Shown here piece by piece: positions 1 through 64,000 of a stretch of 64,000 bases of DNA. Where the stretch lies: contig CABJBA010000009.1 of NCBI GenBank assembly GCA_902363735.1, positions 124,001-188,000 on the forward strand. The letters are read 5' to 3'. This DNA is from Clostridiaceae bacterium (lineage in GTDB: Bacteria; Bacillota; Clostridia; Lachnospirales; Lachnospiraceae). Below the pieces are notes generated by a model. It searched no databases and was not told the DNA's origin. It saw only the letters and a list, made by a program, of their open reading frames with translations. Each line of letters opens with the position of its first letter. The stretch's first letter is position 1. A program made the translations under genes and the position numbers.

Positions 1-603
1 ATTGTGACTATTATTTCCACTGCAATCACTATTTCCATCAATTTGCTGGCCGGATTTGCCTTTGCTAAATATAATTTTAAAGGAAAAAATATCTTTTTTA
101 TGATTGTGCTCAGTACTCTGATGATTCCTCTTCAGGTAACAATGATTCCTAACTTTATCATTGCCTCCAAGCTGGGGATCCGAAACTCTTATGCCGGCCT
201 TTTCCTGCCGCCTTGTGCGGAAGCATTCGGACTGTTTATGTCAAGACAGTTTATTGAAGAAATCCCCAATGAGCTGCTGGAAGCAGGAAGAATTGACGGA
301 GCTACGGAATTCGGCATATTTACAAAGATTGTCTTGCCAAATGTGAAGCCTTTGATCAGCGTATTGGCAATTTTTACGGTAATGTGGAGATGGAATGATC
401 TTCAATGGCCTTTGATCATGGTATCAAAAAATGAATACTACACAGTACAGCTTGGTCTTTCCATGCTAAACGGGGCACAGTATGTCAATTGGAATCATTT
501 AATGAGTGCTTCACTGATTTCAACAATTCCGGTGGTCATCGTATTTCTTATCTTTCAGAAACAGTTTGTACAGGGAATCGCATCCAGCGGAATTAAGGGA
601 TAA
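1..603 (+). CDS. Carbohydrate ABC transporter permease, MalG/LacG type (5' end cut by window)
   Basis: The reading frame is open from the first base, so the true start lies upstream; about 200 C-terminal residues are present. Several hydrophobic membrane segments are visible. The EAA loop that contacts the ATPase is present near residue 88 (EAGRIDGATEFGIF, followed by an LP pair), typical of the second permease of sugar importers of the MalFG family. The protein ends in the usual GIASSGIKG-like tail. It would sit in the membrane and import a sugar together with the binding protein encoded 20 bp downstream. The substrate cannot be told from the sequence. Confidence 0.9.
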   Translation: MVTIISTAITISINLLAGFAFAKYNFKGKNIFFMIVLSTLMIPLQVTMIPNFIIASKLGIRNSYAGLFLPPCAEAFGLFMSRQFIEEIPNELLEAGRIDGATEFGIFTKIVLPNVKPLISVLAIFTVMWRWNDLQWPLIMVSKNEYYTVQLGLSMLNGAQYVNWNHLMSASLISTIPVVIVFLIFQKQFVQGIASSGIKG

Positions 604-623
604 TTAAAGAAGGAGGATTATAA

Positions 624-2003
624 ATGAAAAAAACAGGAAAGAGACTTTTGGCACTGGGGCTGGGGCTTATGCTGGCAGCCGGTTTAATCACAGGCTGTAC
701 TTCGTCAGGCGGAGGCAGCACCACACAGGCAGCACCGGGTGGAAGTTCTGCAGCTGCCGGCGAAACCAAGGCCGGAGAAGCAGCAGAAGAACTGAAAGCA
801 GAAGAAGGCGCTGAGATCGAAATTACATATTGGGAAGGCTCCCAATCGGATAAGGCTGCCTGGGACTGGGCTATAGAAAATCTGAAAAAAGATCACCCTG
901 AGATTACCATTAAGCCTCAGGTTTATCCTTCCAACACATACCGGGACCAGATTGATACCAGGATTGCCGGAAATGACTGGCCTGATGTTATACGGTACAC
1001 CTATCAGAGAATGGGAAAATTCAAGGAGACAGACACCATGTTAGATCTCACTCCTTATATATCTGAAGAAAATTTAAATGACCTGATTCCTGCATTTAAA
1101 GAAGCCTGTACCTATAACGGGAAACTGATTGCTATGCCTCACCACACAGATGTAATTGCCTTATTTTATAATAAGAAGATGCTGGAAAACTCCGGAATTG
1201 AAGTTCCCAAATCTATAGATAAGGCCTGGAGCTGGGAAGAACTTACCGAAGCAGCACGTAAGCTGAAACAGGATAACAACCTGGATTATGCCATGGGTGG
1301 AATCTGGGAAAACTCTTCCGGTTACCGCTATCTGCCATTTATTTATATGAACGGCGGAGCCTTAATGAACGAAGATCAGACGGAAATCACCATGAATACA
1401 CCTCAGGTACTGGAAGCTCTCAAGCTGTATGAATCCTGGAGAAAAGAAGACTTAATCAATAATGTGGGATTTACGGCGACCCCTGCTGCAAATATGATGT
1501 TTGTAGCAAATCAGCTGGCCTTTGATTTTGCAGGCAGCTGGCACTGCTCTTACATGGAAGAAAATATGCCGGGAGGCTGGGGGGTAACTTATATGCCCCA
1601 AAGGAATGGTAAGACCGGTTCAGACATGGGTGGAAATGGTATGTTTGCCTACAAAGAAACAAAATACCCGAAAGCAGCAGCTATTGTTGTGGAATATCTC
1701 ACAGCTGCGGAACAGATGAAAGGCTTTTGTGAGGCAGGAAACTTTATCCCTGTAAGACAGAGCCTGATGAATGAAGGGATTAAATTTACAGCATTCCAGG
1801 AGGAAATGAAGCTGTTTATGGAAATAGCAGGAACCATTGATAAAAAAATGGCCTCTGATGAAACTTCTGTTCCTTTCCTGAATCTGAATGAAAGCTTTAA
1901 CGAGGCCATGGATCCTATGGTTGTAGATGGTTCCCGTACGGCAGAGGAGGTTGCCGCACAGCTTCAGGAGAAAATGAATGAAATATTACAGGAATATAAG
2001 TAA
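624..2003 (+). CDS. Extracellular sugar-binding lipoprotein of an ABC importer
   Basis: 459 residues. The N-terminus is a lipoprotein signal peptide (two lysines, a hydrophobic core, lipobox LITGC near residue 25), followed by a Gly/Ser/Ala-rich linker that tethers the domain to the membrane. The rest resembles family 1 solute-binding proteins (ITYWEG start; PDVIRYTY and YNKKMLENSGI regions), which bind oligosaccharides. An AGGAGG ribosome site lies 8 bp before the ATG. It is the last gene of the operon started by the upstream permease, an unusual order since the binding protein usually comes first. Substrate unknown. Confidence 0.92.
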   Translation: MKKTGKRLLALGLGLMLAAGLITGCTSSGGGSTTQAAPGGSSAAAGETKAGEAAEELKAEEGAEIEITYWEGSQSDKAAWDWAIENLKKDHPEITIKPQVYPSNTYRDQIDTRIAGNDWPDVIRYTYQRMGKFKETDTMLDLTPYISEENLNDLIPAFKEACTYNGKLIAMPHHTDVIALFYNKKMLENSGIEVPKSIDKAWSWEELTEAARKLKQDNNLDYAMGGIWENSSGYRYLPFIYMNGGALMNEDQTEITMNTPQVLEALKLYESWRKEDLINNVGFTATPAANMMFVANQLAFDFAGSWHCSYMEENMPGGWGVTYMPQRNGKTGSDMGGNGMFAYKETKYPKAAAIVVEYLTAAEQMKGFCEAGNFIPVRQSLMNEGIKFTAFQEEMKLFMEIAGTIDKKMASDETSVPFLNLNESFNEAMDPMVVDGSRTAEEVAAQLQEKMNEILQEYK

Positions 2004-2028
2004 GCTATAATCAATGCAAATACAAAAG

Positions 2029-2064
2029 TCCGGCCGGATTGTCCAACATGACGATCCGGCCGGA
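2029..2064. terminator. GC-rich hairpin between convergent genes
   Basis: A perfect 11-bp inverted repeat (TCCGGCCGGAT at 2029-2039, ATCCGGCCGGA at 2054-2064) lies between the 3' ends of the plus-strand binding-protein gene and the minus-strand response regulator gene. The T-tract is poor on the plus strand; on the minus strand CTTTTG follows. Probably a bidirectional terminator. Confidence 0.55.
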
Positions 2065-2107
2065 TTCAATGGTTAGGCCCTGCAACATTACTTCTAAATT
2101 ACAGCCA

Positions 2108-2488
2108 TTACTTCTGCAGTTCTTTGTTCTCCCGGACAAACCTGCCTACCACCTTTGCAATCTGTGCCCTTGTATATGGCTTGACAATAAAATCATATGC
2201 CCTTATTTTCCAGGCTTCCAAAGAAAATCCCGGAATACCGGATAACAGCACTACCTCTGGATGCTGGGGAAGTTCATACAGTTTAGCGGCGAAAGTGATA
2301 CCGCTGATATCCGGCATAACCACATCAGAAAATACCATATCCACTGGATTTTCCCTTACATACTGTATGGCTCCGATTGCTTCGGGGAAGCTGCCGCATA
2401 GCTCTACCCCTTCCATTTCCTTTAAAATACCTGTGATTTTTACCAACAACTCTTCTGAATTATCTACTGCTATGACTCTGATGCTCAT
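2108..2488 (-). CDS. Stand-alone receiver-domain response regulator
   Basis: 126 residues from the ATG at 2488, chosen because GGGAGG lies 4 bp upstream; a longer frame reaching 2518 would overlap topB. It is a single CheY-like receiver: an acidic N-terminal strand (IAVDN), the phospho-acceptor Asp in FSDVVMPDISG, and the conserved Lys in FIVKPY. No output domain follows. It lies 26 bp downstream of topB on the same strand and may be cotranscribed with it. The partner kinase is not evident. Confidence 0.85.
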   Translation of the reverse strand: MSIRVIAVDNSEELLVKITGILKEMEGVELCGSFPEAIGAIQYVRENPVDMVFSDVVMPDISGITFAAKLYELPQHPEVVLLSGIPGFSLEAWKIRAYDFIVKPYTRAQIAKVVGRFVRENKELQK

Positions 2489-2514
2489 AATGCCTCCCGG
2501 CCTTTCTCTGATTC

Positions 2515-4713
2515 TCAATCGTCCTTTAACTTCAGCTTTGCAAATGCGTCCGCAAAAGCTGAATTAATGGGTTCCTCCACTTCGTTTTTCTGCTGGTTCA
2601 AGTATTTTGCCACATCCTTTTTGGACACTCCTGCCCCTTCCTTGGAACGTCTTTCCTTGAACGCAGATAGTTTTTCCTTATACCCGCACTTGCAGACAAA
2701 AATCTGGCTATCTCCCTTGCCTTTAAGCTCCAGTTTCTTGTGGCACACCGGGCATCTGGCGTTGCTGGTCCTGGACACTACCTCTCTGTGGCCGCATTCC
2801 CTGTCCTGGCAGGCCAGCATTTCGCTGTTTTTACCCTTGACTGACAACATCCGCTTCCCGCAGACAGGGCACTTGGTATTGGTCAGGTTATCATGGCGGA
2901 AACTTCCTTCCCCAGACTTAATTTCATGGATTAAGTCTATGGAATAACTGCGTATGTCCTTCATAAATGCAGCCCGTTTTAACTTTCCTGCTGCAATTTC
3001 CGACAGCTTCATTTCCCAATCAGCAGTCAGCTCCGGCTTTTTTAAGTCCTCCGGTACAAGTGTGAGAAGCTGCTTTGCCTTTGATGTGAGGAAAATGTCC
3101 TTTCCCCGCCTTTCCAGAAGAAAACTGGAAAACAGCTTCTCAATAATATCCGCTCTGGTAGCCACGGTTCCTAAGCCTCCGGTTTCTCCCAGGGTCTTAG
3201 CAAGCCCCGAATCCTTGGTCTCCATATAGGAAACCGGATTTTCCATAGCAGAAAGCAGTGTAGCTTCGTTAAAGGGAGCAGGAGGCTTTGTCTTTCCCTC
3301 TGTCAGCAGAATAGCGAGTTCAGAAATCCTGTCTCCTTTTTTCATAACAGGCAGAGTCTGTTCCTTTAATTCCTGTTCCTCGTCCTCTTCCTCATGATTT
3401 TCATAGACTTCCTTCCAGCCAATGACAGTTACGGCCTTTCCTCTTGCCGCAAAGGTCTCTCCCCCAATGTCCAGAGTCAGCTCTGTCTGGTCATATTCAA
3501 AGGGTGGATACAAAACTGCAAGAAACCTGCGGACCACCAGATCATAAATCTTTCTTTCATCAATTGTCATATGGTCCAATTGGACAAACTGCTCGGTTGG
3601 AATGATGGCATGATGGTCCGATACCTTCTTGTCATCCACAAAAAATGGCTTTGCTTCAATCTTCCGGTTCATAAGCCGTCCCGCCAGCTTCCGGTAAGGG
3701 CCGACACCGCAGGCATCCAGCCTCTCTTTAATAGAAGAAACAATGTCAGAACTTAAATACCGGGAATCTGTTCTGGGATATGTCAATACCTTGTGGTTTT
3801 CATATAGTCTCTGCATAATGTTTAATGTTTCTTTTGCAGAGTAATTAAATCGTCGGTTTGCCTCTCGCTGTAATTCTGTGAGATCGTAAAGCTGCGGAGA
3901 ATAAACCTTCTTGGGAACGCTCTTCAACTCCTTAATCACGCCTTCTCCCTGAACTCCTATTTTATTTAAAATAGTCTCCAGCCGGTCCCGGTCAAAAGAA
4001 CGGAAGCTTTTTGATTTCTCATCCCTCCAGGTAAAGGTCAAGGCTGGCTTAGAACATTTAGCTGTGATTCCGTAATAGGGCTTTGGAACAAAGTTCCTGA
4101 TCTCTTCCTCGCGCTTTGCAATAATAGCCACAGTGGGAGTCTGTACCCGTCCGCAGCTTAACTGGGCATTGTATTTGCAGGTCAATGCTCTGGTGGCGTT
4201 AATTCCCACCAGCCAGTCCGCTTCCGCCCGGCACATGGCCGCATCGTATAGGTTATCATAATCTTTGCCATCTTTTAACTTGGCAAACCCCTCCTTAATG
4301 GCTTTATCCGTGACAGAAGAAATCCAGAGCCGTTTCATGGGCTTTTTATTCCCTGCCTTTTCCAAAATAAGCCTGGCCACCAGCTCACCTTCCCGCCCGG
4401 CATCGGTAGCAATAATGATTTCTCCCACATCGCTGCGGTGAATCTGGGACTTTACCACGCTGTACTGCTTGCCGGTCTGCCTGATCACCTCAAGCTTGAA
4501 ACGGTCCGGCATCATGGGAAGATTGTCCATCTTCCACTCCTTATATTTAGAGTCGTAATCCTCCGGGTCGGCCAAAGTGACCAGATGGCCCAGACCCCAG
4601 GTCACCACATACTTTTCCCCTTCGATCACGCCGTTATTGCTTTTTTTACATTGAAGCACCCGTGCAATGTCTCTTGCCACTGAGGGCTTTTCTGCTATAA
4701 TTAAAGATTTCAT
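2515..4713 (-). CDS. topB: DNA topoisomerase III (type IA)
   Basis: 732 residues. The N-terminal Toprim domain begins MKSLIIAEKPSVARDIA and contains the acidic residues of TDAGREGELVA. The catalytic tyrosine lies in TYPRTDSRYLSSD near residue 310. The C-terminus carries two Cys4-type zinc ribbons (CPVCGKRM...CGHR and CPVCHKKL...CKCGYK). A GGAGG ribosome site precedes the ATG. The enzyme relaxes or decatenates single-stranded DNA crossings. Chromosomal Clostridia often carry this ~730-residue form, and plasmid or ICE homologues also exist; nothing nearby points to a mobile element. Confidence 0.95.
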   Translation of the reverse strand: MKSLIIAEKPSVARDIARVLQCKKSNNGVIEGEKYVVTWGLGHLVTLADPEDYDSKYKEWKMDNLPMMPDRFKLEVIRQTGKQYSVVKSQIHRSDVGEIIIATDAGREGELVARLILEKAGNKKPMKRLWISSVTDKAIKEGFAKLKDGKDYDNLYDAAMCRAEADWLVGINATRALTCKYNAQLSCGRVQTPTVAIIAKREEEIRNFVPKPYYGITAKCSKPALTFTWRDEKSKSFRSFDRDRLETILNKIGVQGEGVIKELKSVPKKVYSPQLYDLTELQREANRRFNYSAKETLNIMQRLYENHKVLTYPRTDSRYLSSDIVSSIKERLDACGVGPYRKLAGRLMNRKIEAKPFFVDDKKVSDHHAIIPTEQFVQLDHMTIDERKIYDLVVRRFLAVLYPPFEYDQTELTLDIGGETFAARGKAVTVIGWKEVYENHEEEDEEQELKEQTLPVMKKGDRISELAILLTEGKTKPPAPFNEATLLSAMENPVSYMETKDSGLAKTLGETGGLGTVATRADIIEKLFSSFLLERRGKDIFLTSKAKQLLTLVPEDLKKPELTADWEMKLSEIAAGKLKRAAFMKDIRSYSIDLIHEIKSGEGSFRHDNLTNTKCPVCGKRMLSVKGKNSEMLACQDRECGHREVVSRTSNARCPVCHKKLELKGKGDSQIFVCKCGYKEKLSAFKERRSKEGAGVSKKDVAKYLNQQKNEVEEPINSAFADAFAKLKLKDD

Positions 4714-4781
4714 TTAGTTCCTCCAGATTTGCGGTTCTTTTTACAATTATATCCTATCAGATACGTTATTACAACCCACGC

Positions 4782-4818
4782 AAAAAAGCCGCACCTGTTA
4801 TGCGGTTACAGGTACGGC
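4782..4818 (-). terminator. Rho-independent terminator downstream of the sugar isomerase gene
   Basis: Read on the minus strand, an 11-bp stem (GCCGTACCTGT / ACAGGTGCGGC, one mismatch) with a 9-base loop is followed by TTTTTT. It ends transcripts coming from the 4994-5857 gene before topB. Confidence 0.85.
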
Positions 4819-4903
4819 CCTTTTGTAGGAGTCTTAATCTCTCACAGGTCAATGAAAGATAAATTCAGAGGGTTAGTCTGATGTATAGAATATTCACATG
4901 TTG

Positions 4904-4944
4904 TTAGCTATCACTAACTGTTTATATGTTAGCATAGGCTAACC
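4904..4944. promoter_or_regulatory. Two tandem GTTAG-N6-CTAAC palindromes, possible metalloregulator operator
   Basis: Two 16-bp palindromes, GTTAGCTATCACTAAC (4904-4919) and GTTAGCATAGGCTAAC (4929-4944), are spaced 25 bp start to start. The half-site resembles the TTAGGTTAG-type box bound by DtxR/IdeR-family iron repressors; that link is an inference. They lie in the 280-bp intergenic region between the isomerase gene and its terminator. The rest of this gap, apart from the terminator, shows nothing else. Confidence 0.45.
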
Positions 4945-4993
4945 AAAAAAACAAGCCCTTTGTTGAAACTTTTTCTCAATAAATTTATTTTTT

Positions 4994-5857
4994 CTAATTT
5001 TGGGATTCCACAATACTTTTAATATAGGATATGTCGTTTTTTATCTTTTTTTCAGGACTCTCTGCAAAAGAAAAATCTTCAAAGGTGATGAACCCGTCAT
5101 ATCCCACTTCCTTAAGAGCGTGAAAAAATTTCTCAAAATCTGCATATCCATCTGTAAATGAAGCCCAGTCTGGAATAAACATTTCTTTTCCCTCTGCTTC
5201 CTTTTTTACCCATCTTGCATTTTTAACATGAACCAGGTCCAGATAAGGTCCTAAAATCTCTAAGGCCATCTTATATTCTTCAAGTCCTTCATAAACTACA
5301 TTTCCTGTATCGTAAATGACTCCAATATAAGACGGATCAAACCGGGAAGCCAGACGGAAGGCTGCACTGGCACTTGGGACAATGGTTCTCATGTGCATTT
5401 CAAAATCCGCCTTTACCCCATGTTTCTTAGCCAGTGTTTCCACCCGTTTAAACCCTGCAAAAGCTTCCTCAAGCAGCTCTCCATAAGTTCGTTTTAAATC
5501 ATAGGAAGGTGCGTTGATGCGGATTCTGGTACAATCCATCTTTTTTGCTGCCAGCATACAACGCTCTATGGTCTCCTGGCTGTCCAAACAGGTCAGATAG
5601 GTAGACAGCATATTAATGCGGATGCCGTACTTATGGCAGAGAGCACTTATTTCCCCGGCTTTTTCATCAATAGTTTCTATATCAAGGGTACAGTAATTAT
5701 TTCTCCAATAAGACGGCTCTTCCTTTAAAATATCCGGTTCTTTTGGAATACAGGCTACTCTCCAGTCCACACCGTCATATCCGCATTCCTTCATTTTTAT
5801 CAGAGCCTGTTCCGGCTTTAATTCCGGCACACTTACGGTAAACAATGAATATTTCAT
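4994..5857 (-). CDS. Sugar phosphate isomerase/epimerase, xylose-isomerase-like TIM barrel
   Basis: 287 residues beginning MKYSLFTVSVPELKPEQAL, an AP-endonuclease-2-like TIM barrel. Candidate metal ligands are visible in order: Glu in DFEMHMRTI, Asp in IYDTGNVVY, His in LVHVKNARW and Glu in FITFEDFSF. An AAGGAGA site precedes the ATG. The family isomerises or epimerises sugars or inositols; the exact substrate is unknown. It lies 23 bp downstream of the sensor kinase gene on the same strand, so it may be cotranscribed with the two-component system. Confidence 0.85.
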   Translation of the reverse strand: MKYSLFTVSVPELKPEQALIKMKECGYDGVDWRVACIPKEPDILKEEPSYWRNNYCTLDIETIDEKAGEISALCHKYGIRINMLSTYLTCLDSQETIERCMLAAKKMDCTRIRINAPSYDLKRTYGELLEEAFAGFKRVETLAKKHGVKADFEMHMRTIVPSASAAFRLASRFDPSYIGVIYDTGNVVYEGLEEYKMALEILGPYLDLVHVKNARWVKKEAEGKEMFIPDWASFTDGYADFEKFFHALKEVGYDGFITFEDFSFAESPEKKIKNDISYIKSIVESQN

Positions 5858-5880
5858 GGGTTCTCCTTTTTTAATAAAAA

Positions 5881-7110
5881 TTATTCCAGAGGCAGAGACA
5901 CAAAAAAATAATTGGCTGATTTCCCATCACTTTCCGCCCACATTTTTCCTTTATGTCCGGTTACAATACTTTGGGCAATGGAAAGCCCAAGGCCAAAACT
6001 TCCGTGATGGCTTCTGGAACCGTCGCAGCGGTAAAATCTGAGAAAAATCTGCTCCAGTTCCTCCTTGGGAATGGGTGCTCCTTCATTGGAAACCTTCAGC
6101 AAAAGAGTATTATGTTCCCCTTTCCCTAAAGTAAGTTGGATCCTTCCCCCGGAAGATGAATACTTTTGGGCATTGTCAAGAAGTATATGAATCACCTGCT
6201 GCAAGCGCACCTCGTCCCCTGCAACCAAAAGATTGTCTTCTATTTCATAGAAAAACTCTTTTTCCTCATCATAAATGACCGGTTCATACACAAGAGCCGC
6301 ACTGGTTACCAGGTAGCTGAAATCCACTGCAGAATACACCTGGGTTCTCTCCCCATGATCAGATTTTGCAAGAAACAGCATGTCTTCCACAAGCTGCTTC
6401 ATCCGCATGGCTTCTGCATGGATGTGGTCCAGCCGCCGGGCGGCCTTTTCATCTTTAAAAGAATTCCCTGTCCTCAGCATACCTGCATTGGATAAAATAA
6501 CAGTCAAAGGTGTTTTCAGCTCATGGGAGGCATTGGCTATAAACTGCTTTTGCCTTTCCCAGGCAACCTCCACAGGCTTTACAGCCCAACGGGCCAGAAA
6601 TATGGTAATCAGCAAGAATGCTTCCATGGAAGCCCCGCCGATCATAAGGGAATTTCCAATCTGAGCCTTCATCATTTCCGCTTCCATTGATATGTCTGCA
6701 AATGCGATCCGGCTCCCTCCCTCCCTGTCTTCTCTTAGATAGCGCAGTTCATAATCCGGAAGAATGCCAAAATCAGCCTCCCTGGATAAAACAACTTCCA
6801 CAAGAGGCTCCACATCTTCCTGGTTAAAAAAATGCAGTTGATTAACCACTGTGGAGACACTTCCAGCCTTATCCTTTTTTACATCAACCACGAGAACTGG
6901 AAAACGCCTGCCCGGCCTGTCATCTCCTGGAGGAAGTGATCCATTATCAGGAAATGAAGCTGTTCTTAAAGCCTGGCGAAGCATGTCCCTGCTCATTCGT
7001 TCATTATTTTTCTGGGTAGTCATCAACATAGTGAAAAAGATTGCCAACAGTATGACGGATACAATCGTCATGACAATCACTATGAACTTAATCCGCAGCT
7101 TTCTGATCAT
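5881..7110 (-). CDS. Sensor histidine kinase
   Basis: 409 residues. There is one membrane segment at residues 9-31, an extracellular sensor of about 120 residues, and a second membrane segment around 150-172. Then come the HisKA domain with phospho-acceptor His in FIANASHELKTPLT, the N box (LLDNAQKYSS) and the G box (SFGLGLSIAQSIV). The start codon overlaps the stop of the response regulator gene in an ATGA, so the two are translationally coupled. The signal is unknown. The divergent VTC/DUF4956/CotH operon is the most obvious candidate target. Confidence 0.93.
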   Translation of the reverse strand: MIRKLRIKFIVIVMTIVSVILLAIFFTMLMTTQKNNERMSRDMLRQALRTASFPDNGSLPPGDDRPGRRFPVLVVDVKKDKAGSVSTVVNQLHFFNQEDVEPLVEVVLSREADFGILPDYELRYLREDREGGSRIAFADISMEAEMMKAQIGNSLMIGGASMEAFLLITIFLARWAVKPVEVAWERQKQFIANASHELKTPLTVILSNAGMLRTGNSFKDEKAARRLDHIHAEAMRMKQLVEDMLFLAKSDHGERTQVYSAVDFSYLVTSAALVYEPVIYDEEKEFFYEIEDNLLVAGDEVRLQQVIHILLDNAQKYSSSGGRIQLTLGKGEHNTLLLKVSNEGAPIPKEELEQIFLRFYRCDGSRSHHGSFGLGLSIAQSIVTGHKGKMWAESDGKSANYFFVSLPLE

Positions 7111-7781
7111 TCCCTGACCTCCAGACGGTATCCCACCCTGCGAACCACGGATATCTTAACCTTTGAACCGATGTGATCCAGCTTTTTTCTCAGGAAAGAA
7201 AGATATACTTCCACAATACTGTCCTCAGCCTCCCCCTCATATCCCCATATTTTTAAGTAAATACTCTCCTTGGACAGCAAAATACCTTGATTGGCAATGA
7301 GAAGACGGATCAGCTCCAGCTCCTTTGCCCCCAGCCGCACGGAACGGCTTCTGCAAGTAAGCTCGCTTGCGGCAAGACTGACCTCCATATCCCCATAAGC
7401 CAATTCCTCTGACTTTACCTCCCCGCCCCGCCGGGTAATTGCCTTTAGGCAGGCTAAAAGTTCGGGAGTTTCGAAGGGCTTTGTCAGGTAATAATCTGCT
7501 CCGTTATTCAGTCCCATGATCCGGTCCTCCAGTTCTCCCCTGGCAGTCAGCATCAGCACCGGAGTAGCATTTCCCTGTTCCCGCATACAGCGGACCATGT
7601 CAAAACCATTGATGTGGGGAAGCATGACATCCAGGATGACAGCATCATAAATGCCGGAAAGTGCATGGTCCAGGCCTTTTTTCCCGTCATGGCAGACATC
7701 GGCAGTATCTTTATTTTCAGAGATAATATCGGCAAGCGTTTCTGCAAGACGTTTTTCATCCTCCACAATAAGAATCCTCAT
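7107..7781 (-). CDS. OmpR/PhoB-family response regulator
   Basis: 224 residues from the ATG at 7781, which has AGGAGG 8 bp upstream; a TTG two codons earlier is less likely. The receiver domain has acidic residues in IVEDE, the phospho-acceptor Asp in VILDVMLPHINGF and Lys in YLTKPF. The C-terminal winged helix (residues ~130-224; IWGYEGEAEDSIVEVYLSFLRKKLD) binds DNA. Its pair is the overlapping kinase gene. Direct repeats with 11-bp spacing in the divergent intergenic region are plausible binding sites. Confidence 0.94.
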   Translation of the reverse strand: MRILIVEDEKRLAETLADIISENKDTADVCHDGKKGLDHALSGIYDAVILDVMLPHINGFDMVRCMREQGNATPVLMLTARGELEDRIMGLNNGADYYLTKPFETPELLACLKAITRRGGEVKSEELAYGDMEVSLAASELTCRSRSVRLGAKELELIRLLIANQGILLSKESIYLKIWGYEGEAEDSIVEVYLSFLRKKLDHIGSKVKISVVRRVGYRLEVRE

Positions 7782-7829
7782 AAGCAATTCCTCCTAATAG
7801 TAATTATATCATATTACTCCCGCAAGTTT

Positions 7830-7894
7830 AATCAAAGCTTAAACAAATACCGGACACAAAATATTCACCGTATTATTAAGCTTAAATTAAGCTT
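7830..7894. promoter_or_regulatory. 11-bp AAGCTT direct repeats, likely response-regulator binding sites
   Basis: Two adjacent 11-bp units, TTATTAAGCTT (7873-7883) and AAATTAAGCTT (7884-7894), plus a related AATCAAAGCTT at 7830-7840, lie in the 149-bp region between the divergent response regulator gene and the VTC gene. Tandem 11-bp repeats are the usual site form for OmpR/PhoB regulators. Confidence 0.5.
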
Positions 7895-7930
7895 GGCGCT
7901 TTAGTATGAGAGCAGAACGGAGGTAACAAT

Positions 7931-8617
7931 ATGAACCACTTAGAATACCGGCATGAATATAAACATTCCATTAATATGCTGGATTACCACACTTTGAGGC
8001 AGAGAATCAGAACAGTGGCCCGGCTTGACCCAAATGCAGGAGAGGATGGGCGTTATCATATCCGCAGCCTGTACTTTGATAACGATGACGATAAGGTACT
8101 GAAAGAAAAACTGTACGGGCTGCCAGACCGTGAAAAATACAGAATACGAATTTACAACGGGAACGGTGGATTTATCCGCCTTGAAAAGAAAAGCAAGGTC
8201 CATGGCCTTTGCAATAAACAATCAGAACCCCTGACAAGGGTACAGGTCCTGCAAATACTGGCAGGAGATAAAGACTGGATGCTCTCTGCTGAAAGCCCTT
8301 TACTGGCAGAATTTTATGGAAAATTAAGTTTTCAAAGGCTTAAGCCTAGAACACTGGTGGACTATTGGAGGGAAGCTTATATTTTCCCCTATGGGAATGT
8401 ACGGGTGACTTTTGATTCCCAGGTAAGGACAGGAGTTTATTCAACCGGATTGTTTCAGAAGGATATACCTACATTCAGCGCCCAGGATACAGGACTGCTT
8501 CTTCTGGAAGTAAAGTACGACAACTTTCTGCCTGATTTGATTCGGGATCTGATTCAGACTAACACACGGCATACGGAAGCATTTTCAAAATATGCGGCCT
8601 GCCGCATTTACGGATAA
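7931..8617 (+). CDS. VTC-domain polyphosphate-polymerase-like protein
   Basis: 228 residues resembling the VTC domain, a tunnel-shaped fold that in yeast Vtc4 makes polyphosphate from ATP. Characteristic parts are the basic start (YRHEYKHSIN), IRSLYFDNDDD, the KYRIRIYNG strand, RLEKKSK and the late acidic LLLEVKYD. No membrane segment is present. A GGAGG site lies before the ATG. It is the first gene of a three-gene plus-strand operon with DUF4956 and CotH proteins (gaps of 12 and 11 bp). Bacterial members are often in this trio; their product and role are not settled. Confidence 0.88.
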   Translation: MNHLEYRHEYKHSINMLDYHTLRQRIRTVARLDPNAGEDGRYHIRSLYFDNDDDKVLKEKLYGLPDREKYRIRIYNGNGGFIRLEKKSKVHGLCNKQSEPLTRVQVLQILAGDKDWMLSAESPLLAEFYGKLSFQRLKPRTLVDYWREAYIFPYGNVRVTFDSQVRTGVYSTGLFQKDIPTFSAQDTGLLLLEVKYDNFLPDLIRDLIQTNTRHTEAFSKYAACRIYG

Positions 8618-8629
8618 GGAGATCATCAT

Positions 8630-9301
8630 ATGAATTTTAACGACCTGTTTAAATCAAGTTTTCTTGAAAATATCACCAGTTTTTCAGCCTTAGACATGGT
8701 AATTGCCATGGGACTTGCCTTTGTTCTGGGGCTATTTATCTTTTTTGTTTATAAAAAAACATACACCGGAGTCATGTATTCATCCGGTTTCGGAGTGTCG
8801 CTTCTTGGACTTACTTTAGTCACCACCCTGATTATTCTGGCTGTTACGTCAAACATCATTTTGTCTCTGGGTATGGTAGGCGCCCTGTCCATCGTCCGGT
8901 TTCGAACGGCAATTAAAGAGCCGCTTGACATTGTGTTCCTGTTCTGGTCCATTGCCGCAGGAATTGTATTAGGCGCAGGACTTTTGCCTCTGGCAATACT
9001 GGGTTCTCTGTTCATCGGCATAATTCTTGTGGTATTTGTCAATAAAAAAAGCGTGGACTCTCCTTATATTCTCATCATTGAAAGTGTAAGTACTCAGCCG
9101 GAAAGTGATATTTTAAACATTATCAAAGAAGGTGTAAAGCGTTACAGCCTTAAATCCAAGACCATCTCCGATTCAGGCATGGAATTCACTCTTGAAGTGC
9201 GCTTAACCGAAAATTCCACAGGATTTATGGAAAAACTCAAAGCCATTCCTCAGGTAAAAAGCACCGCCTTGGTCAGCTATAACGGCGATTACATGTCATA
9301 A
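8630..9301 (+). CDS. DUF4956 membrane protein
   Basis: 223 residues. Three to four hydrophobic segments fill residues ~20-145, with a conserved central MVGALSIVRFRTAIKEPLDI stretch typical of DUF4956. A soluble C-terminal domain follows, with alternating strands like a ferredoxin-fold small domain. The ribosome site is AAGGAG. It almost always sits beside VTC-domain genes, so it may be the membrane partner of the polymerase-like protein. Its molecular function is unknown. Confidence 0.88.
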   Translation: MNFNDLFKSSFLENITSFSALDMVIAMGLAFVLGLFIFFVYKKTYTGVMYSSGFGVSLLGLTLVTTLIILAVTSNIILSLGMVGALSIVRFRTAIKEPLDIVFLFWSIAAGIVLGAGLLPLAILGSLFIGIILVVFVNKKSVDSPYILIIESVSTQPESDILNIIKEGVKRYSLKSKTISDSGMEFTLEVRLTENSTGFMEKLKAIPQVKSTALVSYNGDYMS

Positions 9302-9312
9302 GGAGGTAAGTC

Positions 9313-11022
9313 ATGATAAAGCATAAATGGATAGGAGGAGTCACAGTACTGCTTATGACAGCTGTCCTGCTGCTTATGGCAGGGGCATATCTATTCCCAT
9401 CTGCTTTAACAGCATTTTCCGATTCATCAGAATTGCCCTATGTTTCTGCAATGGATAAGACCCAGATTCTGGATGTTCAGATTATTGCCGATGAAAATGA
9501 GTGGGCTGATATGCTGGATAATGCAATTGCAGAAGAATACATACCCGCCACCGTCATCATTAACGGTACAAAAATAGAAAATGCAGGCATTCGGCCAAAA
9601 GGCAATTCAAGCCTGCGTACTGTGGCCCAGGATGACACAACGGACCGGTATAGCTTTAAAATAGAATTTGATCATTATATTTCAGGACAGACCTGGATGG
9701 GGCTTGATAAAATTGTTTTAAATAACATGCAGGGAGACTCTACTTATATGAAAGAATATCTCTCCTACGACTTAATGGATTATGCGGGAGTAGAAGCCCC
9801 ACTTTACACCTATTCCAACATAGCAGTCAACGGCGAAACCTGGGGATTTTATCTGGCTGTAGAGGTGTTGGAAGACAGTTACGCCAAACGGGTATATGGA
9901 AATGATCATGGTAAACTCTATAAGCCGGAAAGCATGGAAATGGGAGGCGGCGGGCAAAGAAATGAGGAAAGTGCCACGGAAAACAGACAACGGCCGGACC
10001 AGCTTACGGAACCGGAGGATATGCCTGACAAAAATAAACAAGGCGGTCCCGGCGGCTTTGGCGGGCAGTCTGGCGGAGCAGCACTTCAATATACAGACGA
10101 CGAAATTTCCAGCTATTCCACAATATTTGACAGCGCCGTTTTTGACACCTCAGACAAAGATTTTGCAAGGGTTATAAACGCTCTTAAAAAACTCAATGCC
10201 GGAGAAGACTTAGAAAGCGCTGTGGATGTGGAAGCCACCTTAAAATACTTTGCCGCCCATACAGTCCTTGTTAATCTGGACAGCTATGTATCCAATATGT
10301 GCCATAACTATTACCTATACGAAGAAAACGGCCAGCTTACCATGCTCCCCTGGGATTTTAACCTGTCCTTTGGAGGATTCCAATCCGACGGTTCTTCCTC
10401 TGTTGTAAACTTCCCCATTGACACGCCGGTTTCCAATGTAAGTCTGGAAGAGAGGCCCATGATCGGCAAACTTCTGGAGGTTCCCCAATACCTGGAACTG
10501 TATCACAGCTATTTAGCAGAAATTATTAACGGATATTTTAACAGCGGCGTGTTTGAGCAGACCATAGATTCCCTGGATGTCTTAATCTCCTCTTATGTCG
10601 AAGCCGATCCTACCTCATTTTATGATTATACCTCCTATAAAAACGGAGTAGCGGAACTGAAAAAGCTGGGACTTTTAAGGGCTCAAAGCGTTGAAGGACA
10701 GCTCAGCGGAGTAATCCCTTCCACCACTGAGGGACAAAATGCATCACCAGACTTACTGGTGGAGGCATCAGATATCAACCTGTCTCTGCTCGGCACCATG
10801 GGTGGAGGCTTTGGCGGCAGGCCTTCCGGTAACAGGCCGGAAGATATGCCGGAACACATAAAATCCGGGCCGCCCCAGGGAAACCCGGAGTTTACTGCTG
10901 AAGCATCAACCTCTGCCTCCGGTTTTGATAAAACAGCCTGGATAATCCTGGGCAGCTGTACAGCTTTTTTCTCAGCCGGATTATTATTTGTAATCTTCTT
11001 CCGCCGCCGGCGTTCTGGTTAA
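9313..11022 (+). CDS. CotH-kinase-family surface protein with C-terminal membrane anchor
   Basis: 569 residues. An N-terminal signal/anchor segment (9-31) precedes a CotH-like domain: GIRPKGNSSLR, YSFKIEFDHY, LNNMQGDSTYMKEYLSYDLM and late LPWDFNLSFGGF, where the family's kinase residues lie. Two Gly/Pro-rich, low-complexity inserts are present (residues ~210-255 and ~490-525). A membrane helix followed by RRRR ends the protein, so the domain should face outside. Family members such as CotH phosphorylate coat proteins in Bacillus, but non-spore members in VTC operons are uncharacterised. Last gene of the operon. Confidence 0.88.
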   Translation: MIKHKWIGGVTVLLMTAVLLLMAGAYLFPSALTAFSDSSELPYVSAMDKTQILDVQIIADENEWADMLDNAIAEEYIPATVIINGTKIENAGIRPKGNSSLRTVAQDDTTDRYSFKIEFDHYISGQTWMGLDKIVLNNMQGDSTYMKEYLSYDLMDYAGVEAPLYTYSNIAVNGETWGFYLAVEVLEDSYAKRVYGNDHGKLYKPESMEMGGGGQRNEESATENRQRPDQLTEPEDMPDKNKQGGPGGFGGQSGGAALQYTDDEISSYSTIFDSAVFDTSDKDFARVINALKKLNAGEDLESAVDVEATLKYFAAHTVLVNLDSYVSNMCHNYYLYEENGQLTMLPWDFNLSFGGFQSDGSSSVVNFPIDTPVSNVSLEERPMIGKLLEVPQYLELYHSYLAEIINGYFNSGVFEQTIDSLDVLISSYVEADPTSFYDYTSYKNGVAELKKLGLLRAQSVEGQLSGVIPSTTEGQNASPDLLVEASDINLSLLGTMGGGFGGRPSGNRPEDMPEHIKSGPPQGNPEFTAEASTSASGFDKTAWIILGSCTAFFSAGLLFVIFFRRRRSG

Positions 11023-11037
11023 AATCTTTTATAGCAA

Positions 11038-11086
11038 AACATGCTGTTTTCAGCCAACCAGCCTGAAAACAGCATGTTATTTTTAT
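11038..11086. terminator. Strong bidirectional terminator
   Basis: A perfect 16-bp stem (11038-11053 with 11063-11078, 9-base loop) is followed by ATTTTTATT on the plus strand and TTTTGC on the minus strand. It ends both the CotH operon and the arylsulfotransferase-like gene converging on it. Confidence 0.92.
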
Positions 11087-11090
11087 TCCA

Positions 11091-12581
11091 TCATCGTTTC
11101 ACACTGACCACACAAAAATTCGCCACTTCTCCCTCATCCCCGTCTCCCGATACTTCTCCCGATCCGGTAGACAAATGGCGGTTGGGATCAACACCTTCTA
11201 TTAATGTTACTTTTCCGGCATTTCTTTCTGAAGAAGCACCCGGCACCCGGTAATCAGATATTTCTGTTTCTTCCACTTCCGTTTCTTCCGGCTTTGGAAT
11301 CTGGGGCACCCATTCATAAGGAACCCGGTAAGCCCGGTATACCATATTATTCCGATACTTTCCGGCAACGGTATTATAGTATGGATTAATATATTCCCAC
11401 ACCACCTCATGCTCCTGGGTCACTTCAAAAATGCGGCCGTCAGATCCTTCCGTAATTAACGTATTTCCATTGGGAAGCCGCTGCGCCGAGCTGATATAGG
11501 GACTGTAAAATTTAGAACCGTCCATAGAAAGCACGTTTCCTGCCTCCTCCGGTGTATACTGCCATACGATTTCTAATGTCACCGGATTGATCTGAAGTAC
11601 CCTGGAATAATCACGGACTGCATAGTAAAGTCCTGTAGGTGACGCCGGATTAGGCGCCCCATACCCTGCTGCCCCTCCATTGTCATAGACCAACAGGTCA
11701 CCTTCTCCCGGCAGTCCTCTGGGAATCATATGTAAATGATGCTGCCCAATAATCCAGCCAAGCTTTCTGACTGTCTCATTTTCATTGAAATCCGGTCCCA
11801 GCTTCCAAACTACCTTTCCGGTCTCTTTGCTGATAATCCCAAGGATATTGGCATTTCTGGCATCCCAGATAATATTATCCGGATGAAACCGGTCATCTCC
11901 CTCCTCATACCAGTGATTGGGGCCAAGGGTGGAAATACTGTTGATGTGGAGCCAGTCTCCCACATTTCCTCCGGCTTCCCGAAGGGATGGATTTTCACGG
12001 AGCACCCGTTTTGCATCATCATCAAAGCCAAGCTCTTCAAAGTGATCGCTGGCAGTCCATTCCCATAATATCTTTCCTTCCCAGTCCACTTCAATAATCC
12101 TGTCATCCAACAGCTGATTATGGGAAATATCAGGATTATAACGGTTGGTATGGGTCAAAAGCAGGGTATTCCCATGGTCTGTCAACGGCTCCTGCCCCGG
12201 TGAATAATATCCTACCGGCGACCCCTCCCGCTGGAAATCATGATGCTGCCTTGCCACATATCCGGCTTCCCGGTCCGGGTCCTCTACAAATTCATTATTT
12301 TGAAATTTCCATACAATATTTCCATCCCAGTCCGCCTGCACCAGATCCAGCTGATCCTGATAAGCGTACTTTCCATTTCTCGCCCCGGTTGAGCCAAAGA
12401 CATAGCCCCCAGGAAGAAGCTTATTGGGAAAGCCCGCCAGTCCGGCCCAAAGCTGGACTTCATTGCCGTTCATATCAATGAGCAGTGCTCCTTTGGCAGA
12501 CGGATAAACCGTATATCCTCCATAAGCCTTGTTTTTCTTATATAGTGTCACTCCCGTAGGATAAATTGTAGGATGTCCCAT
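11091..12581 (-). CDS. Arylsulfotransferase (ASST)-like beta-propeller protein
   Basis: 496 residues with repeated beta-propeller strands of the form GKVVWKLG, GNIVWKFQ and EIVWQYTP, as in ASST proteins. ASSTs move sulfate from one aryl sulfate ester to a phenol through a sulfohistidine. Candidate histidines are in LLLTHTNRY, DWLHINSIS and GQHHLHMIP. No signal peptide is visible, unlike periplasmic E. coli ASST, so a cytoplasmic role is likely. The ribosome site is AGGGAGG. It is 14 bp downstream of the alkylsulfatase gene and ends the organosulfur operon. It may act on organosulfates brought in by the upstream transporters. Confidence 0.85.
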   Translation of the reverse strand: MGHPTIYPTGVTLYKKNKAYGGYTVYPSAKGALLIDMNGNEVQLWAGLAGFPNKLLPGGYVFGSTGARNGKYAYQDQLDLVQADWDGNIVWKFQNNEFVEDPDREAGYVARQHHDFQREGSPVGYYSPGQEPLTDHGNTLLLTHTNRYNPDISHNQLLDDRIIEVDWEGKILWEWTASDHFEELGFDDDAKRVLRENPSLREAGGNVGDWLHINSISTLGPNHWYEEGDDRFHPDNIIWDARNANILGIISKETGKVVWKLGPDFNENETVRKLGWIIGQHHLHMIPRGLPGEGDLLVYDNGGAAGYGAPNPASPTGLYYAVRDYSRVLQINPVTLEIVWQYTPEEAGNVLSMDGSKFYSPYISSAQRLPNGNTLITEGSDGRIFEVTQEHEVVWEYINPYYNTVAGKYRNNMVYRAYRVPYEWVPQIPKPEETEVEETEISDYRVPGASSERNAGKVTLIEGVDPNRHLSTGSGEVSGDGDEGEVANFCVVSVKR

Positions 12582-12595
12582 ATCTGTTTTCCTCC

Positions 12596-14581
12596 CTATA
12601 AAATATTTTCATGCCCTTTTCCCTCTATAAGGGGAAACTGAGCTGTTTCTCCTAAATCCACCACATAGGACTGGATTCTGAGAAGCTCTTCATAAATATC
12701 AGTCTCAATCCGCTCTTTTTCCTCCGCCAGATTTTTTTGGAGAATGGAATATATAATTCCCTTGGGGCCTCTCAAATAGGGCAGTTCCTCTTTTGATGTC
12801 CCCGAGTAGATCAGCAGGCTTCCGGCATACAGGTGAAGAATAAATTCTTCATCCACTGTGCCGGTTTCTCCTGTAATCTGAAGACGGAATCTCAAATCTT
12901 CTGTTTCTGCTTTCTCCCCGTCTATGACGATTCCCAGATAACCCAGACTTAGCCGGGTGGTCATTCGGGATGTAATATCGCTTTTCTGCCCTCTTTCTCC
13001 TTTGGAATTGTCAACAGGACCGCCCCAACGCAATTCTTCTGCACCGACTAAATAAGCATTTCTCCAGATGGCAGATTCCGCCTGATACCCCAGCTGCTCC
13101 AATGCATCGGCACAGAGATAACGGGCTTCTTCATTTTGAGGGTTGGCAAATACCACGTAATGGGCTGCCTGGGCCGCCCACTGATAGTTTCCGGCTTCCA
13201 GATCCTCTCTGGCCTTTTTAAGCACCAGTTCCTCAGAGCCCACATATTCTACAAACTTCCTGGCCGTATCCTCTTCCGTCAGGGGATGAAGTTTCACCGG
13301 ATTACCGCTGTAATAGCCCAGATACCGCTGATATACGGCCTTGGCATTGACCTCTACCGTACCGTAATAAGGGCGGATGTACCATTTCTCCTGAAGTTTC
13401 TGAGGGATCTTGATTTTATGGGCAATTTCATTCTGTGTATATCCCTGATTGGCAAGAAGCAGGGTCTGATCGTGAATATATTTATAGATGGCCGCACTGT
13501 TCCTCAAATAATCCTTTACCGCATTTGGCTCTCTCTCCGTATTCCAATGAGGCCAGTGGTGGGACTGGAATACCACATCGGTCCGGTCGCCATACCGTTC
13601 CAGTGCCTCTACGGTAAAATCCGACCAGATGCTGGAGTCTCTCACCTTGGCACCCCGGATGGGATAAAAATTGTGCAGCGTTGAGGTGCAGTTTTCCGCT
13701 GCCCAGAATGCCCGGTACTGGGGAAAGTAATTATTCATCTCAGCAGGCGCCTCCGTCCCCGGCGTCAGCTGAAATTCCACCTCCAGTCCATCGATTACCA
13801 GCTTTTTATCTTCTCCAATCTCATGGGTGGGTGTCAGATAGGAGGAGGTTCCCCGGTAAAGATTATGGCCCAGTCCCAGTCCTGCAGATACAGTGGAACG
13901 AACTCCCGGTTTTTTTCCAAAAGCAAACTGGTACCTGCCCCGCCTTATCATAGCGGTTCCTGCATATACGGATTCACTGACGCTTTCCTCCACAAATCCA
14001 GCCGGGACATAGATGGGAATTTTTCCATCCTCCGGATTTCCCACCTCTTCTTCCCCAATGATTCCCCGGATTCCCCCGTAGTGGTCTGCATGGGAATGAC
14101 TGATGATTACGGCCCGTATATGGTCGCGGATATCCTCTCCCAGCCCATGCTCCGCCAGGTCAAGAGCCGCTCTGGCCGCTTCCACAAAGGTTCCCGTATC
14201 CAGTACCAGAAATCCGGTATTAGTTCTTACAAATGTTATATTTGCCAGATCCAGTCCTCGGACCTGAAATATCTTATCCTTCACCACCCAAAACAGCCCC
14301 GCCCGGAAATTGGATTTTGCGTTAAGCCAAAGACTGGGGTTAACGGTGTCCGGCACCTCTTCCTCCTTTAAAAATCCGTAATCACCCAGATTCCAGATTT
14401 CCTGCCCTTTGTCATTGTAAATGACCGCATCGCTGCTTTCCTCTATGGAATGACTTCCTGCCAGTTCCAGTTCCTGGTTGGAAGCATGTTTTATATCTAT
14501 ACTATGCCTTTGGGCAAATTCCTTTTGAAGCTTTCTCGTATAACTGCTGGCCGGCTTCGTCTCTCTGTTACCATTTCCCAT
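12596..14581 (-). CDS. Alkylsulfatase of the SdsA/BDS1 metallo-beta-lactamase type
   Basis: 661 residues. A metallo-beta-lactamase fold contains the di-zinc motif SHSHADHYGG near residue 165. Downstream ligands include Glu in ENCTSTLHN and His in FQSHHWPHW. An alpha-helical dimerisation domain follows, then an SCP2-like C-terminal domain (residues ~530-650) that recruits the alkyl chain. This order matches SdsA1-type enzymes, which release sulfate from alkyl sulfates. No signal peptide is seen, so the enzyme should be cytoplasmic. Its position behind a sulfonate/sulfate-ester-type ABC transporter suggests hydrolysis of imported sulfate esters as a sulfur source. Confidence 0.92.
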   Translation of the reverse strand: MGNGNRETKPASSYTRKLQKEFAQRHSIDIKHASNQELELAGSHSIEESSDAVIYNDKGQEIWNLGDYGFLKEEEVPDTVNPSLWLNAKSNFRAGLFWVVKDKIFQVRGLDLANITFVRTNTGFLVLDTGTFVEAARAALDLAEHGLGEDIRDHIRAVIISHSHADHYGGIRGIIGEEEVGNPEDGKIPIYVPAGFVEESVSESVYAGTAMIRRGRYQFAFGKKPGVRSTVSAGLGLGHNLYRGTSSYLTPTHEIGEDKKLVIDGLEVEFQLTPGTEAPAEMNNYFPQYRAFWAAENCTSTLHNFYPIRGAKVRDSSIWSDFTVEALERYGDRTDVVFQSHHWPHWNTEREPNAVKDYLRNSAAIYKYIHDQTLLLANQGYTQNEIAHKIKIPQKLQEKWYIRPYYGTVEVNAKAVYQRYLGYYSGNPVKLHPLTEEDTARKFVEYVGSEELVLKKAREDLEAGNYQWAAQAAHYVVFANPQNEEARYLCADALEQLGYQAESAIWRNAYLVGAEELRWGGPVDNSKGERGQKSDITSRMTTRLSLGYLGIVIDGEKAETEDLRFRLQITGETGTVDEEFILHLYAGSLLIYSGTSKEELPYLRGPKGIIYSILQKNLAEEKERIETDIYEELLRIQSYVVDLGETAQFPLIEGKGHENIL

Positions 14582-14649
14582 GATGTTCTTCCTCCTTAAT
14601 CAGCTCCGCGGCAGCAAACTCTGTTTGCAGATTACGGTACACGATGCTG

Positions 14650-15414
14650 TCACCTCACTCCAAACCTGTATAAGAATTTTTTTCCGGCAAACTGCAGTAT
14701 TCTGTCTGCCAGAAATCCTACGACTCCCAAAGTGAAAATTCCGATAAAAATCCAATCCGTCTTATAATAAAGCCGTGAGGTATAGATCAAATATCCTATC
14801 CCCTCCGACGCTGCCAGCATTTCTGCTGCTACAATACAGATGATGGCGCCGCTGAGCCCCAGCCGGACACCTGTAAAAATATTCGGAATTGCGGAGGGAA
14901 CTACTACCGTAAAAAACACCCTGACCTTAGAAGCTCCCAAAGATTCCGATGCCTCCGTAAGAGCCGTGTCCACTCCTCTCACCCCTGCAATGGTGTTCAT
15001 CATGACAGGAAATATAACGGCATAAAAAATAAGCGCAACCTTTGACTTTTCTCCCACACCGAACCACATCAGAAACAGGGTGATAAAGCCAATAGCCGGA
15101 ACAAACCGGAAGAAATTGAGAAACGGCTCTAAAATCCAGCCGATTTTCTTAAAATTTCCAATACAAAGTCCCATTGGAACCGCAAAACACAGTGCCAAAA
15201 CCCACCCCTTCAGCACACGCTGGAGGCTGATTTCGATATCCCTCAGCAGATCCCCTCCTTCCAGCAGCTTTCCGGCTCCGGCAAAGGTGACCACTGGGCC
15301 CGGCAGAAAGTCGTCGCTGTAGAATAATGACCCCAACTGCCAGACAAGCAGCAGTAAAATCCAGGTGAGAATCCCATATTTCAAAATAAAATTGATCGCC
15401 TTATTACGTTCCAT
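14650..15414 (-). CDS. ABC transporter permease, SsuC/TauC family (set 3)
   Basis: 254 residues from the ATG at 15414 (AGGAGG 8 bp upstream); an in-frame upstream start would run into the ATPase gene. Six hydrophobic segments and the EAA loop (EASESLGASKVRVFFTVVVPSAIP) are visible. The family imports sulfonates, taurine or thiamine precursors. It closes a binding protein-ATPase-permease set and lies 68 bp upstream of the alkylsulfatase gene. It is clearly related to the permease at 28864-29661. Confidence 0.9.
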   Translation of the reverse strand: MERNKAINFILKYGILTWILLLLVWQLGSLFYSDDFLPGPVVTFAGAGKLLEGGDLLRDIEISLQRVLKGWVLALCFAVPMGLCIGNFKKIGWILEPFLNFFRFVPAIGFITLFLMWFGVGEKSKVALIFYAVIFPVMMNTIAGVRGVDTALTEASESLGASKVRVFFTVVVPSAIPNIFTGVRLGLSGAIICIVAAEMLAASEGIGYLIYTSRLYYKTDWIFIGIFTLGVVGFLADRILQFAGKKFLYRFGVR

Positions 15415-15430
15415 AGAACCATCCTCCTGA

Positions 15431-16492
15431 CTAAATATAAAAAGTATATCCATCCTTTAACAGCTCATTTTGGAGCAGATGGGTCTCCTGTCCATGTACC
15501 ACATATAATCGGTACACCAGGACACTGACCTTATCTCCTTTTTGAAGCCCCTTTTCCTCCAGGGACTGCAGAGCCTTGAGCCGGATTCCGTTTACCTCTA
15601 CAATCAGTTCCACACAATTGCCCCGAAATGACGTGCTCCATACGGTTCCTTCCTCATAGACTCCCTGATGCAGTTCCTCCAGACCACTGTCCACCACCTT
15701 TACGAATTCCGGCCGTACAATGGCCTGCCGCTGTCCTTTATAGATTTCAAAGCCCTTTAGCCGGGCGTAATCCGTCAGTAAGGTGGATTCACCGATAAAT
15801 TGCGCCACAAAAGGCGTTGCTGGATTTTTATAAATTTCCACAGGCGTTCCCATCTGCTCCACACGGCCCTGGTTGGTAACGATAATCTCATCTGCCACCT
15901 CCACCGCCTCATCCTGGTCGTGAGTGACAAAGATACTGGTGATTCCGATTTTTCCGATCATTTCCTTCAGCCAGTTGCGAAGCTCCTTTCTGACCTTGGC
16001 GTCAATGGCTGCAAATGGCTCGTCAAGAAGCAATAACTGTGGATTGGGAGCCAGTGCCCTGGCAAATGCAACACGCTGCCTCTGCCCTCCGGAGAGCTGC
16101 TCCGGGTATCTCCCCTCCAGCCCAGGCAGGCCAACCAGATCCAACAGTTCCTCTACGCGCTGCTTGATATACTCCTTATCCTTCTTTCTGGTCCGCAGCC
16201 CGTAGGCAATGTTGTCAAACACGGTCATATAAGGAAAAAGAGCATAGCTTTGAAAGACAAATCCAATTCCCCGCTCCCGGACCGGAACCTGATTGACGCA
16301 GACCCCATTGATATAAATATCTCCGTCATCCTGATGCTCCAGGCCTGCAATCATACGGAGAATGGTAGTCTTTCCACTTCCGCTGGGACCCAAAAGTGCC
16401 ACCAGCCTTCCCTTTTCAATGCCAAAGGACACATCCGACGAAGCCTTGTAATTTCCAAATGTTTTGTTGATGCCTTTCAGTTCTATGTACAT
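15431..16492 (-). CDS. ABC transporter ATPase of the sulfate/sulfonate type (set 3)
   Basis: 353 residues. Walker A GPSGSGKTT, Q-loop in FVFQSYALFPYMTV, signature LSGGQRQRVAFARAL, Walker B LLLLDEPFAAID and the switch His in VTHDQDEA are all present. About 120 residues follow the ATPase core, resembling the TOBE-type regulatory domain of CysA/PotA. The ribosome site (GGGAG) is weaker than that of its neighbours. It powers the permease encoded 16 bp downstream. Confidence 0.92.
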   Translation of the reverse strand: MYIELKGINKTFGNYKASSDVSFGIEKGRLVALLGPSGSGKTTILRMIAGLEHQDDGDIYINGVCVNQVPVRERGIGFVFQSYALFPYMTVFDNIAYGLRTRKKDKEYIKQRVEELLDLVGLPGLEGRYPEQLSGGQRQRVAFARALAPNPQLLLLDEPFAAIDAKVRKELRNWLKEMIGKIGITSIFVTHDQDEAVEVADEIIVTNQGRVEQMGTPVEIYKNPATPFVAQFIGESTLLTDYARLKGFEIYKGQRQAIVRPEFVKVVDSGLEELHQGVYEEGTVWSTSFRGNCVELIVEVNGIRLKALQSLEEKGLQKGDKVSVLVYRLYVVHGQETHLLQNELLKDGYTFYI

Positions 16493-16519
16493 AAGCAGCG
16501 CGCTCCCTACATCAATTTT

Positions 16520-17578
16520 CTATTTGATACCCACCTCATCGGGGTACAGTGCCGTCAGAGCTCTCAAATCCACGTAGTCCTTAATGGCATAATCCTGCTC
16601 AAACCGGCCTTCTTCTACAGCCCACTTTTTGATGCCGTTTAAGTGTTCCACCGTATCTTCTTTAAAATCTATCATAAATTCATAATTTTTAAAATTTACC
16701 AGAGACTGTTCCTTGGGAATGTTTACTTTCTCCTCAAGGATTGCTGCCGCTTCCTCCCCATGAGCAGCCAGCCACTCCTCCGTCTCCTTAATGGCCGCCA
16801 GAAACTCCTCCACAACAGTCTCCTGGCTTCCCAGAAATTCTGTGGAGGAAATGTAATACTGGTCCGTTCTCAGCCCCAGATCATCCATGGTCAGAAATGG
16901 TACCATTCCCGCTTCCTCCAGCTTTTTTCCATTTATTCCTCCTGCCCAAACAGCTATTCCTTCTCCCGATGTCATGACTCCCAAAGCTGCCTGTGCGCTT
17001 TCCACATTTAATATTTTTTGTTGGTCTTTGGGCACATTGGCTGCTTCAAAGGTCCGTGCCGTCCAGTAATCCCATACCGTTCCTGGAAGGGTAATAACCC
17101 CCTGGCCTGCCAGATCCTCAATCTTTTTCACTTTTTCCGGATTGACATAAAAAGAACTTCCCTTTCCTGTTCCAAACCGGGCAATAAAACGAAGATTGGT
17201 ATCTTTCTGGGTATTCCCCAGACGGTTTACCGCCGCATAGTCAGCCAACAGCCCGATATCCGCCTGACCTGTGACAATGGCATCAACCGTGTTGATTCCT
17301 GCCGCAAACTCCGTTATCTCCAGCTGAATCCCAAGTTTTTCAAAGAAACCATTTTCCTTACCGATTAAAGCAAGCCACTGGTCAACGTTATTAGTCATAA
17401 CGGCGGCGCGTACCTTAACCAGATCTTTTTCCGTCTGCCCTGCCGTACTTCCTGCCGTACTTTCTGCCTTCTTGACGCTGCTTTCAGCCCCACATCCTGT
17501 TGTTCCGGCCGCCACTGCAGCTGCCGCTCCAATTGCCGCTATCACCGATAATATTTTCTTTCTGCTCTTCATTTCCAT
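16520..17578 (-). CDS. Sulfonate/taurine-type substrate-binding lipoprotein (set 3)
   Basis: 352 residues with a lipoprotein signal (positive start, hydrophobic core, lipobox TTGC near residue 29). The mature part resembles NMT1/SsuA-like proteins (GINTVDAIVTGQADIGLL, VITLPGTVWDYWTAR). AGGAGA lies 3 bp before the first ATG and about 9 bp before an ATG two codons later; the second may be the true start. The protein is paralogous to the binding protein at 30485-31561: both share the GI(N/D)TV(D/N)A pattern and a closing aspartate-tyrosine / YP motif. Confidence 0.88.
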   Translation of the reverse strand: MEMKSRKKILSVIAAIGAAAAVAAGTTGCGAESSVKKAESTAGSTAGQTEKDLVKVRAAVMTNNVDQWLALIGKENGFFEKLGIQLEITEFAAGINTVDAIVTGQADIGLLADYAAVNRLGNTQKDTNLRFIARFGTGKGSSFYVNPEKVKKIEDLAGQGVITLPGTVWDYWTARTFEAANVPKDQQKILNVESAQAALGVMTSGEGIAVWAGGINGKKLEEAGMVPFLTMDDLGLRTDQYYISSTEFLGSQETVVEEFLAAIKETEEWLAAHGEEAAAILEEKVNIPKEQSLVNFKNYEFMIDFKEDTVEHLNGIKKWAVEEGRFEQDYAIKDYVDLRALTALYPDEVGIK

Positions 17579-17616
17579 AATCTCCTCTCATTCTGCGCAT
17601 ATTACTTTCATATAAT

Positions 17617-17646
17617 TTAATACATGCTTACAACCGTCTCTTCCAA
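17617..17646 (-). promoter_or_regulatory. Possible internal promoter before set 3
   Basis: On the minus strand TTGGAA and TATTAA are spaced 18 bp apart. The intervening TGTAAGCATGTATTAA resembles half of the operator block at 23.7 and 31.9 kb (TGTAAATATGTATTAA). The 166-bp gap between the set 2 ATPase and set 3 binding-protein genes holds no cysteine leader and no terminator that I can see. Confidence 0.3.
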
Positions 17647-17744
17647 CAGAATATCTACGTCATACAGGAGTTTTTCGCCTTATCAGGCCCATAAAGTCCG
17701 GCATCGTATATATAGTCCTCCCGGCAAGCCCCGGTTCATATTAC

Positions 17745-18533
17745 TTAGATGTAGTATTCAACAGGGACGGCGCTATCCTCAAAAAATTCAGAATAGATCT
17801 CCTTTCTGATTTTTACAAAGTCAACACTGCTTCTGTCTCTTGGCCTCCCCATGGGAACCGGAATGATTTTTTTAACCATTCCCGGGCGCTTAGACATGAG
17901 AAAGATACGGTCACTTAGGAAAATAGCTTCATCGATATCATGGGTAACGAGAACCATGGTAGTTTGTTCTGCCTGCCATATCCTAAGAACTTCATTTTGC
18001 ATGTTGATCCGGGTCAGGGCGTCTAAGGCTCCAAAGGGTTCATCAAGCAGCAGTACGGAGGGCTGGTTGATGAAGGCTCTGGCAATGCTGACCCTCTGCT
18101 GCATTCCTCCTGATAACTGCCTTGGCAGAGATCTTTCAAAGCCGCTTAAATTCACCAAACGGATGTGCTCCCTGACCAATTCCTTTTTTTCCTGTCCCGG
18201 CAAAGGCTTATGAATACCAAATTCTATGTTCTGTTCCACATTAAGCCAGGGAAATAATCTGGATTCCTGGAATATCATTCCGGTTTCTACAGAGGGCTTA
18301 AGGACAACCCGTTCCCCTATTTTAGCCTGGCCTCCAGAAGCTTTTTCGAGACCGGCTATAATTCGGAGCAGGGTGCTCTTTCCACATCCACTGGCGCCCA
18401 CAATACTGATAAATTCTCCGCTTTTAACATCCATATTGATATCCGACAATACTTCCAGATTTCCATTCTCAATCTGGAAGTATTTTTTTACTCCGTCAAT
18501 CACTAGATTTTTATTGACTTCCACCTTCCTCAC
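17745..18533 (-). CDS. ABC transporter ATPase, SsuB/TauB family (set 2)
   Basis: 262 residues. Walker A GASGCGKST, Q-loop FQESRLFPWLNV, signature LSGGMQQRVSIARAF, Walker B LLLDEPFGALD and switch VTHDIDEA are present. The frame opens with a GTG that overlaps the permease stop (GTGA). However, the only good ribosome site (AGGAG) lies 8 bp before a second GTG three codons later (18524), which may be the real start. Partner of the permease at 18530-19324. Confidence 0.92.
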   Translation of the reverse strand: MRKVEVNKNLVIDGVKKYFQIENGNLEVLSDINMDVKSGEFISIVGASGCGKSTLLRIIAGLEKASGGQAKIGERVVLKPSVETGMIFQESRLFPWLNVEQNIEFGIHKPLPGQEKKELVREHIRLVNLSGFERSLPRQLSGGMQQRVSIARAFINQPSVLLLDEPFGALDALTRINMQNEVLRIWQAEQTTMVLVTHDIDEAIFLSDRIFLMSKRPGMVKKIIPVPMGRPRDRSSVDFVKIRKEIYSEFFEDSAVPVEYYI

Positions 18534-19324
18534 TCCTGTTCTTCTGCTGTATTCCAGCGCAGCACCCTTTTTTCTACTCTGATTAAAACAGCATCTATAA
18601 TAAGTCCTACCATGCCGATGGAAACTACTCCTACCAGCATAATATCAGGCTGGGATAACTCCCTGGAATACATAATTAAATATCCGATTCCTTTTGCCGC
18701 CGCTATCATCTCCGCTGCAACCACGCAGGACCAGGCGGCACCGATCCCCAAACGGATACCGGTAAAAACCGAAGGAAGCGCAGAAGGTATCATTACCTTT
18801 GTAAGTATCTGAATTCTGTTCTTTTCTAAAATATAAGCCACTTCCAACAGCTTCTTATCTGTATTTTGAATTCCTCTGACGGTATTGAGCAAAACAGGCC
18901 AGAAGCTGCCAATGCCAATTAATGTAACTTTAGAACCCTCGTCAATTCCCATCCAGAGAATCAGTACCGGAACCCAGGCGATAATGGGTATAGGTCTTAA
19001 AATCCCTATAAATACCGCTGATAATTCATTGACTTTTTTCGATAATCCAATGAGAACACCCAGAAATAATCCCAGGAAAGTGCCTGCAAAAAAGCCCTTA
19101 ATTACCCTTATCATGCTGACCAGCAAATGCTTTTGCAAATCACCTGTTCCAATCATTTCCGTCAGGGTATTCCATAAAATGGAAGGCCTCGGAAGGATAG
19201 ACTGGTTAATGGCGCCTGTTTCTCCAAACCATTCCCACAATACCAGAAAGATGATCGGCAGCGTTGCTCCTGCCGCCATCCTTTTGATTTTATTTTGGTA
19301 ATTCCTGTTCTTCGACTTTTCCAT
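18530..19324 (-). CDS. ABC transporter permease, SsuC/TauC family (set 2)
   Basis: 264 residues with six predicted membrane segments. The coupling loop is LEVAYILEKNRIQILTKVMIPSALP, slightly divergent from the usual EAA. An AAGGA site precedes the ATG. It belongs with the binding protein encoded 11 bp upstream and the ATPase encoded downstream (4-bp overlap). It is more distant from the other two permeases of the island than they are from each other, suggesting a different substrate. Confidence 0.9.
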   Translation of the reverse strand: MEKSKNRNYQNKIKRMAAGATLPIIFLVLWEWFGETGAINQSILPRPSILWNTLTEMIGTGDLQKHLLVSMIRVIKGFFAGTFLGLFLGVLIGLSKKVNELSAVFIGILRPIPIIAWVPVLILWMGIDEGSKVTLIGIGSFWPVLLNTVRGIQNTDKKLLEVAYILEKNRIQILTKVMIPSALPSVFTGIRLGIGAAWSCVVAAEMIAAAKGIGYLIMYSRELSQPDIMLVGVVSIGMVGLIIDAVLIRVEKRVLRWNTAEEQE

Positions 19325-19335
19325 ATTAGTTCCTT

Positions 19336-20319
19336 TTATTCTGTTATTCCTGCAGCTTTTAAAAATGAGAGGTCAATGACCGAATCTATGTCCACATCAC
19401 TCCGTATGGTTCCCTGCTTTCTTAAGTAATCGGCAGTCTCTTTAATGGAATCAATTTTTTTCTGATCTAAAAACAAGCTGCGGTCAAATTTTTCAAAGGT
19501 AGCAGCAAATGCAGATGAATCCAATCCACTGGCCTTTGCCAAAATATCCAGGGACTCTTCCTCATGTTCATTGGCCCACTTTGCAGCCCGGTTAAGTACC
19601 TTCAGCAGTCTGGCAGATATTTCAGGATTTTTTTCCAGAAATGCTGCATCTGCAATAATGACATTTACATTATATTTATATCCGGTTCCATCCTGAATCA
19701 CATCGGCCACACCAGAGGATACACTTTTCGTTATATAAGGTTCCCAGGTAACACCTGCGTCAATGGAGCCGCTCTCAAGAGACGTATAAATATCGCCCGG
19801 AGACAAGTTTAAAAGTTCCGCATCATTTACAGTCAGCCCTTCCGCCTCCAGGAATTTCAGTAAAAGCTGGTGACCTACACTTCCGGCAGTATAGCCGATT
19901 TTCTTTCCCTTAATATCAGAAAGTGTTTTAATTCCTGAATCAGAAGAAGCAACCAAGGCATTTCCCTTTTCCGTGGAACCATAGGAACCGATAATCTTAA
20001 GAGGGAGATTGTTTGCTTTCCCCTGCACCGCAGGCTGATCTCCCACCAGGCCAAAATCCACCTCTCCCGCCGCAAATGCTTCTATAATAGGAGGTCCTGA
20101 AGCAAACTGCTTTAATTCTACGGTAATACCGTCTTTTAAAAATTCCTCTTCAAAAAAGCCTTTCTCCCTGGCAATTAAAGGCTGTGTATGTCCGGGCTGG
20201 TGAGCCAGACGAATAACCAAGTTACTTTTAATATTATCCTGCACGGCAGCTTTCTGGCAGCCTCCTAAAATTCCAACCACAGCAAATACAGCCATAATTC
20301 CTGCTATTCTTTTCTTCAT
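19336..20319 (-). CDS. Sulfonate-type substrate-binding lipoprotein (set 2)
   Basis: 327 residues. Lipoprotein signal with lipobox LGGC near residue 21. The mature part has the SsuA/NMT1 pattern (VIRLAHQPGHTQPLIAREKG; FASGPPIIEAFAAGEVDFGLVGD; IGYTAGSVGHQLL). It is typical of aliphatic sulfonate binders, although nitrate- and bicarbonate-type relatives share the fold. It follows the split-barrel flavoprotein gene by 20 bp and lies in the operon controlled by leader A. Confidence 0.9.
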   Translation of the reverse strand: MKKRIAGIMAVFAVVGILGGCQKAAVQDNIKSNLVIRLAHQPGHTQPLIAREKGFFEEEFLKDGITVELKQFASGPPIIEAFAAGEVDFGLVGDQPAVQGKANNLPLKIIGSYGSTEKGNALVASSDSGIKTLSDIKGKKIGYTAGSVGHQLLLKFLEAEGLTVNDAELLNLSPGDIYTSLESGSIDAGVTWEPYITKSVSSGVADVIQDGTGYKYNVNVIIADAAFLEKNPEISARLLKVLNRAAKWANEHEEESLDILAKASGLDSSAFAATFEKFDRSLFLDQKKIDSIKETADYLRKQGTIRSDVDIDSVIDLSFLKAAGITE

Positions 20320-20339
20320 AATTTCTCCCCATCTCTCTT

Positions 20340-20807
20340 TTATTTAACGATCCATCGATCCAAATGTCCTAATATCGGATGTTCCTTTTCTTCTGCGGCT
20401 CTTCTCTTTTTAAAGGATTCTTCCACAACTTCTTCCGGCTCAATGACCCATACAGTGGATAAATCAATATCCCCATGCTTTTCCTGCAGCAGATTGTAAT
20501 GACGCTGGAATTCTCTGCCTGCAATAATCGCTTTGCGCGGAACCCCTTTAATCTGATAACTGGTTCCATCCTCTCCAAGGATATTAACCGCCACCGGTTT
20601 CTTAAACCAGATGCTCCACACCATGTTCTTATTGGTCTGAGAAGATTCAAGGAGTTCATAAAATTCCAGATTTCCTTCGTCATTGATGTGAAGGGAACCC
20701 TTGTAAGCAACATGGGGATTGCCTTCACGGTCTATTGTAGCTACAGCCTTGACGGTGGCTTTTTCTAAAAGCAGGGTTTTAATTTCATCATTTAATATTA
20801 CTGCCAA
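20340..20807 (-). CDS. Pyridoxamine 5'-phosphate oxidase-like FMN-binding split-barrel protein
   Basis: 155 residues. Features of the split-barrel flavoprotein fold: ATIDREGNPHVAYKGSLHI, NKNMVWSIWFKKPVAVNIL and IKGVPRKAIIAG. It starts at a TTG with GGAGG 8 bp upstream; there is no better ATG. Family members bind FMN, F420 or heme and act as small oxidoreductases or flavin carriers. It is placed between a radical SAM gene (12 bp) and a sulfonate-binding protein gene (20 bp). It could supply electrons or flavin chemistry to the organosulfur pathway; this is inference from context. Confidence 0.8.
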   Translation of the reverse strand: MAVILNDEIKTLLLEKATVKAVATIDREGNPHVAYKGSLHINDEGNLEFYELLESSQTNKNMVWSIWFKKPVAVNILGEDGTSYQIKGVPRKAIIAGREFQRHYNLLQEKHGDIDLSTVWVIEPEEVVEESFKKRRAAEEKEHPILGHLDRWIVK

Positions 20808-20819
20808 TTTTTTTTCCTC

Positions 20820-22073
20820 CTACACTCTGGATAAATCTGTATCAGGATGATTGCCGCATCTGCGGTAATTGTCCATATCCACATGAATTCCATATTTTCT
20901 GCGCAGGCTGTCAAGGCCTTCTGAAATTCTCACATAATATTCCAGAGATGGACTTTTCTGATTAAAGAAGAGGGAACCTGGTGCCACCGTCCAAACACAG
21001 CCCACCGGACTGACTCCGTTTCTGCAAAGCTCCTCTGCTTCTGCCAAAATAGCTTCAATTCCCTCCTCCTCCGTCTTAAAACCGTGAGGTTCTGCCATTT
21101 CCGTTCCTACAACAAGACCTGTATTAACATATCCTCTGCCAAAAATATCAACAGCTTTATACAAACGCTGCTTCCATTCTTCATAACCAATTTTTGCGGC
21201 TTTTCCCGGACAGATCCAGTTAAACTTTTCCTCATTCAGAATTTCAATATCTGCGGTATAGCTCATCAGACCTGTTTCTTCATACAGCCTTTTCAACTGA
21301 CGCTCATTAAAGGCAGTACCAATGAGTTGGCTTGGAAATCTTTTTTGGCCGAAATTTTCTCCAATTCGTTTTAATATTTCAATATAATAATCCACCTCTT
21401 TATCCAACAATTCCTCTCCGTCTAAAATTGTTCCTCCGGTGAGAAATATACTGGTGTATCTGCCCTTTTCCTTCAGTGCCTCCTCTACCGTCTCGCTTAT
21501 GTCATCTACACTGAGAAACTGTTCCTTGTCACTGGATTTATATGCCGCCGCAATGGAACAGTATTTACATCCATGTCCGGGTGTCTCCCAAAACTGGCAG
21601 AATTGGTTGGGATTAATATCAATACGCTGGGGTCTGGCCCAGGCAATCTGCCACATGGGTTTCCCGCTTCTTGTAACCTTGTCATAAAAGTCCGGTTTTT
21701 CCCAGTATTCTACCTCCTCGAAAACTTCTCCTTCATCACTTAGGACAATTCTTCCATCTATTACATCAACCACAAAAGGATCGCGTTTTGCTGAAATCCC
21801 CCGATAGGTGCCTCCGGTTAATACGCTTGTGCCATCTCTAAGAAGCAGAGAGACCGGAGTGTTATCAGACTTTTCTCCTGCAAAATTTCTATGTACAGTC
21901 TGGTGTATCTTATGGTTCACCTTTTGCAGTGCCGCATCGGTAAAAATAACGCCCCGCCTTTGAACATCCGTTTTTATAATAATAAATGGTGAGATGTGAG
22001 GATACTTTTCAATCACATCTCTTAGGCTTAGCTCCTTTTTTCTCCAATCCCTGTCATATGTTGCTTCAGCCAT
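20820..22073 (-). CDS. Radical SAM enzyme with CX9CX2C cluster motif
   Basis: 417 residues. Instead of the usual CX3CX2C the likely [4Fe-4S] motif is C159-X9-C169-X2-C172 (FCQFWETPGHGCKYCS). A GGT-like SAM-binding segment follows (IFLTGGTILDGEELL), and late conserved features include FNWICPGKAAK. The ~150-residue N-terminal extension is of unknown function. The same ICPGKA motif and a widened cluster motif occur in the protein at 27582-28805, so the two are paralogues. It lies in the metK operon under leader A. It may build or insert a cofactor for the nitrogenase-like enzyme, or act on a sulfur substrate. It is not NifB, which has CX3CX2C and a NifX tail. Confidence 0.85.
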   Translation of the reverse strand: MAEATYDRDWRKKELSLRDVIEKYPHISPFIIIKTDVQRRGVIFTDAALQKVNHKIHQTVHRNFAGEKSDNTPVSLLLRDGTSVLTGGTYRGISAKRDPFVVDVIDGRIVLSDEGEVFEEVEYWEKPDFYDKVTRSGKPMWQIAWARPQRIDINPNQFCQFWETPGHGCKYCSIAAAYKSSDKEQFLSVDDISETVEEALKEKGRYTSIFLTGGTILDGEELLDKEVDYYIEILKRIGENFGQKRFPSQLIGTAFNERQLKRLYEETGLMSYTADIEILNEEKFNWICPGKAAKIGYEEWKQRLYKAVDIFGRGYVNTGLVVGTEMAEPHGFKTEEEGIEAILAEAEELCRNGVSPVGCVWTVAPGSLFFNQKSPSLEYYVRISEGLDSLRRKYGIHVDMDNYRRCGNHPDTDLSRV

Positions 22074-22133
22074 ATTTTATGTTCCTCCTTGTTCCGGCAG
22101 AGAGTCTGCACTTGTTCATTTCCGGTTTTTCTA

Positions 22134-23351
22134 TCACTTTTCCTGATTATAAGATGCTTTTTCCCCATAGAATTCTAAGGCTTCTTTTAAAGGTTCCACT
22201 TTATTTAAGGATTCCCACGGAAGATTCAGATCTGTTCTGCCGAAGTGCCCATAAGAAGCCGTCTGCCTGTAAATCGGACGACGCAGATCCAGTTCCCGTA
22301 TAATTGCCTGGGGACGTAAATCAAACACCTTATTTATGGCCTTTATGATTGTGTTTTCGTCATACTTTCCCGTACCAAAGGTCTCTACAGCAATAGAAAC
22401 CGGCCTGGCAACGCCAATGGCATAGGATATTTCAATCTCCGTCTTATGGGCTGCTTTTGCAGCTACAAGAGTTTTGGCAATCCAGCGGGCTGCATAGGCG
22501 GCAGAGCGGTCCACTTTTGTGGGATCCTTGCCTGAAAATGCACCGCCCCCGTGTCTTCCTGCACCGCCGTAGGTATCTACAATGATTTTGCGTCCCGTAA
22601 GCCCCGAATCACCCTGGGGGCCGCCTATGACAAATCTGCCCGTAGGGTTTATATAATATTTTGTATCCGCGTCCAGTAAATTGGCCGGAAGAACCTCTTT
22701 AATAACTTTTTCTATGACATCTTCCCGGATTGTTTCCAGAGCTGTCTCTTCTGAATGCTGAGTGGAAACTACCACCGTATCAATACGGGCAACATCACCC
22801 TTATCATCAAATTCCACCGTTACCTGAGATTTTCCGTCAGGGCGAAGATAGGGGAGGATTCCCTCCTTCCTGACTCTGGCCAGCTGCTTGGTTATCCGGT
22901 GGGCAAATGAAATAGCGGGAGGCAGATATTCGGGTGTTTCATTGGTTGCATAGCCAAATATAATACCCTGATCTCCGGCTCCGATAATGGAGTCATCATC
23001 GCCATCGCCCTCCCTGACCTCAATTGCCTGGTTGACACCCTGAGCTATATCAGGAGATTGTTTGTCAATTGCGGTAAGCACGGCAATGGAATCCGCATCA
23101 AATCCGCCTATATTTTTTTCATAACCAATGCTCCTGACAGTTTCCCGAATAATTTCCGGAATATCCACGTATGCCGTAGTACTTACTTCTCCGGCTACCA
23201 ATGCCAATCCCGTAGCTACCACCGTCTCTACAGCCACTCTGGCAAAAGGATCTTCTGCTATGAGAGCATCTAAAATGGAGTCTGATATCTGATCCGCGAT
23301 CTTATCCGGATGCCCTTCTGTTACTGATTCTGATGTAAAAAACTTTCCCAT
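22134..23351 (-). CDS. metK: S-adenosylmethionine synthetase (accessory copy in an organosulfur operon)
   Basis: 405 residues from the ATG at 23351 (GAGGA 7 bp upstream); earlier in-frame starts at 23357 and 23375 are badly placed. All hallmarks are present: [30 protein letters not shown], and the [16 protein letters not shown] loop. It makes SAM from methionine and ATP. It heads the operon metK - radical SAM - split barrel - ABC transporter, behind the cysteine leader rather than an S-box. Linkage to two radical SAM genes suggests it supplies them with SAM under sulfur starvation; whether it is the cell's only metK cannot be seen here. Confidence 0.96.
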
Positions 23352-23479
23352 TTTCATTTCCTCGCTTTCTTTCACTTACTAGCTGAATTCTAAATATATC
23401 CGACTGCAAAAAGAATTTTTTCCGCTGTTTTTGGATTCTTATTCTTCTTAACTGAACCATATTTGTGTAATTTGGGTAC

Positions 23480-23508
23480 AAAAAAAACAGGTACTTATAT
23501 AATACCTG
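23480..23508 (-). terminator. Attenuator terminator hairpin A
   Basis: Minus strand: CAGGTA - 9-base loop - TACCTG (arms 23503-23508 and 23488-23493), followed by eight T residues (23480-23487). It lies between the cysteine-rich leader frame and metK (start 23351), so it would stop transcription before the operon unless the antiterminator forms. Confidence 0.85.
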
Positions 23509-23541
23509 CCAGACTATGCCTGCTGATTTTCAGGTATTATA
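23498..23541 (-). promoter_or_regulatory. Antiterminator A competing with the terminator
   Basis: TATAATACCTG (23531-23541), the last codons of the leader frame, can pair perfectly over 11 bp with CAGGTATTATA (23498-23508), which is also the 5' arm of the terminator. The two hairpins therefore exclude each other. A ribosome finishing the leader covers the first arm and permits termination; a ribosome stalled at upstream Cys codons leaves it free. Confidence 0.75.
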
Positions 23542-23655
23542 ATGCTTAGGGAAGCAGACTGTATTCATACACACACATACATTCTTACAACAACAATCCA
23601 TAACACCAATAGCTGGCCTGTTCCTTTTTTTAACTGATAATACTTGGTTTTGCAT
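23530..23655 (-). CDS. Cysteine-rich 41-residue leader peptide A
   Basis: A small frame: ATG at 23655, TGA at 23530. The product starts MQNQVLSVKKRNRPAIGVMD, followed by CCCKNVCVCMNTVCF and a YNT end. Six of 41 residues are Cys, including three in a row. AGAGGA lies 10 bp before the ATG. The same frame, with the same length and core, is found at 31771-31896; cysteine codons differ synonymously (TGT/TGC) between the copies, supporting selection on the peptide. Polycysteine leader peptides are known to mediate cysteine-responsive attenuation in mycobacteria. The downstream hairpins fit that mechanism. A RiPP precursor is a less likely alternative. Confidence 0.82.
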   Translation of the reverse strand: MQNQVLSVKKRNRPAIGVMDCCCKNVCVCMNTVCFPKHYNT

Positions 23656-23708
23656 ATATAAACCATCCTCTCTTAAAATAAATACCTTTTTTTCATCTCA
23701 ATTCTTTA

Positions 23709-23768
23709 TGCGGTATTTTATACAACATCTTAATACATATTTACATATGTGTAAAGTATGTTATTCCT
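23709..23768 (-). promoter_or_regulatory. Shared promoter/operator block A
   Basis: 60 bp identical at 54 positions, without gaps, to 31925-31984. It contains the palindrome TTTACACATATGTAAA (23740-23755). A TATAAA -10 (23717-23722) lies 17 bp after TGTAAA, which serves as -35 and is part of the palindrome. The start site should be about 50 nt before leader peptide A. A transcription factor binding this palindrome would control both operons. The flanking 23769-23931 shows only a weak imperfect inverted repeat (CATAGAAT / ATTCTATG) after the NifK-like gene. Confidence 0.75.
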
Positions 23769-23931
23769 ATTTTTAAGACTAAGTTCATAATTAATCTATA
23801 TGTTTTATGAAATATATATCTTTTTATTTATACATTGTCACTTCACGTTAACTCATAGAATAATATAACCTGCCATAATAAAAAACGTGGTGGATGCTGG
23901 GAACTGGGTATCATTCTATGTAATTATCAAA

Positions 23932-25233
23932 CTAAACACCAAATATATCTGATTCAAAAAGAAATTGTGCCGACTTTTGCTGTTGTTTTCGGTTATATCT
24001 GATAATTGTGCTTATATATTCCTCAGTAAGACGTAAGGCGCCATTAATCCCAATATAGGTGGAGCCCAGTACGATCTGATTTTCAAGAGGATACTCCACT
24101 GCCAGACTTGCCATCTGACGCTTATCTCCAAGCCTGCTTTCCAGAGAACTGCCCAAAATGAACTGAGAACCGGAGCTGACATCCCATTGTTGGGATGCAG
24201 TTGGCGGCTGCCCCTTCTCCTGATGATCGGCGGGGATTATTTGGACAGTATTTGCACCCAGATAACGGCTTAAGAAGTCTCCGTAGCCTCTTCCATAATT
24301 TTCATCAGAAACAATGGTAACGCTCTTCCGTATATCTTCCGGATAATAATAATCATAAATCCGCTGGAAAATATGCTGAAATTCTCTTTCACGTTTTCCG
24401 CTGTATTCCTCAATCTTTTCCAAAGGCAGATGTAGGGCTTCTCCCACAGTTTTTAAAAACTCACTCACAGCTCCAGGGCCTACCGGAATATCCGGTATCA
24501 GAAGCCAGGGCACTCCAAAGAGTTCTTTCAGACGCTTGGCTGCCTGCACGCCCCATTTGGAGAATACAAGGGAGAGAGAGGCCTCCGGCAGACGGCATAG
24601 CTGAGACCAGCCGTTTTCGTTAAACAAATAATTGGAGGATACTCCTATGCCGTTAAGTAAAAAAGATAATTCACTTAAGTCATTCTGAAAATGAATATTC
24701 ACCCCTGGGATGATACCAAACAAATTAACCGATACCCCCTGACCGGAGGGTGCGGCTTCCTTTGAGTCTGATACCAGTGGTAATGCTCTTATCAGATTAT
24801 CCATAAATACTTCATAGCCGGCGTGGGGCAGGCCTTTAAAACCGGCCGTTTCACTTCCAAAAACCGGTATGCCCTGGCCGACAGCTTCCTTTACCATAGC
24901 TGGAATGTCGTCTCCCACCATAGCTGATTCACATCCGCTTAAAACTGCATAAAGTTCTGCGTTTACAACCTTTGACGAATTCTTTATCTGCTCACGCAGC
25001 CGGGAGCCGCCCCCAAATACCACATGGCGCTCCAGTACATTGGTGGACGGTATTTCAAGACCGCCATGAAAACCGTATCCTAAACCCGCCCCATAGTCTG
25101 ACAGGCTTCCCTGCTGGGCGCAGCCCCCGTTGGAATGCACCACCGGGACGATCCCGGGAATTTCCAGTGCTGTGCGCAAAGCCCCATGAAAAGCACATCC
25201 AAATCGGCCTTTCTGCAAACAATCATGAGCCAT
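23932..25233 (-). CDS. Nitrogenase-like component, NifK/NifE/BchN-type subunit with three cluster cysteines
   Basis: 433 residues. The three P-cluster-type cysteines are kept: C13 (RFGCAFHGA), C38 (VVHSNGGCAQQ) and C101 (VLSGCESAMVGDDI). The SGC...GDD segment is a hallmark of the NifD/K/E/N superfamily. The rest shows the three-domain pattern of the superfamily (VNLFGIIPG, KSVTIVSDENY). GGGAGGTG precedes the ATG, 2 bp after the NifD-like stop, so the two are made together. It is far from true NifK in length and sequence. It is the last gene of the nitrogenase-like operon. Confidence 0.85.
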   Translation of the reverse strand: MAHDCLQKGRFGCAFHGALRTALEIPGIVPVVHSNGGCAQQGSLSDYGAGLGYGFHGGLEIPSTNVLERHVVFGGGSRLREQIKNSSKVVNAELYAVLSGCESAMVGDDIPAMVKEAVGQGIPVFGSETAGFKGLPHAGYEVFMDNLIRALPLVSDSKEAAPSGQGVSVNLFGIIPGVNIHFQNDLSELSFLLNGIGVSSNYLFNENGWSQLCRLPEASLSLVFSKWGVQAAKRLKELFGVPWLLIPDIPVGPGAVSEFLKTVGEALHLPLEKIEEYSGKREREFQHIFQRIYDYYYPEDIRKSVTIVSDENYGRGYGDFLSRYLGANTVQIIPADHQEKGQPPTASQQWDVSSGSQFILGSSLESRLGDKRQMASLAVEYPLENQIVLGSTYIGINGALRLTEEYISTIIRYNRKQQQKSAQFLFESDIFGV

Positions 25234-25235
25234 TT

Positions 25236-26681
25236 TCAGTTCACCTCCCTCTTTATATACCAGTCTCCCCGCCTCTTAAGCCACTCTTCCCTGTAATAAT
25301 CCGAAGCAGCATCCACAGCTTTTAGAGAATCAGAACCTGTGCTTTTCAGCTTAACTGCCATGTCAATAAAAGTCCGTATTCCATTATATCCGCACAGTGG
25401 AAACTGTCCGCTGTAGAACGGAATGATCCCAAGCCCGGCGGCAACACGGGATAACTCACCGCTGCCTGCATAATAATCCGGCTTTGACTTGCTTAAAGCA
25501 TTTACCATTTCAAAAGGCTGCCCGGTTGCTACGACGGCAGTAATCCGGTCGGAAACATGAACCCTGGCATCTGCCAGCATTGATTCCATATCCTTTAATT
25601 CCTTCCGGTTCTTTTCATCCACATATGGAAATCCATAGCCTGTTACAGTCCCTCCCAGAGAAATGATAAGCTGGGTAATGCTTTTTGCCGCCTGAACCTC
25701 TAACTCCAGGAAAAAAGATTTCCCCGCCAAAGGCTGTTTTGAAAACTCCTCCTGCAGACTTTCTTCCTGTTGTTGTATGAAATCCGATACTTTTTCTTCT
25801 ATTTTAAATGCAGTTCCCAGCGCTATTAAGAACTCTCTGACAGACTCCAGGGAAGCAGGATAACCGGCCTCCAGATAAGGGACACCGAAATCGTCGCGAA
25901 GTCCCTCTCCCAGCAAATGGCCCTCGCTTCGGTTTACAGCTATGGAAGCATCTGCCAGAGAAGCATTCCGGATTCCATCTACGGAAGAAAACAATGGAAG
26001 CAAATGCCAACGGATTCCCAATGCAGATACCAGCTTTGTTATGGCTGTCAAATCCTGTATAGACTCGGAAACTGAGATAAGATTAAGGAATTCTGTTTTC
26101 AGAGGGTGGTCGCTGTCCAAATTTTCTTTGTCACGGATCAGGTACCGCAAAAAGGCATGAAATACAATATCATAGCCGGTAACCGGAGTTTTTGATTTAA
26201 ATCCGTCCGTATTTATAAACACAACCGGAACGTCCGTCTCCTCTGAAACTTCCAATATGACCGAGGAAACATCATCGTTGCTGATTGCCGTAACGGGTGT
26301 CCCCACTATAAACACTGCTGCTGCACCATGCCGGAGGGCCAGACGGACGGTTTTCCTCAGTTCATCATCTCCTCCAAGAATAGTATTACGTTCATTAAGC
26401 CCGGTAGTATAAATGGGCGCTGTCTGAATCCTGTTGAAATACTTCCAGGCCGCAGAGCAGCCTGCACTGCCATGAACCACCACCGAAGCACCTCTTATGG
26501 TGGCCAATATGGCCAGTGCATATAAAATTTCATCATTTCCCGCCTGGGAAAAAGTGCGCAGCCGCTGCTCAATTTCGCCTTTGGTATCGCTTATGAGCTG
26601 GCCTAATGCTCCATGGTAATTACTGAGAGCCGCAGTTCTTTTTTCTCTGGTGGGAATGGTTCGTTGTGTTCTGACTCCCAT
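25236..26681 (-). CDS. Nitrogenase-like component, NifD-type subunit with altered cofactor ligands
   Basis: 481 residues containing only two cysteines. C75 (VVHGSAGCSA) matches the NifD P-cluster cysteine of HGPIGC. The ECPIGLIGDD segment of NifD appears as GTPVTAISNDD, so that cysteine is Thr. The HCYRSMN segment holding Cys275 appears as VNRSEG. The YSGPYHGFDGF segment holding His442 appears as YSGQFPLCGYNG, putting C430 near the His position. These are alignments by eye. The subunit therefore cannot bind FeMo-co in the usual way; a different cofactor or substrate is expected. AGAGAGG precedes the ATG; the NifH-like gene lies 32 bp upstream. Confidence 0.83.
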   Translation of the reverse strand: MGVRTQRTIPTREKRTAALSNYHGALGQLISDTKGEIEQRLRTFSQAGNDEILYALAILATIRGASVVVHGSAGCSAAWKYFNRIQTAPIYTTGLNERNTILGGDDELRKTVRLALRHGAAAVFIVGTPVTAISNDDVSSVILEVSEETDVPVVFINTDGFKSKTPVTGYDIVFHAFLRYLIRDKENLDSDHPLKTEFLNLISVSESIQDLTAITKLVSALGIRWHLLPLFSSVDGIRNASLADASIAVNRSEGHLLGEGLRDDFGVPYLEAGYPASLESVREFLIALGTAFKIEEKVSDFIQQQEESLQEEFSKQPLAGKSFFLELEVQAAKSITQLIISLGGTVTGYGFPYVDEKNRKELKDMESMLADARVHVSDRITAVVATGQPFEMVNALSKSKPDYYAGSGELSRVAAGLGIIPFYSGQFPLCGYNGIRTFIDMAVKLKSTGSDSLKAVDAASDYYREEWLKRRGDWYIKREVN

Positions 26682-26713
26682 ATTTTACCTCTCTTTACAT
26701 AGCATTGAATATA

Positions 26714-27589
26714 TTAGATAGCTTCAAAAGCCGATATTTCCCCAGCGTTTAAGCTGTATACCTTATCGCCCCAGAGCCTTGCCCATTCCCGAAGGTCTGC
26801 CGCACCCAAAGGATTTGGAACCACCAGTTCTTCATTTCCCGCAACGTATTTTGCCAGCTTACGGTACAAATCTGCATGTTCTGATTTTGGTTTTGCTTCA
26901 ATAACTGTTTTTCCGTACAGCTCACTCTGAGACACCACCAGGGAACGGGGGATATGCCCCGCCACTGTCGTCCCTGTTTTTTCAGCAAAATCATTGATGA
27001 TGGAATTTGAATAGCCAGCCGATAGTCCATTTGCAATGATACCTCCCAGTTTTGCTCCTCCGGTAGGAGCGTACTTGTTTATGGCTTTAAAAAGATTGTT
27101 AGCCGCATAGATAGCCATAAAGTCCGAAGAACTTACCACATATGCCCTGTCGGTAATTCCATCCCTGATGGGAACCGCAAATCCTCCGCACACAACATCT
27201 CCCAGTACATCATAGAGAACAAAGTCAGGTTTAAACTCCTCAAAAAGATGAAGCTCCTGAAGGAGGGTGACGGCGGCGTTGATCCCCCTCCCGGCGCAGC
27301 CCACGCCAGGCACTGGCCCTCCTGATTCAATGCAAAGGACTCCTCCAAACCCTGCTGCAGATATATCCTCCAGGTGTACCCGGGAGGCGCTGCGCATACT
27401 ATCCAAAACCGTAGGCAGATAATGATTTCCCCGCAATGTATTAGTGGAATCACTTTTGGGGTCGCAGCCAACCTGGATCACCCGATAGCCCGCCTCTGCC
27501 AGTGCAGCACTTATATTGGAGGTAGTGGTAGATTTACCGATTCCTCCCTTTCCATAGATGGCAATGTGCTTGCCGATTTTATCACTCAT
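26714..27589 (-). CDS. Nitrogenase-reductase-like iron protein (NifH/BchL/CfbC superfamily)
   Basis: 291 residues from the ATG at 27589 (AAAGGA 10 bp upstream; a TTG further up is unlikely). The P-loop is GKGGIGKST (residues 13-21). Both [4Fe-4S] cysteines are present, about residue 98 in PGVGCAGRGI and about 134 in GDVVCGGFAVP, as is the Arg that in NifH is ADP-ribosylated. The protein would hydrolyse ATP and pass electrons to the NifD/K-like pair encoded just downstream. The start overlaps the radical SAM stop by 8 nt, indicating coupled translation. Confidence 0.94.
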   Translation of the reverse strand: MSDKIGKHIAIYGKGGIGKSTTTSNISAALAEAGYRVIQVGCDPKSDSTNTLRGNHYLPTVLDSMRSASRVHLEDISAAGFGGVLCIESGGPVPGVGCAGRGINAAVTLLQELHLFEEFKPDFVLYDVLGDVVCGGFAVPIRDGITDRAYVVSSSDFMAIYAANNLFKAINKYAPTGGAKLGGIIANGLSAGYSNSIINDFAEKTGTTVAGHIPRSLVVSQSELYGKTVIEAKPKSEHADLYRKLAKYVAGNEELVVPNPLGAADLREWARLWGDKVYSLNAGEISAFEAI

Positions 27590-28805
27590 ATTGATCCAAT
27601 CCTTTCTTAAGTTTGACGTCAATTCCCTCTAGAATTCGGTATAAATCAAAGGGTACGGAATCTGAACCTGCATTGGCATCCCTTAACTGATCCCAGGTCA
27701 CTCCATGCTTACGGTATAAGGAAACAGTCCGCTCAAATACCTCCCAGTGCCAATCAGGGTCAGGTGTCCGATGACCTTGCAGGGCTGACCCCACATTGAC
27801 GTACCACTGGCTGGGTTGGGCAATTACACCGTTTTCCACCAGATATTCAATTCCAGTCATTAAGGACTCCTTAGGTTCTATGCCAGAGACCAAAGTGGAA
27901 CGGACCCGGTATTTTCCGAACAATTCCACCTCATATTTAAGGGCCGCCAGCCAATTTGACCTGCCCCCGCACTCCTGGGCTTTTCCAGGGCAAATTAAGT
28001 CAAACATTTTCTCGCTCCAGACTTCCATATTAGTGGCAAAGGTACGGTATCCCGCCTCCTTATATTTTTCCAGTACCGTAAGATCCCTGGGGGCTCCCAC
28101 ACATGCTGTACCGTTAAAATCCTCAAGTCCAGTTGCGTTCTGAATTGCTTCGGCAACATCTAAATAGTATTCAACTTCTCTCCGCTCCGGCACAAATCCG
28201 CCGCTTATAGTCACATGATCAAACCCGTACTCTCTGTAGCCTGCCCCTACGGCTTCCCCCACCTGTTTTGGAGTTTTCCAGCTAATTCCCTGGGCATCTC
28301 CGTATATGGATTTTGTGGCGTTTATATTGCAGAATAAGCAGTCCAGCCCTTTATCTTTTAAAGAACATTCATTGCTGTAGGATACGAACAAGGCTCCGTG
28401 CCCGTTGTCGGTGGCTATAGTCCGAAAAGAGGTGCCGTCAGAAGCAGACAGCTTATAATAGGGGGATCTGGTGACAAAATACAAATTTTCAAAAACCGGA
28501 GTATTGCGATCAAATACATGATACTGGCCGTCTATGTAACGTATGGACAGGAGACTATCCTGATTCCAGCGTATCCCCACTCTGAATTTACCCTTAGGAG
28601 TCAGGAAACAGGCTGGAAACTCCACATCCTTGTGAGCGTGTTTATCTGCCGTAAACAGGACATGGACCGTTTCCTGAATCTCACCACCAACATCCAGATT
28701 TTTAAAAATATCTATCGGAAAGCTCAGACCTTCCACCAGAATCCGGTTTTTTAACTGTACTTCTTTAATCAGTTCTTCCTTGCTATAATTTGATAAACTA
28801 CTCAT
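27582..28805 (-). CDS. Radical SAM enzyme with CX8CX2C cluster motif
   Basis: 407 residues from the ATG at 28805 (AAGGAG 6 bp upstream); a longer frame to 28838 lacks a ribosome site. The likely cluster motif is C147-X8-C156-X2-C159 (NECSLKDKGLDCLFCN), followed by a glycine motif in HVTISGGFVP. FDLICPGKAQE matches the FNWICPGKAAK of the other radical SAM protein of the island. It is the first enzyme gene after the transporter and directly precedes, with overlap, the NifH-like gene. A role in making or loading the cofactor of the nitrogenase-like complex, or in activating its substrate, is inferred. Confidence 0.86.
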   Translation of the reverse strand: MSSLSNYSKEELIKEVQLKNRILVEGLSFPIDIFKNLDVGGEIQETVHVLFTADKHAHKDVEFPACFLTPKGKFRVGIRWNQDSLLSIRYIDGQYHVFDRNTPVFENLYFVTRSPYYKLSASDGTSFRTIATDNGHGALFVSYSNECSLKDKGLDCLFCNINATKSIYGDAQGISWKTPKQVGEAVGAGYREYGFDHVTISGGFVPERREVEYYLDVAEAIQNATGLEDFNGTACVGAPRDLTVLEKYKEAGYRTFATNMEVWSEKMFDLICPGKAQECGGRSNWLAALKYEVELFGKYRVRSTLVSGIEPKESLMTGIEYLVENGVIAQPSQWYVNVGSALQGHRTPDPDWHWEVFERTVSLYRKHGVTWDQLRDANAGSDSVPFDLYRILEGIDVKLKKGLDQYE

Positions 28806-28863
28806 GATAAACTCCTTCTGCTGCAGACCGCAGCCCATAATATGTTGTTAATAAACAGTTCAT

Positions 28864-29661
28864 CTAAATTCTCTTATTGTCAAATATTCCATAGGGCCTG
28901 AGAACTGCTTTTCCGAACAGCCGGATCAGCCGATCTGACAAATACCCCATCAATCCCAGAACCAGAAGTCCGATAAATATCCAGTCCGTTCTGAAATACA
29001 GCCTGGAGGTATAAATTAAAAATCCAATTCCTTCCTTAGCCGCCAGCATCTCCGCCGCAACGATAGAGGTAAATGCACCTCCTAGAGCCAGCCGTATGCC
29101 TGTAAAAATATGAGGAACAGCAGATGGAATTATTACAAAAAATACAATTTGCCATTCCTTTGCTCCCAGAGACCTGGCCGCCTCAATCCGGTGAATTTCC
29201 ACACTCAGCACCCCTGCTATGGTGTTAATGAGAAGAATAAAGATGGTGGCGTACATAATGAGAACTACCTTGGATTCTTCTCCGGCCCCAAACCACATGA
29301 GGAACAGGGTCAAAAATCCGATGGCCGGAATAAAACGGAAAAAATCAATGAGCGGTTCGAAAATCAGCCGCAGCAGTTCAATCCGGCCGATAATGACTCC
29401 CGCAGGAATCCCGATCAGCATTCCAAGCACCCAGCCAGAACAAACTCTTTTTATGCTGATTAAAACATATCTGCCAAGGGTCCCATCTAAAATAATCTCT
29501 TTCATTCCTGCAAAAGTCTCCCATGGACTGGGAAGAAAATCAACCGTATACAGCAATGATGCGCTCCCCCATATTGTAAGTAAAACAACCCAGGTAAGTA
29601 TGCCTTTCTTTGCAAGGAAAAGTAACTTGCCGTAAATGGCTTCTCCTATATTTTCTGCCAT
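28864..29661 (-). CDS. ABC transporter permease, SsuC/TauC family (set 1)
   Basis: 265 residues from the ATG at 29661 (AAGGAG upstream, 7-bp spacing); the upstream in-frame start at 29718 would overlap the ATPase gene. Membrane segments and the coupling loop (EAARSLGAKEWQIVFFVIIPSAVP) are clear. It is very similar to the set 3 permease across the region from DFFRFIPAIGFLTLFLMWFG onward, so the two transporters are paralogues. Confidence 0.9.
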   Translation of the reverse strand: MAENIGEAIYGKLLFLAKKGILTWVVLLTIWGSASLLYTVDFLPSPWETFAGMKEIILDGTLGRYVLISIKRVCSGWVLGMLIGIPAGVIIGRIELLRLIFEPLIDFFRFIPAIGFLTLFLMWFGAGEESKVVLIMYATIFILLINTIAGVLSVEIHRIEAARSLGAKEWQIVFFVIIPSAVPHIFTGIRLALGGAFTSIVAAEMLAAKEGIGFLIYTSRLYFRTDWIFIGLLVLGLMGYLSDRLIRLFGKAVLRPYGIFDNKRI

Positions 29662-29674
29662 ACTGCTCTCCTTT

Positions 29675-30466
29675 TTAAATGTGCTGCCCATAGTCAAAAT
29701 GTCCCTGCACCTTTTCAAACAATTCGTTGAATCCTTTTGATGTCACATTTCTGGGATAATTCAGACCCACATCATAGATCTTGTAAATCGTGGCTTCCGG
29801 GGATTTTGACATGATGCTGATACGCTGCCCCAGAAGGATTGCTTCCGTAATGTCATGAGTTACAAAAATAATGGTCTTTTTTGTCTGCTTCCAAATTTTA
29901 ACCAATTCTATCTGCATCAGACGACGGTTATGTGCATCAAGAGCCCCGAAAGGTTCATCCATAATAAGGATTTCAGAATCATTGGCAAGACTTCTTGCAA
30001 TCTGGAGACGCTGCTTCATTCCTCCTGACAATTCGTTGGGATATTTTTTCACATGCTCTTCTAAACCTACCAGCGTTATATATTGGGAGGAAATAGAATG
30101 CCTCTCCCTGCTCCTTATTCCTTTTATCTTAAGCCCGAATTCCACATTTCCCCTGACGGTCAGCCATGGGAAGATGGCAGAATCCGCATTTTGGAATACC
30201 ACGCCCCTGTCCTCTCCCGGCTTGCTTATCTCTTTTCCATCCACCCGGATACTCCCTCCGGACTTGGGTATGTATCCGGCAATGAGGCTGAGCAGGGTGG
30301 ACTTGCCGCAGCCGGATGGGCCCAGAAGAATGTGAAATTCCCCTTTATTTATCTTTAAGTTCACATTCTCCAATACATACGGCGCCTTCTTCGTATGGCC
30401 GTCTAAGGTGTCATAGGCCTTGGATACCTGGAAAATCTGAATAAAGCCTTGCTCTGCTGTCTCCAT
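29675..30466 (-). CDS. ABC transporter ATPase, SsuB/TauB family (set 1)
   Basis: 263 residues. Walker A GPSGCGKST, Q-loop FQNADSAIFPWLTV, signature LSGGMKQRLQIARSL, Walker B LIMDEPFGALD and switch VTHDITEA are present. It lacks the regulatory tail of the set 3 ATPase. It lies 18 bp after the binding-protein gene and overlaps nothing once the permease start is corrected. Confidence 0.92.
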   Translation of the reverse strand: METAEQGFIQIFQVSKAYDTLDGHTKKAPYVLENVNLKINKGEFHILLGPSGCGKSTLLSLIAGYIPKSGGSIRVDGKEISKPGEDRGVVFQNADSAIFPWLTVRGNVEFGLKIKGIRSRERHSISSQYITLVGLEEHVKKYPNELSGGMKQRLQIARSLANDSEILIMDEPFGALDAHNRRLMQIELVKIWKQTKKTIIFVTHDITEAILLGQRISIMSKSPEATIYKIYDVGLNYPRNVTSKGFNELFEKVQGHFDYGQHI

Positions 30467-30484
30467 AGTTTACCGCCTTTCTTT

Positions 30485-31561
30485 TTATTTCCCGGCTGTT
30501 ACCCGTTCCGGATAGACTTCCCTGAGGATATCCAGATTAATGTAATCACGAATGTCAAAATCATATTTTACCAGCTTATTTTTAATGGACCATTTTGTTA
30601 CGCTGTCAAGCTGGTTTACATCCTCAGCCGAAAAACGTATGTCAAACTCAATGCTTTTTAATGCCTTTTCAATATTTTCTGACGGTATACCAAAGTTTTT
30701 CTGTATGAGTTCTGCCGCTTCTCCCGGATTTTCATTGATATAGACAGACGCTTCATCAAGAGCTTTTAGAAGCCTTCCAATGCCTTCCTGATTCTCTTTT
30801 ATGAAATCTTTTTTTACTGTAATAAACCCTCGGGGAGCAAAATTGATCAGAGTATAATTTCCCATAGATACACCTCCCAGCTCCTTCACCTGGTCTTGTA
30901 TGTCTCCTCCTGCCCAGATGGCATTGGCTTCTCCTGATTTCACCAATGCCATACCTTCTGCCGTACTGCTGATGTAAAGAGGGTTCACTTTGGAAGAATC
31001 AATGTCATACTGATCATATAATTGCTCCCAAACATACTCATTTACCGTCCCCTTCTGCACAATAACAGACTTTCCTTCCAGATCCTTCGGCTCTTTAATC
31101 CCGTCATCAAGTACGTATAAGCCAACTCCATCCATTTTGTTACCTGCTGTAAAAGCAATAAACTGCAGCTGGCTTTCTCCTCCCAGCCTGCTGATGGCTG
31201 CAAAATCCATAGCCTCTCCCATATCTGCCTGATCCAGGATAACGGCATTTACCGTATCTATTCCATAGGCATAAGTCTGAAACTCCGGCTCTATGTTGTA
31301 CTTGTCGAATATCCCTTTATTTTCGGCTAGCCAGAAAGGATACGCAAAGGTTCCTGAGTCTATGGCCACCGCTAATTTAAAGGGGGCACCGCCGGATGTA
31401 TTTTCTTCAGACGACGTATCTGCACTTGCTGCTCCGGTTGATGTTTCCTTTACTTCCGCCTTTTCTTTGGTTTTTGTCTGCCTTGAGCAGCCGGCAAGAA
31501 CCGGCAGGAGCAGCAGTGCAGTTAAAAGAATAAACAATGATTTCTTTTTATTTAATTTCAT
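30485..31561 (-). CDS. Sulfonate/taurine-type substrate-binding lipoprotein (set 1)
   Basis: 358 residues from the ATG at 31561 (AGGAGA 9 bp upstream). The lipobox is VLAGC near residue 26, followed by a Ser/Thr/Glu linker. The mature domain has TFAYPFWLAENKGIFDKY, GIDTVNAVILDQADMGEA and a late DYINLDILREVYPE. It is the first structural gene after leader B, so it starts the operon transporter - radical SAM - NifH/D/K-like. The ligand is unknown; a small sulfonate or thioether is the contextual guess. Confidence 0.9.
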   Translation of the reverse strand: MKLNKKKSLFILLTALLLLPVLAGCSRQTKTKEKAEVKETSTGAASADTSSEENTSGGAPFKLAVAIDSGTFAYPFWLAENKGIFDKYNIEPEFQTYAYGIDTVNAVILDQADMGEAMDFAAISRLGGESQLQFIAFTAGNKMDGVGLYVLDDGIKEPKDLEGKSVIVQKGTVNEYVWEQLYDQYDIDSSKVNPLYISSTAEGMALVKSGEANAIWAGGDIQDQVKELGGVSMGNYTLINFAPRGFITVKKDFIKENQEGIGRLLKALDEASVYINENPGEAAELIQKNFGIPSENIEKALKSIEFDIRFSAEDVNQLDSVTKWSIKNKLVKYDFDIRDYINLDILREVYPERVTAGK

Positions 31562-31721
31562 AAACAACTTTCTCCTTTTCTTTTTTACGTTCCCTGTCAA
31601 TTACAAAAAGTGCACATATAAGTGGTCTTAAAATATCTGTTAATAAGAAAATGCTGAAGCATTAACAACATACACTTCTCCTTTCCGCCGCACAATATGA
31701 GCGGTTTTGAAATTTTAAAAC

Positions 31722-31750
31722 AAAAAAGGCAGGTATTTATAATACCCGCC
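31722..31750 (-). terminator. Attenuator terminator hairpin B
   Basis: Minus strand: GGCGGGTATT - ATA - AATACCTGCC, a 10-bp stem with one G-U pair, followed by TTTTTT (31722-31727). It lies between leader peptide B and the set 1 binding-protein gene. From here to 31562 I see nothing further. Confidence 0.88.
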
Positions 31751-31782
31751 AGACTTTGCTCACTGAACATTCAGGTATTATA
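31738..31782 (-). promoter_or_regulatory. Antiterminator B competing with the terminator
   Basis: TATAATACCTG (31772-31782), overlapping the leader B stop codon, can pair with CGGGTATTATA (31738-31748) over 11 bp with one G-U pair. The second segment also forms the 5' arm of the terminator. The design is the same as in copy A. Confidence 0.76.
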
Positions 31783-31896
31783 ATACATCAGGAAACAGGC
31801 TGTATTCATGCATGTGCATACAGCCTTACAACAACAATTCATAGAAGCAGCATTTACCAAATGAGGTTTTCTAACAGATAATGTTTTGCTTTGCAT
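31771..31896 (-). CDS. Cysteine-rich 41-residue leader peptide B
   Basis: ATG at 31896, TGA at 31771. The product begins MQSKTLSVRKPHLVNAASMN, followed by CCCKAVCTCMNTACF and a YNT end. Length, six cysteine positions, the LSV and CMNT motifs and the final YNT match leader A, while the middle differs. AAAGGA lies 10 bp upstream. The three adjacent Cys codons are 16-18 codons before the antiterminator arm, far enough that a ribosome stalled there leaves the arm free. Expected logic: low Cys-tRNA gives readthrough. Confidence 0.82.
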   Translation of the reverse strand: MQSKTLSVRKPHLVNAASMNCCCKAVCTCMNTACFLMYYNT

Positions 31897-31924
31897 ATAC
31901 AATCCATCCTTTCTTAGCTTTTTT

Positions 31925-31984
31925 TGCAGTATTTTATCTGGCATCTTAATACATATTTACATATTTGTAAAGTATGTTATTCCT
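31925..31984 (-). promoter_or_regulatory. Shared promoter/operator block B
   Basis: Counterpart of 23709-23768 (54/60 identical, no gaps). It contains the perfect palindrome TTTACAAATATGTAAA (31956-31971) and a GATAAA -10 (31933-31938) 17 bp after TGTAAA. The 209 bp upstream, to the terminator at 32194, shows no gene. Confidence 0.75.
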
Positions 31985-32193
31985 TTTTAGTTCACTGTAC
32001 AAGATGACTTATATATATATTTCAAGGAATACATATATTTTAATTTATATATTGTTTTATTTTTCCAGCCAATGTTTCCAAAAACATCAGTTTCCAGCAT
32101 TACAGAAAAATCCAAAAAATTTTATATCCTTAAAGCAAAACAGGGATATGTTTCTTTCGTCTCAGAAGTCCTTTATAAGCTTTTTCTACAATA

Positions 32194-32251
32194 AAAAAAG
32201 AAGCGTTGGGGAATAACTTGAAAATCAGTTATTCCCCAACGCTTCTTTTTT
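32194..32251. terminator. Very strong bidirectional terminator
   Basis: A perfect 25-bp stem (32194-32218 with 32227-32251, 8-base loop) ends in T-runs on both strands. It ends the DUF5107-TPR gene and insulates the promoter region of the nitrogenase-like operon. Confidence 0.92.
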
Positions 32252-32264
32252 ATATAATATCTTC

Positions 32265-35200
32265 TCAGACTTTCTTTTCCCAGACAGTATCTTTCACCAT
32301 ATTCAGATACCGGATTGCATTCAAATGAGTAGCTTCCAAACGAACTGCCTCCTTTAATGCATTTTCCGCTTCCTCCAGTTCTCCAAGCCCCAGCTTTCCA
32401 AGTCCTATGAGATAATTACAGTGAGCTTTGTTCTTCCGGTCCAGATCATCTTCAAAAATAAGAAAGTCAGGCAGTGATACAGCAAAATATTCAATCCTTA
32501 TATGGTCAAACATATGCTGTTCTCCGTAGTCCAGCAGCTTATTAAACCTGGCTTTCGCCTCTGCCGTCCTGCCAAGCCTTGCCTTTGCCAGACCCTGATA
32601 ATAAATCATATCCGCAGGCTGGTCATTATAATACATCATACCTGCAGGCTCATTGATTCCCGTACCGGCCGCTTCAAAGAAACCTTCCGCTTCCTGCTGC
32701 CTCCCGAGGTTTTTCATGACAACACCAAGATAATAATTAATATGATTGTCCTTAGTTCCCTCCAGCTTTCCTTCTCCTAAATTGTCCGGATACACCAGTG
32801 CCTTTTGGAGATAATTCCGCGCTTTGTCCCATTCTCTTGTCTTCAAAGCCTGTCTGGCAAGTTCTGTGAGGGCTGTACTGTACTGGGCAGTCACCTTTCC
32901 CTCTCCGCCTTCCCATGGGTGGAATTTGTTTTCCATAATAAACTCATAGGCTTCATTGTAGTGTCCCTGAATATTAAGAAGAGTTGCATATTCAATCATA
33001 AGATCATCCCGCTTCATAAATACATCCCGGCTGGATTCATAGTGTTTCAGTCGTTCCGCCACCGGCATATCCAGCTTTTTATAGAGCTGGTCCAGCTCCA
33101 GAAATATCCTGGCATCCTGAGGATTTAAGCCATAAGCCTTTTCCATTGCTGCTCTTGCCTTTTCCGGCTTATTTTCTTTGTTATAATATGCCAGTGAAAG
33201 ATTTCTCCAGACAATGGAAAAATCTGAATTTAACTGGGCAGAGCGTTCCCAGTATGACACTGCAGTCTTGTACTGGATCTTATCATAATATAAGTTGCCC
33301 AGGTAATAGCAGGCATTAGCTCCGGCCGGATTTATCCTGACTGCAAATTCCAATACCAAAATATCCTCCAGCTTATTAGGAAAGCAAAAATCTGTACTGC
33401 AGTATTCTGCCTTCTTAAGAGCCTCTGATGTATCCTGTCCCATAAGCCCCTGATAATAAGCCTTATAATAATACAGCATGGGCCAATCCCCAGGACACTG
33501 CTCCAAAGCATTCACCGCTTCTTCATAGGCACCGAATTCTCCGTAATGCCTGGCTGCCATCAGATAATTCTCATGATATTCTCTGGTCAGCCTGCATATG
33601 TCTTTCCTGATTTCCTCCCGGCGTTCTCTATCTATATATCCTGACTCCAAGCGGGACACATAATCAAAGGAATCTACCTCCAGGTTCTCTCTTATGGCTT
33701 TTGCAGCCTCTTCTGACCTTCCAAGTTTGCGCAGCAGATAAGCTTTCAGGCCTCTGGCTTTTACATTATGAGCGTTTTTAACCAGGCCCTTTTCTACCAA
33801 TTCCAATCCGCTTTCATAATTTCCCCTTACACCTTCTATACAGGATAAATAATAAAAACTCATCTCCTGCTGCTCACTGGACCAGGTCGCCTTGTAAAAT
33901 GCATCAAATGCATCATCCAGTTTGTGCTGATACAAAAGGGCAAGGCCAAGATTATAATAAGGTTCAGAATCATAAGGGTTTGGATTTCTCCATGTTGCCC
34001 TTTTAATGGCCTTTCTGAAACACCTTTCTGCGTCCTCAAAACAACCTCTGCGCATAAGCAAAGAGCCATATGCATTATTAATACGAATATCTTCTGAATC
34101 CCTCTTAAGTCCTTCCAGATAATAGGGATCCGGCCTGTAGGTTGCGTGACGGTACTGCTCAATATGAAGCCCTGTAAGATACAGTTCTTCATTTGTCATA
34201 ATCTCTTCCGGTTCCTTTGCTGCCTCGGCAGGGCTTGGAATCTTTGGAATCTCAGTCTTTAAGGGAATACAGGAAACCAGTTCCTTTCCTTCTTCCAGTA
34301 CCTGAAGTTTAAGCTTAGTTTCATCTTTTACACTTAAATTCAGATTTTTTTCATAAGTATGGACGGGAGAAAGCAGCACCGTCTCATCCAGCAGGATATC
34401 TCCATCATAAGTGAGCAAAATTCTGGCCTTGGGATACTCCTGAGTTCCATATGCAATGACCCGGATTTCGTCTTCCGTTGTTTCCAGGTTTATTACTGCA
34501 TGAATAGAAGCATTTTTTACCGCTCCAACGGCCTTATAAGGCATGAAATACTGGGTAAAGGTTTTTTCTTCCATAGGCTTTAACCAGGTAAAATCGGGCT
34601 GGTTATCCGTATAAACGCCGGTCATCAGTTCAATATAAGGGCCATCCTCATCTGTAAGATTTCTGTCCCAGGCCTTTCCAAAGTCCCCGCATCCCCAGGT
34701 CCACTGCTTTTTTCCAGGGGAAATATGGTGATCAGCCACATGAAGGATTCCTGCTCCAACCTGGTAGTCATAACCTCCCACAAAATCAAAACTGCTCTTT
34801 TCTGCCATATAAGAAGTGGGCACCGGAATATTCTTATAGCGGGAAATATCCACGCCCTCGCTGTAATCATGCTTATAGTATATCCCCGTAGCAATAGGGA
34901 ACCGGGAAACATCCCTTTTTCCATGATCCATCACCGCATGGACATCCGGAGGGAAAATGGACTGGGTATAGTCATTGACCGGAACAGCGGGATTGGCCCA
35001 CCATAAAAAGGTCTGGGGAAGGGGCGTAGGATTGTAAAGGCGGCCCTTAATCTCTATGTAGGCCTTTCTCGGATATAAAGTAAAGCTGGCTTCTCCCTTT
35101 GTTCCATACATCTGATCCACATCACAGATGCGGCAGGTCTTTGATCCGTCTTCCTGTTCAATCAACATGTAATCCACCGGAGAACAAGTGTTGGGTCTGT

Positions 35201-35567
35201 GATGCTGAGGCCAGTTAAATTCGATTCCTCCGCTGATCCAGGGACCGCACAGCCCTACCAGGGCAGGCTTGATCACGTGGTTATAATATACAAAATCATA
35301 TTGGTTTGTTTTGTCAAAAGCCCTCTGGATTCTGCCTCCCAGCTCCGGAAGTATCATAACCTTTAAATATTCATTTTCCAGCCATACAGCCCTGTATGTT
35401 TTATTAATTTTTTCATCATATATTTTTTCCACTGCAGGATAAGGATAAATTTTTCCTGAGCTTCCCTGATAAACCCGTCTTTCAAGAAACATGGGATTCT
35501 TATCTGCTTCCCCGGCTTCATAGGTGGGAATGACAATGGACTCCTCCCAGATCTTAACTGTATTCAT
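32265..35567 (-). CDS. DUF5107 protein fused to TPR repeats
   Basis: 1100 residues. The first ~380 residues form a DUF5107 domain, an aldose-epimerase-like or glycosidase-like beta-sandwich (LPELGGRIQRAFDKTNQYDFVYYN, GGIEFNWPQHHRPNT, TWGCGDFGKAWDRN). From about residue 450 to the end are many tetratricopeptide repeats (for example EPYYNLGLALLYQHKLDDAFDAFYKATW). No signal peptide is present, so it is cytoplasmic. It is divergent from an AraC regulator gene. Such proteins accompany plant-glycan and sugar gene clusters in gut bacteria; biochemical function is unknown. Confidence 0.85.
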   Translation of the reverse strand: MNTVKIWEESIVIPTYEAGEADKNPMFLERRVYQGSSGKIYPYPAVEKIYDEKINKTYRAVWLENEYLKVMILPELGGRIQRAFDKTNQYDFVYYNHVIKPALVGLCGPWISGGIEFNWPQHHRPNTCSPVDYMLIEQEDGSKTCRICDVDQMYGTKGEASFTLYPRKAYIEIKGRLYNPTPLPQTFLWWANPAVPVNDYTQSIFPPDVHAVMDHGKRDVSRFPIATGIYYKHDYSEGVDISRYKNIPVPTSYMAEKSSFDFVGGYDYQVGAGILHVADHHISPGKKQWTWGCGDFGKAWDRNLTDEDGPYIELMTGVYTDNQPDFTWLKPMEEKTFTQYFMPYKAVGAVKNASIHAVINLETTEDEIRVIAYGTQEYPKARILLTYDGDILLDETVLLSPVHTYEKNLNLSVKDETKLKLQVLEEGKELVSCIPLKTEIPKIPSPAEAAKEPEEIMTNEELYLTGLHIEQYRHATYRPDPYYLEGLKRDSEDIRINNAYGSLLMRRGCFEDAERCFRKAIKRATWRNPNPYDSEPYYNLGLALLYQHKLDDAFDAFYKATWSSEQQEMSFYYLSCIEGVRGNYESGLELVEKGLVKNAHNVKARGLKAYLLRKLGRSEEAAKAIRENLEVDSFDYVSRLESGYIDRERREEIRKDICRLTREYHENYLMAARHYGEFGAYEEAVNALEQCPGDWPMLYYYKAYYQGLMGQDTSEALKKAEYCSTDFCFPNKLEDILVLEFAVRINPAGANACYYLGNLYYDKIQYKTAVSYWERSAQLNSDFSIVWRNLSLAYYNKENKPEKARAAMEKAYGLNPQDARIFLELDQLYKKLDMPVAERLKHYESSRDVFMKRDDLMIEYATLLNIQGHYNEAYEFIMENKFHPWEGGEGKVTAQYSTALTELARQALKTREWDKARNYLQKALVYPDNLGEGKLEGTKDNHINYYLGVVMKNLGRQQEAEGFFEAAGTGINEPAGMMYYNDQPADMIYYQGLAKARLGRTAEAKARFNKLLDYGEQHMFDHIRIEYFAVSLPDFLIFEDDLDRKNKAHCNYLIGLGKLGLGELEEAENALKEAVRLEATHLNAIRYLNMVKDTVWEKKV

Positions 35568-35669
35568 TTTGTGCCTCCTTTTCAGTTCTTGCCTATACTA
35601 TATAACCCACACCTTTTATTTTCATTACATTTAGTTGCCTTATAATTTATAAAAATTGCTCTAATAGAA

Positions 35670-35698
35670 TTGACTATTTTCTATTTTTTTCCTATAAT
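35670..35698 (+). promoter_or_regulatory. Sigma-A promoter of the AraC-family regulator
   Basis: TTGACT (35670-35675), a 17-bp spacer, then TATAAT (35693-35698); close to consensus. The predicted start is about 25 nt before the ATG at 35730. Confidence 0.8.
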
Positions 35699-35729
35699 GA
35701 TTTCACATACAAGGAAAGGAGGCTCTCCT

Positions 35730-36578
35730 ATGCTGTCAACAGAACGGGGCATTGCAGCCGGCTCAGACTATTACGTCTATACCCCCAGCACTCAGGCCAA
35801 AAACCTCTTCTTATATCCCATCAACATGGGCCTGTTCCGGTATCAGCCCGGTTATTCCCTTCACAGGAATGCGTATGACAGTTTCCTGATTATGTTTGTG
35901 CGAAAGGGAGAATGTCAGGTAGAAACCGAAGGACGGACCCTTTATGCCCATGCCGACCAGGTAGTCCTCTTAAACTGTTACGAACCTCACGCATACTGGA
36001 CTTCCATAGGCTGGGAAGCAGAGTGGCTCCATTTTGACGGCAATACTGCACTGGGGTATTATGAAGCAATCCTGGCAGGGGGAGCTCCTGTCATCACCTT
36101 AAGGGATACCTATCGTCTGGAAAAATATCTCCACAAGATCTATCTGCAGTTTAAGGAACGCATTTCCATAAAGGAAGCCCTGCTTAATAATTACATTGTC
36201 AACATTCTGACTGAGCTTCTGGTCAATAAGGATATGGAACATTCTGAAAATATTTCCTCCAGCATCATTGAAGACACCATTGCCTACATCAACGATCATC
36301 TGACAGATTCCCTCACCTTAAAGGATCTGGCTGGGCAGGCCTCTTTAAGCCCCTTTTATTTCAGCAGGTTATTTAAAAAGGAATCTGGTTTTTCTCCTCA
36401 TGAGTATGTCATAGCCGCCCGGATCAACAATGCCAAGTTCCTTTTAAAGTCCTCTGATACCAGCATTAAAGATATCTGTTACAGCACCGGCTTTTCCAGT
36501 GAAAGCAGTTTTTGTACCACATTTAAGAAGGTGGCGGGAACCACGCCTTCCGAATACAGGTTTTCCATCCGAAGCTGA
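35730..36578 (+). CDS. AraC-family transcriptional regulator
   Basis: 282 residues from the ATG at 35730, which has AGGAGG 7 bp upstream; a longer in-frame start at 35670 lies inside the promoter. The N-terminal cupin-like sensor domain (residues ~25-150) is followed by two helix-turn-helix motifs (LTLKDLAGQASLSPFYFSRLFKKE; DTSIKDICYSTGFSSESSFCTTFKK). Neighbours suggest sugar sensing and control of the divergent DUF5107 gene and/or the ABC transporter downstream. Confidence 0.93.
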   Translation: MLSTERGIAAGSDYYVYTPSTQAKNLFLYPINMGLFRYQPGYSLHRNAYDSFLIMFVRKGECQVETEGRTLYAHADQVVLLNCYEPHAYWTSIGWEAEWLHFDGNTALGYYEAILAGGAPVITLRDTYRLEKYLHKIYLQFKERISIKEALLNNYIVNILTELLVNKDMEHSENISSSIIEDTIAYINDHLTDSLTLKDLAGQASLSPFYFSRLFKKESGFSPHEYVIAARINNAKFLLKSSDTSIKDICYSTGFSSESSFCTTFKKVAGTTPSEYRFSIRS

Positions 36579-36611
36579 AAAAACAGCCCTGCATTGCAGA
36601 GGCTGTTTTTT
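36578..36611. terminator. Bidirectional terminator after the AraC gene
   Basis: An 11-bp stem AAAAAACAGCC / GGCTGTTTTTT with a 12-base loop starts at the AraC stop codon. It serves the convergent gene at 36626 as well. Confidence 0.85.
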
Positions 36612-36625
36612 CATTTCCAGGCAAT

Positions 36626-37690
36626 TTATTCCGCTGCCTTGCCCATTACTTCCTTGTAATTTTCAGGTGTTACTACCACTGCATCCACTGCTGTTTCCAG
36701 GGGAACTTCTTTTCCGGCAATCACATCGTATAAAACCTTCACAGAACCGGCTCCTACAGAGTCAGAAGAAAAGTACGCTGCTGCCTTCATACTGGTTCCT
36801 TCGGCTCCCTTATTGTTCCATTCATCTTTTGCCAAGTAACCGCCTAATCCAACTACACATGCGTCTTTATCAAGACCTGCACTCTCCAGAGCACGAACTG
36901 CACCTATGGTTCCTTCTTCATTGGCACCGGTTATCAGCCATCTTTTAATTTCCGGATGAGCCGTAATCACTGAGGTGGCGGCAACATTACCTTTTTCTGT
37001 AGTTCCATCATAATCTGCTTTATAAATCCGCTCTTTGGCAAAATTGGGGCTTACTTCGATAAATTTATCATATTCGCCTTCCGCACGGGGTACACAGGAA
37101 GAAACCGTATCCATGGTCATAATAAGCAGTCCGCATTCCGGATCTTCAGCCAGATTGTTTTCATTGGCATAGTCTGCCAGCCACTGGCCGTTTGCCTCTC
37201 CGATTACATATGCATTAATTCCCACCCATGGAGCAATCTTATCTCCTGCATCGGTCTGAAGGGCATCATCTGCCGCTACAATGGGAATTCCGGCCTCCTT
37301 GCACTTATCAACTACTGCCTGAGACATGGTCTGGTCAGGAATGCAGGTTACAATTCCCTTTGCCTTATTGGCAATCGCATTATCAATAGCCTTTAAATAT
37401 TCTTCTGGATTCATCTTTGCATCCACATAAATGAATTCATCACCCTGTTCTTCTACAGCCGCCTGAGCTGCTGCCCCCTCATCAATAAACCAGGTCTGAT
37501 CCCCCGCTTTATAAATGCCATAAATAACTCCCTTTTCCGTACCGCCAGTTGTACTTTCTCCTGATTCTGCTGCTTTGGTTGTCCCTGCTCCTGCCGTGGT
37601 AGTGGCGGTGCTTTCATCAGAAAATCCGCTGCACCCCGTCAACCCTGCCGCCAATGCTGCTGCCATCATAAATACTGTTGCTTTTTTCAT
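36626..37690 (-). CDS. Arabinose-type periplasmic-binding-protein-like lipoprotein
   Basis: 354 residues with lipobox LTGC near residue 20 and a Thr/Gly-rich linker. The mature protein has the class I binding-protein fold of AraF (YKAGDQTWFIDEGAAAQAA, IVTCIPDQTMSQAVVDKCKEAGIPIVAADD, GANEEGTIGAVRALE). It heads an SBP - (gap) - permease - ATPase run on the minus strand. L-arabinose or a related pentose/hexose is the likely ligand; the nearby aldose epimerase fits. Confidence 0.88.
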   Translation of the reverse strand: MKKATVFMMAAALAAGLTGCSGFSDESTATTTAGAGTTKAAESGESTTGGTEKGVIYGIYKAGDQTWFIDEGAAAQAAVEEQGDEFIYVDAKMNPEEYLKAIDNAIANKAKGIVTCIPDQTMSQAVVDKCKEAGIPIVAADDALQTDAGDKIAPWVGINAYVIGEANGQWLADYANENNLAEDPECGLLIMTMDTVSSCVPRAEGEYDKFIEVSPNFAKERIYKADYDGTTEKGNVAATSVITAHPEIKRWLITGANEEGTIGAVRALESAGLDKDACVVGLGGYLAKDEWNNKGAEGTSMKAAAYFSSDSVGAGSVKVLYDVIAGKEVPLETAVDAVVVTPENYKEVMGKAAE

Positions 37691-37755
37691 TTTATAACCC
37701 TCCTGTTTTATTTTTGCTTTATTCTAAGAAAGCCTGATGGCTCTCCATGGAATCC

Positions 37756-38742
37756 CTATAAGTTTTTCATAGAAGCTGCCAATAAATCCTTCTCTCTCTT
37801 CTGTTTTCTGACATAGTCTGTAGCCAGCGCAAACAGCAGAAGACCGCCCTTTGCCACATACTGCCAGAAGCTGGGAACATTGACCATGGTCAGTCCCGTA
37901 TTAAAGGACTGGATCAAAATAATGCCCAGAATGGTTCCTCCCATATCACCCACACCGCCTGCAAATGAAACCCCTCCTAAGATGACCGCAGTAATGGCAT
38001 CAAACTCCAGGTTTATATTAGCTGCGGGCTGTCCTGAGTTCATGCGGGCAGCAAAAACAATACCGCCGATGGAACAGAGAACACCCATCATGATATAGGT
38101 AGTCGTAATAATCCTTCTGGGATTTAATCCGGCCAGTCTGGCCGCCTCCCTGCTGCCTCCGATTGCATATATGCTTCTTCCGAATTTGGTCCTGGCAAGA
38201 ATGATTCCAAACAGAATCATACAGATCACCATAATCCATACGGAAAGAGGAATGTTTAAAATTCTGGCTCTTCCCAGGATAATAAATGTCTTATTGCTGA
38301 TGGAAACAGGTTTTCCCCCGCAGAGAATATATGCAAAGCCTCTGATAATGGACTGAGTCACCAAAGTTGCGATAAATGCCTCCAGATGAATCTGATTCAC
38401 CATAAAAGCATTAAAAACCCCTACCAATACACCGCAGCCAATGGTAATCAGAACTGCTGCGCCAAAAGGTACTCCTTTGCTGACCAGCAAAGCTGCCACA
38501 ACTCCGGAAAATGCAGCCAGAGAGCCGGGAGATAAATCATTTTGTCCTGCAATAATCAGATATGTATGTCCCACCGCAATCAGCCCCACAAGGGATGCTG
38601 CAATCAAAATGTTGATCATATTGGTGAGAGAAAGGAAGTTCTTATTCATTGCGGTAAAAAGCGCAAATACCGCTGCAATTGCGGCCAGCAATACGATCTT
38701 GTCACCGCTGATTCTTAATCCGCTTTTCTTATTGGTTCCCAT
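37756..38742 (-). CDS. Sugar ABC permease, AraH/RbsC family
   Basis: 328 residues with about eight to ten membrane segments and conserved IAGQNDLSPGSLAAFSG and GGVSFAGGVGDMGGTILG blocks of the ribose/arabinose/xylose permease family. The start overlaps the ATPase stop. It lies between the ATPase and binding-protein genes. Confidence 0.9.
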   Translation of the reverse strand: MGTNKKSGLRISGDKIVLLAAIAAVFALFTAMNKNFLSLTNMINILIAASLVGLIAVGHTYLIIAGQNDLSPGSLAAFSGVVAALLVSKGVPFGAAVLITIGCGVLVGVFNAFMVNQIHLEAFIATLVTQSIIRGFAYILCGGKPVSISNKTFIILGRARILNIPLSVWIMVICMILFGIILARTKFGRSIYAIGGSREAARLAGLNPRRIITTTYIMMGVLCSIGGIVFAARMNSGQPAANINLEFDAITAVILGGVSFAGGVGDMGGTILGIILIQSFNTGLTMVNVPSFWQYVAKGGLLLFALATDYVRKQKREKDLLAASMKNL

Positions 38743-40247
38743 TATTCCTGTACCTCCCCAATCATACCAAGGCTTAAAAGCCGGCTTTCCGTTGCTTCCT
38801 CAGCATTTATTTCTCCTGCGATTTTCAATGATTTCATAACAATGATCCGGTCCGACAGACCTAGAACCTCCGGCAGCTCGGAAGAAATCAGGATGACCCC
38901 CAATCCTTGTCCGGCAAAATTGCATATCATCTGATAGAATTCTGATTTGGCCCCTACATCAATTCCTTTTGTGGGTTCATCCAGAATCAGCACCTTGGGA
39001 TTTGTACTGATCCAGCGGGCCACAATACATTTTTGCTGGTTTCCTCCGGAAAGTTCCACAATTTTTTTATCCGGTGAATGAGTTTTAATTTTAAAATCCT
39101 GTATTCCTTTTAACGCTTGTGTCTCCTCTTTTTCCCGGCTGACAAACCCCAGTCTGCTGGAATTAGCATCCAGCATAGAAATATTAATATTGTGACTGAT
39201 GCTTAAATTAGCCAGAATTCCCTGAAGCTTTCGGTCTTCCGGCACCAGCACGATTCCATGCTCCATCGCTTCCCGGGGCGACCGGTTCCGTATTTTCTTT
39301 CCCTCCAGAAAAATTTCTCCGCCTCTTACGGAATCAGCTCCAATGATTGCCCTCATCAGTTCTGTCCTCCCAGCCCCCACAAGGCCCGAAAATCCCAGGA
39401 CTTCTCCCTTTCTTAGGATAAAGGAATTTTCTTTTACGTAATCGGAAGATAAATTTTTAACCTCCAGAAGGACCTCTCCAATCTTTTTATTCCGTTCCAG
39501 ATTCCGATAAATATCTCCTAAATCCCGGCCAACCATCATGCGTATCATTTCTGCTTCCGGAACCTTTCCCGTTTCCACGGTTGCCACATAGCGTCCATCT
39601 TTAAAAATTACCACCTTGTCCGTAATCCTTTGAATCTCATCCATACGGTGAGAAACATAAATGATGATTTTTTCTTCTGATTTCAGCTTCTCGATGATCT
39701 TAAACAGGGATTCAATTTCTGAATCTGACAAAGAAGCCGTCGGCTCGTCAAAACAGATTACCTTTAAATTTTCCCTGGAATAGGCTTTCATAATTTCTAC
39801 CATCTGCTGATAGGCAATGCTCAAATCCTTTACCTTTGCAGCAGGGCTGATGGGAAGTCCAAAGTCCTCAATGATTCCCGCCGCCATCTCATTTGCCTTT
39901 CGGCTGTCAATGAAGCCCAGTCTGTTTACAGGCATCCTTCCCAAATAAATATTTTCTGCCACCGACAATTCCAAAAGTATCTGCCGTTCCTGGTATATGA
40001 CAGAAATCCCGTCTTCAATCGCCTGGTGAGGTGACTGAAAATGCTTTTCAACCCCATCCAAAAGATATTTTCCATCGGTAGGCTGGTAATCCCCATTCAG
40101 CACCTTTAAAAGCGTAGACTTCCCGGCTCCGTTTTCCCCCAGAAATGCCAGCACCTCTCCCGAATGGGCCTGAAAGGAAACCTGATCCAGGGCCTTTACC
40201 CCCGGAAAGTATTTGGATATATTCTGGAATTCCAGCACACTCTCCAT
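38742..40247 (-). CDS. Sugar ABC transporter double ATPase, AraG/RbsA/MglA family
   Basis: 501 residues from the ATG at 40247 (AGGAGG 7 bp upstream), not the in-frame start at 40283. Two ATPase halves are present. The first has Walker A GENGAGKST, Walker B VICFDEPTASLSD; the second has a degenerate P-loop (GLVGAGRTE), signature LSGGNQQKCIVARW and Walker B LILDEPTKGID. Typical of ribose/arabinose/galactose importers. First gene of the minus-strand sugar transport operon. Confidence 0.93.
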   Translation of the reverse strand: MESVLEFQNISKYFPGVKALDQVSFQAHSGEVLAFLGENGAGKSTLLKVLNGDYQPTDGKYLLDGVEKHFQSPHQAIEDGISVIYQERQILLELSVAENIYLGRMPVNRLGFIDSRKANEMAAGIIEDFGLPISPAAKVKDLSIAYQQMVEIMKAYSRENLKVICFDEPTASLSDSEIESLFKIIEKLKSEEKIIIYVSHRMDEIQRITDKVVIFKDGRYVATVETGKVPEAEMIRMMVGRDLGDIYRNLERNKKIGEVLLEVKNLSSDYVKENSFILRKGEVLGFSGLVGAGRTELMRAIIGADSVRGGEIFLEGKKIRNRSPREAMEHGIVLVPEDRKLQGILANLSISHNINISMLDANSSRLGFVSREKEETQALKGIQDFKIKTHSPDKKIVELSGGNQQKCIVARWISTNPKVLILDEPTKGIDVGAKSEFYQMICNFAGQGLGVILISSELPEVLGLSDRIIVMKSLKIAGEINAEEATESRLLSLGMIGEVQE

Positions 40248-40427
40248 TCCTTTCCCTCCTTTTCCACACATTGTGTAATCCATTCACTAATCTTATTATA
40301 CCGCTTATTTTCCGCTCATCATTATTTTCATTTGCTCTGTCGTTGTTAAAACTTGCTTTTCTGCTGACCCCATGTTTTTCTTTTCAAATAAATCCATTAT
40401 ACTTATTTAAAAATGGAGGAGCAAAAT

Positions 40428-41519
40428 ATGAAGACCACAACCAGAGAATTACCGGATAAAAGCGGAAATTTCCATACCATCTACGATATGTCCACCAGCC
40501 TTGGCATGGTAGTTTCCATTACAGCCCTTGGGGCCTCCATTCAAAAAATTGCCATAACAGGTAAAGACGGAAGCTCCCGGCCCATTACTCTGGGCTTTGA
40601 TGATATCACCCAATATGAGCGCTGTGTCTGCTATGCCGGTGCAACATTAGGCCCTAACGCAGGAAGGATCCGGGGAGCCCGCCTTCCCATAAACCAGCAT
40701 GTCCACCATCTGACCCAAAATGACCAGGACAGTCAGCTTCACGGCGGCATAAACAGCCTGTCCGCCTGGCTCTGGCAGGTGCAATCCTTTTCCTGCGGCT
40801 TAGAATCCGCCTCTATCCTTCTGTCTGCCAGGCAGCCCGACGGCCTGGACGGCTATCCCGGAAATCGGATCTATTACACCAGATATACCCTGGAGGACAC
40901 CAACTGGCTCACCATAGAATACAGGGCTGAAACCGACTCTCCTACCTATATTAATATGTCCAATCACACTTACTGGAATCTGTCGGGAAATTTCTCCCGC
41001 ACCGCACTGGAACAAGAGCTTCAGATTTTCGCTAACAATGTATGCATCAATAATAAGAACCACCTGCCTGAGGATATTGTTCCTGCGGCAGATACAGCTT
41101 TTGATTTCCGCCGTATCAGACAGATAAAATCTGCTGCTTCTGCCTGTGACTTCCTGAGCCAGGAACAGCTTGAAATTGGAAAAGGGTATAATAACGCCTA
41201 TATTCTTAATAAAAACCATGCCTTCCGGACTCTCCGGTCCGTCAATCATACAACGCCTTTAAAAAAGGCCTGCACTCTCCGTGACCCGGAAACAGGACTG
41301 ACTTTAAAAATGCTGACTGATGCTCCTGCTCTTGTTCTGTATTCAGGCGGATTTTTGCCCAGCAGCCTTCCACTTCACCATGGTGCTTTTTCCTCCCCCT
41401 CCTGTGCCATTGCACTGGAAGCTCAGGATATTCCGGACGTTATGAATATTCTGCCGGCCAATTACCGCCTTACCACCCCGGACAGGCCCTTCCAACGGAC
41501 TATTCGGTTTCATATATAG
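40428..41519 (+). CDS. galM: Aldose 1-epimerase
   Basis: 363 residues from the ATG at 40428 with GGAGGA 7 bp upstream (the frame also opens 15 bp earlier inside the ribosome site). Signature parts of mutarotases are CVCYAGATLGPNAGRIRGA, NDQDSQLHGGINSLS (catalytic His), MSNHTYWNLSG (second His) and LEAQDIPD near the C-terminal catalytic Glu. It interconverts alpha and beta anomers of sugars. It is divergent from the sugar ABC operon and probably acts on the imported sugar. Confidence 0.92.
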   Translation: MKTTTRELPDKSGNFHTIYDMSTSLGMVVSITALGASIQKIAITGKDGSSRPITLGFDDITQYERCVCYAGATLGPNAGRIRGARLPINQHVHHLTQNDQDSQLHGGINSLSAWLWQVQSFSCGLESASILLSARQPDGLDGYPGNRIYYTRYTLEDTNWLTIEYRAETDSPTYINMSNHTYWNLSGNFSRTALEQELQIFANNVCINNKNHLPEDIVPAADTAFDFRRIRQIKSAASACDFLSQEQLEIGKGYNNAYILNKNHAFRTLRSVNHTTPLKKACTLRDPETGLTLKMLTDAPALVLYSGGFLPSSLPLHHGAFSSPSCAIALEAQDIPDVMNILPANYRLTTPDRPFQRTIRFHI

Positions 41520-41560
41520 AACTTTTCTATTAATACCCTTTATTTATAGTATATTTCGAT

Positions 41561-41590
41561 TTGACTAACATAGGGGCGCTAAGGCATAAT
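41561..41590 (+). promoter_or_regulatory. Probable promoter of the metNIQ operon
   Basis: TTGACT (41561-41566), an 18-bp spacer and CATAAT (41585-41590). The remaining leader to 41679 shows no S-box or T-box. Confidence 0.5.
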
Positions 41591-41679
41591 AGAATAGATT
41601 TGCCCGAAATACAAGACTTAACTGTATATTTTTTACATTCCGATACAAACTAACCTATAAAAACAAGACAGGTGCATTC

Positions 41680-42642
41680 GTGATAGAAATAAAAAACATA
41701 AACAAAGCCTTTGGCGATCTGCAGGTTTTAAAAAACGTCAGCCTGACCATAGAGGACAGTCAGGTATACGGACTTACTGGTCCCAGCGGAGTGGGTAAAT
41801 CCACACTTTTAAATTGTCTGGCCGGGCTGGATTCTTATGATTCCGGCTCGATTGTGGTAGATGGCGTATGTCTGGAATCCCTGGGCGAAAAACAGTCCAG
41901 GCTTTTCCGCAAAAACATGGGAATGATTTTCCAGAACTTTTCTCTGGTCAGCCGGAAAAATGTATATCAGAATATTGCTCTTCCCATGGAATGCTGGGGA
42001 GTCCCGAAAGCTGACATAAAAAAAAGAGTCTATGATCTGGCTGAAATGGTTGGTTTAAAGGACAAATTAAAATCCAGGCCTTCCGAACTAAGCGGCGGGC
42101 AAAAACAGAGAGTTGCTATTGCCCGGGCTCTTACCATGAATCCTAAGTACATACTTTCCGATGAAAGCACCTCCTCCTTAGATCCCAATATTACTTCCTC
42201 TATTTTAAATCTGCTGGAAGATATACGAAAGGAAATGGGAATTACCATCATTATGGTTACCCATGAGATGCCGGTGGTACAGCAGTTCTGCCACAAGATG
42301 GCAATTCTGGAGAGAGGAGAGGTTTCGGCTTATGGAGATGTAAAGGAGCTTTTCCTGCAAAAACCTCCTGCCCTGCAAAAGCTTCTGGGAACATCTGAAA
42401 AAAATCTGGTTCCCGCATCAGGTGTCAATCTCACATTGGAGCTTTCCTTCGGTACCCTTTTATGGGAACTGGGAAAACTGCTTAAATATCCTTATACCAT
42501 GGTAGATTCGGACTTCTTTGAGTTCCGTGACCATAAGTACGGCAATGTAACTATAAATGTAAATACAGAAGATCTGCCTGTTTGCGAAAGCTATCTCCAA
42601 TCCCATGAAATCAATTACCGGGCTGAAAGGAGGGCACTTTGA
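41680..42642 (+). CDS. metN: Methionine-type ABC transporter ATPase
   Basis: 320 residues starting at a GTG with a weak AGG site. Walker [10 protein letters not shown], signature [15 protein letters not shown], Walker [12 protein letters not shown] (Ser replaces the usual Leu before Asp) and switch VTHEMPVV are present. The last ~75 residues form the NIL domain that senses methionine in MetN ([20 protein letters not shown]). It imports methionine or other small organosulfur amino acids. The gene overlaps the permease by 1 bp. Confidence 0.93.
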
Positions 42643-43325
42643 TGAATACCATTTCCTTATGGCTGGAAAGATCCAATTTATTTCGATACTTTCCATCGGT
42701 CATTGTACCGGCTATCTTTGCTACCCTTCAAATGGTCTTTGTTTCCGCCATTTTATCCATTTTTTTTGGCATGATCCTTGGCATCATTCTGTTCATAACA
42801 GATAAAAACGGACTTTCCCCCAATCAAGGTGTTAATTATATCCTTGGAAAGGTGACAGACATTATCCGTTCATTTCCCACCATGATTTTAATTGTTGCCA
42901 TTGCTCCCCTCACCAGACTGGTTCTGGGAACAAGAATCGGAACAGAGGCCGCTATATTTGCAATCACCATTGGCTGCACTCCATTTGCAACCAGAATGAC
43001 AGAAAATTCACTTCAGACAGTGGACCCCCAACTGATTAAAGCAGCCAAAGCATTTGGTGCTTCCAAGCCCCAGATTGTCTACAAGATCATGCTGGTGGAA
43101 GCCCTGCCCAGTCTGGTGGCCAACTTTACCATTATGCTGATCAATATGCTGAACATGACAGCAATGGCTGGAGCCGTAGGGGCCGGAGGCCTTGGAGCTG
43201 TGGCCCTCACATATGGATACCAGCGGTTTGATTATGCAATCATGTATTTTATTGTTGTCATCCTCATTCTATTGGTTCTTCTGATCCAAGGGTTGGGAAA
43301 AAAGATATATAATAAATTGAATTGA
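42642..43325 (+). CDS. metI: Methionine-type ABC transporter permease
   Basis: 227 residues from the ATG at 42642 (AGGAGG 8 bp upstream). Five membrane segments and the MetI coupling loop (LIKAAKAFGASKPQIVYKIMLVEALP) are present. Its stop lies 15 bp before the binding-protein gene. Confidence 0.94.
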   Translation: MNTISLWLERSNLFRYFPSVIVPAIFATLQMVFVSAILSIFFGMILGIILFITDKNGLSPNQGVNYILGKVTDIIRSFPTMILIVAIAPLTRLVLGTRIGTEAAIFAITIGCTPFATRMTENSLQTVDPQLIKAAKAFGASKPQIVYKIMLVEALPSLVANFTIMLINMLNMTAMAGAVGAGGLGAVALTYGYQRFDYAIMYFIVVILILLVLLIQGLGKKIYNKLN

Positions 43326-43340
43326 CAAAAGGAGAAAGAA

Positions 43341-44216
43341 ATGAAAAAAAGTACTTTATTATTAACATTAGCTGCCATGGCAGCAATAACAGGAATGACC
43401 GGATGCGGAAAAAAAGATGCCGCGCCAGCAACGGAAGCAGTTACCCAGTCCGCTTCATCCCAGGAAACCTCAAAGGAAGCTGCTAAAAAAATCGTAATCG
43501 GAGGAACCGCTATTTCCCAGGTCTACTACGATGCCATCAAGGAAATTTTTGAAGCCAAAGGATATGAAACGGAGTTTAAAACCTTTGATGCCAATCCGGT
43601 AGTTTTAGAAGCCTGTGCAAGTGGGGAAACAGACATGGCTCTGGGACAGCACAAAAAATTTGTTATGAGTTATAATGAAAACAATGGAGCTGCTCTTGAC
43701 ATGGCAAAGCCATACGCCATGTATACCGGGATCGGCCTGTATTCAGAAAAACATGCTTCAATCTCAGAATTCCCTGACAATGCAAAGATTGCAGTAATGA
43801 ACGACGCCATGAATGAGGACATTGCCCTCAGAATTTTAGAGCAGGAAGGTCTGATCAAGATCAATGCGGACCAAAAGCAGGCCACAGTTGCCGACATCAT
43901 TGAAAACCCGAAAAACCTTGAAATTATTGAAATGGAACAGGGACAAACTGTAACAGCTCTTGCAGATTTAGATGGCGCATGTGTATTCTTTACTCACATG
44001 GCAGCTTCCGGAAAGGACGCCTCAACTTACATTGCAAGAGATACTTCCATGATTAATTATCCCATGGGTGTTATCGTAAGAGAAGAGGATGCTGCTTCTG
44101 ACTGGGCAGTTGCCTTTGCAGAGTGTTTCAAAGACCAGGCTGTTCAGGAAAAAATAAACAAGGCATTTCCAAGTGTATTTGAGTTTTACACCAGCGACGA
44201 TCAGGTAAAAGAATAA
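43341..44216 (+). CDS. metQ: MetQ/NlpA-family substrate-binding lipoprotein
   Basis: 291 residues with lipobox MTGC near residue 22. NlpA family features include IVIGGTAISQVYYDAIKEIF and IAVMNDAMNEDIALRILEQEGLI. It delivers methionine or a related compound to MetNI. The stop overlaps the DUF169 start (TAATG). Confidence 0.9.
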   Translation: MKKSTLLLTLAAMAAITGMTGCGKKDAAPATEAVTQSASSQETSKEAAKKIVIGGTAISQVYYDAIKEIFEAKGYETEFKTFDANPVVLEACASGETDMALGQHKKFVMSYNENNGAALDMAKPYAMYTGIGLYSEKHASISEFPDNAKIAVMNDAMNEDIALRILEQEGLIKINADQKQATVADIIENPKNLEIIEMEQGQTVTALADLDGACVFFTHMAASGKDASTYIARDTSMINYPMGVIVREEDAASDWAVAFAECFKDQAVQEKINKAFPSVFEFYTSDDQVKE

Positions 44217-44995
44217 TGTATGATAATTGGAAAGAAGATACCGCAAAATTATACGCCTCCCTGGATTTAGCCCGCAGGGCCGTAGGAGTAAAATTAATTG
44301 AAACGGAAGCTGAGTTCCAAAAGACAGAAGCAATTTTCCCTAAAAAGCCCATTCGTTACTGCCAGATGGTAAAAGGAGCTTCCGCAGGCCACAGCATTAA
44401 GGCCAATGCGGGCTCCTTTTCCTGCCAAAGCGGCCCCAGGGTTCTTGGAATCAATCCTGCAGATGAAAAAAATGCTCATGGTGAAAACTGGGCCAGACTG
44501 GGACTCTATTCCAGCCCGGAATTGAGCGCAGAAATACGGGCCGGACTATCCTACTCTCAAAAGCCCATGTACGGAATGCTGGTACAACCTCTGGAAAAGT
44601 ATGATAAGGAACCGGATGTGGTAGTAATTGTGACCAATCCTTATAATATCATGAGAATCACACAGGGATACGCTTATTCCTACGGTATGCCTAAAAACAT
44701 TAATATGCTTGGAAATCAGGCTGTCTGTCTGGAATGCTCCGCAAGACCATACGTGACCCAGGATATGAATATTTCTCTTCTCTGTACCGGTACAAGACAC
44801 AAGGCCCTGTGGGGAAAAGAGGAAATGGCAGCAGGAATTCCTGTATCAAGATTTTCCAAAGTGGTGGATGGAATTTTTAAAACCATTAACATCATGGAAG
44901 ACGATGAAAACAAAAAAAGAATTGCCTCTAACTTTGCTGAACTAGGCATCCCCTTTGATGTAAAATATCAATATAATTATTATAAAGATTGTTAA
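44216..44995 (+). CDS. DUF169 family protein
   Basis: 259 residues resembling DUF169 proteins: AVGVKLIETEAEFQ, a YCQMVKGAS-type motif, GSFSCQSGPRVLGI, and a central Cys in QAVCLECSARPYV. The family is common in anaerobes and archaea, often near one-carbon or corrinoid genes, but its function is unknown. Translational coupling to metNIQ suggests it handles the imported compound; five cysteines in the protein would allow metal binding. Confidence 0.8.
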   Translation: MYDNWKEDTAKLYASLDLARRAVGVKLIETEAEFQKTEAIFPKKPIRYCQMVKGASAGHSIKANAGSFSCQSGPRVLGINPADEKNAHGENWARLGLYSSPELSAEIRAGLSYSQKPMYGMLVQPLEKYDKEPDVVVIVTNPYNIMRITQGYAYSYGMPKNINMLGNQAVCLECSARPYVTQDMNISLLCTGTRHKALWGKEEMAAGIPVSRFSKVVDGIFKTINIMEDDENKKRIASNFAELGIPFDVKYQYNYYKDC

Positions 44996-45019
44996 AAGAT
45001 AACTCTAAAATTTATGTAG

Positions 45020-45064
45020 AATGAGCATGAAAAGCCCTCTGATCCGGCATATTTCATGCTCATT
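45020..45064. terminator. Hairpin between convergent genes
   Basis: A perfect 13-bp inverted repeat (AATGAGCATGAAA / TTTCATGCTCATT) lies just after the DUF169 gene and just after the GlsB-like gene on the other strand. The T-tract is weak. Confidence 0.6.
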
Positions 45065-45068
45065 TCTG

Positions 45069-45326
45069 TTATGACTTCCTTCTTGAAAATGCATTGATAA
45101 CAGACAACAAAATAGCTGCACCTATAGTGGAAACAACCAGACTCCAGATGTTAAACCCGGTAATTCCGGTTCCCCCCAGAATACTCATTAAAAACCCACC
45201 GATCAGTCCCCCGGCAACTCCTGTCGCTATATTGGCAAAAGCACCCATGGTCCTATTGTTTCCAGTGAACATACTGGCGATCCAGCCAGCCAAAGCACCA
45301 ATGATAATCCAGCTTATAATTCCCAT
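45069..45326 (-). CDS. GlsB/YeaQ/YmgE family small membrane protein
   Basis: 85 residues from the ATG at 45326 (AAGGA 9 bp upstream). Three glycine-rich hydrophobic segments with the family pattern IIGALAGWIAS, NIATGVAGGLIGGFL and GAAILLSVINAF. Often annotated as transglycosylase-associated or a general-stress membrane protein; function is unknown. From its start to the next gene (45327-45506) I see nothing. Confidence 0.9.
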   Translation of the reverse strand: MGIISWIIIGALAGWIASMFTGNNRTMGAFANIATGVAGGLIGGFLMSILGGTGITGFNIWSLVVSTIGAAILLSVINAFSRRKS

Positions 45327-45506
45327 AATCAATTTTCCTTCTTTCAAATTTGATGTGTAACTTTATTTATAAGACACTCCTCTCATAACATAAGGTTACC
45401 ATATATAAGGTTTTATCATAATCAAAGATTCATCCTTATATTGTACCAAATTTCCATCTTTTATACACAATAAATCATATACTGGTTATTTCCTGGAACC
45501 TTTCAA

Positions 45507-46346
45507 TCAAATCTTTCGTTCCATACAAATGGAATCCGGCATATCTGCATACTGCCCATAATTTGGCATAACCTTATACCCTAATTTTTTATACATATGG
45601 CAGGCTGCCTCCATAGGCTTCCCTGTCTCTAACATGCACCATTGGTATCCCTTTATCTTTGCCCTTGCCTCTAATCTCCGTACCAGCTCTGCGCCTAATC
45701 CCGTATTACGATAAAATGGCTCCACATAAATTCTCTTTAATTCTGCATGATCCGGGTCATACATTTTAAAAGCCCCGCATCCAACAGGTTCTCCATTCTC
45801 ATACACCACAATCACATCATGAATACTGTCTCTTTTATTATATTGCTCATACTGGCTTCTCTGGATTAAACCTCCAACAAGCTCATTAAGTGCCTCATCC
45901 AATTTGGTGCAAAGCAATGCAAAATCCTGATCTTCCCCATTTGTGTCCTTAAATTCCAATTTAGATAAATTCCCCAGTTCCGCTTTTTCTTTTTTATTGA
46001 ATTTACAGATGACAGCAAGATACGCTTCATCAATCATCTGATATAACAGTTCCATATCAGAAAATATATCCAGATTAACAGTATTCCAATAGGGCTGCTG
46101 AACCGGCGGACAGTGATACCCACCTACGATACGATCCGGGTAATTCTGCCGGTAAAGGCCTGTCTTATCTGGCTCACATTTTAAAGTTATACTGTAACAC
46201 TTTTCTACCGGATTAAACTGTGCAAATATTTTTCCCATAACTTTAAAACAGATGGGATATTCATTAAATGGCCCTGCCTCATATGCTCCCGGATGTTTGA
46301 AACAGTATTCTTTTATAGCTTGAATCACTTCTTTATTATTTTCCAT
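45507..46346 (-). CDS. YjbR (MmcQ-like) domain fused to a GNAT acetyltransferase
   Basis: 279 residues. Residues 1-115 form a YjbR/MmcQ DNA-binding-like domain (KHPGAYEAGPFNEYPICFKVMGKIFAQ). Residues ~125-279 form a GNAT domain with the acetyl-CoA loop in RNTGLGAELVRRLEARA and the LETG...YKKLGY end. The combination occurs in clostridia. The substrate is unknown. Confidence 0.85.
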   Translation of the reverse strand: MENNKEVIQAIKEYCFKHPGAYEAGPFNEYPICFKVMGKIFAQFNPVEKCYSITLKCEPDKTGLYRQNYPDRIVGGYHCPPVQQPYWNTVNLDIFSDMELLYQMIDEAYLAVICKFNKKEKAELGNLSKLEFKDTNGEDQDFALLCTKLDEALNELVGGLIQRSQYEQYNKRDSIHDVIVVYENGEPVGCGAFKMYDPDHAELKRIYVEPFYRNTGLGAELVRRLEARAKIKGYQWCMLETGKPMEAACHMYKKLGYKVMPNYGQYADMPDSICMERKI

Positions 46347-46494
46347 GGTTTATCTCCTAAGTCCAAATGATATCACCAATCGCCCCAGCCAATTCCTGCT
46401 GATAAGCAATTATATACTATATTGTCCTTTGCCACAATAGCACTCCTATCTCAGCCGGCATTTAAAGAAGGTTTACTGTTCATAATTAAACTAC

Positions 46495-46528
46495 AAAAAA
46501 GACCTCACATTCTCATGCAAAGTCTTTT
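46495..46528 (-). terminator. Copy of the rpsR-operon terminator
   Basis: Minus-strand hairpin similar to the rpsR terminator at 48202-48234 (same CATGCAA loop core, followed by a T-run). It lies next to a duplicated rpsR 3' end, so it looks like part of the duplication. 46347-46494 shows nothing. Confidence 0.55.
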
Positions 46529-46585
46529 CTTATCATCAGACTCCATTCTCCAATTGCAGCGCAACTTTAAAAGTTGTCCAATTTA

Positions 46586-46616
46586 AATCCATTGTGTAAG
46601 GCATAAGAGTGATATG
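46586..46616 (-). repeat. Duplicated 3' end of rpsR, candidate att site (distal)
   Basis: 30 of 31 bases match 48300-48330, the last codons of rpsR (AATCCATTGTGTAAGGCATA and on). No rpsR body is attached here. Such partial copies are left when an element integrates at the 3' end of a gene. Confidence 0.65.
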
Positions 46617-46630
46617 AACAACTTTCTCTT

Positions 46631-46697
46631 CGTCACAACTCGTCAGTAACCGTCAGTTGTTTTTCTGAATATTCCAACAATTTGTCCTGCTTCGTCA
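46631..46697. repeat. CGTCA repeats next to the candidate att site
   Basis: CGTCA occurs at 46631, 46641 and 46651, exactly 10 bp apart, and again at 46693. Helically phased short repeats beside a crossover site are typical of arm-binding sites of tyrosine recombinases; this reading is inference. Confidence 0.4.
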
Positions 46698-46730
46698 GCC
46701 GTTGTCCTGCTCGTTTTGATTTGTTTACAA

Positions 46731-46908
46731 ATTTGTTTAAACAGGTATAAGGCCCTATAAAACTTGTTTACAAATCACCAGAATAAAGTATCTACTTCTA
46801 AAAGAGACTAATAAATTCTTTTATAAGCGCTTTTCTGTGTATTGGTGTGTTTTTATACATTGAAATGACTTTAACCAATTGAATTATCCCTTCTCATATG
46901 CTAACATA
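46731..46908. repeat. Direct repeat, copy 1 (about 178 bp)
   Basis: Aligns, at roughly 80-85 % identity by eye, with 47502-47679. It begins TTTGTTTAAACA(G/-)GTATAAGG and ends near the antitoxin promoter sequence; the TATAAT found in copy 2 is TAACAT here. The two copies flank the broken DUF5677 gene. Confidence 0.7.
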
Positions 46909-46995
46909 CCATCATCACCGTTCTCGTTTATACTTCTATCTTCACATTCCTTACTTGTTCTTCCAAAAAAAATAACAGTATGCTATAACGCCTTT

Positions 46996-47468
46996 TTAAA
47001 TAATAATCTCATTAATTCTTTTCAATATCATATCTTTTAAGTTAGAATTTCTCATAGAAAAGTCAAGTTCATCTAAAATTATAATAAGATATTTTTTTAA
47101 TTTATTTAATATGTATTCTAATTCCGTAATCTCATTTTTATCTATTTGATTATATAAATATTCTTTATACTTATCATATTCTAAATGCATAGATTGTATT
47201 AATAAATATGTCTCATATGCTGATCTACATAATATCATTGCATCTTCACGATATCTCAAATTAGCCAGGATATTAGATGCTAATAAACTTCTAGTCGCTT
47301 TAGTCAAACAAAAATACAAATAATCATGATGATATTCTGAAAAAGATTCTTCTAATGTTTTTCTGAACCAATTACAAGTACATCTCCATATTTATCTACC
47401 ATGTATCCAATAAATAATAATGCATCACTATTAATCTCAATGAAACTGTTAATCTCATTTGAATTCAT
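46996..47468 (-). pseudogene. Frameshifted DUF5677-like gene
   Basis: The gene seems to start at the ATG at 47468 (GGGGGG just upstream): 38 codons (MNSNEINSFIEINS...YGDVLV) run to a TAG at 47352. The family-like sequence then continues in another frame (NWFRKTLEESFSEYHHDYLYFCLTKATRSLLASNI... across 46996-47380), so an indel lies near 47375. The second part contains the typical RYREDAMILCRSAYE helix. It is much more AT-rich than its surroundings, suggesting transfer. DUF5677 proteins are common on mobile elements; function unknown. Confidence 0.7.
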
Positions 47469-47501
47469 ACTTTGATCCCCCCTTTTAATCCTATAGCCTA
47501 T

Positions 47502-47679
47502 ATTTGTTTAAACACGTATAAGGCTCTATAAAATTTATTAACAAATCACTGGAATAAAGTATCTATTTCTAAAAGAGACTGATAAACCCTTTTATGAGCA
47601 TTTTCTGTGTATTAGTGTATTTTTATACATTAAAATATTTTTGACTAATATTGAATTATCTCATATCATATGCTATAAT
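47502..47679. repeat. Direct repeat, copy 2, carrying an intact antitoxin promoter
   Basis: Counterpart of 46731-46908. It ends with TTGAAT - 17 bp - TATAAT, an intact promoter that is degraded in copy 1. Confidence 0.7.
47651..47679 (+). promoter_or_regulatory. Promoter of the antitoxin RNA
   Basis: TTGAAT (47651-47656), a 17-bp spacer, and TATAAT (47674-47679). Confidence 0.75.
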
Positions 47680-47685
47680 ACAGTT

Positions 47686-47774
47686 AAGAGGAACAACCAT
47701 CCACAAGGTGGTTGACCGATTATATGAGAAGCAGAGCCACCCAGATCACCGTCAAGTATATCAGGGTGGTTTTT
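47686..47774 (+). ncRNA. RatA-like antisense RNA of a type I toxin-antitoxin pair
   Basis: About 90 nt from the predicted start to a terminator (CCACCC at 47737-47742, GGGTGG at 47764-47769, then TTTTT). A small 5' hairpin (AACCA...TGGTT) is also visible. It converges on the small toxin gene and would overlap the 3' end of its mRNA, as RatA does with txpA. Exact ends are predicted only. Confidence 0.65.
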
Positions 47775-47782
47775 GCTATGTA

Positions 47783-47866
47783 TTACTTACTAAACGTAAA
47801 AACGAATGTAAGTAATGCCAGAAGAAAAAGACCAAAAGTCATTAAATCCTTAAAGTCAAATTTCAT
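47783..47866 (-). CDS. Small hydrophobic holin-like type I toxin (TxpA/BsrG type)
   Basis: 27 residues: a short polar start (MKFDFKDLMTF) and one membrane helix (GLFLLALLTFVFTF). The ribosome site GGGGGTGAT is extremely strong and correctly spaced, as usual for these toxins. A second in-frame ATG lies two codons upstream. The promoter at 47933-47961 drives it. Inserted in the membrane at high level such peptides harm the cell; the convergent RNA would prevent this. Confidence 0.75.
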   Translation of the reverse strand: MKFDFKDLMTFGLFLLALLTFVFTFSK

Positions 47867-47932
47867 AAGCATCACCCCCATCCTATAAGAATGAGGTCAG
47901 CACACCCTGCAACATGATTGCTCCATGACAGT

Positions 47933-47961
47933 ATTTTACCATATCTTTTCAGCTGTGACAA
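47933..47961 (-). promoter_or_regulatory. Promoter of the holin-like toxin gene
   Basis: Minus strand TTGTCA (47956-47961), a 17-bp spacer, and TAAAAT (47933-47938). The predicted 5' leader of about 60 nt precedes the toxin ATG. Confidence 0.65.
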
Positions 47962-48125
47962 CTTATATATGCCCACTTTACCTTACCTTTTAAGTAGCTG
48001 AATAAACTTCCCTGAGAGTAATGCTATCCCAAATAAATAGAACCCCAAAGAGCGTCCACGCTTTGAGGTTTGGATTGTTAACACTTTTCTAGACAACATT
48101 TTTAAGGTTATTTCTCTTAACTTCG

Positions 48126-48186
48126 TGTCCAGTTTATTATAGCATGACCAATATGCCCTTAAAATATCTGTCCAGTTTATTGTAGC
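48126..48186. repeat. Pair of 18-bp direct repeats
   Basis: TGTCCAGTTTATTATAGC (48126-48143) and TGTCCAGTTTATTGTAGC (48169-48186) differ at one base. They could be the ends of an eroded element. An imperfect hairpin with AACCCC...GAGGTT arms lies near 48040-48072. The rest of 47962-48201 shows nothing. Confidence 0.5.
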
Positions 48187-48201
48187 CGATCCACTTCACA
48201 C

Positions 48202-48234
48202 AAAAAAGACCCAACACTTTCATGCAAGGTCTTT
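48202..48234 (-). terminator. Terminator of the rpsF-ssb-rpsR operon
   Basis: Minus strand AAAGACC - loop - GGTCTTTTTT (arms 48228-48234 and 48205-48211, T-run 48202-48207). Confidence 0.75.
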
Positions 48235-48297
48235 CCATTTTGTTTATTATTTGTTTAAGCCTGTACTACACAAGTTAAAAACAGCGAAAATACGCTA

Positions 48298-48564
48298 TTA
48301 ATCCATTGTGTAAGGCATAAGAGCGATATGTCTTGCTCTCTTAATAGCAACAGTAAGCGCTCTCTGATGCTTTGCGCAGTTGCCTGTGATACGTCTGGGA
48401 AGGATTTTTCCTCTCTCAGACACATATCTTTTTAATTTATTTACATCTTTATAATCAATAACGCCGTTCTTCTCTCCGCAGAATACACATACTTTTTTTC
48501 TTCTGCGCATGCCGCCTCTTCTAAACTTAGCGCCATCAGCCTTATCATTTTTGTTATATGCCAT
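48298..48564 (-). CDS. rpsR: 30S ribosomal protein S18
   Basis: 88 residues with the S18 core ([38 protein letters not shown] and the RHIALMPYT end). It binds S6 and 16S rRNA on the platform of the small subunit. Last gene of the conserved rpsF-ssb-rpsR operon. Its final ten codons are duplicated at 46586-46616. Confidence 0.98.
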
Positions 48565-48585
48565 TGGTCTTGCCTCCTGTTAGAT

Positions 48586-49038
48586 TTAGTTGAATGGAAG
48601 TCCTTCGTCTTCGACTCCATCCGGAATATTCATAAATCCATCGCCAATTGCACTGGAAGGTGTCGGTCTGGAGGTGGGCTGATAACCGCCGCCCTCTCCT
48701 GAAGACGCTCCCTTGCTGTCAGCGAATTCTTGATCTTCTACAATCACATCGGTTGTATAAACCTTTATGCCTTCTTTATTCGTATAACTTCCAGTTTGGA
48801 TCCTTCCGGAAACCAATACTCTCATACCCTGACGAAAATACTTCTCCGCAAACTCTCCTGCCTTGTCAAATGCAACACAGTTGATAAAATCTGCAGTCTG
48901 TTCATTAGCGTCCTGATTCCTGCGGCCTCTGCGGTCAACGGCAAGGCTGTACCTTGCGATTGCCATAGCGCGCTCTCCCTGGGAATATCTTACTTCTGGA
49001 TCACGGGTCAATCTGCCCATAAGGATTACTCTGTTCAT
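48586..49038 (-). CDS. ssb: Single-stranded DNA-binding protein
   Basis: 150 residues. OB fold (MNRVILMGRLTRDPEVRYSQ, FINCVAFDKAGEFAEKYFRQGMRVLVSGRIQTGSY), a Gly/Pro/Ser-rich linker and an acidic tip ending DEGLPFN rather than the usual DDIPF. It coats single-stranded DNA and recruits replication proteins through its tail. Between rpsF and rpsR, as in most Firmicutes. Confidence 0.97.
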   Translation of the reverse strand: MNRVILMGRLTRDPEVRYSQGERAMAIARYSLAVDRRGRRNQDANEQTADFINCVAFDKAGEFAEKYFRQGMRVLVSGRIQTGSYTNKEGIKVYTTDVIVEDQEFADSKGASSGEGGGYQPTSRPTPSSAIGDGFMNIPDGVEDEGLPFN

Positions 49039-49060
49039 ACGATCACACTTTCTTTATCTA

Positions 49061-49348
49061 TTATGCCTCTTGTCTTACGCATAAATATCTGATGACCGGC
49101 TCCATAATACGAACGTGTGCTTCTAACTCGTTCGGAGTTGTAGAATCGCCATCAAACTTGATGAAGTAGTAGAATCCCTCTTTCATCTTCTGAATTTCGT
49201 AAGCTAATCTCTTCTTACCCCATTCATCGATGTTAGTTACAGCACCATTGAAACGAGTGATATAGCCTGTCACTTTCTCCAGGGCTGCTGCTCTCTCTTC
49301 ATCCTCGAGCTTTGCGTTAAGAACAACGGTTAACTCATATTTGTTCAT
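49061..49348 (-). CDS. rpsF: 30S ribosomal protein S6
   Basis: 95 residues: MNKYELTVVLNAKLEDEERAA, DEWGKKRLAYEIQKMKEGFYYFIKF and EPVIRYLCV are characteristic of S6. It pairs with S18 in the ribosome. First gene of the operon; GGAGG precedes the ATG. Confidence 0.98.
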   Translation of the reverse strand: MNKYELTVVLNAKLEDEERAAALEKVTGYITRFNGAVTNIDEWGKKRLAYEIQKMKEGFYYFIKFDGDSTTPNELEAHVRIMEPVIRYLCVRQEA

Positions 49349-49424
49349 GCTTGTTTACCTCCTTGTGGTCTCTGGCCCCTGTCTTCAGTTTCAGGAGCAA
49401 GGATTTAATATGTCACAAAATGAT

Positions 49425-49453
49425 ATTATACCGGACTTTTTTTATAAAAGCAA
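49425..49453 (-). promoter_or_regulatory. Promoter of the rpsF operon
   Basis: Minus strand TTGCTT (49448-49453), a 17-bp spacer and TATAAT (49425-49430). The leader of about 70 nt to rpsF contains a possible hairpin and could hold the S6:S18 autoregulatory site, which I could not confirm. Confidence 0.75.
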
Positions 49454-49516
49454 GCATTTTTCTCATTTTCCGGCATTTTTTGTACTTTTCCGGTGTATTT
49501 ATCTGATCAACGGCAT

Positions 49517-49714
49517 TTAAGCCTTTGGCGTTCCATCACAAGACTTCAAACCTCTGGTATTTTTCTCCACCAGTTTCCGTGCCACCATAATCTGATGAGA
49601 ACAACCCATGCATTTTAAACGAAAATCCGCCCCTACCCGCAGAATCTCCCATTCCTGACTCCCGCAGGGATGGGGCTTTTTTAATTTAACAATATCTCCG
49701 ACTTCATAAATCAT
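49517..49714 (-). CDS. DUF951 family small protein
   Basis: 65 residues from the ATG at 49714 (AGGTG upstream; an ATG six codons earlier has no ribosome site). Typical features: MIYEVGDIVKLKKPHPCGSQEW, then RLKCMGCSHQIMVAR, with three spaced cysteines that may bind zinc. The family is widespread in Firmicutes near rpsF and has no known function. Confidence 0.9.
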   Translation of the reverse strand: MIYEVGDIVKLKKPHPCGSQEWEILRVGADFRLKCMGCSHQIMVARKLVEKNTRGLKSCDGTPKA

Positions 49715-49757
49715 TCCAAACACCTGCCCCATCTGTTTTAACAGTCCCTTTTATCAA

Positions 49758-50747
49758 TTAATTTAAAATAAAATCAATCTGAGCCAGCTCTTCGTCTGTA
49801 AATTCCAGGTTCTTTAAACAGTCCACATTTCCTTTCAACTGCTTTACGCTGCTGGCTCCAATCAGGACGGAAGTCACTGCCTCTTCCCGAAGCACCCAGG
49901 AAAGTGCCATCTGGGCCAGAGTCTGTCCCCTCTTTTCTGCCAGCTCATGAAGGGCTTTGATCTGGGCCAGTTTATGATCAGTCAGATAACGTCCGCTCAC
50001 TGTAGTCCCTTCCCTTGATGCTCTGGAACCTTCCGGAATGCCGTTTAAGTAGCGGTCTGTCAGAGCTCCCTGAGCCAGAGGGCTGTAGCAGATACAACCT
50101 GAACCACTTTCCAGAAGAGCATGAAACAACCCCTTTTCCGGATCTCTCTCAAACATGTTATATCTTGGCTGGCTGATGAGACAGGTCACGCCCTGAATTC
50201 TCAGCATCTGGATTGCTTCCCTTGCCTCCAGTTCTCCGTAGTTGGAAATCCCCACATAAAGGGCCTTTCCCTGCTTCACAATATCAGCCAGAGCTCCCAT
50301 CGTCTCCTCCAGAGGAGTATCCGGGTCCGGCCTGTGGTGGTAGAAAATATCCACATATTCAAGTCCCATACGAATGAGACTCTGATCCAGACTGGCCATT
50401 AAATACTTTCTGGAACCCCAGTTTCCGTAAGGCCCCGGCCACATATCAAATCCTGCCTTGGTAGAAATAAGCAGCTCATCCCGGTAAGTTCTTAAGTCAC
50501 TGCTGAATATTTCCCCAAAGTTTTCCTCTGCTTTTCCTCTGGCAGGAGCACCATAGTTATTTGCCAGATCAAAGTGAGTGATTCCCATATCAAAAGCACT
50601 TAGAAGAATCTCCCTCTGCTCTGATATCTGCTTTTCCAGGCCAAAATTCTGCCATAGTCCCAAAGACACCTTAGGGAGCAGAACCCCGCTCCTTCCGCAA
50701 CGCTTATATTCCATCTTCTCATATCTGTCTTCTGCTGCCTGATACAT
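49758..50747 (-). CDS. Aldo/keto reductase, YghZ-like
   Basis: 329 residues from the ATG at 50747 (GGAAGG upstream; the longer frame needs a TTG). AKR features: GITHFDLANNYG with catalytic Asp and Tyr, the Lys in LISTKAG, the His in IFYHHRPD, and the NADP-binding tail (VLIGASSVKQLKGNV). Most like YghZ/Kv-beta-type reductases that act on methylglyoxal or glyceraldehyde 3-phosphate. Confidence 0.92.
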   Translation of the reverse strand: MYQAAEDRYEKMEYKRCGRSGVLLPKVSLGLWQNFGLEKQISEQREILLSAFDMGITHFDLANNYGAPARGKAEENFGEIFSSDLRTYRDELLISTKAGFDMWPGPYGNWGSRKYLMASLDQSLIRMGLEYVDIFYHHRPDPDTPLEETMGALADIVKQGKALYVGISNYGELEAREAIQMLRIQGVTCLISQPRYNMFERDPEKGLFHALLESGSGCICYSPLAQGALTDRYLNGIPEGSRASREGTTVSGRYLTDHKLAQIKALHELAEKRGQTLAQMALSWVLREEAVTSVLIGASSVKQLKGNVDCLKNLEFTDEELAQIDFILN

Positions 50748-50788
50748 TGTGCCCTTCCTCTCTTTCTGCAAGCCCTTCTATCATAACC

Positions 50789-51841
50789 TTATGTGATTTC
50801 ATTAAAGAACACTCCGCTTAAAGGACGGATGCGTTCTGCCAAAGACATGCTCTCCTCCGGCACCGGCGGCTCACTGTAACCAAAGAGCCAGGAGGTCAGG
50901 TCCCCGATTCCCATGGACAGATGAGGTTTGAGCCCGCCATCTCCTTCCACACGAACCAGAACCGATCCTTTGCGGTCCAGCTTCCATCGGTATATTCCTG
51001 CATTCTGCGGAATAAAACCATCCTTTACCTCAAGAAGCAGCTCCATCTCATCCACAGGACAACTCTCGGTTAAACAGATCACGGAAATAAACTGCTCCAA
51101 ATGAATGATCCGCCCCATAACAGACGGCTTTTGGGGCCCTGTTTCTTTTACATAGTCAGGAAGGCAGATCAGTTCTCTCTTATTCTCTGCCGTTTCGCCG
51201 TAATACGCCCAAATACCGGCTAACTGTTCTTTTTCATCTCTTGTATAGAGAAGAATCAGATCGCCCTGATCGCTTCTCACTTCCCGGCACAAATCCCGGT
51301 AATAACCCTCATTTCGCAGAGCATAGACCTCATAGGACTGCTCCAATTGCTTGCCCGCAAACCGGGCCGCTTTCCCGCACTCTCCGGACTGCTCTACAAG
51401 AGCCCGTCTGCTGAGCTGCAAAAGTCCTTTTTCATTCAGCTCCTGGGACGGCAAGTCACATATATAGGTAAAATCAAAGGGGCGGTAAATAGCCGGGTCA
51501 GCAGGAACCAGAAAACTAAAACCCATCCGCTCCACATACATATCAGAAAAGCAGCGAAGCAAAAGCCGTTTCATAAGCCCCTGATGCCGGTACTCCGGAT
51601 CCGTAGCCACTCCTGCAATATAATCCGTCTTCCACAAGCGGTCCCTGATTACCACATCATAAGGATTTCGGTGCAGCATAGCCACCATCCGGTCCCCAGC
51701 CCAGGCAGCCAGAATCTTATTCCGCTTTACCCGGTCCGAATAATAGTAGTTCATAAAACTTTGGGAATCCTCATCAAACACCTTTTCCCACAATGCCTTG
51801 CTTTCAATTTTCTCTTCCTGCTTTAGATACCGTATCATCAT
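50789..51841 (-). CDS. Eis-like GNAT acetyltransferase with SCP2-type tail
   Basis: 350 residues. The N-terminal GNAT domain has the acetyl-CoA loop VATDPEYRHQGLMKRLLLRCF; the middle and the C-terminal lipid-transfer-like domain (about residue 250 to the end, with LTSWLFGY) match the Eis fold. Two adjacent ATGs (51841 and 51838) are possible starts; the first overlaps the stop of the DUF2156 gene. Natural substrate unknown. Confidence 0.85.
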   Translation of the reverse strand: MMIRYLKQEEKIESKALWEKVFDEDSQSFMNYYYSDRVKRNKILAAWAGDRMVAMLHRNPYDVVIRDRLWKTDYIAGVATDPEYRHQGLMKRLLLRCFSDMYVERMGFSFLVPADPAIYRPFDFTYICDLPSQELNEKGLLQLSRRALVEQSGECGKAARFAGKQLEQSYEVYALRNEGYYRDLCREVRSDQGDLILLYTRDEKEQLAGIWAYYGETAENKRELICLPDYVKETGPQKPSVMGRIIHLEQFISVICLTESCPVDEMELLLEVKDGFIPQNAGIYRWKLDRKGSVLVRVEGDGGLKPHLSMGIGDLTSWLFGYSEPPVPEESMSLAERIRPLSGVFFNEIT

Positions 51842-52761
51842 TAAAAGCCCTTCTGGATCACTCCGTATTTCCTGGCGAAGCCAATGGGGTAGTAAGACAT
51901 TTTTGCCTTTCTTAAGCCCTCCATTCCCACATCATCTTCCCGGTTTACAAGTACCAGTTCTTCCGTATAAGAATGAATCAAAAACTGCTGATTGATAAAC
52001 TGATAAAGACCCTTTACATTGGGGTCAGCCTTTTCAATATGAATGACAGCCATTTTTTCAAGGGCATTATATGTTCCAATGGTAAATGCCTTCAGCTTGC
52101 CGTCAATATAAATCCCAGCCATCCTGGCATGGTGCATGGCACAGTTTTTCAATATGTCATGGACTCCCATTACCTCATATTCAAGCTGACGCTCATATTC
52201 CGGGGACTCAACCTTATTTTCCCACCATTTATCCAGAAATTCCAAAACATCATCCCGGCCTGAGCAGGAAAGAGCCTTATATTCATACCGTCCTTCATAT
52301 TCCCTTAAAAATGAATTCAGATGATTCTTTTTCTTATGAAGCTTCTTACCCGCAAGAGTTCTCATGGCCTGGGCATCATAAAGATAATCCTTTAAATCCT
52401 CTTCCTCACTGACCTCAAACTTGCCCGGGTCCAGATTTAAATATTTAACTGCATCCTCATCTGCAATATAAATGCGGAGAGGTTTTTTTAACACCTGATT
52501 AAAATAATCCGTTAATTCCTGAAAATAATAGGGAAGGTCCTCTTCCCTGCACATAGGCATTGCCGAAAAGGGTTCTCCATCCTTTTCCATTAGAAACAGC
52601 AGCGCCCGGTTATCGCTGATTGCATACTGCACATGATAGTACTCCCTCCAGATAAAACTGTCTAAGTATACACTGTCACATGCCTTGTTGGGCCTTAAGC
52701 CGTAAAACGGAATTATTTGGTCAATATCCTGGGCTTCCAGCCTCTTAAATTGTAAATTCAT
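51841..52761 (-). CDS. DUF2156 family protein
   Basis: 306 residues resembling the soluble GNAT-fold domain of phosphatidylglycerol lysyltransferases: MRTLAGKKLHKKKNHLNSFLREY, then GIYIDGKLKAFTIGTY and a late KGLYQFINQQFL. It lacks the membrane part of MprF. Coupled to the acetyltransferase gene by a 1-bp overlap. Substrate unknown. Confidence 0.85.
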   Translation of the reverse strand: MNLQFKRLEAQDIDQIIPFYGLRPNKACDSVYLDSFIWREYYHVQYAISDNRALLFLMEKDGEPFSAMPMCREEDLPYYFQELTDYFNQVLKKPLRIYIADEDAVKYLNLDPGKFEVSEEEDLKDYLYDAQAMRTLAGKKLHKKKNHLNSFLREYEGRYEYKALSCSGRDDVLEFLDKWWENKVESPEYERQLEYEVMGVHDILKNCAMHHARMAGIYIDGKLKAFTIGTYNALEKMAVIHIEKADPNVKGLYQFINQQFLIHSYTEELVLVNREDDVGMEGLRKAKMSYYPIGFARKYGVIQKGF

Positions 52762-52827
52762 ATTTGTTCCCTTCTATTTAATATGAGTTCCCCTGCCTTC
52801 CTGCTTTTGGAACCCTTTTTAACATTC

Positions 52828-53232
52828 TTAGCTTTTTTTAATAAAATCAGTATTGCATTTAGGACAGTGAATGCTGATTTTTCCTTTCCCTCTTGGAACT
52901 CTGATTTTTTGTCTGCATTGCGGACATTTATAAATGTGGTATTCCCTGATCTGGCTGAATTTAAAACGCCATTTCCGGAATATTTCCGCAAAACGAAAAC
53001 TCAGCCGTTCAAACCGCTGATTCTCTTCAAACCGCCTTCCTATATTTTTGGAAAACATACGAAAACAGCACCAAATCAGACAGATAGAAGAAGCTGTATT
53101 TAGCCAGGAACTTCTTGCAAATATACTGACACCCATTAAAACAACAGCTGTCCAGAGCAGAAACTGCCCCAGCTTATCCGGGCCGTATCTTCCGACCATA
53201 AACCGCATAAAATGCTTTCTAAACTGACTCAT
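52828..53232 (-). CDS. Small membrane protein with C-terminal zinc ribbon
   Basis: 134 residues from the ATG at 53232; another ATG at 53247 is possible, and neither has a well-spaced ribosome site. FMVGRYGPDKL is followed by one or two membrane segments (LLWTAVVLMGVSIF; ASSICLIWCCFRMF) and a ribbon with four cysteines (YKCPQCRQKIRVP; IHCPKCNTDF). Conserved in Lachnospiraceae to my knowledge; function unknown. The 226 bp to the next gene contain only its terminator. Confidence 0.75.
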   Translation of the reverse strand: MSQFRKHFMRFMVGRYGPDKLGQFLLWTAVVLMGVSIFARSSWLNTASSICLIWCCFRMFSKNIGRRFEENQRFERLSFRFAEIFRKWRFKFSQIREYHIYKCPQCRQKIRVPRGKGKISIHCPKCNTDFIKKS

Positions 53233-53410
53233 CCTAATGTATACCATTCCTCTCTGTTTTGCCTTAACTATAATAATGTATCAGTGGAAAGTCAATGTTC
53301 CTGCAGGAAATTTCATAATCTTTTCAGAATTGCCCCTGAGGTTTATTTTATAATAATTATAGCACCTTTTTCTAATTATTGGCAAGGAAGGAGAAACTTT
53401 ATACAAAATC

Positions 53411-53449
53411 AAAAAGCCGGATCCCCCACTGAAACATGGGGGACCCGGC
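53411..53449 (-). terminator. Terminator of the 53-57 kb sugar operon
   Basis: Minus strand GCCGGGTCCCCCA - 8-base loop - TGGGGGATCCGGC with one G-U pair, then TTTTTG. It lies 10 bp after the binding-protein stop. Confidence 0.92.
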
Positions 53450-53458
53450 AAAGAATAC

Positions 53459-54835
53459 TTATCTTGCTGATTCTAACTGCTTATTAATGTCACCAATCAT
53501 AAACGCTGCAACACCCGCTGCATCCTCCTGACCATAGCTTAACATCTGCATACCCATATAATAAGTCCCATCAGGATTTTTTAAGGCTGACCTCTCAAAT
53601 ACAGGGTCAAACTTAAGGGTTGTCCATTCCATTACCTTTGCATTAGCTTCTGCGGCAAGACTGGAAGATAAATCTAAGTATTCCAGAGCCTTTTCATTGG
53701 CAGGAACGCCACGAGTATCTCCAAGTATTTTGACGCCTTCCGCTTCTCCCAGAAGGAACTGAATTAAAGCTGCTGCCTCTGCCGGATGAGCTGATGTTTC
53801 AGGTATTGCAAATACCATGGACGCCTTGGTCATTCCTCCCTGAAATTCACCCATCTTGATAAAATCACCTACAGCAAAATCAAAGCCGGGAGCTGCTTCT
53901 TTAAATTTCTTTAAGTTGCTGTCCCATATATACATTCCTGCATAATGTCCGTCAATCCACCTCTGGTTCGTATCTACCAGCTCAGAGCCATCTCCAGCCA
54001 GAACCTTTAATGTGGGAATTACATGTTTTTCTTCCAGCAGCAGGAGCCATTCCATACCTTCCTGAACCTCTTCCTGTGTATATTGAAGTTCATAATTTTC
54101 TACCCATGGCTTTCCGTATTTGCATTGCAGATAGTATACCATCAGGGTCATACGATCCAGCTCATTTAAAATCAGGGGATAATAAGTTCCGTCTTCATAA
54201 GATGCAAAAGCCTCTCCAACCGCATACAATTCTTCCAGAGTGGTTGGAATCTCTACACCCACAGCCTCTAACGTTGTGGTGTTCCAGAAAAAGGCACGTC
54301 CCGTGTTGCTGACAGGAAGCGACTGAAGCTTTCCGTCTATGGTGTAGTAATCCCGGTCAAACTTGTGGTATGCGCTTAAATCAATAATGTCTGATGCCTT
54401 ATTTAAATCAAAAAACATATTTCCGTCAGGAGAATAATTAAATACCCAGTCCATGTTAAGCTGAATCACATCTGCACCGGAGCCTGATTTTAAGGACAGT
54501 GCAACCTTCTCCTCATGACCTGTAAAGGATTCATACTCCGCTTCCACCTTGATGTTGGGATACTTTGCCTCAAATGCCTTAATGGCCTCTAAGGTGGCCT
54601 GATGCCTGCTGTCTCCGCCCCACCAGTTCATACGAAGGGTAATAGGGTCTGTGGTGTTCACAAGAAGGCCCTCTGCCTTTGCCGGTTCCCCGCTCCCGGT
54701 GCTTTCTGTCTGGGCTGCTGCTGTTGTTCCTTCTGTTGTCTTGCCATTCTCCGTCGGCATACAGCCCCCTAAGGATGCCGCCATAATTCCTGCCATTGCA
54801 AGGGCAGCCGCTTGTTTGAATCTGTTTTTTTTCAT
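53459..54835 (-). CDS. Extracellular sugar-binding lipoprotein
   Basis: 458 residues from the ATG at 54835 (GAGGAGG upstream). Lipobox LGGC near residue 25 and a Thr-rich linker. Family 1 solute-binding fold (TLRMNWWGGDSRHQATLEAIKAFEAKYPNIKVEAEY). Partner of the two permeases encoded upstream. The ATPase is not in the operon, so a shared MsmK-type ATPase is probably used. Confidence 0.92.
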   Translation of the reverse strand: MKKNRFKQAAALAMAGIMAASLGGCMPTENGKTTEGTTAAAQTESTGSGEPAKAEGLLVNTTDPITLRMNWWGGDSRHQATLEAIKAFEAKYPNIKVEAEYESFTGHEEKVALSLKSGSGADVIQLNMDWVFNYSPDGNMFFDLNKASDIIDLSAYHKFDRDYYTIDGKLQSLPVSNTGRAFFWNTTTLEAVGVEIPTTLEELYAVGEAFASYEDGTYYPLILNELDRMTLMVYYLQCKYGKPWVENYELQYTQEEVQEGMEWLLLLEEKHVIPTLKVLAGDGSELVDTNQRWIDGHYAGMYIWDSNLKKFKEAAPGFDFAVGDFIKMGEFQGGMTKASMVFAIPETSAHPAEAAALIQFLLGEAEGVKILGDTRGVPANEKALEYLDLSSSLAAEANAKVMEWTTLKFDPVFERSALKNPDGTYYMGMQMLSYGQEDAAGVAAFMIGDINKQLESAR

Positions 54836-54868
54836 TGTGTTCCTCCTCAATTCTTAATAATATAGTTT

Positions 54869-55717
54869 TTAACCCTTTACCCCGCCTGCTGCAATCCCAT
54901 CCACAAAAGATCTCTGTGCCAGGAAAAAAACAGTTAAGGACGGAATAATCGCGATCAGCGACATTGCCAGAACACGGTTCCATTCAAACCCTACATCAGC
55001 ATCCATAGACATGCGCAAAAAGATGGAAACCGGATATTTTGAAACCGTATTTATATAAATCAATGGTCCCATAAAATCATTGGACGTCCACATAAACTGG
55101 AATAAAGCACAGGATACTATGGAGGGCTTCAGCATAGGTACAATTACATACCATAAGGTCTGAATGACATTACAGCCGTCAATTTTTGCCGCCTCTTCCA
55201 GTTCTTTTGGAATGCCTCTGAGAAACTGGATCAGCATGTATACAAAATAAGTATCACCGGCAAAGAGAGAGGGAATGAGCAGCGGAAAATAAGAATCCAG
55301 CCAGCCGATCTGATTGAACAAAATATACTGAGGCACATTCAGCACAACCTGAGGGAGAAACAGGGTGGATAATAACACTGCAAAGGAAAACTTTTTTCCA
55401 ATAAAATGAAATCTTGCAAAACCGTAAGCAGTAATTACTGCTGACAAAACTGTGGCTGCCACCTTGGGAATCACAAACTTATATGTATTGGCCATAAAGT
55501 ACAAAAGCGTCATTCCTTCATATCCCTTAAAGCCTCTTACATACCCCTCCAGTGTAGGTGCCAGAGGAATAAATCCGATACCGGAAAAAATTTCTGCATT
55601 GGTTTTAAAGGAAGCTCCGACCATCCAGATCAGAGGATATACCATTACAGTTCCTACTACAATAAGAAGCAGATACCGCAAAAAAAGGTTGATTTTATTT
55701 CTTGTCTCTTTTGTCAT
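54869..55717 (-). CDS. Carbohydrate ABC permease, MalG/LacG type
   Basis: 282 residues, six membrane segments, EAA loop LEEAAKIDGCNVIQTLWYVIVPMLKP and the family ending FVDGIAAGGVKG. Second permease of the pair. Confidence 0.93.
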   Translation of the reverse strand: MTKETRNKINLFLRYLLLIVVGTVMVYPLIWMVGASFKTNAEIFSGIGFIPLAPTLEGYVRGFKGYEGMTLLYFMANTYKFVIPKVAATVLSAVITAYGFARFHFIGKKFSFAVLLSTLFLPQVVLNVPQYILFNQIGWLDSYFPLLIPSLFAGDTYFVYMLIQFLRGIPKELEEAAKIDGCNVIQTLWYVIVPMLKPSIVSCALFQFMWTSNDFMGPLIYINTVSKYPVSIFLRMSMDADVGFEWNRVLAMSLIAIIPSLTVFFLAQRSFVDGIAAGGVKG

Positions 55718-55722
55718 TGTAC

Positions 55723-56661
55723 CTACCTCCCATCCTCGTCACCGTAATAAACCCAGTATTTCTGGCTCATAAATGCTATAATTGTAAATGTGGTAATGAT
55801 CAGGAACAAAAGCCATGCAATGGCACTTGCCATTCCCATTTCATAACTCTTAAATGCATTGTTATAAACCAGCAGGGATACCAGGGTGGTGGAGCGCAGA
55901 GGGCCTCCTCTGGTAATGATAAAGGGACCGTTAAACTCCTGGAATTTGTGGCATAACTGAGTGACAAAGTTGTAGAAAATAACCGGTGTAATAAGAGGGA
56001 CCGTTATCTTTAAAAACTGTCTCCATTTTCCTGCACCGTCAATGGAGGCCGCCTCATATAAATCTGCTGAAACTCCTTTTAATGCCGCCAGGAAAATAAC
56101 CATAGGCGATCCAAACTGCCAGATCCGCAAAAGCACAATCACGAAGAACGCTCCTCCCGGATCACCCAGCCAATTAAATGGCTCCAAACCAAACCTTCCG
56201 GTTATCATATTGATCAGACCATCTGTCTTAAACAGGAATCTCCACAACACTGCAATGGATACGGAGCCTCCCAAAATGGAAGGAATATAGTAAGCAGTAC
56301 GAAAGAAGTTCACACCTCTGATCTTAAAGTTCAATATGTAGGCAATAAACAAAGCAAAAGCCAATTCAAGAGGCACTGTAATAAATGCATATTTAAAAGT
56401 TTGTTCAAATGCCATCATGGTCAGCTTATCACTGAGGATTTCCCTGTAATTTTGAAGACCCACAAAAGACGCCGGGCGGAATAAATTATATTGATGAAAA
56501 CTGTAGGTCAAAGACGCAATAAACGGGTACAGCTTAAAAATGGCAAATCCGATCCACCATGGTAAAATAAACAGAAAACCAAAATTCTTTTTTACAAAGT
56601 CACGGGGATTTTTATACCTTGGAATATTCATTGTTTTTGTTTTTCTATGCTGTGTTCCCAT
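55723..56661 (-). CDS. Carbohydrate ABC permease, MalF/UgpA type
   Basis: 312 residues, six membrane segments and EAA loop LYEAASIDGAGKWRQFLKITVPLITP. First permease of the pair, 5 bp before the MalG-type gene. Confidence 0.93.
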   Translation of the reverse strand: MGTQHRKTKTMNIPRYKNPRDFVKKNFGFLFILPWWIGFAIFKLYPFIASLTYSFHQYNLFRPASFVGLQNYREILSDKLTMMAFEQTFKYAFITVPLELAFALFIAYILNFKIRGVNFFRTAYYIPSILGGSVSIAVLWRFLFKTDGLINMITGRFGLEPFNWLGDPGGAFFVIVLLRIWQFGSPMVIFLAALKGVSADLYEAASIDGAGKWRQFLKITVPLITPVIFYNFVTQLCHKFQEFNGPFIITRGGPLRSTTLVSLLVYNNAFKSYEMGMASAIAWLLFLIITTFTIIAFMSQKYWVYYGDEDGR

Positions 56662-56684
56662 AGCCCTCCCTCTCCAATCCCTTT

Positions 56685-57830
56685 TTATTTTTCTGCATAA
56701 AACACCTTTTTACTTTCCAGAAGTCCATGTTTTTCCAACTTCTCTACATCCATGCGCTGAGGATTTCCCGGCATATCAGACTGGCAGTAAAACCTTCCTC
56801 CCCGCTCTTCCGGCTGAAATAAGGTGTATTCTCCCACAGGCCTGCTGATGGGCTCATGATATTCAATCTTTTCATTCTCTTCATATAAGCATCCAAAGAT
56901 AGCATTGAGATAAATCCTGCCTCCGGAAGAGAATGTAACCCCCTTTTCCTTTGCCAGATCACGAATCTTAAGCAAATCGTCAATCCGGCTCATGCGGCCC
57001 ATGGAAGGCTGTAAATGGTCCACACCTTTTTCAACATAAGTTTCATAGGCATAAAACGTTCTCATGGATTCACCAAAGGCAATGGGCATGGGCACTCCCA
57101 TCTCCTTCAGTCTTTTGATTCCATTCATATCATGGGAATGAACAGGTTCCTCAAGCCACGCAAGTCCATAAGGCTCTGCCAGTCTGGCAAACCTGTGGGC
57201 ATCCTCCACTTCCCAGCGCTGATTGGCATCCACCGCAATTCCCGCATCCGGCCCAAGGGCCTTTCGGACTTTTTCAATACGTCTTAAGTCCCGCTCCATA
57301 TTGGTTCCGTCATCGCTTCCCACCTTGAATTTAACGGTCTGATAGCCTTCCTCTGCATAACGCATCATATCTTCTACCAGCTCCTCATCCTCCAGCAGAA
57401 GGGAACCGCCTCCTTTATAAGCTGCTGCCCAGTCCTTTCCGGCTCCAAGGAACCTGTGAAGGGGCTTTCCCGCCCGTTGAGCAAGAATATCCAGCATCAT
57501 CAAATCCAGTTGCCCCACTTCCACGGCCTGACCGCTTTGAAAGCCTGCATTCCGGGTTTTCCAGTATAAGGTGTCTCTCCACTGATTGTAGCTTTTCGTT
57601 TCCCCGTTTAAAATCATTGGGAATATGTTTTTTACAAAGCTTCTTCCCACCGTCAAATGTGCGCATGCGCCTTCTGAGTCATACAACTCAACACACCCCT
57701 GCTCCGGAGCATTTTTCCCCATGCCTCCCGTTCCATCTTTAAATGGCTTTGGCAGTGGAATGGGATGAAAATTATAATAGACCGCCTTTACAAATCTAAT
57801 GTTATCTTCAAAATCAAATATATTTTTCAT
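56685..57830 (-). CDS. Enolase-superfamily enzyme, mandelate racemase / sugar-acid dehydratase type
   Basis: 381 residues from the ATG at 57830 (GGAGGA just upstream; the in-frame start at 57875 is less likely). Superfamily features: VKFKVGSDDG (catalytic Lys pair region), VDANQRWEVEDA (first metal Asp), LEEPVHSHD (metal Glu) and AFGESM (third metal Glu). The enzyme abstracts a proton alpha to a carboxylate. The adjacent sugar transporter suggests a sugar acid or its lactone; the exact reaction is unknown. Confidence 0.88.
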   Translation of the reverse strand: MKNIFDFEDNIRFVKAVYYNFHPIPLPKPFKDGTGGMGKNAPEQGCVELYDSEGACAHLTVGRSFVKNIFPMILNGETKSYNQWRDTLYWKTRNAGFQSGQAVEVGQLDLMMLDILAQRAGKPLHRFLGAGKDWAAAYKGGGSLLLEDEELVEDMMRYAEEGYQTVKFKVGSDDGTNMERDLRRIEKVRKALGPDAGIAVDANQRWEVEDAHRFARLAEPYGLAWLEEPVHSHDMNGIKRLKEMGVPMPIAFGESMRTFYAYETYVEKGVDHLQPSMGRMSRIDDLLKIRDLAKEKGVTFSSGGRIYLNAIFGCLYEENEKIEYHEPISRPVGEYTLFQPEERGGRFYCQSDMPGNPQRMDVEKLEKHGLLESKKVFYAEK

Positions 57831-57922
57831 AAGTTCCTCCATCATAGCCCCGTCTGAATTTCTTGCATATGCCAAAGTATAACTTCATATTCCCCTCGGA
57901 ACAAGTGACAGAATAACCTAGA

Positions 57923-57958
57923 AAATGCATGCACAATTTACACCTTATGCACGCATTT
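57923..57958 (-). terminator. Hairpin after the PrpR-like gene
   Basis: Minus strand AAATGCGTGCA - loop - TGCATGCATTT with one G-U pair, followed by TCT; a moderate terminator. The remainder of 57831-58032 shows nothing. Confidence 0.5.
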
Positions 57959-58032
57959 CATTTTTTACCATATTCATTTCATCCGGCTTTTTTCCATTGC
58001 AGAATCATTTCAGTTTGAAAGAATACACTCCT

Positions 58033-59964
58033 CTATTTTTCATCAATTTCAAATTTTTTTATCTTTCTCCACAAGGTGGTGGTGCTGATATTCAGCTCCC
58101 TGGCAGTCAGGGTACGGTTTCCGTTATATTTTTTCAGAACTTCTTTTAAAAGTTTCCGTTCCGGATTATCATCCGTTTCCCTCTCCATTTTAATGGTGGG
58201 TATTTCCGTTTCCACTGCTGCATAAATACTGGTATCCCGGTGATACAGCTCATCCAAAAGATCCCTGACATACTCCTCTGTAATGGCCCTTTTTCCCACC
58301 GTCAGAATCATGCGTTCACAAAAAGCTTCCAACTGGATGCTGTTTCCCTCCCAGGAATACTCTAAAAGGGCCTTTCTGGCACCTGCCGTCATTACATGAT
58401 ACCGGGAATACTGTTCCATATATTTTCTGGTATACAGATCCAGCAGATATTCCACATCTTCTCTCCTGTCCTTTAAATTGGAGATTTTTAAGCGAAGTGA
58501 CTTTAAGGTGAAATACAAATCAGAACGAAACTCGAATTTCCGGCGAAGCTCTGTTAAATTCTTGGCAGTACAGGCAATGATTCTGGTGTCAATCATTAAC
58601 GTATCCTCAATCTGGCCGCTTCTCATAAGCCGCTTTGTCCGTATGACCTTTGCCAGATTATACTGGGCAGGCAGGGGCAGCTTGTCAATGCTCTGTATTA
58701 CCAATGTTCCATGATTAGCCTCTGCAATGGCTCCCGGCTCCAGCTCACCGGTTCCCTCATTCCTGCTGCCAAACAAGGTTCTCATCTGCTGGTCCTGGGA
58801 CAAACCAGCCATATTAATCATAATAAAAGGCCCGTTTTTTCTCATACTGTAATTGTGGATTCCCTGGGCTACAGCATCCAGTTCCGGGCCTGATATGGCT
58901 TCAATCAGCATAGGGCTGGAGGACTGAGCATACAGCCGGGCCAGTTCCACCACCTTTCTCATGTCCTTTAAATTCCTGCTGATATCATCAAATGTTCCGT
59001 AAGCCACATATCCCCTTAAATACTGTTCCTTCCTCACATCCTTATCATTCATGTCAAGTCGCTTCAAACGGTTGCATGAGATGATGGCTCCGTCAATCCC
59101 CTTCCCCACCACAATAGGTTCTACCGACACCACCAAAGACTGGTCCTTCAGGGTCAGAAACGTGGAATAATTCTCCGCCTTACCTTCCAGGATCTGCTTC
59201 AAAGCTTTTTCATCCAGGCCGTTTAAAAGGCCGGCAACTGGCTTTCCAATGCATTTTTCCGAATTACACCCAAGGATCTGCTCCATAGCACGGTTTATCA
59301 CAAGAACTTTACCTGCCACGCTGACCTTTATGATTCCATTAAATGCACTGTCCAAAATAGTGGAAAACTGAGCATAGTTGTGCTGCTCAATTTCCGCCAT
59401 ATAATATAGGGATTCAGCATTTTTAAGAGCTACCCGTATGGCTTCCCCTGTAGAAGACATGTAAATTCCCGGTATTCCCATCTGATACGCTCCGTCAAGG
59501 GCGGCTTCACCTCCGATGATAATATCCAGCTTATCTTCCCCGGCCCTCTCCATGGTATTTCTCCATTCTTCCACGTCTTTTAAGATATAGCGCCTTAAAT
59601 CAACATGGTACAGCTCATTAAAATAGGTGGTATCACTGAGCATATCCCCCCAGCCAAAAATACCGATTTTAGGACAGTCCCTCTCCACAATGCCCTTTGC
59701 TCTCATGACCAGGAGCCCAAGTTCCTGTGCTGTCATCACAATTTCTGCCACTGCCACATTGGTATTGCTCTTAATCTCAACTGCCTGCCTTCCCCGGGCA
59801 ATAATAATATTGACGCCTTCTGAAATAGCTCTCTGGGCTTCTGTTACCGCATCTTCCGTTCTGATCTTTTTCAGAATCATCACATGATTGTCTTTCTCTT
59901 TTAAAATCTTCTGTGCCTGCTCATACATTTCATCGGTTGGCACGAACAATGCAATCCCCGACAT
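58033..59964 (-). CDS. PrpR-like regulator with PAS domain and degenerate AAA+ domain
   Basis: 643 residues from the ATG at 59964 (AGGAGG 6 bp upstream). Residues 1-170: PrpR_N-type sensor. Residues ~200-310: PAS domain (ILDSAFNGIIKVSVAGKVLVINRAMEQILG). Residues ~340-560 align with sigma-54 activator AAA+ domains, but Walker A is replaced by EAISGPELDAVA, the GAFTGA loop by NEGTGELEPGA, and Walker B by GTLVIQSID. The C-terminal Fis-like helix-turn-helix (NGNRTLTARELNISTTTLWRKI) is intact. It probably controls the adjacent sugar-acid operon without driving sigma-54. Confidence 0.85.
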   Translation of the reverse strand: MSGIALFVPTDEMYEQAQKILKEKDNHVMILKKIRTEDAVTEAQRAISEGVNIIIARGRQAVEIKSNTNVAVAEIVMTAQELGLLVMRAKGIVERDCPKIGIFGWGDMLSDTTYFNELYHVDLRRYILKDVEEWRNTMERAGEDKLDIIIGGEAALDGAYQMGIPGIYMSSTGEAIRVALKNAESLYYMAEIEQHNYAQFSTILDSAFNGIIKVSVAGKVLVINRAMEQILGCNSEKCIGKPVAGLLNGLDEKALKQILEGKAENYSTFLTLKDQSLVVSVEPIVVGKGIDGAIISCNRLKRLDMNDKDVRKEQYLRGYVAYGTFDDISRNLKDMRKVVELARLYAQSSSPMLIEAISGPELDAVAQGIHNYSMRKNGPFIMINMAGLSQDQQMRTLFGSRNEGTGELEPGAIAEANHGTLVIQSIDKLPLPAQYNLAKVIRTKRLMRSGQIEDTLMIDTRIIACTAKNLTELRRKFEFRSDLYFTLKSLRLKISNLKDRREDVEYLLDLYTRKYMEQYSRYHVMTAGARKALLEYSWEGNSIQLEAFCERMILTVGKRAITEEYVRDLLDELYHRDTSIYAAVETEIPTIKMERETDDNPERKLLKEVLKKYNGNRTLTARELNISTTTLWRKIKKFEIDEK

Positions 59965-60808
59965 CCATTTCCTCCTCTTCCCGAACCATAGTTTCAAACC
60001 GGTTTCTCACAAAATCCAGATATCGATTCCACTCTGACCGGTCAATGAACGGATTAGGAGCTTCCGGATGAGCCTCCATAAACTGCCGTTTCTCAACCGT
60101 CCGGTTATGCCCGGCATGATTCCCCAGCATAATATCTACCGGTTCATTATATACCTTTTCCAGCCCGTTTAAAAAATCACTTCTGCAATGGCTGTTTCCA
60201 TATCTCTCAACAAAAGAGCGGCACATGGTATTAAGGCCTGCTCCCCCATGCATTCCTGCCGTCAGACGGCCTCCGTCTCCCTCAACCTCTGTAAAAAAAG
60301 ATATTACTCCGTCAGAATGACCGGGGGTAGAAACAATTCTGATGCTGGTATTTCCAAGTTCAATCACATCCCCATCCCTCATAATCCGGTCCGGAACAAA
60401 TGGATCAAAATATTGGCAACCGCTTGCCTCTGTCAAAGCCAGTTGGGGCTGTTTCTGGAACATAACTGCATCCCCTTCTCCAAGATAGGTTGCCGCCCCC
60501 GACAGTTCCTTTAACAGAGCCGTCCCTCCAAAATGATCAAAATGGCCGTGTGTATGTAAAATGCAGCGGAGGTCTCCAGGATTGAATCCCAATTCCCAGA
60601 TGGACTGAACCAGCATGGCCGCCGTGGTTGGATAAGTGGTATCAATGAGAATCAGCCCTTCCCCAGTATCGATTAAATGAGAGCCTACACTTTTATTTCC
60701 CACAAAATACAGGTTTCCATAAATGCGGAAAGGTTGGACCCGGTACTTCTCAGGATGGCGATAAAAATCTTCCCTTGATTTGATGTTGAATTCATATTTT
60801 GATATCAT
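59930..60808 (-). CDS. Metallo-beta-lactamase-fold hydrolase
   Basis: 292 residues from the ATG at 60808 (AAAGGGG upstream). HTHGHFDHFGG carries the metal ligands; further ligands are in STPGHSDGVIS and MLGNHAGHN. No signal peptide. It overlaps the regulator gene by 35 nt. Resembles L1-type lactamases and lactonases in overall layout; a lactonase step before or after the enolase-superfamily enzyme is a possible role. The 284 bp upstream (60809-61092) show only the promoter noted below. Confidence 0.88.
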   Translation of the reverse strand: MISKYEFNIKSREDFYRHPEKYRVQPFRIYGNLYFVGNKSVGSHLIDTGEGLILIDTTYPTTAAMLVQSIWELGFNPGDLRCILHTHGHFDHFGGTALLKELSGAATYLGEGDAVMFQKQPQLALTEASGCQYFDPFVPDRIMRDGDVIELGNTSIRIVSTPGHSDGVISFFTEVEGDGGRLTAGMHGGAGLNTMCRSFVERYGNSHCRSDFLNGLEKVYNEPVDIMLGNHAGHNRTVEKRQFMEAHPEAPNPFIDRSEWNRYLDFVRNRFETMVREEEEMDVGDCIVRANR

Positions 60809-61042
60809 GTTTCCCCTTTCTTCTACAAAAAAGATCATTCCTTAAAACCAATTTTATAGATATCATTATATCCTTTTGGGCTTAGCATTGCTATTTCCAT
60901 ACTATCCAATCCTGATCCTGTCTTTTATGAGTTTATTACAGTTTTACTGTTTCTGCAAGGTTTCTATTTCATATCTTTCGTTTTCATTTCATTCTTGAAA
61001 CAAATATAAAAATCCAGATTAATACGTTTCCCGTTTCCATAC

Positions 61043-61069
61043 ACAATTCAAACTTTTTATCATATAAAA
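61043..61069 (+). promoter_or_regulatory. Sigma-K-like promoter of dpaA
   Basis: AC (61043-61044), 16 bp, then CATATAAAA (61061-61069), close to the AC-N16-CATANNNTA consensus with one mismatch. Confidence 0.5.
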
Positions 61070-61092
61070 CCATTATAAGGAGTGATGAACCT

Positions 61093-61926
61093 ATGCACAA
61101 TGTTCTTTTATTAGGCGGCGATTCCAGGCAGATTTTTTTAAGCCGGATTCTGGCTGAAAACGGATTTAAGACAACCATTCACCACAACCATGAAGATTCC
61201 TCTTTTTCCATGGAAGAAGCAATTAAAAACCACCATACCATACTTTGTCCCATTCCATTTACCAGGGATAAAATCAGCCTGTTTTCAGATCCTCCCATGA
61301 GTGATCTGGGAATCGGAAACATTCTCAATCTGCTAACCCCCGGACACACCCTGTTTGGAGGAAGCATCCCTGCTTATGTGAAAGAATATGCAAAAACAAA
61401 CAGCATTGCCTGCTTTGACTATATGGACATGGAAGATGTCACCATAAAAAACACCATAGCAACCGCAGAAGGCGCTATGGCCGAAGCAATTAAACTAAGT
61501 CCCTGCTGTCTTCACAAAAGCAAGTGCCTGATCACCGGATTCGGAAGGTGCGGAAAAACGCTGGCGCTTAAACTAAAGGGACTGGATGCCCTTGTAACCA
61601 TAGCTGACCGCAATGATACCCAGCTCGCTTATGCTGACTCCATGGGATTTGATACCATTCCGCTTTATGACATGAATTCATCCATGGAATCCTATGACTT
61701 TATCTTCAACACTATACCGGCACTTATTTTTGAAAAAAAACTGATTTTCTCCATGAATCCCGAGGTTACCGTCATTGATATTGCATCTGCCCCGGGCGGT
61801 GTTGATTTTGAATATTGCAGACAGCAGAATATCAGGGCCAAATTATGTCTTGGACTGCCTGGAATCTATTCCCCCCAGACATCCGCTGAAATATTATTCG
61901 AAGGCATTGTTAAAAAACTATCATAA
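61093..61926 (+). CDS. dpaA: Dipicolinate synthase subunit A
   Basis: 277 residues. N-terminal LLLGGDSRQIFLSRILAENG, central FDYMDMEDVTIKNTIATAEGA and the NAD-binding GFGRCGKTLALKLKG are typical of SpoVFA/DpaA. With DpaB it converts dihydrodipicolinate to dipicolinate in the mother cell for loading into the spore core. The 12-bp gap to dpaB indicates an operon. Confidence 0.95.
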   Translation: MHNVLLLGGDSRQIFLSRILAENGFKTTIHHNHEDSSFSMEEAIKNHHTILCPIPFTRDKISLFSDPPMSDLGIGNILNLLTPGHTLFGGSIPAYVKEYAKTNSIACFDYMDMEDVTIKNTIATAEGAMAEAIKLSPCCLHKSKCLITGFGRCGKTLALKLKGLDALVTIADRNDTQLAYADSMGFDTIPLYDMNSSMESYDFIFNTIPALIFEKKLIFSMNPEVTVIDIASAPGGVDFEYCRQQNIRAKLCLGLPGIYSPQTSAEILFEGIVKKLS

Positions 61927-61938
61927 AGGAGTCTTACC

Positions 61939-62517
61939 ATGAAACTGGAAGGAATGAAAATCGGCCTGGCATTTACCGGGTCTTTCTGCACCTTTGACAA
62001 AATAGAAACCGAAGTAAAATCCCTGGTAGAAAAGGGCGGTGACATCTACCCTATTTTTTCAACAAATACCCAGTTCACCAATTCCCGGTTTGGAGATACA
62101 GGAGAATATATGAAACGTATTTCTGATATTACCGGTCATGAACCCATATTAAGCCTGGAAGAAGCAGAGCCGATCGGACCCAAAGGCTATCTGGATATCC
62201 TCCTCATTGCTCCCTGCACCGGAAACACCCTTGCAAAGCTGGCTAACGGCATTACAGATTCTCCTGTTCTCATGGCCGCCAAGGCCCATTTGCGTAATTC
62301 AAAACCCCTGGTCATTTCCCTTTCCACCAATGACGCCCTGGGAATTAATTTTAAAAATGTAGGGGAATTATTTAATGTTAAAAATATTTATTTTGTCCCC
62401 TTTGGCCAGGATGATCCTGTAAAAAAACCTAACTCCATGATTGCCCACACTCACTTAATTGCCGACACCCTGGAGCTGGCACTGGAAGGAAAACAGATAC
62501 AGCCCGTTATTTTATAA
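61939..62517 (+). CDS. dpaB: Dipicolinate synthase subunit B
   Basis: 192 residues, flavoprotein (HFCD) fold: KIGLAFTGSFCTFDK, DILLIAPCTGNTLAKLANGI and a late FVPFGQDDPVKKPNSM. Works with DpaA. AAGGAG precedes the ATG. Confidence 0.95.
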   Translation: MKLEGMKIGLAFTGSFCTFDKIETEVKSLVEKGGDIYPIFSTNTQFTNSRFGDTGEYMKRISDITGHEPILSLEEAEPIGPKGYLDILLIAPCTGNTLAKLANGITDSPVLMAAKAHLRNSKPLVISLSTNDALGINFKNVGELFNVKNIYFVPFGQDDPVKKPNSMIAHTHLIADTLELALEGKQIQPVIL

Positions 62518-62530
62518 CCAGGAAAAGGAA

Positions 62531-62561
62531 ACAGCAGGAACCAAAAAATAGTTCCTGCTGT
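62531..62561 (+). terminator. Hairpin after dpaB
   Basis: Perfect 11-bp stem ACAGCAGGAAC / GTTCCTGCTGT with a 9-base loop; no real T-tract. Confidence 0.55.
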
Positions 62562-62588
62562 AATAAACCTGACCCCTTATCTTCCATC

Positions 62589-62615
62589 ACTACTTCCTCT
62601 GTACCTCATATAATA
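62589..62615 (+). promoter_or_regulatory. Sigma-K-like promoter
   Basis: AC (62589-62590), 16 bp, then CATATAATA (62607-62615): full match to AC-N16-CATANNNTA. It lies 32 bp before the small gene at 62647. Confidence 0.65.
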
Positions 62616-62646
62616 TTAATGTCATCAACTATAAAGGAGTAAAATT

Positions 62647-62949
62647 ATGCCCCCATCCCCACATCAAAGCTCAAATCAGGGCGGTCCAATGCCAATGGGA
62701 CCTCCCCCTTCCGCTACACCCCAGAGAAATACACAGGCCCGCGCAGGGACAAAAATGGTAAGCCCCGGCTCTATCAGCAACTGCATTGGACGATTTACTT
62801 ATGTATGGCTAAGCAACGGACAGGAATTCTGGTTTTTCCCCGTCCAGGTCTGGTTTAACAGCGTCGCAGGTTTCCGGTGGGACAGAAGATTCGGCTGGTC
62901 TTATACCGGAATTTCTTTAAACCGCATTGACATGTTTACCTGCTCCTGA
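62647..62949 (+). CDS. Small Pro-rich protein, probably late-sporulation
   Basis: 100 residues: a Pro/Ser/Met-rich start, then a Trp/Phe-rich domain (ISNCIGRFTYVWLSNGQEFWFFP; VAGFRWDRRFGWSYTGISLNRID) ending with a Cys. AAGGAG precedes the ATG. I recall similar small proteins in spore-forming clostridia but know no function. The sigma-K-like promoter and the neighbouring dpa and LysM genes suggest a spore-coat or mother-cell protein. Confidence 0.75.
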   Translation: MPPSPHQSSNQGGPMPMGPPPSATPQRNTQARAGTKMVSPGSISNCIGRFTYVWLSNGQEFWFFPVQVWFNSVAGFRWDRRFGWSYTGISLNRIDMFTCS

Positions 62950-63020
62950 TAAAACAAGCAGATTCAGAGCTTAGAAAAAATATTTTTTAAAAAAACAAAA
63001 AAAGGCCATGTGTGACAGGT

Positions 63021-63047
63021 ACTTTTCAATATTTTTATCATAACATA
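63021..63047 (+). promoter_or_regulatory. Sigma-K-like promoter of the LysM gene
   Basis: AC (63021-63022), 16 bp, then CATAACATA (63039-63047): full match to AC-N16-CATANNNTA, 34 bp before the ATG at 63081. Confidence 0.68.
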
Positions 63048-63080
63048 AGGCAAATTGTTTTATTGAAAGGCAATCACATT

Positions 63081-64000
63081 ATGGCTTCTTGCCCTGTAGG
63101 ATTTTTTTCTTATACCATCAGACCAGGTGACACGCTTTGGCTGCTTTCTCAGCGTTACTCTACCACAATTGATTCAATTACATCTGCCAATCCCGGCCTG
63201 AATGCAAACAATTTACAAGTGGGGAGGGTCATCTGCATTCCTGCAAGAAGACCCCGGCCTCCGGTTCAGCCTCCGTCTCCCGGCGGACCATCAGGAGGCG
63301 GCACTGCCCCATGTCCCGTAGGACTTCGCACATATACCATTCAGAGAAATGATACTTTATGGATGCTTGCCCAGCGCTATTGCACCACCGTGGACACCAT
63401 TATTGCTTTAAACCCCGGTTTAAATCCCAATAATATGATGGTTGGCCAGACAATCTGGATACCGGCCGGATACCGGCTGCCCCAGCTTCCTATCTGGTTC
63501 CGCTCTCAGGCAATTGCTCCAGAAGACACAAATAACAGCAACAGCACCAACTCTTCCATGGAAGAAACCTGCTTATACACCATTGAGTCCGGAGATACCC
63601 TGTGGCTGCTGTCCCAACGCTTCCAGACTTCGGTAGAGAATATTATGGCAGCAAATCCCGGCGTCAATCCCACCAACTTATTCATCGGTCAGGTGATCTG
63701 CGTCCCCAGAGGCAACAGCAACGTTCCTCAGCCAATGCCCAGGCCAGTTCAGCCTACACCGATGCCCACACCTATGCCCACACCTATGCCCACTCAGCCC
63801 ACACCGATGCCTGCACAGCCTACACCGATGCCTGCACAGCCTACACCTATGCCCGCTCAGCCCACACCTATGCCCACTCAGCCTACACCTATGCCCACTC
63901 AGCCCACACCGATGCCTGCTCAGCCCGCACCTATGCCTGCTCAGCCCGCACCTATGCCCAGACCCATTCCGATGCCAGAACCCTTACCAGAACCACCTGT
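63081..64000 (+). CDS. LysM protein with Pro-rich repeats, likely spore surface (3' end cut by window)
   Basis: Open from the ATG at 63081 (AAAGG upstream) to the window end, 306 codons. Three LysM domains of the pattern YTI..GDTLWLLSQR...NPG.N..NL..GQ.ICIP begin near residues 10, 90 and 170. They are separated by Pro/Gly linkers, and a Pro/Met/Thr repeat follows from about residue 224. No signal peptide is present, which is common for mother-cell coat proteins that bind cortex or cell-wall glycans through LysM. The C-terminal part lies outside the window. Confidence 0.88.
   Translation, partial: MASCPVGFFSYTIRPGDTLWLLSQRYSTTIDSITSANPGLNANNLQVGRVICIPARRPRPPVQPPSPGGPSGGGTAPCPVGLRTYTIQRNDTLWMLAQRYCTTVDTIIALNPGLNPNNMMVGQTIWIPAGYRLPQLPIWFRSQAIAPEDTNNSNSTNSSMEETCLYTIESGDTLWLLSQRFQTSVENIMAANPGVNPTNLFIGQVICVPRGNSNVPQPMPRPVQPTPMPTPMPTPMPTQPTPMPAQPTPMPAQPTPMPAQPTPMPTQPTPMPTQPTPMPAQPAPMPAQPAPMPRPIPMPEPLPEPP
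63750..63960 (+). repeat. In-frame Pro-rich repeat (QPTPMPA/T) in the LysM gene
   Basis: Units of 7 codons, mostly QPTPMPA or QPTPMPT with some QPAPMPA at the end, repeated about eight times. Near-identical DNA units make copy-number change between strains likely. Confidence 0.8.

Follow-up and report, generated by a model that had tools for sequence, protein, structure and literature searches.

What reaction do the nitrogenase-like genes in this DNA serve, and which of the genes around them take part in it? The window (the whole 64,000-nucleotide stretch that was analyzed) contains two neighboring operons, both on the minus strand and each headed by a homologous Cys-codon leader peptide with a terminator and a possible antiterminator (Table 1). 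The gene order is SBP-ATPase-permease-IsrB-H-D-K in operon 1 and metK-rSAM2-flavoprotein-SBP-permease-ATPase in operon 2.

Table 1 Features of the two operons and adjoining genes, in window coordinates
Feature	Position	Strand	Basis
Operon 1 leader start	31896..31971	-	-35/-10-like TTTACA-17-TAAGAT and conserved 5' block
Leader peptide ORF 1, ...MNCCCKAVCTCMNTACF...	31771..31944	-	Later in-frame ATG would yield 31771-31896
Intrinsic terminator, leader 1	31728..31750	-	Competes with possible antiterminator, duplex -14.9 kcal/mol
SBP1, SsuA-type substrate-binding protein	30485..31600	-	TIGR01728 80 bits, below cut-off 163.5
ABC ATPase 1	29675..30466	-	ORF; named from sequence and position, without family scan
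ABC permease 1	28864..29718	-	ORF; named from sequence and position, without family scan
IsrB, variant radical SAM enzyme	27582..28838	-	NF045502 422 bits, cut-off 125
IsrH, NifH-like ATPase	26714..27622, probable ATG at 27589	-	PF00142 310.6 bits
IsrD, NifD-like	25236..26681	-	Pfam PF00148
IsrK, NifK-like	23932..25233	-	Pfam PF00148
Leader peptide 2, ...MDCCCKNVCVCMNTVCF...	23530..23655	-	5' of metK
Intrinsic terminator, leader 2	23486..23510	-	Competes with possible antiterminator, duplex -14.2 kcal/mol
metK	22134..23375	-	576 bits; clusters with isr-linked metK of other genomes
rSAM2, variant radical SAM enzyme	20820..22073	-	NF045502 193 bits, cut-off 125
PNPOx-like split-barrel protein, probable flavin protein	20340..20807	-	PNPOx_N 21 bits, weak, below cut-off 28.1
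SBP2, SsuA family	19336..20319	-	TIGR01728 241.7 bits, above cut-off 163.5
ABC permease 2	18530..19324	-	ORF; similar genes in rSAM2 cassettes of relatives
ABC ATPase 2	17745..18533	-
Third ABC transporter	14650..17578	-	SBP3 16520-17578, ATPase 15431-16492, permease 14650-15453
Alkyl sulfatase	12596..14581	-	Pfam, MBL fold and Alkyl_sulf_dimr

Gene content and leader peptides

The original prediction placed paired radical SAM enzymes, metK, a split-barrel flavoprotein, and three transporters in one gene set around the nitrogenase-like genes. All of these genes are present, albeit with a weak match for the flavoprotein, but a single set was rejected, given that there are two operons and that rSAM2 and the flavoprotein occur as a cassette of their own in IsrD-free genomes. 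The sulfonate-type transporters correspond to three NMT1/SsuA-type ABC transporters, the third with a binding protein (SBP3) that scores 77 bits against TIGR01728, below the cut-off. The alkyl sulfatase is a probable sulfate-ester arm.

The DNA of leader 2 is 74% identical to that of leader 1 across 199 bases, and a 36-base block at the 5' end of leader 1 is 86% identical to the second copy. Each leader ORF carries a run of three consecutive Cys codons and three further Cys codons, so that the predicted cysteine-type attenuators were borne out as two homologous leaders, each with a terminator and a possible antiterminator. Promoter-like sites around the operon 1 leader are no commoner than in shuffled sequences. 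Cys-rich leaders were observed in 12 of 196 cases (0.65 expected from shuffles), with no clear excess over other intergenic regions (7 of 272; Fisher p = 0.06); in one related locus (L059), SAM riboswitches lie 5' of the isr genes. Judging from sequence, both operons are predicted to be induced by scarce cysteine.

Identity of the nitrogenase-like genes

Pfam confirmed the NifH-, NifD-, and NifK-like genes (HDK), with strong PF00148 matches for the latter two (187.9 and 157 bits), and the scan of neighboring proteins called no NifB, NifE, or NifN, in line with the original prediction. Because they have Pfam families in common with known enzymes, the products could in principle fix nitrogen, reduce tetrapyrroles (Bch/Cfb), or act as a methylthio-alkane reductase (Mar), but each of these functions is highly improbable. 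All HDK matches to the NifH/D/K/E/N, BchL/X/N/B/Z, and CfbC/D models fall under the NCBIfam equivalog cut-offs (e.g., nifH 364 of 394, nifE 93 of 505, and CfbD 29 of 268 bits), and the operon contains no NifB/NifX-type partner, unlike two mar-type loci (L001 and L002). In addition, cluster ligands are missing (see below), and a quick tree places the Isr rows in their own clade, separate from the Mar-like and NifE rows (SH-aLRT 99). The earlier exclusion of Bch, Cfb, and Mar therefore stands.

The claim that the reductase class is new and its substrate unknown does not, since HDK matches the isethionate reductase IsrBHDK, described in 2024, in the order of its genes, the type of transporter, and the pattern of cysteines. 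A radical SAM gene lies immediately 5' of the nifH-, nifD-, and nifK-like genes in operon 1, and the locus includes an SsuA-type ABC transporter (SBP2 is over and SBP1 under the SsuA-family cut-off). Cluster cysteines are retained in IsrK (C13, C38, and C101 in 76-77 of 77 rows) and IsrH (C109 and C145 in all 76 rows), and one of the three P-cluster cysteines is kept in IsrD (C75 at the Cys88 place, 22 of 23 rows). The Cys154 place of IsrD is occupied by P129 (Pro in 21 and Ser in two of 23 rows), and the Cys275 place by N250, with no Cys. At the Cys62 place, our alignment has Asp50 in 20 of 23 rows, compared to the published Arg (PMC11423573), and an invariant R42 lies eight residues earlier. 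The HDK genes thus likely belong to the IsrBHDK kind, a membership that rests on gene order, cluster cysteines, and the sulfonate-type transporter, as described for Rhodobacter capsulatus. NifB above the cut-off was absent from nine of 17 isr genomes, which had weak C-terminal matches or none, implying that Isr needs no NifB. The sulfur-acquisition context and C-S cleavage as the likely chemistry, both proposed earlier, gain support.

Radical SAM proteins and their partner genes

In R. capsulatus, growing anaerobically on isethionate requires isrB, isrH, and isrDK, of which isrDK can be replaced by an isethionate lyase (PMC11423573). That paper leaves open whether IsrB or IsrHDK cuts the C-S bond, and the reading nearest to it is that C-S cleavage is done by the reductase IsrHDK itself, with IsrB serving as maturase or radical activase. 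We regard this as possible but doubtful, in view of the distribution of IsrB. Among 26 genomes, IsrD was always single-copy, whereas IsrB (counted at 330 bits or more) had one copy in nine genomes, 2-4 in 16, and eight in one; the cut-offs for both proteins were chosen after score gaps were seen, and in the large samples scoring was limited to the 4-6 first-look candidates per genome. One IsrHDK per one to eight IsrB paralogs is new here, as is the observation that IsrB follows the neighboring transporter more than IsrD. Divergence of IsrB correlates with that of the SBP encoded beside it (r = 0.69, partial on IsrD 0.65, Mantel p = 0.0005, n = 55) more strongly than with that of IsrD (r = 0.32), with distances among related loci being non-independent. 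This co-divergence is weaker when rSAM2 pairs are added (r = 0.50, partial 0.42, n = 61), and in the 11 pairs nearest HDK, IsrB strongly tracks IsrD as well (r = 0.82). It may reflect cassette transfer without a functional tie, and several IsrB copies could mean several maturases or dosage; the IsrB fold does not discriminate between a catalyst and a maturase.

IsrB was found in exactly five of 299 Lachnospiraceae genomes, the same five that carry IsrD, which is new here as well. Within the locus DNA examined, a radical SAM gene of at least 300 residues was missing from 15 of 80 loci, and IsrB from five of the 45 loci of 20 kb or more.

IsrB goes along with a second copy of metK and, in many cases, with a nucleosidase-like gene. 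This is also new here and, like the IsrB copy number, speaks against IsrHDK as the cleaving enzyme. All 17 isr genomes have at least two metK genes, and 15 isr-linked metK form one clade with that of the window (four others lie elsewhere in the tree). Of 80 loci, 43 carry metK and 26 a nucleosidase-like gene, mostly 1-2 genes away from the isr genes. The latter count is loose, including a protein (L016) at 111 of 169 bits, below the MTA/SAH cut-off, and stems from four search seeds, of which one (L059) is closest to uridine phosphorylase. The extra metK could meet general SAM demand in sulfur starvation.

A further point against IsrHDK as the cleaving enzyme is that the rSAM2 branch occurs in four genomes in which no NifD-family match was found. 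The motifs of IsrB (C158-x8-C167-x2-C170, with C283 in CPGK) and rSAM2 (C159-x9-C169-x2-C172, with CPGK at 288) resemble each other, and unlike IsrB in the Lachnospiraceae sample, rSAM2 occurs independently of IsrD. The flavoprotein adjoins rSAM2 in most loci examined. Eight of ten IsrD-free genomes carrying rSAM2 have a transporter like that of operon 2 beside or near it, seven of these eight with the flavoprotein and six with metK. As exceptions, rSAM2 scores 429-437 bits in two genomes (G032 and G239) with neither SBP nor flavoprotein among its neighbors, and has no adjoining SBP in two loci (L124 and L126).

Operon 2 might instead convert another imported compound without desulfonation, perhaps feeding or modifying the Isr substrate, which we consider unlikely. 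SsuA/NMT1-type proteins also bind non-sulfonates, SBP1 and SBP3 are under the SsuA-family cut-off, no characterized relative of rSAM2 was found, and three loci (L072, L081, and L082) have the rSAM2-flavoprotein pair immediately 5' of their isr genes. Against this, the Cys leader is homologous to that of operon 1, SBP2 is above the SsuA-family cut-off, the radical SAM motifs are similar, and rSAM2 occurs without IsrD. At title and abstract level, no description of the rSAM2 cassette as a sulfonate route was found in the literature.

Proposed route and known systems

Our preferred reading, to which we give an even chance, is that two adjacent cysteine-scarcity operons, one isethionate-reductase-type and one nitrogenase-free, both import sulfonates, cut the C-S bond, and release sulfite, with a variant radical SAM protein selecting the substrate and IsrHDK as a shared reductant. 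The pattern in relatives suggests that the substrate is likely chosen by the radical SAM proteins and not by the nitrogenase-like part. Once the transporters had brought in sulfonates, the radical SAM protein would act as catalyst, using one SAM per turnover: a 5'-deoxyadenosyl radical would abstract a hydrogen adjacent to the C-SO3 bond, releasing sulfite. MetK would regenerate SAM from the freed methionine, and in many relatives the nucleosidase-like enzyme would clear 5'-deoxyadenosine. In the IsrB branch, ATP-driven IsrHDK would be the common low-potential reductant, passing electrons via a cluster, likely [4Fe-4S], that lies between IsrD and IsrK; the counterpart of IsrHDK in the rSAM2 branch may be the small flavoprotein.

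More tentatively, the two branches may represent a large family of anaerobic sulfonate C-S lyases that spend one SAM per molecule and each have their own transporter. In one branch IsrHDK would serve as a common electron donor powered by ATP, not as the C-S-cleaving enzyme, and in the other there would be only the small flavoprotein. If true, such a route to sulfite would be enzymatically new, as would this role for a nitrogenase relative. In guts and sediments, sulfur is commonly stored in sulfonates (e.g., isethionate and taurine). For anaerobes, the rSAM2 cassette, which has no nitrogenase-like part, is a candidate route of sulfonate use and can be tested on its own, and the cassette pattern makes the choice between IsrB and IsrHDK for C-S cleavage testable.

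Compared to IsrBHDK with SsuCAB in R. capsulatus (PMC11423573), operon 1 has the same radical SAM-H-D-K order, SsuA-type transporter, IsrH/IsrD/IsrK cysteine pattern, and sulfur-starvation context; the window differs in metK, Cys-leader attenuation, a further radical SAM gene, and the Asp in IsrD. IsrB and rSAM2 are above the cut-off of the variant radical SAM family NF045502, whose entry gives no function, and under that of TIGR04043 (MSMEG_0568). Among solved structures, MarBHDK (PDB 9fmg, 9d9u) comes nearest to IsrD in sequence and fold. It also cleaves C-S bonds for sulfur, but with six P-cluster cysteines (PMC12552129), Cys270/His429 for an [Fe8S9C] cluster, and a NifB-like MarB. In contrast to MarD, IsrD lacks two of three P-cluster cysteines and a Cys270 equivalent, and in contrast to MarB, neither radical SAM protein of the window matches any NifB model. 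The proteins scanned yielded no call for a glycyl radical enzyme. The glycyl radical enzyme isethionate sulfite-lyase (IslA/IslB) likewise takes a radical route from isethionate to sulfite (PMC8473560, PMC6453916), and the chemistry proposed here would be analogous, except that the radical SAM protein would act directly and consume SAM.

Gene layout and cysteine leaders

All isr and neighbouring operon genes lie on the minus strand, with the first operon starting at the substrate-binding protein gene SBP1 and a gap of about 560 bases separating the NifK-like gene from the SAM synthetase gene metK. Against the NCBIfam Nif, Bch, and Cfb models that they match, all three nitrogenase-like proteins (IsrH, IsrD, and IsrK) score below the cut-offs. 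The closest named relative of the second radical SAM protein (rSAM2) is from Lacrimispora sp. (96% identity), which makes a Lachnospiraceae host probable. Relatives of the arylsulfotransferase-like protein (59–68% identical) occur in isr loci L018, L053, L059, L070, and L077, and the hairpin upstream of operon 1 is probably a bidirectional terminator.

Features of the window and of two related loci
Feature	Sequence	Position	Strand	Remarks
SBP1-ATPase-permease	window	31600-28864	minus	first in transcription order
Radical SAM gene (IsrB)	window	27582-28838	minus	after permease
NifH-, NifD-, NifK-like genes	window	27622-23932	minus	after IsrB
metK, second radical SAM gene, small split-barrel protein, ABC transporters 2 and 3, alkyl sulfatase	window		minus	in that order past the gap
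Arylsulfotransferase-like protein (PF05935)	window	11091-12581		adjoins alkyl sulfatase
20-pair long hairpin, T runs on both strands	window	32199-32246		between operon 1 leader and DUF5107/TPR gene
IsrHDK with IsrB paralogs	L077 (Chlorobiaceae)	632-13998		six IsrB, five upstream
GA-cis RNA (RF02987, 68.7 bits)	L137	9257-9352		overlaps rSAM2 end and PNPOx-like gene start

Homologous leaders (74% identity over 199 bases) precede SBP1 and metK. Both encode a short peptide with three consecutive Cys codons and three more shortly after, and each ends in a terminator (hairpins of -14.3 kcal/mol for SBP1 and -10.5 kcal/mol for metK), the 5' arm of which can alternatively pair with the end of the peptide reading frame (duplexes of -14.9 and -14.2 kcal/mol, respectively). 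This layout is that of ribosome-mediated attenuation, the logic of which is established for amino-acid operons, and suggests that in the window scarce Cys-tRNA would stall the ribosome, allowing the antiterminator to form and the operon to be read. Among intergenic regions of 150–1500 bases in relatives, Cys-rich short reading frames were found in 12 of 196 that lie upstream of metK, IsrB, or SBP genes (0.65 expected from shuffles) and in 7 of 272 others (0.9 expected); compared directly, the two sets gave a Fisher p of 0.06. Other RNA elements were found in two of the six isr loci of a first scan: Clostridium luticellarii (L059) has four SAM riboswitches, two of which directly precede IsrH and one of the IsrB genes, and C. 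polyendosporum (L051) has two T-boxes within the locus. Neither element was found in the other four loci or in six further isr loci.

Copy number and divergence of IsrB

Gene orders were drawn with the window proteins over 80 genome-contig loci (the best 80 of 108); the counts exclude L001 and L002, which are mar-type plasmid loci. At least two IsrB genes (each at least 300 residues) are present in 20 of the 80, and 15, many of them short contigs, lack both IsrB and rSAM2 of at least 300 residues. Each of 26 genomes encodes exactly one IsrD (431–740 bits; next NifD-family match at most 282 bits), and IsrB (at least 330 bits) is present once in nine of them, two to four times in 16, and eight times in one, the Chlorobiaceae genome of L077, where six paralogs flank a single IsrHDK. 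In the 299-genome sample of the Pseudobutyrivibrio ruminis family, IsrD (at least 318 bits) and IsrB (at least 360 bits) occur in the same five genomes and nowhere else; in G311, IsrD is split across two contigs. Cut-offs were chosen with the score gaps already in view, and scoring covered at most 5–6 first-look candidates per genome. Genes that resemble, by eye, cysD/cysN, a sulfite reductase, cysK, and O-acetylhomoserine sulfhydrylase adjoin the isr locus of L034 (Lachnospiraceae).

Pairwise divergence was compared over 61 neighbouring rSAM-SBP pairs (69 before removal of near-identical ones), 55 of which contain IsrB. IsrB and its neighbouring SBP diverge together (r = 0.69; 0.65 as a partial correlation on IsrD), with a Mantel p of 0.0005, the floor for 2000 permutations. 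The correlation between IsrB and IsrD divergence is far weaker (r = 0.32). Adding the rSAM2 pairs (n = 61) gave r = 0.50 for SBP (partial 0.42) and 0.32 for IsrD. For the 11 pairs in which IsrB lies as near or nearer to HDK than to the SBP, r was 0.96 (partial 0.91) for SBP and 0.82 (partial 0.45) for IsrD. The SBPs of relatives with two pairs and a single IsrHDK are only 18–38% identical in eight of ten, the exceptions being L058 (one SBP pairs with both rSAMs) and L059 (SBPs 76% identical). Part of the IsrB-SBP signal could come from cassette transfer without a functional tie.

The rSAM2 cassette

Operon 2 is a system different from operon 1. In a 95-row rSAM tree, rSAM2 and five others form a separate clade (100/100), and the variant cluster motif is C-x9-C-x2-C in rSAM2 and C-x8-C-x2-C in IsrB; both types also have CPGK, a motif that includes a fourth conserved Cys. 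The PNPOx-like flavoprotein gene adjoins rSAM2 in all five loci of the 80-locus set and all five of a second set, and L122 (Ruminiclostridium) has the window's order, metK-rSAM2-PNPOx-SBP-permease-ATPase; L124 and L126 have rSAM2 without an adjoining SBP.

Seven of the 299 family genomes encode rSAM2 (at least 428 bits), and G256 alone among them has IsrD; a NifD-family search found no match in the other six, with the same outcome when G019, G139, G100, and G031 were repeated. Four further rSAM2 genomes (604–630 bits) in a 398-genome phylum sample have no NifD-family match above 268 bits. In eight of these ten IsrD-free genomes, a transporter like transporter 2 of the window adjoins rSAM2 or lies within a few genes, accompanied by the flavoprotein in seven and metK in six. 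G911 has three rSAM2, three SBPs, and one metK, and the rSAM2 neighbours in G032 and G239 (429–437 bits) include no SBP or flavoprotein.

SAM supply, cluster type, and related systems

Of the 80 loci, 43 contain metK and 26 a nucleosidase-like gene, mostly one or two genes away from the isr genes. One of the four seeds for the nucleosidase count, the L059 protein, is nearest to uridine phosphorylase, and the L016 protein scores 111 bits against an MTA/SAH nucleosidase cut-off of 169; the nucleosidase activity is putative. Such enzymes can remove 5'-deoxyadenosine. Each of the 17 isr genomes encodes two or more metK. Fifteen isr-linked copies and the window metK form one clade (100/100), with four more isr-linked copies elsewhere in the tree. 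A second metK, acquired more than once, and a nucleosidase match the needs of a stoichiometric SAM user and exceed those of a once-acting maturase.

NifB was above its cut-off in eight of 17 genomes with isr loci; the other nine gave only weak C-terminal (NifX-like) NifB matches or none. This absence agrees with the missing cluster ligands, indicating that NifB is not needed, and what lies between IsrD and IsrK is more probably a simple [4Fe-4S] cluster than a large cofactor.

Of the 74 genomes in the 299-genome sample that match the Isr profile, about half have a best match of roughly 200–280 bits. Only five such proteins (L088–L092) were placed in a tree: L090 and L091 fell with Mar-like rows, and L088, L089, and L092 (244–280 bits) form a further NifD-like group apart from Isr and Mar-like rows (SH-aLRT 100). 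L001 (NZ_AP025290.1, a Treponema saccharophilum plasmid) carries a mar-type cluster in which two NifD/K-like pairs are accompanied by NifX-like genes, an ABC transporter, and cysK.

IsrB paralog cassettes and the rSAM2 cassette are undescribed in the titles and abstracts surveyed on isethionate reductase, nitrogenase-like, and radical SAM-sulfonate work, a body of text mostly outside subscription papers and bioRxiv. PMC12330013, PMC11659671, and PMC13067680 cite the 2024 paper on isethionate reductase IsrBHDK of Rhodobacter capsulatus (PMC11423573), the first naming IsrBHDK among its searched genes. Among these titles and abstracts, the related literature comprises the 2024 paper and work on Mar and other nitrogenases, glycyl-radical enzymes, and sulfoquinovose.
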